DNA from: an uncultured Bacilli bacterium
Lineage (GTDB): Bacteria; Bacillota_I; Bacilli_A; RF39; UBA660
Direction of reading: 5' to 3'
DNA: 33,015 nucleotides
NCBI GenBank assembly: GCA_947624115.1
Contig: CANQIS010000006.1
Location: 1 to 33,015 of the forward strand
The first letter of the stretch is position 1. Every line of letters begins with the position of its first letter. The position numbers and the translations under genes were made by a program. The notes beneath the pieces are model-generated. The model saw nothing but the letters and a program-made list of their open reading frames with translations, was not told the DNA's origin and did not search any database. Shown in pieces: positions 1-33,015 of this stretch.

Positions 1-109
1 TACCTGGTAGCACCTGCCAATAAATATCAGGATTACCGTTATGAGACTCAAGTTCACCTCGAACAAGTGGTCTAGGTCCTATGAAACTCATCTTTCCACC
101 TAATACATT
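1..109 (-). pseudogene. C-terminal part of an initiating sugar transferase (WcaJ/WbaP-like), partial at window edge and apparently interrupted near bp 109
   Basis: Minus-strand translation NVLGGKMSFIGPRPLVRGELESHNGNPDIYWQVLPG matches the NVLxGxMSFIGPRPL...GEL.SHNGN.xIY..V.PG signature. Upstream residues (HQTLKIIRFNEHQPT, preceded by a stop) lack the expected LDELPQ-type motif. Confidence 0.8.
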
Positions 110-115
110 TGTTGG

Positions 116-162
116 TTGGTGTTCATTGAAACGAATAATTTTTAAAGTTTGGTGTTAATTGA
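116..162. repeat. Short imperfect direct repeat TTGGTGTTCATTGA (116-129) / TTGGTGTTAATTGA (149-162)
   Basis: 14 bp, one mismatch, 33 bp apart, at the presumed element end. Confidence 0.45.
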
Positions 163-177
163 TATGTTTTTTTAAGA

Positions 178-208
178 CTACTCCAAAGTACCAAAGTAGT
201 TTGAGTAG
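178..208. repeat. Imperfect inverted repeat near presumed element end
   Basis: CTACTCCAAAGTA (178-190) versus reverse complement CTACTCAAACTA (197-208); contains tandem CCAAAGTA CCAAAGTA (183-198). Confidence 0.4.
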
Positions 209-325
209 ATACGTATTTTTGTCAAAAATTTTTTTATTAATTTTAAGAATTTTTTTGAGAAAATTTATCTTAAAATTAACAAAAAAAACAAGAAATCAAT
301 CTTGCTTTATTTTTACAATAGTTTA

Positions 326-2110
326 TTATTTTTCTATTTCTAATCTAACTCTTACTTTTTCTATCAAAGTTTTTCTCATTCTATTATTAACTTTTTTAAA
401 GGCAAAGAAATGTTGATTACTTTCAAAGTCAATTATTGTTGTATAAATGGAATCTTTTGTAGTATCTAAACTATTATTTTCAACAATCCTTTGGTCAGTA
501 ATATCACTTCTTGGACTGCTATTAAGCCCAGGTTTACAAATAAATCGAATTACATAAGGGTCCTTTTCACCTTTTTCATTAATTGCTCCAATTATTCCAT
601 AATCTACTAATGCCTCAAAAATATCTTCATCAAATTCTTTTTCCATATTTGAGCTATCTCTGACCATAAGTTCCGTCTTTATTTTCTTGATTCCTAATTC
701 CACTTTTGCCTCTTTTTTGATTATACTATTTAATTGTTCTTTTTTTATTTCTAATGCGTGAAGTTTTTGGTCAATTTCTTCATTTTTCTTACTATAACTA
801 TCATCATCAATATCTCCTGCAATTAATAAGTCTAAAATCTTATTTTTCTTATTTCTTAAAGTAGCTATATCTTTTTCGGTATTTTCTTTCATAGTAATTG
901 CTGTTCTATCTTTAGTTGCACTTTTTAAATTTTCTAAAAATTCTTCTAGCATTAATCCATCATTTGACGTTAGTAAAAAATATAATTGCATAAAACAGGA
1001 CTTAATAGTTTTTTCGTGCATAATTTTACTATTTGGACAAAGTTCTCTTGCCGAGCCTGTAACACTTAAACAATCCCAAGCAAGATTTTTTTTGTATAAT
1101 GATTTTTTAACATAAGCCTTTCCACAAAAGCCACATCTAAATCTACCACTAAATGTAAATTTATGTTGCATTTTTCTTCCAGTTTCTTTTGATACATTTC
1201 GTATACTTAAAATTTCTTGGACTTTATCAAAAGTTTCTCTATCAACAATAGGCTCATGATGATCCTTATATATAAATAAATCTTCTTGTCCCTTATTTTG
1301 TATTCTTTTATGAGTCAGTGGATTTTCTGTAATAGTCTTGCCTTGAACAATGTCGCCAACATATTTTTCGTTTCTTAAAATATTAGAAATAGTTGTACCA
1401 CCCCATTTATCTTTTCCCGTTGGTGACGGTACTTTCATTTCAGTTAAATTTCTTGCTATTGAAGTAGTACCAAATCCATCAATGTAAGACTTAAAAATTA
1501 GTCTTACTACTTCTGCCTCATTTTTTACTATTTTCATTTTCTTTTTCTTACTATCATATACGTATCCATAGCAATTATTGAAACCAACTAATTCGCCACG
1601 TTCCATTTTCATTTTAAATCCCATTCTAACTCTTGATGAAGTGTTTTCACTTTCTTGTTGAGCAACAGATGATAATACTGTTAAAAGTAATTCACCTGCC
1701 ATATCCATCGTATTAATTCCCTCTTCTTCAAAAATTACTGCCACTTTTTTTTCTCTTAATTTTCTAACGTAAGTTAAAGTATCTAGTGTATTTCTTGCAA
1801 ATCGTGAAATTGATTTTGTTAAAATTAGATTTATTTTTCCGTTAAGTGCGTCATTAATCATTCTTAAAAAATTATCTCTTTTTAAAGTCATTGTTCCACT
1901 AATACCCTCATCAGCATATACTTCAACAAAATTCCAATCGGGATTCTTGTAAATCTTTTCCATATAATAGCTTTGTTGAGAGGCAAAACTTGATTTTTGA
2001 TCTTCCATATCTGTTGATACTCTTGCGTATGCTGCTACATTTAATTTTTGTACTTTCCCAGTATTTTCATCTATCTTACCATTTTTTTTCCTAATTATTT
2101 CAATTTCCAT
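326..2110 (-). CDS. Large serine recombinase (intact-looking)
   Basis: Catalytic AAYARVST, EGISGT, KSISRFARNT motifs; recombinase domain; zinc-ribbon FRCGFCGKAY...C...C; coiled coil. 594 aa. Confidence 0.95.
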   Translation of the reverse strand: MEIEIIRKKNGKIDENTGKVQKLNVAAYARVSTDMEDQKSSFASQQSYYMEKIYKNPDWNFVEVYADEGISGTMTLKRDNFLRMINDALNGKINLILTKSISRFARNTLDTLTYVRKLREKKVAVIFEEEGINTMDMAGELLLTVLSSVAQQESENTSSRVRMGFKMKMERGELVGFNNCYGYVYDSKKKKMKIVKNEAEVVRLIFKSYIDGFGTTSIARNLTEMKVPSPTGKDKWGGTTISNILRNEKYVGDIVQGKTITENPLTHKRIQNKGQEDLFIYKDHHEPIVDRETFDKVQEILSIRNVSKETGRKMQHKFTFSGRFRCGFCGKAYVKKSLYKKNLAWDCLSVTGSARELCPNSKIMHEKTIKSCFMQLYFLLTSNDGLMLEEFLENLKSATKDRTAITMKENTEKDIATLRNKKNKILDLLIAGDIDDDSYSKKNEEIDQKLHALEIKKEQLNSIIKKEAKVELGIKKIKTELMVRDSSNMEKEFDEDIFEALVDYGIIGAINEKGEKDPYVIRFICKPGLNSSPRSDITDQRIVENNSLDTTKDSIYTTIIDFESNQHFFAFKKVNNRMRKTLIEKVRVRLEIEK

Positions 2111-2669
2111 TATCTATACCTATTAAGCCTTTCTTAATTTTGGAAGTAACTAAATTATTTGTAGCCTTTTCTCTCATTAAAATCTGTACTTCATCAAAAG
2201 TAATATCATTAGAAATCCTTTTGTTTTTACCTAGATATATGGCTGAAATTATTTCTAATAGTCTTTCCTCCGACATATCCAATGTAAAAATATTTTCTTC
2301 CATAAAATATATACCTATGTTTTTCTTTGTTAATAGTCTTATATATTTTAAAGTTTCTACTGTATTTCTACCAAATAATGAAAATGATTTTGTTAAAATT
2401 AATTTTATATTTTTATTTAGGGAATCATTAATCATATTCTCAAAGTTAGTGTTATTTTTAATAGTCATATCGGACTTATCAGTATCAATATATATTCCTG
2501 CAAAATTCCAATTTTTATTTCGTGAAATGAAGTTTTTAAAAAATTTCTTTTGTAAATCTAGACTTTTTGTCTGTCTTTTATTTTTTTTACTTACTCTAAT
2601 ATAAGCAGCAACATTTATTTTTTCATATTTGAAATCTTCTATATTAACTTTAGCTATTTCTATTTTCAT
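2100..2669 (-). CDS. Serine recombinase catalytic-domain-only paralog (189 aa)
   Basis: AAYIRVSKKNKRQ retains the RVS serine; KSFSLFGRNTVETL aligns with KSISRFARNT but lacks the first Arg; no recombinase or zinc-ribbon domain. Confidence 0.85.
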   Translation of the reverse strand: MKIEIAKVNIEDFKYEKINVAAYIRVSKKNKRQTKSLDLQKKFFKNFISRNKNWNFAGIYIDTDKSDMTIKNNTNFENMINDSLNKNIKLILTKSFSLFGRNTVETLKYIRLLTKKNIGIYFMEENIFTLDMSEERLLEIISAIYLGKNKRISNDITFDEVQILMREKATNNLVTSKIKKGLIGIDNGN

Positions 2670-2671
2670 AT

Positions 2672-4114
2672 TTACTTATCATCTCTTTCAAAACATATAG
2701 AAATTCTTACTTTATCAACTATTTTTGTAAGATTAACATCATTTACTCTTTCAAATACTAAAAAATATTGCTCACTAATAAAATTCAAAATTTCATAATA
2801 TTCATGTTCAAAAATATTTAATTTGGAATTACCATTGCATAAAAAGAAATCACTATTATTTCTCAATATAAACTTAAAAGAATATGGATCAAATACATTT
2901 TTATCTTTATTACCAACAATTACATATTTAATGATTTTATCAAATAACTGTCCATCAAAACTTTCTATGGATTCAGAATTTTTTAATATTCTATTTACGT
3001 ATAATAGATTATTATCTATTAACTTTTTTTGAATGTTATCATACTCGTTTAACATTAAGTTAAAAGTATTTACGAATGCTACCTCAAGAATGTCATCTCT
3101 TATCATTTTACTTCCACAATACCCATTTTTAGTAGTTTGACAAAATAATTTGTAACTTTTATTATCTTGATGAAATCTACTAAAAGAATTACCACAAAAG
3201 CCACAAAATACTTTTCTAGTAAAAATTGTTTCTTTTTGTAATTGCTTTGTTTGTATTATATTTGTATATTTTTTTAAATGTTTTTCTTGCACTTTATCAA
3301 AAGTATCTCTATCAATAATAGGCTCATGATGATTTTTAAGTAAATAAATATCACCTTTTTCTTCAGTAGCATTTTTTTGGGCTATGAAATTATTTGCTAT
3401 TTTTAATTTTCCAAATAGTATATCACCAACATATTTTTCATTTGTTAAAATTCTTATTATCGAATTATGACCCCATTTAGCTTGATTATTATAATTTAAA
3501 TAGCCATCTTTCTCTAATTTAGTAGCTATTTTTCTAGTAGCCATGCCATCTAGATATAGTTTAAAAATTAATCTAACTACTTTTGCCTGTTCCTCATTAA
3601 TAATATAATTTTTCTTTTCGACATCATAAATATAGCCAAAAAACGAAGTTCCATATGGCAAATATCCATTTAAAGATTTTTCACTTAAAGCATTTACAAT
3701 ATTTTTAGAATAATTTTTTGAAAAATCTTTTATAACATTTAATTGATTAGAAACAGTTTTTTTACGTGTTGAATATTTTTCTTTTACAAAATATATATCT
3801 ACATTATTATCACGTAAGAAAATCAAAAGACTATTTAAATCTAGTTCTTCTATATTTAATGATGAAACACTATCTATAACAAAAAGGTCAATATTTTTAT
3901 TAAAAATGTCATCAATTAATTTAGAAAAATTTTTTCTATTTTTTTCATAATTTTCTTCATTACAACTACTATATATTCCGATTAATTCCCAGTTCTTTTT
4001 TTGCTTTACAAATTTTTTTAGATTAGTTTTAGTTGATAAGTAATTTTCATCATTATACTTATTAGCTCTAAAAAATATCGCTGCTTTCTTTTCTATTCCA
4101 TATATATTACTCAT
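2672..4114 (-). CDS. Large serine recombinase paralog with degenerate catalytic residues
   Basis: AAIFFRANKYND replaces AAYxRVST; DSVSSLNIEE replaces KSISRFARNT; recombinase domain (WGHNSIIRILTNEKYVGDILFGK, KNHHEPIIDRDTFDKVQ) and zinc ribbon (VFCGFCG...C...C) kept. ORF listed to 4162, but ATG at 4114 follows GGAGG and the upstream stop, so it is the likely start. Confidence 0.9.
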   Translation of the reverse strand: MSNIYGIEKKAAIFFRANKYNDENYLSTKTNLKKFVKQKKNWELIGIYSSCNEENYEKNRKNFSKLIDDIFNKNIDLFVIDSVSSLNIEELDLNSLLIFLRDNNVDIYFVKEKYSTRKKTVSNQLNVIKDFSKNYSKNIVNALSEKSLNGYLPYGTSFFGYIYDVEKKNYIINEEQAKVVRLIFKLYLDGMATRKIATKLEKDGYLNYNNQAKWGHNSIIRILTNEKYVGDILFGKLKIANNFIAQKNATEEKGDIYLLKNHHEPIIDRDTFDKVQEKHLKKYTNIIQTKQLQKETIFTRKVFCGFCGNSFSRFHQDNKSYKLFCQTTKNGYCGSKMIRDDILEVAFVNTFNLMLNEYDNIQKKLIDNNLLYVNRILKNSESIESFDGQLFDKIIKYVIVGNKDKNVFDPYSFKFILRNNSDFFLCNGNSKLNIFEHEYYEILNFISEQYFLVFERVNDVNLTKIVDKVRISICFERDDK

Positions 4115-4116
4115 AT

Positions 4117-5652
4117 TTACACTACCTCCAAAGGATTGTATTCTACACTTACTGGTAGACAATCAATAATTACTAAATTTTTCTTATTATTAATTTTTTC
4201 ATAATAATGAAATGGGCTTTTATAAGTAAACTCTAAAATTTTATTATACTTACTGTTGACCACATTTTTTCTATTCGAGCCAGGATCAATAATAAGTTTC
4301 TTTTTCGTGCATAGAATATATCTAATGTTAAAAGGACCGTACTTATCATTTGAATTTTCATTTCCAATAATTATGTATTCAACTAGCTCTGAAAATACAT
4401 TCATATTAAATTCTTCTGTTAATTGATATTGTGATAATATTTTTTTTGTATGATTAAGATTTTGTAAAACATCTTCTTCATCATTTTTATTTAGTCTTAA
4501 TTTTAATTTTTTCATGACAATATAAGAAATTTCTTTTAACAAATCTTCACTTATTTGCTTTGATTTATCACATCTTGATTCGGTTTCGAAACTATGATTA
4601 CATATAATTTTTGACTTTTCTTTATTATTGTTAGAAAAATAATGATCGAAGAAACTGCCACAGTAACCACATATACACTTGCGCCTAAATGAAGACTGAT
4701 TTGACATTTCTGGTATTTTGTTTTTAATACTCAAACATGTATTAGCAGCATATCTTCGTTTTATTTCTTCTTGAGCCTTATTGAAAGTTTCTCTATCAAT
4801 AATAGGCTCATGATGATTTTTAATAAGATACATATCTTCTTGTCCCGTATTTCTAACAAGTTTACGAGAAAATATATTAATAGTTATGTATTTCCCCTGT
4901 AATAAATCACCAGTGTACTTTTCATTCATTAATAAATTTTTTATGTTAGTTATTTTAATGTTAAATTTATCTTTAATAATATTTGTTATTTGATTATAAT
5001 TTTTGCCCTCCAAAAAGAGTCTAAATATTTCTTTAACAACTATACTTTCTTTTTTGTTGACTACTATTTTTTTATTTTTAGCAACATATCTATATCCAAA
5101 ACAAACTGTTGTCCCAACTATTTCGCCTCTTTGTCGTTTCATTTTATATGCAAGTCGAACATGACTAGATAAATTTTCACTTTCTTGTTGAGCCACTGAT
5201 GCTAAAACAGTAATTATAAAATTACCAGTAGCACCAAGTGTGTAAATATTTTCTTCAATGAAGAATACTCCAACATCATTTTCTTTTAATAATCTTAACC
5301 ATTTGAGCAGGTCAACAGTATTTCTACAAAATCTAGAAATTGATTTTACTAAAATGAGGTCCATTTTATCATTAATTGCATCTTCCATCATTCTCATAAA
5401 ATTTCTTCTTTTACTTGTACTTGTTCCACTAATACCCTCATCAGAATATATATCTACAAATTCCCAGTTTCCATTTGAATTAATTAAATTGTAAAAATAT
5501 GAACATTGAGAATCATAGCTATGTTCTTGATCTTCATGTAGTGTACTTACCCTTACATAAGCAGCAACTCTACGTTTTCTTTGTTTTAAATTTGTTAATG
5601 AATTAATATTTACGTCTTCTTGAATTGTTTTTCTTTGAACAAATATATCCAT
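4117..5652 (-). CDS. Large serine recombinase (intact-looking)
   Basis: AAYVRVSTLHEDQ, EGISGTSTSKR, KSISRFCRNT, KNHHEPIIDRETF, zinc ribbon CICGYCG...C...C; AGGAGG upstream. Confidence 0.95.
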   Translation of the reverse strand: MDIFVQRKTIQEDVNINSLTNLKQRKRRVAAYVRVSTLHEDQEHSYDSQCSYFYNLINSNGNWEFVDIYSDEGISGTSTSKRRNFMRMMEDAINDKMDLILVKSISRFCRNTVDLLKWLRLLKENDVGVFFIEENIYTLGATGNFIITVLASVAQQESENLSSHVRLAYKMKRQRGEIVGTTVCFGYRYVAKNKKIVVNKKESIVVKEIFRLFLEGKNYNQITNIIKDKFNIKITNIKNLLMNEKYTGDLLQGKYITINIFSRKLVRNTGQEDMYLIKNHHEPIIDRETFNKAQEEIKRRYAANTCLSIKNKIPEMSNQSSFRRKCICGYCGSFFDHYFSNNNKEKSKIICNHSFETESRCDKSKQISEDLLKEISYIVMKKLKLRLNKNDEEDVLQNLNHTKKILSQYQLTEEFNMNVFSELVEYIIIGNENSNDKYGPFNIRYILCTKKKLIIDPGSNRKNVVNSKYNKILEFTYKSPFHYYEKINNKKNLVIIDCLPVSVEYNPLEVV

Positions 5653-5700
5653 AAAAAATATGCCTCCTTCTTTTTTTCGAAGTAAGCATATCTTATTTTT

Positions 5701-5877
5701 TTATCTTTTACTAATGTGCAAATTTTTTATTTGTAGTTTTGCATCGTTATATAATTCTTCTGTAATTAATTCCTCTTTTCTTAAATAATTAAGAGCGTCT
5801 AGTTTTAATAAATATTGTATAAAATCTTTGCGAATTATATATTTATAATTATCATTCAAATAAACATTTGAAATCAT
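5701..5877 (-). CDS. Small protein (58 aa), SHOCT-like helical hairpin
   Basis: Read by hand: MISNVYLNDNYKYIIRKDFIQYLLKLDALNYLRKEELITEELYNDAKLQIKNLHISKR; TAA-ATG junction with the upstream ORF. Confidence 0.6.
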   Translation of the reverse strand: MISNVYLNDNYKYIIRKDFIQYLLKLDALNYLRKEELITEELYNDAKLQIKNLHISKR

Positions 5878-6072
5878 TTATTCATCTCTTTTCTTATATC
5901 TTCTAACAATAAGATCTAATCCTGGAGTAGTGTCCCATAAATTACTATTAGTAATTACTTTTCTTGCTTTTTTAATAGCCTCACTTTTTGTTCTCGCATT
6001 GACTATTATATTTTCACTAAAATCACCGATTATTATAGTTACTAAATAGGATTTTTCTTTTAATCTAAACAT
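5878..6072 (-). CDS. Small hypothetical protein (64 aa)
   Basis: ORF in a coupled series; MFRLKEKSYLVTIIIGDFSENIIVNARTKSEAIKKARK... Confidence 0.65.
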   Translation of the reverse strand: MFRLKEKSYLVTIIIGDFSENIIVNARTKSEAIKKARKVITNSNLWDTTPGLDLIVRRYKKRDE

Positions 6073-6179
6073 TATTTTTTATCACCATCCTTTAATAAAA
6101 TAAGACAACAATGTAAAAATAAAGTTATAATTGAACCTATAACAACTCCTGCTATAAACGCTATAAACATAATACTCAT
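6072..6179 (-). CDS. Small single-TM protein (35 aa)
   Basis: Read by hand: MSIMFIAFIAGVVIGSIITLFLHCCLILLKDGDKK; TAATG overlap with the next ORF; AAAGGATG context. Confidence 0.55.
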   Translation of the reverse strand: MSIMFIAFIAGVVIGSIITLFLHCCLILLKDGDKK

Positions 6180-6204
6180 CCTTTCTTAATTTTATATACT
6201 ATTA

Positions 6205-6450
6205 TTTCTCCTAGAATGCCCATAGTATTGGGAAGTCATCAAACGATTGAGTGCTATTCAATCTCACAGGAATTCCACCTCTACGATATTAGTCGTAGCT
6301 ACCTCCATTGATTGTGTCTGTGGCTAGATAGGAGTATCTTTAATACTATTAGATGTCTTCGCAAATTAGGTGCTACCTAATTTTATAACCAAGTATTTGC
6401 CGACAAGCGTACTTGTTAACGTGCTATACCTAATAGGAACGTATTTGATG
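6205..6450 (-). ncRNA. Candidate structured RNA / leader between sigma-factor terminator and recombinase operon
   Basis: About 240 nt with no ORF; at least seven short helices: 6208-6213/6329-6334, 6219-6222/6229-6232, 6245-6250/6258-6263, 6265-6269/6318-6322, 6281-6286/6293-6298, 6363-6371/6375-6383, 6403-6407/6412-6416. TTGACA just upstream on the minus strand. Confidence 0.6.
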
Positions 6451-6487
6451 AATGTATATAAAATTGTCAAAGAACGATTCTTGTTCC

Positions 6488-6535
6488 AAAAAAAAGGAAC
6501 AAGTGAGAAAGGATTTACTCCCTCTCACTTGTTTC
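6488..6535 (-). terminator. Rho-independent terminator of the sigma-factor gene
   Basis: Minus strand GGAAACAAGTGAGAGGG...CCTTTCTCACTTGTTCC followed by T8. Confidence 0.85.
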
Positions 6536-6561
6536 CTCATTAATAGCCACTTTTACGAAGT

Positions 6562-7038
6562 CTATTTTAAAATTTCTTTTAATTTTTTTAATGCAATATT
6601 CAGAGTATATTGTACTGCTCTAATATCTACATTTTCTTCAGTTGCTATTTGTTGCTGTGTTTTATCTTCGAAATAATATTTTTTTATTCTTCTTTTTTGT
6701 ATTTCAGGTAGTTGTTCAATAGCAAGTTTTAATTCTTCAAAAGTTGCTTTACGTATTATTTCATCTTCAATGCTTGGAATTTTATCTTTAATTCTATTAT
6801 TTAAAGTTTCTTCAAATATTTCAGAATGTTCTATATGTCTGTCGTATTCGTTTAATTCTTTAATATCATCAAGCTCAAATCTATCAAATGATACAAATAT
6901 TTCTTTGCTAACTTCTACATCTTGAATAATTCCCTTATAGTCCTTAAAACTTACTATATAAATATTTTGTGTTTCAATATATTTCAAAGTATATGGATTA
7001 TCTTTTGATTTTCTTCTTTTTGGTCTTTTATTAATCAT
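6562..7038 (-). CDS. Sigma-70-family-like sigma factor (ICE type)
   Basis: C-terminal region-4-like helix-turn-helix: LKLAIEQLPEIQKRRIKKYYFEDKTQQQIATEENVDIRAVQYTLNIALKKLKEIL; AGGAGGAAAG-ATG. Confidence 0.85.
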   Translation of the reverse strand: MINKRPKRRKSKDNPYTLKYIETQNIYIVSFKDYKGIIQDVEVSKEIFVSFDRFELDDIKELNEYDRHIEHSEIFEETLNNRIKDKIPSIEDEIIRKATFEELKLAIEQLPEIQKRRIKKYYFEDKTQQQIATEENVDIRAVQYTLNIALKKLKEILK

Positions 7039-7109
7039 CTTTCCTCCTATCTTTTTTTAGATAGGAAGATAGGTGGTGACCTACAATGAATATTAAAAAT
7101 AATCAATAC

Positions 7110-7146
7110 AAAAAAAACAGTATTAATCTTTAAATGAGTAATACTG
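7110..7146 (-). terminator. Rho-independent terminator
   Basis: Minus strand CAGTATTACTC...TAATACTG followed by T8 (arms 7118-7125 / 7139-7146). Confidence 0.75.
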
Positions 7147-7184
7147 CTTTTAGAACTCTTAATTATATTAAATTTAAACAATGC

Positions 7185-7331
7185 ATACCTAAATATCTTT
7201 AGGTATAAAATAAAAATTAGATACATAAGCCGAACCCCAAACCCAACAATGCTAAACTGTTAGAAGGTTACTGCTTAAATTATCTAACTAAAAAATAAAA
7301 TAATAGCATTGCTTCTTTAATTGCGGCTTAT
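7185..7331 (-). ncRNA. Candidate structured small RNA upstream of the 7110-7146 terminator
   Basis: Nested helices 7225-7232/7324-7331 (ATAAGCCG/CGGCTTAT), 7247-7254/7304-7311 (CAATGCTA/TAGCATTG), 7259-7264/7283-7288 (GTTAGA/TCTAAC), plus 9-bp hairpin 7185-7193/7198-7206. Strand assigned from the adjacent terminator. Confidence 0.6.
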
Positions 7332-7453
7332 TATACCACTTTTTGTCAAAAAATGCAAAAAAAATCGATATAAGTAGATTTTATCACATACTTTATCACA
7401 CACTAAAAAAGCAGCTATTTATTTAAATAACTGCAAATATATGTTAATTCAAT

Positions 7454-7987
7454 TTATGTTACCTCTATGAACTCTATTAATCTAGATAAGCTAATTGGCA
7501 CTCCATCCTTTACAAATCTTTTGATTAAACTTATAACAATAGCTTTTCGTGCTTTTGAATTCCATTTACTTAATTCTTCTTTTATACGATCCATTCCATC
7601 ATGCTTACTAACATAATAATTCTCTAATCTATCTATAAAATGCTCAAAGCTGTTTTTAGGAATTACATCTATCACTCGCTTATCAACACCAATATGCTGC
7701 AATACTGAAATAATATAAGTAGTATCTGTTCCATCAATTTTGAACGATATTTCTTTTAATTTTTCTAAATCCGTAATTTTTCCGAGCTCTTCATCTGAAA
7801 TTAAATCCTCAATATTACAACCAAAAGCTTTACATAAATCAGGAAGCTTTTCCCAAGATGGATAATCATCATTTCGTTCCCATTTAGAAATACTTTGTCT
7901 TGATACTCCAATCATTTCTGCTAGTCGCTCTTGTGAAATTTTTTTAGATTTTCGTAAATTTTGTATATTATTACCAAGTCTGAACAT
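7454..7987 (-). CDS. XRE-family transcriptional regulator
   Basis: N-terminal HTH: IQNLRKSKKISQERLAEMIGVSRQSISKWERNDDYPSWEKLPDLCKAFGCNIEDLI. Confidence 0.9.
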   Translation of the reverse strand: MFRLGNNIQNLRKSKKISQERLAEMIGVSRQSISKWERNDDYPSWEKLPDLCKAFGCNIEDLISDEELGKITDLEKLKEISFKIDGTDTTYIISVLQHIGVDKRVIDVIPKNSFEHFIDRLENYYVSKHDGMDRIKEELSKWNSKARKAIVISLIKRFVKDGVPISLSRLIEFIEVT

Positions 7988-8092
7988 ACTTCCACCTCCT
8001 TTTCAATTTAAATTATATCTGTTAATGCTAATTAAATCTATAAACCTCTAGTTGCTTTTTTCATTACAATAGTATTATTTTACATTTTTCAA

Positions 8093-8130
8093 CAAAAAAA
8101 GACTGATTCAAATATTATGGAGCAGTCTTT
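8093..8130 (-). terminator. Rho-independent terminator of the 8197-9327 gene
   Basis: AAAGACTG (8098-8105) / CAGTCTTT (8123-8130), T-run on the minus strand. Confidence 0.75.
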
Positions 8131-8196
8131 CTTACCTTTAATTATCATGCATTTTAAAGATTTAATGTCCTTTAATATCAACTTCATTATCTTAAA

Positions 8197-9327
8197 TTAA
8201 TTTTTATTGGCTATCATTTCCATTTTTCCTAAAGTTTTAGTTAATTGATTATCTGATATATTAAACTTATCCACTAAATAACCAAAATTTTTATAAAATT
8301 CTTCTTTATCTAATGTTATGCGCTCTGAATTTTTTGATAAGCATAAACAATAAAATAAAAAATCAGAGTTAGAAATTGTTCCTTTATAATTTTCAAATAG
8401 TGAATATATATTTTTATATTTCTTTTCATTAAATCTCACTAATGCCCAATTTAAATAACACTTTATCAAATAATCTTTATATTTTTCATCGGACACAGTT
8501 GAATAATTTTGCTTATATAACTCTTTTAGTCCTTTGAAAAAAATTGGTGTATATATAAACTCAGTTGTTTTACGTATAAAAGTTTTTTCATAGCCAGTGT
8601 TTATTCCTATTGACCTAAAAAGTTGTACTTCTATTGTTGAAAATCCTCTAAAAAGTGATTTTATTTTTTTAGGCAATCTTCGTAAAATATTTTTTAAATT
8701 AGTCATTTGGTATTTGTAATAATCAAAAGATAATACTGTATAACTATTTTTTCTAAGATAATAACTACGATCTTCTAAAAATAAAAGTATATCAGTCTTT
8801 TCATCATCAAGTTTCTTAAAATTTCCGAAATTTATTTCTTGCATTCTTTCATACATTTTAGTAAAAGAACATAATTCAAAAATATTACCACTAATTTTGC
8901 AAACTATAAAAAATACCCATAGCATAAAAAGAGTGTCACGAATGTATAATGTATCGAATTTAAATATCTCGAATATGAAGTCAGCTCTACTACTTACAAA
9001 AAATAATCCTAAAAAGAATAAAATAAAATGATATTGAAAAATTAGTAAATAAAGAAAATCAATAATCTTATAACGTATTTTTCTTATAATAATGTTTTTA
9101 TAATAATCATCAATTAAAATTTCAAAATAAAGGAAAAACAAAATTAAAAAAATCAAAAGCATAGACAATATAGATAATATTTTAAATACTGCCAATAAAG
9201 ATATGAAAATATAAATAACAATTATTTTATTCTTATCACTTTTAACATAGTCACCAACAAATAAAGAAAAAATAATTACAGTAAATAAAACGTACAAATT
9301 CTTTGAAAAATAATCAATATAACTCAT
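8197..9327 (-). CDS. Multi-pass membrane protein with GT51-like (peptidoglycan glycosyltransferase) motifs
   Basis: Hydrophobic N-terminal half, then LEDRSYYLRKNS, GFSTIEVQLFRSIGI and RKTTEFIYTPIFF in the order and approximate spacing of GT51 motifs EDxxFxxHxG, GxSTIxQQLxKN, RKxxE. Confidence 0.6.
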   Translation of the reverse strand: MSYIDYFSKNLYVLFTVIIFSLFVGDYVKSDKNKIIVIYIFISLLAVFKILSILSMLLIFLILFFLYFEILIDDYYKNIIIRKIRYKIIDFLYLLIFQYHFILFFLGLFFVSSRADFIFEIFKFDTLYIRDTLFMLWVFFIVCKISGNIFELCSFTKMYERMQEINFGNFKKLDDEKTDILLFLEDRSYYLRKNSYTVLSFDYYKYQMTNLKNILRRLPKKIKSLFRGFSTIEVQLFRSIGINTGYEKTFIRKTTEFIYTPIFFKGLKELYKQNYSTVSDEKYKDYLIKCYLNWALVRFNEKKYKNIYSLFENYKGTISNSDFLFYCLCLSKNSERITLDKEEFYKNFGYLVDKFNISDNQLTKTLGKMEMIANKN

Positions 9328-9363
9328 ATTTTACCTCACTCCAAAAATTACATTTAATTAATT

Positions 9364-10086
9364 CTATTCTTTCATATTTAGTGGAGCCAAAGCTATTTTT
9401 AGCCTATTAATTTTATCTTCATCAATGTTTAATATTTTTTCTAGTTTTGTCTGTTTAATGCTATCAAACGTATTTAATACATTGTTTATACTAAATATAT
9501 CTACCGTATTAATAAGTAATATATTATCATCAAGTGGTATAGATATTAGACTATAAATTAAGATTATTTCTCTCAATACTATTTTTTCATATAATTTATC
9601 AAAATTTTCCTCGTAAAACTTTTGAATTGAAGATGACATATTATAATATTTATTGAAATTAGAAGTGATACAAACTATATCAAGAGAAAATGAAACAAAA
9701 TATTTCCTTGTCCATAATATTATTTCTTCAACTTTGTCATTTTCTAGAGTTTCTTTATTAGTAAATTGAATTAAGCATAGTATAATACCGATTATAAATT
9801 GAAAATTATAAATTTGTTCATCTTTTAGCTCATCATGAATTATAGTAGGATTACATAAGGAATATTTCAACTCATCAAAAATAATAGATATTTCATTATA
9901 ATCCTTTCTCATTATTAAAGTAGAAAGGACTTTTAAAAGATTAAATAATAAATTATCATAAAGTTTAAAATCTTTAGTTTCTTTATAAAGTTCATAATAT
10001 AATTTAAAATCATTTAAAAATCTTCTTATAGCATCATTTACATTCACAGTACTCTTTTCTATTTCATTATAAAAATCATTGTTCAT
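9364..10086 (-). CDS. Hypothetical alpha-helical protein (240 aa)
   Basis: Long ORF immediately upstream of, and co-directional with, the GT51-like gene. Confidence 0.75.
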   Translation of the reverse strand: MNNDFYNEIEKSTVNVNDAIRRFLNDFKLYYELYKETKDFKLYDNLLFNLLKVLSTLIMRKDYNEISIIFDELKYSLCNPTIIHDELKDEQIYNFQFIIGIILCLIQFTNKETLENDKVEEIILWTRKYFVSFSLDIVCITSNFNKYYNMSSSIQKFYEENFDKLYEKIVLREIILIYSLISIPLDDNILLINTVDIFSINNVLNTFDSIKQTKLEKILNIDEDKINRLKIALAPLNMKE

Positions 10087-10141
10087 TTTAAAATCACCAA
10101 TATTTTTTAAGCAAAATTTAATATCATCAAAATAGTATTTT

Positions 10142-10155
10142 TGAAAACGTTTCCA
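10142..10155. promoter_or_regulatory. Possible cre/LacI-family operator
   Basis: TGAAAACGTTTCCA, one mismatch to the cre pattern TGWAANCGNTNWCA, upstream of the 9364-10086 gene. Confidence 0.35.
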
Positions 10156-10163
10156 ATTAATAT

Positions 10164-11627
10164 TTAAAATTTTGTATACTTATAAACTTTGTTACTTTCT
10201 AATTCTTTAGAAAATCTATCAACAGCATTTTGCCAAGTAGGAAGTTTTTCAAATCCAAATGTTTCTAATTTAGTTTTATTTAATTTAGAATTTTTAGGTC
10301 GATAAGCAATATTACTCATATCCTTACCAGTATAATATTCTTCTGTTGTTACAGGATTGATATGACAATCTTTATTATTCCTTTGCATAATATATTTTGC
10401 AAATTCTGCCCAAGAGCAATAACCCTCATTTGTTACATTATATGTTCCATATTTTTCTGAAAAAGCCATTTCTACTAAAACTTTAGCTAAATCAATAGTA
10501 TAAGTTGGACTACCTATTTGGTCGGATACAACATTTAATTCATCATGACTATTAGCTAGTTTAAGCATTGTCTTTACAAAGTTATTGCCATTTATTCCAA
10601 ATACCCAAGAAATTCTTGCTACAAAATGTTTAGGATTTCTTCTTACCTCTTCTTCCCCTAAATATTTAGTTTTACCATAAACACTTAAAGGATGAGGAAT
10701 ATCTTCTTCTATATAAGAATCATTCGTATCTTTTTCACCATCAAAAACATAATCTGTGGAAGTATAGATGACTTTTGCACCAATTTTTAATGAGGCATCA
10801 ACAATGTTTTTAGTTCCATTAACATTAATATTTTCACAATAACTTGGATCAACTTCGGCCTTATCTACTGCTGTATAAGCAGCACAATGAAAAATTACAT
10901 CAGGTTTATAAGTAGTAATAATATTCATAACTTGTTCTCTATTAGTAATATCCATCTCTTTACTAGATAAAGCTAATATATCATTTTCACCACGTTCATT
11001 CAATTCTCTAACTATATCATGACCAAGTTGTCCTGTAACTCCTGTTACTAGAAACTTTCTAGGCTTTCTATAAAATGATACGCCACTTTCTTTTAAAGAT
11101 GAACGATTACTATCTTTTGCTGATAATAAAGGACTTTCAATATTATATTCTTTAAAAGTTTCTTGCCATGGAATATTAACTTCTTTATCATCCCAAGCAA
11201 TGCCACCCTCCATTCTTGGTGCATATTTATTATCAACAAAATAATTAAAAACAGCATCATCTGTTAAAGCAACAAAGCCATGAGCAAAGCCTCTTGGAAC
11301 ATAAAGCATTTTTCCATTTTCTTGAGTTAGCTTTACTGATGTATATTTTCCGTATGTAGAAGAATCTTTTCTCATATCAACAACGACATCAAGTACTGCT
11401 CCGTTAGTACAATAAACTACTTTGGCTTGACAGTATGGATCTTTTTGAAAATGAAGACCTCTTACTGTTCCCTTAACACTTTTTGATTCACTTTTTTGAT
11501 AGAATCCTTTAAAACCTAGTTCTTCTAATTCTTCTTTTGTAATAGATGAAAAATATCCTCTATCGTCACCAAACCTTTTTGGCTCTAGTATGTAACAATC
11601 ATTTAAATTAGTTTCTATTTTGTTCAT
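10164..11627 (-). CDS. rmlCD: Fused dTDP-4-dehydrorhamnose 3,5-epimerase / dTDP-4-dehydrorhamnose reductase
   Basis: N-terminal RmlC cupin (FGDDRGYF...VRGLHFQKDP...VVDMRKDSSTYG...VPRGFAHGF), C-terminal RmlD (VTGVTGQLGHDIVREL...YTSTDYVFDG...YGKTKYLGEE). Confidence 0.93.
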   Translation of the reverse strand: MNKIETNLNDCYILEPKRFGDDRGYFSSITKEELEELGFKGFYQKSESKSVKGTVRGLHFQKDPYCQAKVVYCTNGAVLDVVVDMRKDSSTYGKYTSVKLTQENGKMLYVPRGFAHGFVALTDDAVFNYFVDNKYAPRMEGGIAWDDKEVNIPWQETFKEYNIESPLLSAKDSNRSSLKESGVSFYRKPRKFLVTGVTGQLGHDIVRELNERGENDILALSSKEMDITNREQVMNIITTYKPDVIFHCAAYTAVDKAEVDPSYCENINVNGTKNIVDASLKIGAKVIYTSTDYVFDGEKDTNDSYIEEDIPHPLSVYGKTKYLGEEEVRRNPKHFVARISWVFGINGNNFVKTMLKLANSHDELNVVSDQIGSPTYTIDLAKVLVEMAFSEKYGTYNVTNEGYCSWAEFAKYIMQRNNKDCHINPVTTEEYYTGKDMSNIAYRPKNSKLNKTKLETFGFEKLPTWQNAVDRFSKELESNKVYKYTKF

Positions 11628-12537
11628 AAACTTTCCTCTTTTCTTTAACCTTTACTAAATATTTTCCATATTGATTATTGTTAAAAGTTTCTGCCCTTTT
11701 AGAAAGTTCCTCATTAGATAGCCATTCATTTATGTACCCAATATATTCAGGACAGCATATAACTATATCTTTATTATTTTGAATTGTCTTTACCATATTT
11801 GAGGCATCAAGTAAACTTTCAAAAGTTCCTGTATCAAACCAAGTATAACCACTATCTAAAATTGTCGATTTTAATAATTCATTCTTTAAATAAATTTCAT
11901 TTAAGCAAGTGATTTCTAATTCCCCTCTCAAAGATGGCTCTATGCTTTTAGCAATTTTAGAAACACCTTTTGGATAAAAATATAATCCAGTAACTGCATA
12001 ATCACTTTTTGGATTAATAGGTTTTTCTTCAATGCTTAAAACATTGTTATATTCATCTACTTCCATAATTCCAAATCTTTCAGGATCTTTAACTTGATAT
12101 CCAAAAATGGTCGCATAGCCATTAACAGCATTATTTCTAGCTTTAGACAATTCTTTTTCTAATCCACTACCATAAAAAATATTATCACCTAAAATCATTG
12201 CACAAGGACTATTATCTATAAATTCTTCCCCTAAAATAAATGCCTGTGCCAATCCATCAGGACTTGGCTGAACGATATACGATAAATTAATACCAAATTG
12301 ACTTCCATCTTTTAATAATCTTTTAAAATAAGGTTGATCCTGTGGCGTTGTAATAATAAGAATATCACGAATTTCTGCTTGCATTAGAACCGATAACGGA
12401 TAAAAAATCATTGGCTTATCATATACTGGCAACAATTGCTTACTTACACCTTCTGTTATAGGATATAATCTTGATCCAGTTCCTCCTGCTAGTATAATTC
12501 CTTTAATATCACTTTTAGTTTTAGATTTTTCTGCCAT
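11608..12537 (-). CDS. rmlA: Glucose-1-phosphate thymidylyltransferase
   Basis: GIILAGGTGSRLYPITEGVSKQLLPVYDKPMIFYPLSVLM; FGYQVKDPERFGIMEVD; GYTWFDTGTFESLL. Confidence 0.95.
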   Translation of the reverse strand: MAEKSKTKSDIKGIILAGGTGSRLYPITEGVSKQLLPVYDKPMIFYPLSVLMQAEIRDILIITTPQDQPYFKRLLKDGSQFGINLSYIVQPSPDGLAQAFILGEEFIDNSPCAMILGDNIFYGSGLEKELSKARNNAVNGYATIFGYQVKDPERFGIMEVDEYNNVLSIEEKPINPKSDYAVTGLYFYPKGVSKIAKSIEPSLRGELEITCLNEIYLKNELLKSTILDSGYTWFDTGTFESLLDASNMVKTIQNNKDIVICCPEYIGYINEWLSNEELSKRAETFNNNQYGKYLVKVKEKRKVYEQNRN

Positions 12538-12651
12538 AAACTAACCTCTTTTCTTGTTTTCATAATTTTCATAATGAGCATGTTTAATATTGTCGCACGT
12601 ATGGCTTATATAATAACATAATAAATACAAAAACACAACTGCTAATTTTCG

Positions 12652-12680
12652 TTGACAATAGCTAAAGAGTAGTGTAAAAT
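12652..12680 (+). promoter_or_regulatory. Sigma-A-type promoter for the plus-strand acyltransferase
   Basis: TTGACA, 17 bp, TAAAAT, 75 bp upstream of the ATG at 12755. Confidence 0.7.
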
Positions 12681-12754
12681 AATGTCATCCATCAGAATAT
12701 ATAGTAATTGAAACTTCAACTTTGAAATTTTCAAAAAAAGTTAGGTCGTGAATT

Positions 12755-13384
12755 ATGAATAATTTTCTAAAAAAATGTATTAATTATATATATATATATA
12801 TATTTAAAGGAAATAAGATTGTTAAAACGGGAAACAATAATATAATTGATATAAATAAAAAATGCATTAAGATTAAAAATACAAATATAAAAATACAAGG
12901 AAGTAATAACAAAATAATATTTGGCGAAAATTGTAATATTACAGGATTACATATCCTTATTATTGGAAATAATAATAGAATTTTAATTGGAAATAATGTT
13001 ACTATTAATGCGTCAAAATTACAACCAACTATCATTAATGCCATAGGTGGAAAAACAATCAGTATTGGTGATAATTCTCTACTTTCTAATAACATAGAAA
13101 TTCACACATCGGATTATCATGGAATATATAATGAAAATGGGAAAAGAATTAATCCTGATAAAGATATATATATAGGCAAAAAAGTATGGATTTGTCTAGG
13201 ATGCAAGATATTAAAAGGAGCTTATATAGGAGATGGGTGCGTACTTGGTGCTGGATCAATTATATCAAAAAAATTTGATGTCGTTAATTGTATTTTAGCT
13301 GGTAATCCAACTAAAATAATAAAAGAAAAAATTCAATGGCAAAAGGAAAGAAAAGATTCAATTAAAATTTCTAATACAAATTAA
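12755..13384 (+). CDS. Left-handed beta-helix (hexapeptide) O-acyltransferase
   Basis: Hexapeptide repeats and typical C-terminal motif IGKKVWICLGCKILKGAYIGDGCVLGAGSIISKKF...ILAGNPTKIIKEKI. Confidence 0.88.
   Translation: MNNFLKKCINYIYIYIFKGNKIVKTGNNNIIDINKKCIKIKNTNIKIQGSNNKIIFGENCNITGLHILIIGNNNRILIGNNVTINASKLQPTIINAIGGKTISIGDNSLLSNNIEIHTSDYHGIYNENGKRINPDKDIYIGKKVWICLGCKILKGAYIGDGCVLGAGSIISKKFDVVNCILAGNPTKIIKEKIQWQKERKDSIKISNTN
12785..12803 (+). repeat. Intragenic (TA)9 T dinucleotide tract
   Basis: TATATATATATATATATAT encoding YIYIYI near the N-terminus of the acyltransferase. Confidence 0.95.
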
Positions 13385-13432
13385 AATTACAAGTTACTGT
13401 AAATCTAATAGTGCTAACTTGTAATTTTTTTT
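13384..13432. terminator. Bidirectional rho-independent terminator between convergent genes
   Basis: 13-bp perfect stem AAATTACAAGTTA (13384-13396) / TAACTTGTAATTT (13415-13427), then T-run. Confidence 0.85.
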
Positions 13433-14817
13433 CTTAAAAATATCTTTTTTAGATAATCCCAATGTAATATTATAATAAAAACAAATATAGTTACTTGAAT
13501 CAAATAGCAAATATTTAATGTAGCTAGAATTGATTGTAGAATTAGTAAGGCAATAGCCAAAATATGATTTTTCCACTTGACTTTCATTTTTATAAACTCT
13601 TGTAAACTTGTCGTTCTTAAAATCCACATAATACAATAACCAATCATAGTTGCCAAAGCAGCTCCAATAGCCCCAAATAAATATATAAATATAAAATTAC
13701 AAATAGTATTTACAACAGCACCAATTATCGTAGTTTTAGTAACTTCTTTTGTCTTTTTAGTAGCGGCAAACAAAGAACCTTCAAATTGCGATATCCCATT
13801 AAAAATGGTGCCAACTAATAAAAAAGGAACACATTTATATGCACTAAAAAAATCTTTAGAATACAAGAACATAGCAATTGGAACATTAAACAACATTATT
13901 ATAGAACACACAGCAACGGAAAGTAAACTATATATTGTGTAATTATTTCCAATAAAACCATCTTTATCTTTACTATCAAATTCAGCAATCGCAGAAATAG
14001 ACCAAGCATTGTAAAAAATACTTTGAAAAGTAGTTAATATTATCGGTATTTTACAAGAAATTGCATAAACACCATTGACAGCCATACCAGAAATCCATAA
14101 CAAGATATATCTATCACTTGCATTATTTACCCACCAAGAGAGAGAATTTGCTATTAATGGAAAACTATACTTAATCATAGGTTTAGATAAATTATTATAT
14201 TTTCTAATATGAAAATCTTTATATATTTTTCCAATAAAAAATTGATAATTAAACTGAAATAATAGACCTGCTATAATTCCAATCATATATCCATTTATAC
14301 CCATATTAAAAACGACTAAACATAATATATTAGTTAAACATGTTATTAATGTTGATATTATCCCACTTACAACTATAACTTTAGCCTCATTTTTAGCTTT
14401 AAAATATACATTGAAACAATTATTAAAAGCATTAAAGAAAAAGGAAAAAAATAAAAATAACCAATATATTAAACTAAATTTGATAATGCCTGATACACTA
14501 ACAAAAATTATACCAATAATGAAAATGAGTGTACTTTTTAATATAATATTAATTGTTGTAGATAATACATCTTTTTTCTCATATTGATTATCCATACCAA
14601 AACGAAGTGTCGCATCTTGTATACTTAATAATAATATAGGCATTAATAATTGAGCTGTTGATTGTAGTAAGTCAACAGTTCCATAATCTGATGTACTTAA
14701 TATCGATGTATACAATGGAAGTAATAAAAATGATATAATCTTTGATCCAAAACTTCCTAATGTAAATATTCCTATGTTTTTAATTAATGACTTATACTTT
14801 TTTTTCACAAAAAACAC
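13414..14817 (-). CDS. wzx: Polysaccharide flippase (Wzx / MVF-type)
   Basis: Multi-pass protein; NIGIFTLGSFGSKIISFLLLPLYTSILSTSDYGTVDLLQ, SNSLSWWVNNASDRYILLWISG. Confidence 0.9.
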   Translation of the reverse strand: MFFVKKKYKSLIKNIGIFTLGSFGSKIISFLLLPLYTSILSTSDYGTVDLLQSTAQLLMPILLLSIQDATLRFGMDNQYEKKDVLSTTINIILKSTLIFIIGIIFVSVSGIIKFSLIYWLFLFFSFFFNAFNNCFNVYFKAKNEAKVIVVSGIISTLITCLTNILCLVVFNMGINGYMIGIIAGLLFQFNYQFFIGKIYKDFHIRKYNNLSKPMIKYSFPLIANSLSWWVNNASDRYILLWISGMAVNGVYAISCKIPIILTTFQSIFYNAWSISAIAEFDSKDKDGFIGNNYTIYSLLSVAVCSIIMLFNVPIAMFLYSKDFFSAYKCVPFLLVGTIFNGISQFEGSLFAATKKTKEVTKTTIIGAVVNTICNFIFIYLFGAIGAALATMIGYCIMWILRTTSLQEFIKMKVKWKNHILAIALLILQSILATLNICYLIQVTIFVFIIILHWDYLKKIFLRKKITS

Positions 14818-14822
14818 CTCGA

Positions 14823-15671
14823 CTAATATTTCATATCATCATAAGTAATTATACCTGCTCCACCAGTTATATATACCGTGTCACCAACAATCATTTTTCC
14901 CATATTACTTACAAGCATAACTGCAACATTGGCAACTTCTTCGGGTGCTACAAATCTTTTTGTAATTGTATTTTCATTATGCAAATCATTAAAGTCATCT
15001 TGCTTTAACATAGGTGTTGAAGTTGATCCTGGAGCCAGTCCGTTGACAATTATTCCGTATGGCAATAATTTTTTAGCCATACCTAAGGTAAGTGCACGTT
15101 CACCCCATTTAGAAATAATGTATGGAGAAATAGCAGGTCTTAAAGCTGAAGAAGAAGTTATATTTAAGATATTACCCTCAATTTTATTTTCAAGCATATA
15201 CTTTGTTATAACTTGTGACATAAAATACATACCTTTTAAATTTGTATCTAATATTTTATCATATTCTTCTTCAGTAGTATTTGGAAATGATGTCCCACCA
15301 TTTACTCCGGCATTGTTAACAAATATATCTATTTTTTTGTCTATACTTTCGCTTATTGACAAAAAATCTTTTTCCAAGCTACTTACTTTAAAAATATCTA
15401 ATTTAGCTATAATTACTTTACTATCTTCACATCTGCAAGTTGCTATTAATTTTTTCTTGGCTTGTTCTAGTTTTTCATTATTTCTCCCTGTTATAATAAC
15501 TGTTGCACCATTTTTTACAAATGATTCAGCAATAGAATATCCAATACCAGAAGAACCACCTGTAATAAATGCACATCTGCCAGTTAAGTAATTACCTTCT
15601 AATGTAGGTATTAAAATTTTTTCTTTTTTTACCCTTACCATTTTCTTTAATAACCTTTTAATCTTAGCCAT
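14823..15671 (-). CDS. Short-chain dehydrogenase/reductase
   Basis: TGGSSGIGYSIAESFVKNGATVIITGR, NNAGVNG, YIISKWG, LAPGSTSTPM. Confidence 0.9.
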   Translation of the reverse strand: MAKIKRLLKKMVRVKKEKILIPTLEGNYLTGRCAFITGGSSGIGYSIAESFVKNGATVIITGRNNEKLEQAKKKLIATCRCEDSKVIIAKLDIFKVSSLEKDFLSISESIDKKIDIFVNNAGVNGGTSFPNTTEEEYDKILDTNLKGMYFMSQVITKYMLENKIEGNILNITSSSALRPAISPYIISKWGERALTLGMAKKLLPYGIIVNGLAPGSTSTPMLKQDDFNDLHNENTITKRFVAPEEVANVAVMLVSNMGKMIVGDTVYITGGAGIITYDDMKY

Positions 15672-15690
15672 ACATTTAACCTCTTTTACT

Positions 15691-17403
15691 TTACCTATTT
15701 TTTAGTTTATTAATTGTTTTCTCTCCTATTATTTTCTTTATTGAATTTTTTAATTCCTTTTTTAAATATCCATTATTTTTTAAATTTTTATTAATTAATA
15801 ATTGATATGCTTTACTTTCATCAATATCACTAACAAAAGTTTCTAAAATAATTGGCTTATCGGATTTATTTAAAAATGTTTTGCTAGCATTCATAAATTC
15901 ATTCATATTATTCGCACTTAAATATATAAAGCCACAGGTTTCTGCCCATCCTTTAGCATTTTTAAAATGATTTGCAGCTGCAATATAATCATCTATTTCT
16001 TTTTTATCTTCGCCATGAAGTTTAAATTCGATTCCACCATTATTATTGATTAGTAAAATACGTAGATTATTTTTGATATGTCTTATTCCTAGTGAATTTA
16101 AATCATAGAAAAAAGCTAAATCACCAATTACCATAAATGATAATTCATTTGATATAACACTTTGTCCAATCAAAGTTGACATACCACCATCTATCCCAAA
16201 AGCACCAACATTTGAAAAACATTGAATCGTAGGATTTAAATAAAACAAATTCCAAATTCTTAGACTATTTAATATAGAAAATTGTATTATAGAGTTCATA
16301 GGAATTTTGTCATGTAAATATTGTGCTATACTTACGTTAGAAAATGGAACACTAATATCATTTTTCAATGAAGAGGTTTCTTTTGACCATAATTCAAAAT
16401 AATCATGATTAACATTATTTTCTTCAACACGTAAAAAGAAATTCTCAACTCTACCTTTAAAAACTTTTGTTAACTTATCATATGTATCTACAACTTTTCC
16501 ATCAACAGAAACTATCCAGTGTTCTACTTCTGCAAGAGAAGTTTTTGATAATTTATTATATAATGGATAATCACCAGTTTGTCCACCGATAGTAATAAAA
16601 ATATCAGGCTTAAGTCTATCAAATTCATCATCTGTAATAATAGATAATAATAAATTACCATTAACTGAATAATTATTAGAAAAATTAGAAAGATGATTAA
16701 CATAAACAACTGAATTAGTATTATTACAAAAATAATTTATTGCATTTTTCTCTTTCTCATTAAAAGGAAGATGTTCACCAATAACAATTAGTATTTTTTT
16801 GCTAGACAAATCTATTTTTTGCATATCTTCTATTGAAATTCTAATTATAGATTTATTTTTAGGCTCAACATTGTCTATCTTAAAATCTAACCATGGAACA
16901 CATAATTGTACTGGCCCTAATCCATCATTAGATAACTCTAAAATCGCGTCATTTATTACTCTTCTACTATGATAAATATCATTGATATCACTTATAAATG
17001 GCAATTCAAATGATTTTTTTACACTATCATTAGGAAGTGATGTTTGATCTGGAGCTTGCATATATCCTTGATATTTAAATCTAGGGTGCTTTTCCATAGT
17101 TATTGCTAAAAGTGGCACTCCTTTATAATATGCTTCAGTTAAACCTGGTATATAATTTCGTGTGGCTTGAGCACTGGTACATACCATTGCAACAGGTCTA
17201 CCAGTTTGTAAATAAATTCCTATTGCAAAATAAACAGCACTTCTTTCATCAACAATTGAATAACATTTAAAATACTCATCATTTTGAAGTAATTTTACTA
17301 ACTGTACGTTTGTACCACCTGGATTGATAACAATAGTATCTATTTTATGTATTTTTAATAATTCTACTATCATTTGAACATTTTTAATATTATTTATATT
17401 CAT
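15691..17403 (-). CDS. ThDP-dependent enzyme, MenD/acetolactate-synthase-like
   Basis: VDERSAVYFAIGIYLQTGRPVAMVCTSAQATRNYIPGLTEAYYKGVPLLAIT; NVGAFGIDGGMSTLIGQS; VIGDLAFFYDLNSLGI...INNNGG. Confidence 0.85.
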   Translation of the reverse strand: MNINNIKNVQMIVELLKIHKIDTIVINPGGTNVQLVKLLQNDEYFKCYSIVDERSAVYFAIGIYLQTGRPVAMVCTSAQATRNYIPGLTEAYYKGVPLLAITMEKHPRFKYQGYMQAPDQTSLPNDSVKKSFELPFISDINDIYHSRRVINDAILELSNDGLGPVQLCVPWLDFKIDNVEPKNKSIIRISIEDMQKIDLSSKKILIVIGEHLPFNEKEKNAINYFCNNTNSVVYVNHLSNFSNNYSVNGNLLLSIITDDEFDRLKPDIFITIGGQTGDYPLYNKLSKTSLAEVEHWIVSVDGKVVDTYDKLTKVFKGRVENFFLRVEENNVNHDYFELWSKETSSLKNDISVPFSNVSIAQYLHDKIPMNSIIQFSILNSLRIWNLFYLNPTIQCFSNVGAFGIDGGMSTLIGQSVISNELSFMVIGDLAFFYDLNSLGIRHIKNNLRILLINNNGGIEFKLHGEDKKEIDDYIAAANHFKNAKGWAETCGFIYLSANNMNEFMNASKTFLNKSDKPIILETFVSDIDESKAYQLLINKNLKNNGYLKKELKNSIKKIIGEKTINKLKNR

Positions 17404-17411
17404 AAATCATA

Positions 17412-18563
17412 TCACCTATTTTCTATAACTTTTTCTAAACTTATTATAAAACTTTTCTTTTTATCCTCTATCAATTTTTGAGATTTCTTTTGTGTTTCTA
17501 AAAGTTCTTTCCTATTTTCAATATATTGTAATGTTTTATTAAAAGCCGACTCACTATCTTCAGTTTTTCCATTGATAACATATTCATACTCTAAACTATT
17601 GAAAAGACCTTCAAATTTTCTACTATAAGAAACTGGTATAGTCAAAACTCCAGCAGAAAATGCTGCAATAGTTGAATGCATTCTAGATCCAATAAATATA
17701 TCCATATTAGAAATATAACTTTTAGCATCAATAGGGTTTGTAAAAACTGGAGCTAAAATACAATTTTCAATTTTCTTTGCTAACTTTTCACATATAGCAT
17801 AATCATCATCATGGGCATTTTCTGATAAGTCTATTACATGAGGAATTAAATAGACTTGATAATCAGGATTATTAGAAAAATATTTTATAACTTTTTCTAT
17901 ATAATTTTTATAATCTATGGTTAAATCAAACTGATTCAAAGAATTAAAGCCACCTTTATATAATAAACCTGATACATTAATTCCTACTTTTATTTTTTTA
18001 GATTCTATATTGTATTTTGAGCTGTCATAAGGAAGAAAAAATGCCATATCTGTAACTAATTCTGTATTATTTATTTTAAAGTCCTTTTCAACTATATCTA
18101 GTGACATTTTATCTCTACAATAAATTTTCTTTGCCTTTTTCAAAATTTTGATAGCAATTTTTCTTGAGTCATCTTCAAAAGGACCATACGTTTGAGGCAA
18201 TAGAATATAATTTTTACATAAAAATTCTGCTAACAATTTATTTTTAGCTAATCTCTTAAAATACTCTTTTGAATATATATCTGAGAAACTGTCACCCATA
18301 GTTGCGTCCAAAATAATATCGCAATCATGTAGGGCTCTTATATATGTTAGTCTTAAATCCTTTATTTTAGTTTTAACATTTATAAACTTAAAATTTGGGA
18401 ATCTTTCTTTAATGCTACCTAATCTAGTATTGCTAAAATTATATATTGTAGTATTCTCTTTTAAAGGTGAATAATCATTAAGAATAGAAATTATAGAATA
18501 AGTTAATGCCTCACAGCCCTTGTTTGGTGAAACAAATTCACATCCCATTAGACCTATTTTCAT
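17412..18563 (-). CDS. Polysaccharide pyruvyl transferase family protein
   Basis: NKGCEALTYSII, LLPQTYGPFEDDSRKIAIKILKKAKKIYCRDKMSLDIV, FIGSRMHSTIAAFSAGVLTIPVSYSRKFEGLF. Confidence 0.85.
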   Translation of the reverse strand: MKIGLMGCEFVSPNKGCEALTYSIISILNDYSPLKENTTIYNFSNTRLGSIKERFPNFKFINVKTKIKDLRLTYIRALHDCDIILDATMGDSFSDIYSKEYFKRLAKNKLLAEFLCKNYILLPQTYGPFEDDSRKIAIKILKKAKKIYCRDKMSLDIVEKDFKINNTELVTDMAFFLPYDSSKYNIESKKIKVGINVSGLLYKGGFNSLNQFDLTIDYKNYIEKVIKYFSNNPDYQVYLIPHVIDLSENAHDDDYAICEKLAKKIENCILAPVFTNPIDAKSYISNMDIFIGSRMHSTIAAFSAGVLTIPVSYSRKFEGLFNSLEYEYVINGKTEDSESAFNKTLQYIENRKELLETQKKSQKLIEDKKKSFIISLEKVIENR

Positions 18564-19620
18564 TTTCTTTCCACTCCTTAATCCATTCTAAATATTTATA
18601 ACCGTTTTGTTCCGTTGGCTCAAGCATCATACCCTCTGCCCATTCATTCCATGCATTAATAAAAACAAACTCATCGTTTTTTATTAAATTCATATATTTA
18701 ACAAAATTATCTTTTTTAACAGGGGTTATTATATAACCTCTATATGAATGTCTAGGTGTATTATCCCACTCAAAAAACAAACCTCTTATAACATTATTAT
18801 TAGATTCATAATTCTTGCACATCAATTTTAAAAGTTTATCACCATTATATATAATAATATTTTTTATATTAAAAGTGTGTGAAAGAGCTTTTAGTTTATT
18901 TATAGTTCTTTTTGGTATAGATAATAAAGTATGTTTATATTGGTCTAGTATATAGGTCGGTTCTCTTAAATGTATTAATCTACTATAATCAATATCATTA
19001 TTTATAAGGTTTTTCCAATTAGAAGTTTGATATGTTTCTATTATACAAATTCCATTAAATCCATTTTCTTTACACTTCTTATCAAAAAAACTAAACATTT
19101 CTTTTTTTTCTGCAAATTTGGAATTAAAAATTAATAATAATGGCATATTATTTCTTTTTTGATACCTAGAATCTTTAAAAAATGGTAGTAAGTAATTAAA
19201 ATGTTCTTCCCATTCTTTCTCTTTTCCATATTTTTGTTCTAATAAAAGTTCTTTAGAGCCTTCCCAAGAACGAAACCAACTATGATTTGCCCAACAAAAG
19301 AAAAATTCAATATCTATATCTTTGTTACTTAATAACATTTCAGCAGGTTTTTCTAATATTTTTTTACCAGTAAAATAGTAATGATAAAAAATAAGCCCAT
19401 CAACTTTGTATTTTTTTAATAAATTTTCTTGCCATTTTAAAGTATCAACATTATCCAAAGAATAATAATTGTTATTCAATGGAATTTTAGGTTGAATATG
19501 TTTTTTAAATAGTGGCTTTGCTTTTTTTACATTCACCCATTCTGTAAATCCTTTTCCCCACCATTCATCATTTTCTGGTATACAATGAAATTGTGGCAAA
19601 TAATATGCAAATATTTTCAT
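18538..19620 (-). CDS. WbsX-like glycosyltransferase / GH99-like protein
   Basis: YYLPQFHCIPENDEWWGKGFTEWVNVKKAKPLFKKHIQPKIP, FFFCWANHSWFRSWEG, INAWNEWAEGMMLEP. Confidence 0.92.
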   Translation of the reverse strand: MKIFAYYLPQFHCIPENDEWWGKGFTEWVNVKKAKPLFKKHIQPKIPLNNNYYSLDNVDTLKWQENLLKKYKVDGLIFYHYYFTGKKILEKPAEMLLSNKDIDIEFFFCWANHSWFRSWEGSKELLLEQKYGKEKEWEEHFNYLLPFFKDSRYQKRNNMPLLLIFNSKFAEKKEMFSFFDKKCKENGFNGICIIETYQTSNWKNLINNDIDYSRLIHLREPTYILDQYKHTLLSIPKRTINKLKALSHTFNIKNIIIYNGDKLLKLMCKNYESNNNVIRGLFFEWDNTPRHSYRGYIITPVKKDNFVKYMNLIKNDEFVFINAWNEWAEGMMLEPTEQNGYKYLEWIKEWKENENRSNGM

Positions 19621-19645
19621 TTGTTCTTACTCCTTTCAAATTTAC

Positions 19646-20761
19646 TTAATAATTTAATATACTCATATAAGGAACAGTAGCATCTGCGCCCAAATAAACA
19701 TAATACAAATACCAAAAGGCAAGCATAAAAACTATAACTAACGAGTTGACAATTATACGTGATGATGTACCTTTAAAACATTTAGATATTTGTGAAATAA
19801 CAAATATATTAAAATAGCCAAAATAATATGATAATCTTTGTGTATAAGGTACAAAAAAGGCTAAATGGTATAATAGAAATTCAATCCAAATAAAATATAT
19901 AAAATCGGTACAATTAGTATTTTTTTTCAACAATTTATATAATAAAACAGTTATAAGAAATATCATTGCTTTGAAAACGTAATCAATTAATATTACATTT
20001 CCAGTGCTATCAGAAGAGGCATAAAATGTATATCTAGAATCTATAATTCCATTGCTAGTAAGAAAAGATATTATTTGATTATAGTAGCACATAAATAGAA
20101 ATATAATTAAAAATGTTAACATGGAAATAACTATTTTTATAGTAGAGCTAATTTTAGAATTTGAAAGCATTATAATCAAAATTATTGGTATTCCAATAAT
20201 AACTGAATTATGGAACGATAATGCTAAAAGGAACAATAACAAAACCTTTACATATGATTTATCCTTTATATATTTATAGCTATATAAAACTATTGCTATG
20301 GAAATACTTTGACGTACCATATTTAATGATCTATTATAATAAAGTAGCAAAAATGCTAAATATGATAACCATAAAGGACATTTATATTCCTTCTCTGCAT
20401 AAGAACAAGCTTTAAAAACAAAAAATTGAATTATTAATTGTAATAAAAAATATAATATATTAATATTAGTTGTATATCTAGAAACTATATAATTTATAAA
20501 TGCATATCCAATTTCAACTGCCGTACGTGAATGCAAAAGAGAAAAATTATTTGAGACTAAAGCCGCAGAAAATACTCTTTTCACATAAAAGATAGTATCA
20601 GTGCCAATTCCCTCTGCACGTAATCCAGCTAAAATACTAGGAATAATTACTGTTAAAATGGCAAAAAGTATTTTTGGAAATTTTTTCTGTGATTTAGAGT
20701 ATAGAAATGCAAATATTGTACTTATAAAAAATATAAATAGATAAATCATCATAAATATCAA
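19646..20761 (-). CDS. EpsG-family (Wzy-like) polysaccharide polymerase
   Basis: Multi-pass; ILAGLRAEGIGTDTIFYVKRVF, NRSLNMVRQSISIAIVLYSYKYIKDKSYVKVLLLFLLALSFHNSVII. Confidence 0.85.
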   Translation of the reverse strand: MIFMMIYLFIFFISTIFAFLYSKSQKKFPKILFAILTVIIPSILAGLRAEGIGTDTIFYVKRVFSAALVSNNFSLLHSRTAVEIGYAFINYIVSRYTTNINILYFLLQLIIQFFVFKACSYAEKEYKCPLWLSYLAFLLLYYNRSLNMVRQSISIAIVLYSYKYIKDKSYVKVLLLFLLALSFHNSVIIGIPIILIIMLSNSKISSTIKIVISMLTFLIIFLFMCYYNQIISFLTSNGIIDSRYTFYASSDSTGNVILIDYVFKAMIFLITVLLYKLLKKNTNCTDFIYFIWIEFLLYHLAFFVPYTQRLSYYFGYFNIFVISQISKCFKGTSSRIIVNSLVIVFMLAFWYLYYVYLGADATVPYMSILNY

Positions 20762-21754
20762 CTACTTTCTTAATAATATATACAACTTCACTACACTATA
20801 ATACAAGTGCAACTTATTATCAATTAACAATTTAATTAAAAATAAATTTTTCTTTTTTTCATTTGTTTTACAAATTTTTACGTCTTTTAATTTTTTAATT
20901 TCTTCCATCTCATATAGATTTTCAACTATATGTTTAAATTCTCTAAATGAAACATTAGTTGTCTTAATTAAATACTTTAATTTCATATTTAATCTTGAAA
21001 ACACAGCACTTTTTACTTTTGATATACTTACATTATATTTCGCAAATGTTGAAAATACTTTTATGTTATCTTCACACTCTCTTATTCTGCTATTCAAGTT
21101 ACCACTTTTAGTAGCGCTATTTACATTAACATAATAGTTATACCCACAAGTATTAATATATCCCATTTTACCATGATTTTTATAGCACTTCCTAATAAAT
21201 ACTAAATCCTCGGCAAATTTTAAATTAATATCAAAGCGAGTATTTCCAACTGCATTTCTTCTTATAAAAAGTCCACCACCATAACAAAAAAAAGGTGATT
21301 CAATAAATAAAGAAAAATTATTATCATCTATAATTACTGAATTATTAGAATAAATATTAGTTTCAATTATTTCTTCATTCTCATTAACTATTTTATATCC
21401 ACTTCTAACTATATTTAAATTGTTTTTTTCTGCAAAATTATATAATAATTCAATATAGTTATTATCTAAATAATCATCATGATCTAAAAATAATATATAT
21501 TTTCCCTCTGCTTTAGAAATTCCCATATTTCTAGCACTACTAACGCCCCCATTAGCTTTATAGTAGTAACTGATATTCTTATACTTTTCTTTCAACTTTT
21601 TGCAAACAAATTCAGTATTATCCAAGGATCCATCATTTATTAATATAATTTGAAAATCATCAAATGATAATGTTTGATTCTTTATAGATTCAACACATCT
21701 TTCGATATATTTTGCTCCATTATATATAGGGATAATTATTGAAATCTTAATCAT
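20762..21754 (-). CDS. GT2 family glycosyltransferase
   Basis: ISIIIPIYNGAKYIERCVESIKNQTL...NDGSLDNTE...NGGVSSARNMGI...FLDHDD. Confidence 0.93.
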   Translation of the reverse strand: MIKISIIIPIYNGAKYIERCVESIKNQTLSFDDFQIILINDGSLDNTEFVCKKLKEKYKNISYYYKANGGVSSARNMGISKAEGKYILFLDHDDYLDNNYIELLYNFAEKNNLNIVRSGYKIVNENEEIIETNIYSNNSVIIDDNNFSLFIESPFFCYGGGLFIRRNAVGNTRFDINLKFAEDLVFIRKCYKNHGKMGYINTCGYNYYVNVNSATKSGNLNSRIRECEDNIKVFSTFAKYNVSISKVKSAVFSRLNMKLKYLIKTTNVSFREFKHIVENLYEMEEIKKLKDVKICKTNEKKKNLFLIKLLIDNKLHLYYSVVKLYILLRK

Positions 21755-22643
21755 AATTTCCCAAACTTTCCAATTCTTTTATAAGAATTTTTGCTGAATT
21801 ATAAGCATTCTTATATATGAATAAATTTTTTTCTCTTTTATTTCTTTTAACTGAATTTGTCGCAGAATCTTCATTATGAAATACTTCTAATCTTGGATTA
21901 TAAACTGATTTTAAGTTATATTTTTTTAATCTAACAGCTAATACTTTTTCTTCTAAATACATATATGTTCTAGAATCTAAACCATCAAATTTATCTATAT
22001 ATACCTTTGAGAAAATTAAAAATGCTCCATGCAAAACAATATTTTCTTGTCTTATATTTACATTTTGTTCGCTATATAGATTACTCTTTTTAGTTGGATT
22101 TAATTTTAAATACCATTTTTTAATTAAATCATATAGAAATTGGATATATAACAAATTACATATATACATAGCAATATATCTTTTCTTTCTAGCCTTTATT
22201 TCTTTTAATGTAATTAAATTTTGTTGAATTGGAGTAATTTTATTATTTGGAAGTAAGATTTTTGGACCTAAAACTGCAAATTTACTTTTTTCGTATTCTT
22301 TCTCAACCACTTTTAAAAAGTCATTATGTAAAAGATATGTATCATTATTTATCATAGCAATAAAATCAACATTATAATTTTCTTTAATATATCTAAATCC
22401 TAAATTATTTCCATTTGCAAAACCTAGATTTTTTTCACTAAATATCAATTTAACATTAACTTTATCTTTATAAATTTTTTTCAATTTTTCACCAGAATTA
22501 TTAGGCGAACAATTATCAACTATTACTATAATATAATCATCTTTTGCTACGTTTTTTTCTATGGAAGTAACACATTTTTTTGTATCATCAATTGTGTTAT
22601 AATGTAAAATCAAAAAAGCTATTTTCTTTGTAATTTTTTTCAT
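21747..22643 (-). CDS. GT2 family glycosyltransferase
   Basis: AFLILHYNTIDDTKKC...IVDNCSPNNSG...SEKNLGFANGNNLG...INNDT. Confidence 0.9.
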   Translation of the reverse strand: MKKITKKIAFLILHYNTIDDTKKCVTSIEKNVAKDDYIIVIVDNCSPNNSGEKLKKIYKDKVNVKLIFSEKNLGFANGNNLGFRYIKENYNVDFIAMINNDTYLLHNDFLKVVEKEYEKSKFAVLGPKILLPNNKITPIQQNLITLKEIKARKKRYIAMYICNLLYIQFLYDLIKKWYLKLNPTKKSNLYSEQNVNIRQENIVLHGAFLIFSKVYIDKFDGLDSRTYMYLEEKVLAVRLKKYNLKSVYNPRLEVFHNEDSATNSVKRNKREKNLFIYKNAYNSAKILIKELESLGNYD

Positions 22644-23856
22644 TTTCTATCACTAGCATTCCTTTCATCTTTTCTATCTTATTCAAATATTTTGTTTCAT
22701 AAATATTTGGATATATATTTTCAACCATATTAATAAAACTAACCACATCATCCCATTTATACATATCAGGCTTATATAACCAACCTAACGATTTTAAAAC
22801 TTTCTTTGAAAAAATATTTTTGCTACTTAAGTACTCATTTTTATCAATAATGCAATAACCAAAATCTATTAATTTAACATTAGTTAATCTTTCTCCAGTA
22901 AAAATAAGCAATATATTGTCCTCTCTTATATCTCTATGAATAATTTGTTCATCAATTAATATTTTCAATATATCTGTCATTTTATCAATAAAAATTTTTA
23001 AATTTTCAGATGAAAGACAATTCTCTTTCAAGTATTCGCCCAAAGTTTGTCCTTTATAAAATTCATAAATATTATAATTTTTTTTATCGGAATATTTTAT
23101 ATCAACTCCTATATTATAATCTTTTAATAATTTATAAGCATTATACTCTTTTTTTGATGTTTTAAAATAATCATAGCCTTTTAAGAAAAATTTATTATTG
23201 TTTTTCATTATTTCAAAATAAACTGTGCCAAACTTTATTTCATTTTTATTTCTTTCAATATATTTTATATTTTTAAATTTTTTATTTAAATTAAATTTAG
23301 CTATTATAGTATTAATTTTTTTAATTGGATAAAATGCTAATTTTGACATTAATCCAGGAAATTTTGATTTTACATATTTATATAAAAATCTTAAGTGTTG
23401 ACTATTTTTCAAGTATTTATACTTATTTTTTAATAAATCATTTATCCCTATTTCCCTGTTTGAACAATAATAATACTTATAGTCATTTTTTTTCATGTAA
23501 TTTTCTAATTCCAAAATTAATTCATTAGTTGTATATTGTCTACCACGTTTTTTGCATATAAACTCTTTAGTGCTAAATTTAAAAATATTACTATGACAAT
23601 AAGCATCATACAAAATAACCATTTCTTTATCATATTCACTAATGCCATTATCCAATAATTTTTCTTCCCAATTAGGATCTAAAAATCCAATATTATTACT
23701 AATAATTTTTAACTTCAAATTATTTATTTTTTTTAATTTTTCTAAATCTTGTCTAATTTTCCTAGAAGAGTAATTTTTTCTTTTCAAAACATAGACAAAA
23801 TTATTATCTTGCTGAAGAATAATATATGGTAAGCTAGAATTTTCACATTTATTCAT
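22597..23856 (-). CDS. Protein-kinase-fold protein (polysaccharide/LPS-kinase-like) with unassigned N-terminal domain
   Basis: FFLKGYDYFKTSKKEYNAYKLL, EFYKGQTLGEYL, IIHRDIREDNILL (HRD-x4-N), NVKLIDFGYCI (DFG). Confidence 0.75.
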   Translation of the reverse strand: MNKCENSSLPYIILQQDNNFVYVLKRKNYSSRKIRQDLEKLKKINNLKLKIISNNIGFLDPNWEEKLLDNGISEYDKEMVILYDAYCHSNIFKFSTKEFICKKRGRQYTTNELILELENYMKKNDYKYYYCSNREIGINDLLKNKYKYLKNSQHLRFLYKYVKSKFPGLMSKLAFYPIKKINTIIAKFNLNKKFKNIKYIERNKNEIKFGTVYFEIMKNNNKFFLKGYDYFKTSKKEYNAYKLLKDYNIGVDIKYSDKKNYNIYEFYKGQTLGEYLKENCLSSENLKIFIDKMTDILKILIDEQIIHRDIREDNILLIFTGERLTNVKLIDFGYCIIDKNEYLSSKNIFSKKVLKSLGWLYKPDMYKWDDVVSFINMVENIYPNIYETKYLNKIEKMKGMLVIENEKNYKENSFFDFTL

Positions 23857-24686
23857 TCTAGCACCATCTTTTTCGAATCTTTTATTCCATTAAAGAATTT
23901 TTGAATTTTATTTCTTTTATCATTCTCATATAAGATTATACAAACTAATTTCCAAGCAAGATGAATATAATCATGCAAATATTCCTTAAAGCTTAACCTC
24001 TTACTATATTTTCTTAAATAATACTTAATATTTCTTGAAAAAAAATATATCCTATTGGCATTATGATTAGTAGGATATACTTGCCAAAATAGGAATTTTC
24101 TTGTACTTCTTTTTCCAATTTCATGGTCTAATACAGCATTTTTTATTCTCAAAATTTTCTTATTACTCAATGTTATTCTTTTACAATAATCAAAATCAAC
24201 ATAATCTATAAACATTTTTTCATCAAAGAAACCAATATCTTTACATACTTTCAAATTCATTAACGATCCTGAAGTAATACATCGGTTTACTTCTAATGTT
24301 TCTTCTTTTTGAATTGCTTGTTTATTACGATTTAAGTCATTAATTATAGGACAAACAATAGCTACATCCTTATTATTAACATACTTTAGCATTTCTTCAA
24401 TTGTTTTTTTCGATAATATAGAATCTTGATCCAAAGTTAATAAATAATCAACATTTTTTTCATAAGACAATTCTAATATTTGATTTAAAGCTTTTGCAAT
24501 TCCTAAATTAGATGAATTTGATTTAACAATTATATTACCCTTATGTATTTTTTTTATTAAATCAAAATTTTTTGAATTGTTATCTATTAAAAATATATAA
24601 TCAGCTATTTCTTCTATTTCTTTAATATTATTTTTCAAATTATCTATATTAGGATTATAAAGCACTATTCCAACCGAAAGTTTCAT
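23853..24686 (-). CDS. GT2 family glycosyltransferase (rhamnosyltransferase-like)
   Basis: VGIVLYNPNIDNLKNNI...IFLIDNNSKN...NLGIAKALNQ...LLTLDQDS. Confidence 0.9.
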   Translation of the reverse strand: MKLSVGIVLYNPNIDNLKNNIKEIEEIADYIFLIDNNSKNFDLIKKIHKGNIIVKSNSSNLGIAKALNQILELSYEKNVDYLLTLDQDSILSKKTIEEMLKYVNNKDVAIVCPIINDLNRNKQAIQKEETLEVNRCITSGSLMNLKVCKDIGFFDEKMFIDYVDFDYCKRITLSNKKILRIKNAVLDHEIGKRSTRKFLFWQVYPTNHNANRIYFFSRNIKYYLRKYSKRLSFKEYLHDYIHLAWKLVCIILYENDKRNKIQKFFNGIKDSKKMVLE

Positions 24687-25525
24687 TATTTTTCACCAAC
24701 TTTCATACCAATTAACCTAGCTGCCATATCAAAAGGATATCTTAACAAAAGACAAAATCTTTTTTCCTCAATAATTCTTTTTAATATATATTTAGCTAGG
24801 CTAAATCCTGATCCAGTTGTACCATATTTATTGAGATAACTATTTTCTTTAAAAAACTTACCTGTTAACTTATATCGTTCATATATTTGCCTTAAAGTAA
24901 AATTATGAGAATGATAAACAATAGAATCTGCACAGTATTTAATTTTATAATCATTCATTATAACTTTGTATGCATAGTACATATCTTCACTTATTGGCAA
25001 ATTCTTATTATCATAACCATTCAATTCTACAAATTTCTTTCTATTAACTGCACACGATGCATCAGAATTAAAAAATGTTTTTAATCCCAATTTTTCAATA
25101 TCATTTTTACTTTTTATGAACGATTTATTTGGATAATTACTCTCTCTAGTATATTTTTCTATATTATTAAATTTACTTATCTGTCTTGAATAAGAACATA
25201 TAATTTCATCATTTATATCTTTAGTTAAATTATATAGCCAATTTTTTGACTCTATTACAATATCCTGTGTAATAAAAACGATTACATCTGCTTGGCTTTC
25301 AAAGGCAGCTTTTTCTCTAACAAGGCTGTGCGAAAATTCTTGTTTTTTGATTTTTTTATATTTATAATTATTCGATAATAAAACCTTTTCTGTATTATCT
25401 TCACTTTCTGTTAAAATATAAAGAATATTTGCTATATCAACTCTTTTTTGTTTAAGCAAACTATCATTTAAATCTTTTACATATTTTTCTGCATTATAGA
25501 GTGGGCATATAATATCTATTCTCAT
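24686..25525 (-). CDS. GT2 family glycosyltransferase (rhamnosyltransferase-like)
   Basis: DIICPLYNAEKYVKDLNDSLLKQ...FITQDIVIESKNWLYNLTK...ISEDMYYAYK. Confidence 0.88.
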   Translation of the reverse strand: MRIDIICPLYNAEKYVKDLNDSLLKQKRVDIANILYILTESEDNTEKVLLSNNYKYKKIKKQEFSHSLVREKAAFESQADVIVFITQDIVIESKNWLYNLTKDINDEIICSYSRQISKFNNIEKYTRESNYPNKSFIKSKNDIEKLGLKTFFNSDASCAVNRKKFVELNGYDNKNLPISEDMYYAYKVIMNDYKIKYCADSIVYHSHNFTLRQIYERYKLTGKFFKENSYLNKYGTTGSGFSLAKYILKRIIEEKRFCLLLRYPFDMAARLIGMKVGEK

Positions 25526-25651
25526 ATTTTACAACTCCTAATTCTTATTTTTTCTGCATTCTTTTCAGCTTTTATCGTTAGATAATACCATTAATAATAA
25601 ACACTATTTTATATAACCATGCATAATTACATAAAATAATATAACAATACT

Positions 25652-26326
25652 TTATTCTTCAGCACCATGGCCTTTAATTACAGCACCAAATGTTTTTAAA
25701 ATTATTTTTATATCCATTTTTAAACCACAATTTTTAGAATAAAAACTTTCTAATTCTAATCTTTTTTGGAATGTAGAATTTTCTTTTCCAGAAACTTGCC
25801 AATGACCAGTAATCCCTGGCTTAGTTTTCACGATTTCCTTAAAAAATGCCCCCATATCGTCTTTTTCTCTTGGCAAATAAGGTCTATTACCCACGATTGT
25901 CATTTGCGATAGGCATACATTCAAAATCTGCGGCAATTCATCAAGTGAAGTCCTTCTTAAGATTTTTCCTACTTTTGTAATTCTTGGATCATTTTTAATT
26001 TTTTTGTTTTTCTTATATTCTTTTGCTATCTCTTTATTTTCCTTTAAAAGCTTAAATAATACCTCATCAGCATTAGGTACCATTGTTCTAAATTTATATA
26101 ATTTAAATTCTTTACCGTTTTTGCCAATTCTATTCTGTGAAAATAAAATAGGACCAAAATCACCTGATAAAACATAAGAAATTTTTACTATTATAGAAAG
26201 AGGTATCAAAAGAATAATTCCAATTATGGAACAAACTATATCAAATATTCTTTTTATAAATAAATACATTGCTCTTTTTAGATTAAAAAAAACTGAAACG
26301 TCATTAATAGCTATTTCGTTATCCAT
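25652..26326 (-). CDS. Initiating sugar transferase (polyprenyl-phosphate glycosyl-1-phosphate transferase)
   Basis: KRIFDIVCSIIGIILLIPLSIIV, LFSQNRIGKNGKEFKLYKFRTM, RRTSLDELPQILNV...MTIVGNRPYLPRE, KPGITGHWQVSGKEN. Start set at ATG 26326 (AAGGGGG 9 nt upstream) rather than TTG 26335. Confidence 0.92.
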   Translation of the reverse strand: MDNEIAINDVSVFFNLKRAMYLFIKRIFDIVCSIIGIILLIPLSIIVKISYVLSGDFGPILFSQNRIGKNGKEFKLYKFRTMVPNADEVLFKLLKENKEIAKEYKKNKKIKNDPRITKVGKILRRTSLDELPQILNVCLSQMTIVGNRPYLPREKDDMGAFFKEIVKTKPGITGHWQVSGKENSTFQKRLELESFYSKNCGLKMDIKIILKTFGAVIKGHGAEE

Positions 26327-26489
26327 AATAAGCAACCCCCTTAGAGCTATTTCTTACACAATAAGCCCACCTACACGTGATACCTATTTTCAAGTAAATA
26401 TTAGCCATATTATAATACACCTCTCTGATTATTTTATTAAATTTGTATTTACTAATTTTAATGTATTTTTTGCAAACTTTCTCAACCAT
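26319..26489 (-). CDS. Possible small leader ORF (56 aa) translationally coupled to the sugar transferase
   Basis: MVEKVCKKYIKISKYKFNKIIREVYYNMANIYLKIGITCRWAYCVRNSSKGVAYYG; GAGGGG upstream; stop overlaps downstream start (ATGGATAA). Confidence 0.4.
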   Translation of the reverse strand: MVEKVCKKYIKISKYKFNKIIREVYYNMANIYLKIGITCRWAYCVRNSSKGVAYYG

Positions 26490-26522
26490 AAAATTGCCCC
26501 TCTTTGTAAAATAGTCTTCGAT

Positions 26523-26551
26523 ATTATACCATACAAAGTGCTCAAAATCAA
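26523..26551 (-). promoter_or_regulatory. Sigma-A-type promoter of the polysaccharide operon
   Basis: TTGATT, 17 bp, TATAAT on the minus strand; a second candidate (TTGTCT, 18 bp, TATAAT) at 26654-26683. Confidence 0.65.
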
Positions 26552-26945
26552 TATTTTTTTTACACCACAACGTAAAAACGAATTTAGTTCACGCAAAACA
26601 GCTAATAAATTAATTAATAAAAAATCTCACATATCTTCTTGTTAGCCTAATCAATTATAACATATTACTTAATACAAAGACAATTCTTTTTTTGGCTTTT
26701 TACAATATATATTTGAAAAATTATATCAATTAAAACGACAAAAATTTTTACTAGCCTATTTAGAAATATAAAGCTATAACACTATAATTAAAAACAATAG
26801 TTTGGTACCTTTTTCAGAACAAAACATAGTGTAAATATTTTGTTATATAATTTATATTTCTTAATGCCAAAACATTTACAATATATAATATGTAATTAGC
26901 CCATATAGTGCAATTAAATTTTGAAAATAAAGAAAGTAGTATATT

Positions 26946-28022
26946 CTACTTCCCATTATTTCTTATTTCACCGATTGCCATAGGGAAAATTTTCCTAACT
27001 ATTTCAGTAGCAATTAACGAAATAATAATACTTATTATTACAATTAAAATAGATAAAATCAATTCAATAAAGATGTTACTATCTAACAACCACCGTGATA
27101 TTAAACCTAGCTTACTTTGAAAAACTAAAATTATAATTTTATGAAATATTAATATTCCCATAGTATTTCTACCTAAATATTCCAAAATTTTATTTTTATT
27201 AATAATTTTTGATATAAATAAAATGAATAAAGAAATACATATTCCAGAAATTAATGCTAGTGCAAAATTACCATAATCATATTCTACACAAGACACACCT
27301 CTGTAATTTAAAAAGCAACTTATTATACCAATTATAAGTATTGATATATATATATATATATATTTGCGACTATTTGACAATTTTTCAATTACATTAAATT
27401 CTTTTAATAAATAGCCAACATAGAAAAAAATTCCAATATTTAAAACAGTATTAATTCCAAATGGAAATATTATAAATTTATTTAAATAAATGACACTTAA
27501 AAAGCTAACAATAATTATAGGAACAAAAACTTTAATTTTTGCAGCATTATGCTTTTTTAAAAATTTAATTATAAAATAATAGACTACTTCCATAGAAAAT
27601 AATGCAGGCAAAAACCATAATGATGTATTTTGTTTCAAAGCATCCATATTCCCATTCCCATATAATATATTAAATAACATAGTTTTTAAATTGAAAGAAG
27701 AAGTAATATCTAACTTATTACCTATACTGCCTCCAAATAACATATATGGTATTAAAAACGCTAATGCCCAAATAAAATATGGAATCATAATTCTTAAAAA
27801 CTTTCTCTTAACGAAAGATAAAAATGACTCATTGTCTTTAACTTTAAATATGAAACCAGAAATCATAAAAAATAAAGCTATATGAAAACTATATAGTAAT
27901 TTAAATAATGTTCCTAAATGTTCTGAATGAACTATTGTATGTCCCAAAACTATAAAAATTATAGCAAATGCCCTAGCAATATCAACATAACTTAATCTTT
28001 TTTCTCTCATAATTACTCTCAT
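26946..28022 (-). CDS. Acyltransferase 3 family (OafA/WecH-like membrane O-acyltransferase)
   Basis: REKRLSYVDIARAFAIIFIVLGHTIVHSEH...FHIALFFMISGFIFK; about 10 TM segments. Confidence 0.9.
   Translation of the reverse strand: MRVIMREKRLSYVDIARAFAIIFIVLGHTIVHSEHLGTLFKLLYSFHIALFFMISGFIFKVKDNESFLSFVKRKFLRIMIPYFIWALAFLIPYMLFGGSIGNKLDITSSFNLKTMLFNILYGNGNMDALKQNTSLWFLPALFSMEVVYYFIIKFLKKHNAAKIKVFVPIIIVSFLSVIYLNKFIIFPFGINTVLNIGIFFYVGYLLKEFNVIEKLSNSRKYIYIYISILIIGIISCFLNYRGVSCVEYDYGNFALALISGICISLFILFISKIINKNKILEYLGRNTMGILIFHKIIILVFQSKLGLISRWLLDSNIFIELILSILIVIISIIISLIATEIVRKIFPMAIGEIRNNGK
27344..27363. repeat. Intragenic (AT)10 dinucleotide tract
   Basis: ATATATATATATATATATAT within the acyltransferase 3 gene, encoding KYIYIYIS at about codon 226. 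Confidence 0.95.
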
Positions 28023-28273
28023 TATAGAATTTTAATTTCTATAATGTCCTCCTTTTTCTCATAAACTTCATAGTTTAATAATAACATATTTTTTTTATAT
28101 TTAATATTTTTTTTATTCTAAAAAATTAAATATTAATTAAAATATCATTATTTAATCTTTTTTTTGTAGAAAACTAGGTATGTTACAAATAATGCCAAAA
28201 ATCTTATTAAGATATATTTTAACAAGATTTAATGGTATTAAGTTTTACAAGTAATATCTTTATAATTTTTATA

Positions 28274-28295
28274 TTAATAAGTTTTAACTTATTAA
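28274..28295. promoter_or_regulatory. Perfect inverted repeat, probable operator of the adjacent XRE gene
   Basis: TTAATAAGTT-TT-AACTTATTAA, 34 bp upstream of the ATG at 28329. Confidence 0.5.
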
Positions 28296-28328
28296 CACAT
28301 AATATAAATAATTATGAGGTGATATTTA

Positions 28329-28595
28329 ATGACTTCTATGGAATTAGTAGGATTAAATACTAAATGGTATAGATACCAAAATGGATTAACTCAAGAGGAA
28401 TATGCTAATATAATTCAATTTAAGATAGCTTATATAAGTGCAATTGAAACAGGAAACGCTAACTTAACTTGCGGAAATATTGACGTAATAGCAGATTCTT
28501 TCAAAATTCATCCAAGTAAACTTTTTAATGAGCAAACTGCTTTGAAAGCAAAACAATTACCAAAAAGAATTGATATGTATAAGAGGGAATTATAA
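28329..28595 (+). CDS. XRE-family regulator
   Basis: HTH-like: NTKWYRYQNGLTQEEYANIIQFKIAYISAIETGNANLTCGNIDVIADSFKIHPSKLF; GAGGTG upstream. Confidence 0.8.
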   Translation: MTSMELVGLNTKWYRYQNGLTQEEYANIIQFKIAYISAIETGNANLTCGNIDVIADSFKIHPSKLFNEQTALKAKQLPKRIDMYKREL

Positions 28596-29303
28596 TAAAA
28601 CCTCTTTTATTTTGTTATAAATACTTTCCCATGCACTACCAAACTCTTTATCATTAAAATCATATTTTTCTATATTATTACTATATAGAAGTGTTCTTTC
28701 TTGTTTGTCACTTTCAATAATCTTATAAAATAAAACTATAATATTTTTTTTCTTACTTTTTCTCAAATTATAAAGTTTATATGCTAATTTAACACTATTC
28801 TTTTTAAAATCAAATATATGGTCAAATACTAAATCATGTAATTTAAGATAACAGTAACATGACAAAATATTATGATAATAATGAATTAAATCATAATTAA
28901 ACGAATATCTAGATTTCAATTTTTTAATTCCATCTTTTGAATTAATTAAATTGTAATAAGTTTCATTTGTAAATATCTCTATCGTATCAAAACTAATTTC
29001 ATTAAATAAATAGTCAAAATTTATTAAGTTAGAATCTAATAAATTATTCATAATCATTACTCTTAACATATTTGGTTTTGGAGTAAATGCTATATCTTTA
29101 TTTATATGTTCAAAAATATTATCATCTAGTATTTCAAAATCAATTAAAGAATACATAGACTCCAAAAACTTTACTGTTTTTTCTAGTTGTTCCATATTAT
29201 TAATCTTATCTTTTTTTATTATTTTAGTAATTACTGCTCTTATATCATCACTATAAAGTAAATGATATGAATTAATACAACTTTCAATTTTTTCAATATT
29301 CAT
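28590..29303 (-). CDS. Hypothetical protein
   Basis: ORF listed to 29321; ATG at 29303 preceded by AAAGGTGG is the likely start. No recognised family. Confidence 0.7.
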   Translation of the reverse strand: MNIEKIESCINSYHLLYSDDIRAVITKIIKKDKINNMEQLEKTVKFLESMYSLIDFEILDDNIFEHINKDIAFTPKPNMLRVMIMNNLLDSNLINFDYLFNEISFDTIEIFTNETYYNLINSKDGIKKLKSRYSFNYDLIHYYHNILSCYCYLKLHDLVFDHIFDFKKNSVKLAYKLYNLRKSKKKNIIVLFYKIIESDKQERTLLYSNNIEKYDFNDKEFGSAWESIYNKIKEVLL

Positions 29304-29458
29304 ATATAATCCACCTTTCAAAATAAATGAGACAGCACAAAAAATATTGTACTGCCTTTTTAGTTTAAGATATAATTTAATAAGTTTTATCTATATATCT
29401 TAACATATTCAAATTATAACACTAAAATAATAAAAATCAACCGAAATCGGCGCATTTT

Positions 29459-29478
29459 TTTAGCAAATTTTTGCTAAA
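29459..29478. promoter_or_regulatory. Perfect inverted repeat upstream of an XRE gene
   Basis: TTTAGCAAA-TT-TTTGCTAAA. Confidence 0.45.
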
Positions 29479-29508
29479 ATTCTTATAGCAGTGATGGAGG
29501 TGTGTAAT

Positions 29509-29748
29509 ATGCGTTTCAAAGAAGCAGTTAGTCAACGCATTTTTGAATTATGTTCTATGTATAATTATACTCCTAACAAATTAGCTGAATTATCAGCAAT
29601 ACCTCCAACTACATTAAGATCTATGTTAACGAATAAAGTAGAAAATCCTAGTGCTTTAGTAATCTATAAGATTTGTAGAACACTAGATATAGATATTAAA
29701 GACTTTTATAATTCAAAACTTTTCAAATATGAAAATATTGATGATTAA
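29509..29748 (+). CDS. XRE/Cro-C1-type regulator
   Basis: MRFKEAVSQRIFELCSMYNYTPNKLAELSAIPPTTLRSMLTNKVENPSALVIYKICRTLDIDIKDFY; GGAGG before the ATG at 29509. Confidence 0.85.
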   Translation: MRFKEAVSQRIFELCSMYNYTPNKLAELSAIPPTTLRSMLTNKVENPSALVIYKICRTLDIDIKDFYNSKLFKYENIDD

Positions 29749-29756
29749 TTTATCTT

Positions 29757-29781
29757 AAAAAGAGGTCACACTCTTTTTTTT
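29757..29781 (+). terminator. Rho-independent terminator
   Basis: AAAAAGAG-GTCACA-CTCTTTTT plus T-run. Confidence 0.65.
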
Positions 29782-29784
29782 ATC

Positions 29785-29966
29785 AAAAAAAGAACGCATT
29801 TCTGCGCTCTTCTACTCCTACATTATACTAGCCAAACAGTAAAACTCTACTTCATACCACAAAACTGTAACACTACTACATAACACAACTAGCATAACGT
29901 AAAATTTAATGTCGACATTTACTACAAACGTCGGCTTTAACAATATTTTTAATACCTTCGACCGAC
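29785..29966 (-). ncRNA. Candidate small RNA transcription unit (about 180 nt)
   Basis: Minus strand TTGACA-18-TAAACT (29973-30002), no convincing ORF, ends at AGAGCGCA-GAAA-TGCGTTCT hairpin plus T7; internal stem CGACGTTT/AAATGTCG. Confidence 0.5.
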
Positions 29967-30182
29967 TATTAAAGTTTAGCACATTTCGACATAATCTGTC
30001 AATAAATTTCTTACATATTTCTTACATAAACTTTCTTATGTTTTTTACTAAAAAAATTAAAGAAATTATTTAATATAATCAAAAAATAGTAGTATAATTA
30101 AATTAAGAATTTTATATTTAATATAAAAAGTATTAGTAAAAAAATAATTATTGTCTATGACTATACCAAAAAGAAAGGAATT

Positions 30183-30566
30183 ATGGTTTATATGGAAGAT
30201 ATAATAGAGAGAGAAAATAGTGAAAATTTACGAAGAAGACAAATTACTTATGTAATATCAAAAGAATATACTAATAGACCAGGTGGAAGATTTGCCGACT
30301 CAGGCCTTTATTCAGGTGAAGACTTTAAAAAGAAATTAATTAGATTGATGAGGAAAGCAAAAAGAGAAGGAAAAAAAGTAGTCTTAGATTTTGATGGTGG
30401 GTTTGGTTATGGTAATTCATTTTTAGAAGAAAGTTTTGGAGGTCTAGTTAGAAGTGGAATAAAGAAAGACGAAATATTAAAAACTTTTGTATTCAAATCT
30501 AAAGATGAGCCATCATTAGTCAACAAAGTGCGAACATATATAATGGAGGCAAATAATGAAAAATGA
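30183..30566 (+). CDS. STAS-like domain protein (DUF4325)
   Basis: GGRFADSGLYSGEDFKKKL...KKVVLDFDGGFGYGNSFLEESFGGLVRSG. Confidence 0.88.
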   Translation: MVYMEDIIERENSENLRRRQITYVISKEYTNRPGGRFADSGLYSGEDFKKKLIRLMRKAKREGKKVVLDFDGGFGYGNSFLEESFGGLVRSGIKKDEILKTFVFKSKDEPSLVNKVRTYIMEANNEK

Positions 30567-31074
30567 TGGCAAATATGTAAAATATATAAAAATTTTCTTT
30601 ATTTCTGGACTATCATATTTATCAGTAATTAATATATTTTATAACAAAGGTTTTTTTAACCTTTCAGTAACTGACCTTTTATTGATAGGTATTACTTATT
30701 ATTTAGGTACAGCAATTATAAAAGAAAGAACAACAAATGAAAAATTAAAATTACACTTTGAAAATCTTCTTGATAAATTTGAAAATATGGTGTTCGATAA
30801 AGATAATATGGAAAATAAAATATTGGAAAACAATGAAATAGATTTATTGACACATTTAAGAAGACTAAATAATCAAATGGATGTTTTATTAGAATATGCA
30901 GGAAAACTAAATGTAAAAAAAGAATTACAAGAATTAAAAGATTATTATGACAATCTTAATAAAAAAATAAGTGAAAACACACATAAAATAACTGATGATG
31001 TGGAATTAGAAGTTCAAAGAATAAGAACAATTATAGAATTAAAGTGCAATAAAATAAAATTCAAAATTTTATAA
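30556..31074 (+). CDS. Membrane-anchored coiled-coil protein
   Basis: Two predicted N-terminal TM segments then a long charged helical region; start overlaps the DUF4325 stop. Confidence 0.75.
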   Translation: MKNDGKYVKYIKIFFISGLSYLSVINIFYNKGFFNLSVTDLLLIGITYYLGTAIIKERTTNEKLKLHFENLLDKFENMVFDKDNMENKILENNEIDLLTHLRRLNNQMDVLLEYAGKLNVKKELQELKDYYDNLNKKISENTHKITDDVELEVQRIRTIIELKCNKIKFKIL

Positions 31075-31079
31075 AAACA

Positions 31080-31113
31080 TTAAAGGGTTTGCAAAAAGGC
31101 AAGCCCTTTTTCA
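31080..31113. terminator. Bidirectional terminator between convergent genes
   Basis: AAAGGGTTTGC-AAAAAG-GCAAGCCCTTT(TT), one G.U. Confidence 0.8.
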
Positions 31114-31117
31114 GTAT

Positions 31118-32737
31118 TTAATCTGCTTTAAAAAAGTTAAACTGTGATGACTTACTAAACTCATAAGCATTCCATAGATTAGTCTGATTACTTCCTGGAT
31201 CTACCATTATAATGTCATTAGCATTTATTCCAACAATCGCTACCCAATGTTGATTTCCATCTACTGCTCCTTTAACTTCAATAGTAATAAAATAACCTGA
31301 TTCAAAATATTGTTTTATTAAAGAAAATTTTTCTTGTCTTGTTTTACCATTTAAGTTTACTTTTCCTACAAACTTAAAGTTTGGAACAACCTTACTTATA
31401 GCAGCATATTGCAAATTACCATATTCATCAAATCCACCATTTTTATTTAGTGCCTCTACAAAAGTACCTGGATTAAAAGGCTTTATAGATGAGCTTACTC
31501 CTGCTTTTTTAATAAGAATTGCTACTGAAGTAACAAGACAACCTATATCTTTTATAGTGCTAGATGTATTTCCAATTCTTACATTTGCCCAACTACTATC
31601 GTATTGCCTCCAATTAGTATACTCACCAGAGTCAACTCCATAAACAATACTTCCCCATAATGAAGAATATTTATCACTAGATAATTCATCTAATTGCTTA
31701 ATTTGTTTTTGATTAAAGCCATACTTTGTTTTCATATCATTTACTGACTTCGTTGTAATTTTAATATGTAACACTTTTTTCTCTACTTCTTTTGGTGTTT
31801 CATTTGTATTAACTCCCTGTTCTGTTACAACTTCATCTCTTACTTCACTAGAAACACTATTCATATCCCAAAAAATTTCTTTCATAATTGCTTTTTTATT
31901 ATCATCTATTGTTATTACATCTTGTTGATTATTTCCATTAGAAACTTTTACAGTATAAATCAAAAGCATATCTTTCCAAGAAGTTAAATTTCCATCAAGA
32001 ACATATTCATCATGAGGATTTTCATCTTGAATACTTTGCAACTTATTTGAAAATTCTTGATTACATTCGTAAATAACATCTTTCATAGTAATAGTGTCTT
32101 TACCCGTTTTTTCACCAGAGAAAAAAATACCAAAAACCGAGCTACATAAAAGACCAATTAAACAAATAACTAATATTATAATTATAGAAACCCAGCCTCC
32201 TGCAATTAAAGCTGATATTAATGCTTTTGTACTAGCTAATATCAGTTTTACTGTTGATACAGTTGTTTTAACTGCCACTTTAATTGTTTGAGAGGTTTTT
32301 TTAGCTGTTTCTTTTGCCAATTTAATTGCTCTTTGAGATACTTTAACCGACTCTTTTGCTACTTTCTGCGTATTTTTAATATTTTGCCTATTTGTTTTTA
32401 TTCCTTTTTTTGCCTTTTGTAGTTTCTTTTTTTCAGTTAACGTAGTTTTTATATTTTTAATTTTATTTCTTGTTTTAATAATATTACTCTTTGTATTATT
32501 TACCTCATTGTTTCCTTTATATCTTACACTATTAAAATTATTTACAACTTTTTTTGCTCCACTTTCAATACTATTTGTTGCATATTCAGTAGAGTTTTGT
32601 TCTTTAACTTGAGTTTGATTTTCACCTTTTTCTTTAATATCTACAAGAGCCTTTTTCGTTTTTTGAGTAGCAATCAAACTTTTATCAATAGTTTTTATTG
32701 TTCCTTTGTTAGACTTTTTTGTCTTTATATCTGGCAT
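31118..32737 (-). CDS. Conjugal transfer protein, CD1108-like, with C-terminal papain/C39-type peptidase-like domain
   Basis: Lys-rich N-terminus, TM segment AGGWVSIIIILVICLIGLLCSSVFGIFFSGE, C-terminal YDSSWANVRIG...DIGCLVTSVAILIKKAG...HWVAIVGINANDIIMVDPGS. Confidence 0.85.
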   Translation of the reverse strand: MPDIKTKKSNKGTIKTIDKSLIATQKTKKALVDIKEKGENQTQVKEQNSTEYATNSIESGAKKVVNNFNSVRYKGNNEVNNTKSNIIKTRNKIKNIKTTLTEKKKLQKAKKGIKTNRQNIKNTQKVAKESVKVSQRAIKLAKETAKKTSQTIKVAVKTTVSTVKLILASTKALISALIAGGWVSIIIILVICLIGLLCSSVFGIFFSGEKTGKDTITMKDVIYECNQEFSNKLQSIQDENPHDEYVLDGNLTSWKDMLLIYTVKVSNGNNQQDVITIDDNKKAIMKEIFWDMNSVSSEVRDEVVTEQGVNTNETPKEVEKKVLHIKITTKSVNDMKTKYGFNQKQIKQLDELSSDKYSSLWGSIVYGVDSGEYTNWRQYDSSWANVRIGNTSSTIKDIGCLVTSVAILIKKAGVSSSIKPFNPGTFVEALNKNGGFDEYGNLQYAAISKVVPNFKFVGKVNLNGKTRQEKFSLIKQYFESGYFITIEVKGAVDGNQHWVAIVGINANDIIMVDPGSNQTNLWNAYEFSKSSQFNFFKAD

Positions 32738-32739
32738 TT

Positions 32740-33015
32740 CTACTCTCCTGGCTTGGTAGTCATTAGTTTATACAATTTAGTATTTGTTGGAAATTGATTA
32801 ATGAACGGAACAAGAGAGCTACCATAACGAATAAGACCACAGCCTGCCTCACTATTTGTAATATAACTCATTTGTTCATCAGAAATATTTAACAATTTTG
32901 CTAATTCTTTTCTATCTGTTGCTGCTTGATTTAACATTACAATAAATTCACTATTTGATAACATAGTAGAGGCATCAACAGAAGACAGTAAATATTCAAC
33001 ATTTTGCGTAATTGC
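32740..33015 (-). CDS. VirB4-like conjugative ATPase, C-terminal part (continues past right edge)
   Basis: AITQNVEYLLSSVDASTMLSNSEFIVMLNQAATDRKELAKLLNISDEQMSYITNSEAGCGLIRYGSSLVPFINQFPTNTKLYKLMTTKPGE; frame open to the window edge. Confidence 0.88.
   Translation of the reverse strand, partial: AITQNVEYLLSSVDASTMLSNSEFIVMLNQAATDRKELAKLLNISDEQMSYITNSEAGCGLIRYGSSLVPFINQFPTNTKLYKLMTTKPGE

Follow-up and report, generated by a model that had tools for sequence, protein, structure and literature searches.

A probable conjugative element with polysaccharide cargo at the break in a sugar-transferase gene of an uncultured Bacilli bacterium

Gene content of the window

The window (the whole stretch of DNA that we analyzed, 33,015 bp) is one complete contig (G000:C6) of an uncultured Bacilli MAG, which is fragmented into 127 contigs totaling 1.57 Mb at 90.7% completeness. 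At one edge lies a piece of a sugar-transferase gene, which runs off the contig 109 bp past a junction with different DNA; on the other side of that junction are four serine-recombinase ORFs in a row, a sigma-like gene, a polysaccharide cluster and part of a conjugation module, and the opposite edge of the contig falls inside the element (Table 1).

Table 1. Features identified in the window and the evidence for each.
Feature	Coordinates	Strand	Evidence or remark
Sugar-transferase C-terminal piece (PF02397, GPRPLVRGELESHNGN subtype)	1..109	-	109/109 DNA identity to L070:6010-6118; PF02397 E 3.7e-5; continues off contig
Junction, element ...ACCAACCAACA / AATGTATTAGG... gene; proposed core AAT	105..115	-	Identity to intact allele ends here
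Element end between junction and recombinase 1	110..325	.	20-bp inverted repeat at 229-287
Large serine recombinase 1, 594 aa, candidate integrase	326..2110	-	PF00239, PF07508; RVS motif, catalytic serine present
Serine recombinase 2, catalytic domain only, 189 aa	2100..2669	-	PF00239 only
Serine recombinase 3, RAN for RVS, DNA-binding part kept	2672..4162	-	PF07508, PF13408, weak PF00239; alignment
Large serine recombinase 4, 511 aa, catalytic serine present	4117..5652	-	PF00239, PF07508; alignment
Sigma-70 region 4-like protein	6562..7038	-	PF08281, PF04545
Element polysaccharide cluster (rmlCD, rmlA, glycosyltransferases, flippase, others)	10164..26335	-	ORF names from sequence resemblance
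Cargo sugar transferase, complete, GNRPYLPRE subtype	25652..26335	-	PF02397 E 1.2e-59
Conserved ORF beside VirB4	31118..32737	-	42% identical to G379 counterpart
VirB4-type conjugation ATPase, C-terminal 91 residues, cut by contig end	32740..33015	-	79% identical to G379 VirB4-like protein

The integrase of its own that an ICE carries is represented by recombinases 1 and 4, both of which have PF00239, PF07508 and the catalytic serine. Relatives of recombinase 1 occur at 46-53% identity in the genomes G379 and G184 and in others; no close relatives were detected in genome_contigs or viral_contigs, and the best match among phages and plasmids, at ~41% identity, is uninformative on the target. 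Between these two recombinases lie one that is truncated (recombinase 2) and one in which the catalytic serine is missing (recombinase 3), together spanning 2100-4162. In G379 and G184 both counterparts have their full length; judged from the sequences, the state of the two ORFs could reflect decay or a regulatory role. The sigma-like gene adjoins recombinases in G379 and G438 as well.

Within the polysaccharide cluster, a single ORF (12755-13384) is encoded on the plus strand, and the cluster holds the same place in G379. The conjugation module is represented in the window by the VirB4 end and the neighboring conserved ORF, and the contig ends before the position of the relaxase and coupling protein. 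The conserved ORF had no Pfam match; the VirB4-like protein of G379 matches PF19044 and PF12846.

The truncated gene and its intact counterpart

On the minus strand, the translation of bp 1-118 reads ...NEHQPT/NVLGGKMSFIGPRPLVRGELESHNGNPDIYWQVLPG. The fragment aligns to positions 93-131 of the PF02397 (Bac_transf) profile with 23.8 bits; its shortness puts this just under the curated cut-off of 27 bits. By scanning a set with a single genome for each species, we identified an intact allele (on L070, the same contig as G195:C3; CANRQG010000003.1) in the uncultured Bacilli MAG Lapin-017 bin44; it is a 228-aa ORF (...SSLDELMQVLNVLGGKMSFIGPRPLVRGELESHNGNPDIYWQVLPGITSWWASHGRS...) that scores 193.6 bits against the same profile, and in that genome it heads a polysaccharide operon. 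The window and the intact allele are identical over 109 of 109 bases and then diverge completely. In the protein encoded by the intact allele, the break falls at ...DELMQVL/NVLGGKMSF; at the DNA level, the intact allele reads GGTTTTG-AATGTATTAGG, whereas the window reads CCAACCAACA-AATGTATTAGG.

An earlier note on this DNA, made from the window alone, had read bp 1-109 as the C-terminus of a sugar transferase, had placed an element boundary at that point, and had remarked that the DELPQ-type segment expected upstream was missing and replaced by element sequence. The profile match and the intact allele bear out all three statements: the boundary at 109 is exact, and the missing segment is DELMQVL in the intact gene. 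The two subtypes of sugar transferase that it distinguished are also real, the fragment being of the GPRPLVRGELESHNGN type and the cargo gene of the GNRPYLPRE type. Its remark that the fragment is less AT-rich than its surroundings is accurate (41% GC in bp 1-109 versus 25% overall, with 0.15% of 109-bp stretches equally high) but uninformative on origin; the same 109 bp also have 41% GC inside the intact gene, and we rejected the contrast as a sign of origin.

Among the 389 family genomes, the second-closest copy of the fragment is 80% identical. Because identity to the intact gene is 109/109 and the runner-up is at 80%, the comparison indicates that the fragment is a recently broken gene and not a decayed one. 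An old, decayed fragment with no relation to the element boundary, an alternative that the earlier note had itself raised, would account for the shortness of the piece and for nothing else in these data; given the full identity to an intact gene, we regard it as barely credible.

The N-terminal half of the gene was found neither by the PF02397 profile nor by intact-gene DNA in the source MAG (90.7% complete). A DNA search with the full gene against the 389 family genomes detected no separate N-terminal piece and no other split copy, and the only high-identity match was the intact gene in G195. In that search many matches ended near query position 460; we considered these as possible breaks but read them as ordinary loss of similarity. 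Two further candidates were set aside: contig G000:C49 as the continuation of the interrupted operon, as its glycosyltransferase is too unlike that of G195, and the fragment as a silent cassette for the cargo transferase, for which we found no evidence.

Beside the two transferase genes we observed a shared 28-bp sequence (27/28 identical; 44 bp at 91% by blastn), located at 26879-26906 in the window and at ~15006-15048 in G195:C3. It sits upstream of the cargo sugar transferase in the former and of the intact target gene in the latter, and from its placement it is possibly a leader or regulator site.

The flanking fragment is 100% identical to G195 despite that genome belonging to another genus (g181). 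Based on rpoB DNA, the source MAG and G195 are 75% identical, compared with 89% between G195 and G438, both of genus g181. The cargo transferase and its leader have 84% DNA identity to G438; for rmlCD, the matches in G195 and G378 (both g181) are at 84-87%, and the three genomes from the genus of the MAG itself gave none at that threshold. By sequence similarity, then, the flank and much of the cargo appear to point to g181 and not to the genus of the MAG, and because of this we suspect that the contig may be misbinned from a g181 strain or that the element and flank may have been transferred recently. If the contig is misbinned, the occupied allele (window) and the empty allele (G195) may share one species, which would make the insertion reading stronger. 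The earlier note had placed the element inside a resident sugar-transferase gene; an element end does lie in such a gene, with an intact allele in G195, but the match of the flank to another genus leaves the word "resident" uncertain.

The junction and related elements

The end of the recombinase 1 gene is 216 bp from the junction, and the inverted repeat in this interval is probably a terminator. The terminal 24 bp of the element had no match in viral_contigs. A short motif, CA[AC]CAAAT, is present at the junction of the window and recurs in G184 and G379, where it lies 11-12 bases inside the open frame. With one mismatch allowed, ~7% of random 60-bp pieces of either contig contain it; the recurrence is suggestive of a core around AAT, as post hoc support.

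More of the layout can be seen in a relative on contig G379:C35, in which a relaxase (PF03432), a coupling protein (PF02534), a VirB4-like ATPase, the conserved ORF, a polysaccharide cluster, a sigma-like gene and four full-length recombinases follow one another; the order of modules is the same in the window. The recombinase end of this segment runs into a 997-aa ORF. Aligned to an intact 1491-aa ORF of G215, the 997-aa ORF is without the ~56 first residues of its homolog, including the start with a hydrophobic leader. Since the genes at this position are broken in both the window and G379, the recombinase end cuts a gene in both elements. The two differ in the gene that is cut, a surface-protein gene in G379 and a sugar-transferase gene in the window, and in their recombinases, all four of which are full length in G379, whereas in the window number 2 is truncated and number 3 lacks the catalytic serine.

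In G184, four recombinases lie beside polysaccharide genes, no conjugation genes were seen between, and the recombinases abut an ORF that by eye resembles a fusion of two gene pieces. At this recombinase end (G184:C2:104003-104488), the ORF seems to be a surface-protein piece fused to a flippase piece. Also by eye, a sugar transferase at G184:C2:74939-76282 is truncated after GLTGFW, and a second, complete one follows directly.

These relatives bear on whether the element simply inserted or whether recombination at two different sites exchanged resident polysaccharide genes for the element, which would leave flanks from different genes. The genes at the two ends of the segment do differ in both genomes: in G379, a broken glycosyltransferase start just after a sugar-transferase gene lies on the left and the truncated surface-protein gene on the right, and the remainder of that glycosyltransferase was not found when searched for; in G184, the flanks are the truncated sugar transferase and the fused ORF. 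Because of the differing flanks and the missing glycosyltransferase part, simple insertion is an incomplete account of G379 and G184, where later deletion or replacement is likely. Simple insertion followed by an adjacent deletion yields the same picture in these relatives, however, and the contig of the window covers one flank only; as an explanation of the window, we consider a two-site exchange unlikely.

The same comparisons weigh on the possibility of an assembly artifact in which 109 bp from some unrelated gene were attached to the element end. Such a chimera would fit a gene piece that is just 109 bp long, stands at a contig edge, where chimeric joins can occur, and is identical to the genome of another genus. 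The break, however, lies exactly at the recombinase-side end of the element, with a motif seen near the G379 and G184 breaks, and the relatives also cut genes at their recombinase end; we judge a chimera very improbable.

Two other recombinase-linked sites were noted. Contig G438:C4 (L071) contains a perfect 17-bp inverted repeat (ACTGGCTGTATAGCCAG) at L071:5273-5289 and 5514-5530, with 224 bp between the arms, just upstream of an operon-heading sugar-transferase gene and beside three serine-recombinase genes. Near other polysaccharide operons there are similar sites of 16 bp, with further copies in G438:C4 and G195:C3, and from this arrangement the repeat looks like an invertible-promoter phase-variation system. 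At G000:C35:10115-12921, a serine-recombinase gene abuts a penicillin-binding-protein-like ORF that by eye is cut after TYEPGSTFKI, which is a possible second insertion inside a conserved gene.

Integration of the element and comparison with known systems

We favor the reading, with a probability of roughly 0.75, that an ICE with polysaccharide cargo integrated through a large serine recombinase at an AAT-centered site and so split the sugar-transferase gene. The element would have entered the leading gene of a second polysaccharide operon, within its coding sequence, by the action of one large serine recombinase, most likely number 1, whose gene ends nearest the junction, at a short site with a putative AAT core. 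The N-terminal half would then lie at the other end of the element, beyond the contig, and the operon headed by the broken gene would be silenced. Integration is supported by the abrupt end of the 109/109 identity, the adjacent recombinases, the layout and beheaded gene of G379, the recurrent CA[AC]CAAAT motif, and a review that describes intragenic sites as common for serine-recombinase elements (PMC5704250); the conjugative nature is further supported by the relaxase, coupling protein and VirB4 of G379 and by the VirB4 end and neighboring ORF of the window. Counting against it are the failure to find the N-terminal half in the MAG or the 389 family genomes, a contig that holds one element end, the short flank at a contig edge, the post hoc nature of the core motif, and, in G379 and G184, a different flanking gene at each end of the segment.

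The earlier note had also proposed that the insertion disables the first step of polysaccharide synthesis while the element supplies another. The cargo does include a different sugar transferase; however, loss of the whole first step is too strong a claim because the MAG has four other Bac_transf genes besides the fragment (three on other contigs, the fourth being the cargo gene) and G195 has at least three. What the insertion would break is a single operon, with other initiating transferases remaining.

The element may be able to excise and thereby restore the gene, as two of the recombinases look catalytically intact. By analogy with SPbeta in spsM, the element could even represent a regulated off-state, with precise excision returning the operon to use. 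This precedent (PMC4191935), the two intact-looking recombinases and the intact allele in another genome are consistent with such a reversible switch, and the end of the contig so near the junction, 109 bp beyond it, would be compatible with an assembly that branched into an occupied and an empty allele. The N-terminal half was not found, however, no directionality factor or regulation was identified, and the other sugar transferases blur a simple on/off role; we think a switch of this kind is doubtful. A wider proposal, under which gut Bacilli harbor a family of conjugative elements that exchange surface polysaccharides by integrating into early operon genes, silencing them, bringing a full replacement cluster and, on excision, restoring the old coat, seems quite unlikely to hold in full.

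If integration of the ICE into the sugar-transferase gene is correct, a single transfer breaks one surface-polysaccharide operon and delivers another. Gut bacteria might in this way acquire a new coat in one step, which would bear on phage and immune recognition, and the reading names a specific empty and occupied site that can be tested by PCR. In the open-licence literature, we found no relevant report joining serine integrase, attB and sugar transferase.

Integration within genes is common among serine-recombinase IMEs, and the identical core at which Tn4451 recombines is 2 bp long (reviewed in PMC5704250; see also PMC7168690). The window element would be a good example of intragenic integration by a serine recombinase; it resembles Tn4451 and the IMEs and ICEs found in genes such as rumA (PMC5704250, PMC7168690) in its serine recombinase, its intragenic position and its very short proposed core. 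It differs from them in its polysaccharide cargo, its sugar-transferase target and its four recombinase ORFs in a row, one without the catalytic serine and one truncated; the cargo and the array are unusual. The closest precedent is SPbeta, likewise a large-serine-recombinase element that splits a polysaccharide-synthesis gene: it interrupts spsM of Bacillus subtilis and leaves precisely during sporulation through SprA, a large serine recombinase, and SprB (PMC4191935). SPbeta is a phage for which both gene halves are known and excision by SprA and SprB is proven, whereas the window element, with one gene half seen, appears to be conjugative and brings polysaccharide cargo of its own.

Follow-up and report, generated by a model that had tools for sequence, protein, structure and literature searches.

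Probable integrase-side region of a conjugative element

We analysed a stretch of 33,015 nucleotides (hereafter the window) that makes up one whole contig of a 1.57-Mb draft genome (127 contigs) of an uncultured, gut-type Bacilli bacterium. The window begins with the 3′ part of a sugar-transferase gene (...NVLGGKMSFIGPRPLVRGELESHNGNPDIYWQVLPG; positions 1–125, minus strand) that is cut by a mobile element. The left edge of the element, the only one in the contig, lies at ~110–135, and the rest of the draft genome did not yield the 5′ part of the interrupted gene. At the far end, positions 32740–33015 (minus strand) encode the C-terminal portion of a VirB4-like ATPase for conjugal transfer (NCBIfam NF045971, CD1110 family; 142 bits). 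The adjoining 539-amino-acid (aa) protein (31118–32737, minus strand) has no Pfam or NCBIfam match and resembles, by eye, a cell-wall hydrolase of a conjugation module. The element also carries a surface-polysaccharide locus (10164–26335, minus strand with one ORF on the opposite strand) that encodes an RmlC–RmlD fusion (dTDP-4-dehydrorhamnose epimerase/reductase; 10164–11627, minus strand), RmlA, a flippase, a pyruvyl transferase, WbsX, EpsG, GT2 glycosyltransferases and an initiating sugar transferase. A 419-aa protein in this locus (22597–23856, minus strand) gave a weak match to a protein kinase domain (PF00069, E = 1e-9). Given the VirB4-like end, the sugar-transferase remnant and the polysaccharide locus between them, the contig most likely covers the integrase-side portion of an ICE that carries surface-glycan genes and is inserted in a glycan gene.

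Four ORFs of the large serine recombinase (LSR) type, A–B–C–D, lie head to tail in the same orientation (minus strand) with their ends touching or overlapping. ORF A (4117–5652) encodes a 511-aa LSR that has an intact catalytic signature and no coiled-coil. ORF B (2672–4114, 480 aa), the second of the four, runs without internal stops from an ATG at 4114 to a stop codon at 2672; its start is touched by the end of A, and its good ribosome-binding site (TTTGGAGGTAGTGTAAATATG) overlaps that end. Touching or overlapping start and stop codons thus tie B to both A and C. ORF C (2100–2669) encodes a 189-aa protein that consists of a Resolvase domain only, the Recombinase and zinc domains being absent, and ORF D (326–2110) encodes a complete 594-aa LSR with a coiled-coil and an intact catalytic signature, the probable main integrase of the element. 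Consistent with these assignments, A, B and D matched the Pfam Resolvase, Recombinase and zinc-ribbon models and C matched Resolvase alone. Just downstream of D are two inverted repeats (178–208 and 229–287, with arms 89% and 95% complementary), which are a possible att site or terminator; no crossover was tied to them.

Domains and predicted fold of ORF B

ORF B comprises a resolvase domain with a dead active site (residues ~8–150), a Recombinase domain (~156–290) and a Cys4 zinc ribbon. The Resolvase match was 27.6 bits (E = 3.4e-6; residues 45–157 of a longer, TTG-start ORF). An earlier note, made from the letters of the sequence, had described B as a catalytically dead yet full-length LSR in which the DNA-binding Recombinase domain and the zinc ribbon remain. 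The latter are indeed present: PF07508 matched with 84 bits (E = 8e-24), PF13408 (Zn_ribbon_recom) matched with 33 bits, and all four zinc cysteines (C304, C307, C325 and C333) are kept and are invariant with 46 others. The description as full-length applies to the uninterrupted 480-aa ORF but not to the domain set, as the coiled-coil segment of the zinc domain is absent from both B and A in an alignment in which D has it. Nor was a coiled-coil seen in the secondary structure of the AlphaFold2 model of B.

The AlphaFold2 model (mean pLDDT 77) shows a resolvase fold, a Recombinase domain and a zinc domain, with inter-domain packing and relative domain placement that are unreliable (pTM 0.44). 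In Foldseek searches, the best matches of B were serine integrases and gamma-delta resolvase, and the modelled N-terminal domain lay on the resolvase fold (target-normalized TM-scores of 0.71 for 2rsl and 0.67–0.71 for 3g13); the earlier note had proposed such a structure prediction as a check. Judged by its sequence and model, B is best called a homologue of LSRs, or pseudo-recombinase, rather than an LSR enzyme: the Recombinase domain, zinc ribbon and fold are present, and the catalytic residues and coiled-coil are missing.

Loss of the active site

We extracted eight catalytic columns (R8, S10, D36, R45, S67, R68, R71 and E124; numbering after gamma-delta resolvase) from 209 distinct LSR ORFs, each 380 aa or longer, of related genomes. 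Nearly all of them, including A, D and the four LSRs of a related array (L113, see below), carry the signature RSDRSRRE, as do all three LSRs of a second array (L112) apart from one conservative D36E change. The signature of B is RNSRSSIY (R8, N10, S36, R45, S67, S68, I71 and Y124), that is, S10 is replaced by N, D36 by S, R68 by S and R71 by I, and E124 is lost. In the alignment, the nucleophile motif Y(A/V/C)RVST of active LSRs corresponds to FFRANKY in B, the arginine motif SISRFARNTLD corresponds to SVSSLNIEELD, and a four-residue deletion at the start of helix E has removed the conserved AQQE. B alone among the 209 LSRs has S10, R68 and R71 all replaced; the remaining deviants have truncated N-termini or a single change at R8. 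The earlier statement that the serine and the aligned arginines are all missing therefore stands for S10, R68 and R71, whereas B keeps two catalytic arginines, R8 (its R16) and R45 (its R60). A motif census based on regular expressions had flagged 51 of 159 proteins and was too strict; the column-based extraction was used instead.

With the catalytic residues replaced, B should be incapable of strand cleavage, as far as the alignment can tell. With R68, R71, D36 and E124 also gone and the model in the resolvase fold, no alternative alignment returns a serine together with its arginines, an outcome that would have overturned the claim of catalytic loss. It is very improbable that B is still active through an alternative nucleophile or that B and C together form one split enzyme. 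C, which carries the signature RSDNSLRK, keeps S10 and R71, and B keeps R45 and the DNA-binding half, so the two might seem to share the work, with B binding DNA and C cutting. However, B has lost D36, R71 and S10, C has lost R45, and R68 and E124 are gone from both, so that B and C cannot complement each other; we rejected the split enzyme on these grounds. In addition, the resolvase fold is complete in B and offers no vacant place for C. Even less credible is a frame error or chimera in the assembly. Although the genome is a draft of 127 contigs and the window is a whole contig, the array comprises four in-frame, stop-free ORFs whose ends touch or overlap, the codon-position composition is coherent (GC 31.6/21.8/11.9%) and the substitutions are scattered over many separate sites.

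Selection on the remainder of the protein

Since no close homologue of B turned up in the collections searched and dS would be saturated against A or the L113 LSRs, we used relative-rate and simulation tests instead of dN/dS. In every pair of active LSRs from the three arrays (window, L112 and L113), identity is higher in the catalytic domain (48–84%) than in the DNA-binding half (24–50%). B shows the reverse pattern, with only 20–26% in the catalytic domain and 26–38% in the Recombinase and zinc domains (RD–ZD), as high as between active pairs. On a fixed tree, the catalytic-domain branch of B is 6.1 substitutions per site long (saturated; bootstrap 2.6–10) and its RD–ZD branch 0.99 (bootstrap 0.67–1.49), and those of active LSRs span 0–1.0 and 0.2–1.2, respectively. 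The ratio of catalytic to RD–ZD branch length is thus 6.2 for B (bootstrap 2.3–11.4) and at most 1.5 for the 25 other tips. Free trees gave similar branches for B (5.15 and 0.96). In the RD–ZD tree, A and B are sisters (ultrafast bootstrap 95), A being the closest relative of B in this half.

We then simulated neutral decay from an active paralogue up to the divergence observed in the catalytic domain. The simulated genes acquired 23–33 stops per 480 codons, with at least 11 in every run and never zero, compared with none in B, and their RD–ZD identity fell to 0.15–0.17, compared with the 0.34–0.35 observed. The catalytic domain of B has also kept 36 of 46 hydrophobic core positions (18 expected from shuffling; none of 20,000 shuffles reached 36) but only 13 of 47 conserved polar positions; in RD–ZD, 41 of 43 core positions are kept. 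Taken together, the domain rates, the absence of stops and the kept hydrophobic core reject pure neutral decay of the whole gene and, within the limits of sequence and model, indicate a folded, DNA-binding, non-catalytic protein. B thus appears to be catalytically dead yet selectively retained, as the earlier note had proposed: the DNA-binding half is constrained as in active paralogues, and the catalytic domain has kept its core and lost its active site.

The same test is less informative for C. Simulated neutral decay of C yielded five to seven stops, against none found, but an active LSR of the related array (LSR3 of L113, 49%) is nearly as diverged as C (about 42%), and a stop-free C is therefore not a decisive test of neutrality.

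Related arrays

A profile scan of GTDB contigs recovered the two related arrays: L112, with three LSRs, from a Clostridia metagenome-assembled genome (MAG; RGIG6622), and L113, from a Bacilli MAG (RGIG8845) of the same taxonomic family as the window genome. L113 contains four full-length LSRs, all catalytically intact, and has the gene order of the window (a sigma-like gene, two small ORFs of ~60 and 58 aa, and LSR1–LSR4). Its LSR1 and LSR2 lack the coiled-coil and its LSR4 is orthologous to D (53%, full length); across both related arrays, D shares 50–53% full-length identity with the last LSR. The sigma-70 region-4-like regulator of the window (158 aa; 6562–7038, minus strand) is 54% identical over 154 aa to the gene upstream of the L113 array. 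Similar proteins of ~158 aa also occur upstream of D-type LSRs elsewhere, whether these are single or arrayed (also L116, L093 and L171). The two small ORFs of the window are one of 58 aa directly upstream of A (5701–5877, minus strand), whose position and sequence are both conserved in L113/L240 (37% over 46 aa), and one of 64 aa (5878–6072, minus strand), which has no Pfam match and is the positional counterpart of a 60-aa ORF in L240 (small-ORF coordinates there, 7727–7909 and 7899–8075). Considering their conserved position before the LSR array, both are candidate directionality, regulatory or accessory factors.

Polysaccharide genes adjoin all three multi-LSR arrays (window, 10164–26335; L240, 1–5334; L239, 590–4982 and 17064–18972). 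When the polysaccharide proteins of the window were used as queries (SDR excluded), L112 and L113 were the sole matches, with ~160 other LSR loci inspected and flank lengths differing between loci. These elements possibly belong to a group of ICEs that transfer cassettes of capsule or glycan genes. Downstream of the last L112 LSR, at ~4985–5120 of L239 (minus strand), the sequence looks, by eye, like the final part of a gene for an NDP-sugar epimerase (its 3′ end), suggesting that this array is inserted in another glycan gene.

Set against the four intact LSRs of L113, the inactive B and the stub C are, from the sequences, most simply derived states of a four-LSR module. The intact L113 LSRs also imply that a non-catalytic subunit is no general requirement of the module, which counts against B as a partner. 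Searches of IMG/VR, GTDB genome contigs, phage and plasmid collections and ~1,000 genomes from the same genus, family, order and phylum yielded no close homologue of B. The lack of a second catalytically dead copy or orthologue in any collection searched is a further point against B as a partner, and the dead form need not be ancient.

The earlier note did not include the four tandem LSR-type ORFs, the degenerate C or the absence of the coiled-coil from both A and B. Because C is degenerate too, erosion of a redundant array is a live explanation and the main rival to a retained, non-catalytic B. Four active LSRs would be ancestral, only D (and A) would still be needed and B would be on its way out; C would have lost its DNA-binding half, and the DNA-binding half and ORF of B would survive through shortness of time or translational coupling. 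This fits the truncated and active-site-mutated neighbour C, the differing number of LSRs between arrays (three in L112, four in L113), the lack of any dead-B orthologue in the collections searched and the case of the gin element, in which excision depends on a single one of the three serine recombinases (GirC, with GirX) (PMC5595907). However, the divergence of the catalytic domain is too large for a recent loss, its neutral equivalent being ~30 stops and an RD–ZD identity of 0.17; the catalytic-domain core and the RD–ZD rate have been maintained in B; and translational coupling would not keep RD–ZD residues or zinc cysteines. We therefore consider a relic in an eroding array unlikely, while giving it more weight than any other rival.

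Proposed role of ORF B

The reading that we favour, with a probability of roughly 0.58, is that B is a natural pseudo-recombinase, a paralogue of A that has been kept as a folded, DNA-binding and probably oligomer-forming subunit of a four-LSR ICE module. In such a module, A, B, C and D would be co-translated, and D (complete and with a coiled-coil), perhaps together with A, would cut and rejoin the att sites. B would use its Recombinase domain and zinc ribbon to sit on att half-sites or accessory sites, pair with A and/or D through its resolvase-fold domain, and act as an architectural or regulatory partner that controls direction or dosage without cutting. The analysis itself supports the lost active site, the predicted fold, the constrained DNA-binding half and the four-LSR synteny with a second genome; that B does bind DNA, teams up with A or D and has a regulatory or architectural influence is our inference. 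The earlier note had named site recognition, synapsis architecture or directionality control as candidate roles, among which the sequence does not choose.

Two recurrent arrangements make a non-catalytic partner plausible. One is a module in which a protein of ~140 aa with a Recombinase domain only (RD-only) lies between two LSRs, found in Streptococcus, Gardnerella and Ruminococcus phages and on Desulfosporosinus and Ca. Brocadia contigs. The other is the coiled-coil-less upstream LSR: all 12 short-tailed (coiled-coil-less) LSRs that were scored as arrayed occupy the upstream position, and short-tailed LSRs show an enrichment for arrays (Fisher p = 0.003), although truncated ORFs account for several of the other short tails. 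Loci of the first kind, with a middle protein that lacks a catalytic domain, are L040, L041, L044, L056, L058, L142 and L178. LSRs genuinely without a coiled-coil occur at L045, L204–L211 (L208 and L209 near-identical), L112 and L113 and as A and B of the window; most of them are paired, in a tandem array, with a downstream LSR that bears the coiled-coil.

Some of the same features would also suit a repressor that occupies sites, in which B on att or promoter DNA represses expression or recombination, as a dominant-negative protein or autoregulator, and takes no part in recombination. The DNA-binding half and fold are kept without catalysis, the coiled-coil is absent, and many phage and ICE modules place an RD-only non-catalytic protein between a pair of active LSRs. 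Such a role is nevertheless rather improbable, somewhat more so than a relic: no operator or target site was identified, the element already contains both a helix–turn–helix and a sigma-like regulator, and a repressor has no obvious need to keep the core of the resolvase domain.

A narrower form of the partner reading, which we hold only tentatively and well below the general one, is that B is a dedicated pseudo-integrase that acts in mixed complexes with A and/or D and sets the site choice or direction of a multi-LSR machine specialized for integrating conjugative polysaccharide cassettes into glycan loci.

The usual view of serine integrases is of homo-oligomers that need no partner and take their direction from a small, unrelated factor. 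ICEs with three or four LSRs in tandem have been described since at least 2016, and we found no explanation in open-access papers for the keeping of so many. A dead active site combined with a selected fold and DNA-binding half is evidence that a member of an array can be kept for a purpose other than cutting, and makes the reason for LSR arrays testable in a small four-gene module. If the proposed role is true, B would be a natural case of mixed active and inactive subunits in a serine integrase system and would offer genome engineering a naturally occurring model for LSR subunits that influence the choice of site or the direction without cutting. Our search of open-access papers found no published LSR pseudoenzyme or catalytically inactive LSR partner. 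We conclude that B is real and probably functional as a non-catalytic partner, and represents a new variation on the known multi-LSR module.

Comparison with known systems

Canonical serine integrases (Listeria LI/A118, Bxb1 and phiC31; PDB 4kis, 9iu2 and 9rah) share the domain order of B and were among its Foldseek matches, but B lacks the nucleophile, R68, R71, D36, E124 and the coiled-coil. In ordinary serine integrases, the coiled-coil mediates synapsis of attP with attB and inhibits that of attL with attR (PMC3783163). The staphylococcal CcrA/CcrB recombinases resemble the array in being paired serine recombinases of one operon. B, A and D remained far below threshold with the NCBIfam models of CcrA, CcrB and CcrC (best 72–121 bits, compared with cut-offs of 700–900), and an assignment of B to CcrA, CcrB or CcrC was rejected (72 bits, compared with an equivalog cut-off of 900 for the best model).

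The gin element of Bacillus cereus, compared here by description only, likewise has several serine recombinases (GirA, GirB and GirC) in one element inserted in a gene, of which excision needs one (GirC, with GirX) (PMC5595907). It differs in that two of its recombinases are in one operon and one lies apart, and the description used here mentions no catalytic loss for GirA, GirB or GirC (PMC5595907). The modules with an RD-only protein, exemplified by Streptococcus phage Javan105, Gardnerella phage vB_Gva_AB1 and Ruminococcus phage NatCom_38182, share with the window a non-catalytic Recombinase-domain protein among active tandem LSRs. Unlike these short proteins, which have no catalytic domain, B keeps a folded, dead resolvase domain and a zinc ribbon. 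The L113 module of RGIG8845 matches the window in gene order, in the missing coiled-coil of its first two LSRs, in its last LSR (the D orthologue) and in the polysaccharide genes upstream, but its four LSRs are all full-length and catalytically intact.

The nearest described system is the serine integrase triplet of streptococcal ICEs (Ambroset et al. 2016, PMC4701971). As in the window, several co-oriented tandem serine integrase genes lie at one end of an ICE, are attributed to successive duplication and accompany a disrupted target gene (PMC4701971). With A–B–C–D, the window has the at least three co-oriented tandem genes of a triplet, and the VirB4-like C-terminus at the far end of the contig represents a conjugation module in the same element. 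All 42 streptococcal serine integrases, single and triplet, have a Resolvase domain with the conserved serine (PMC4701971), whereas B has an asparagine at this position, and the window differs further in having four ORFs, of which one has a dead Resolvase domain and one is a domain stub. The streptococcal triplets are inserted in a gene with direct repeats of 2–8 bp; the element of the window, whose other end and any such repeats lie outside the assembly, is marked by the 3′ remnant of its target, a sugar-transferase gene.
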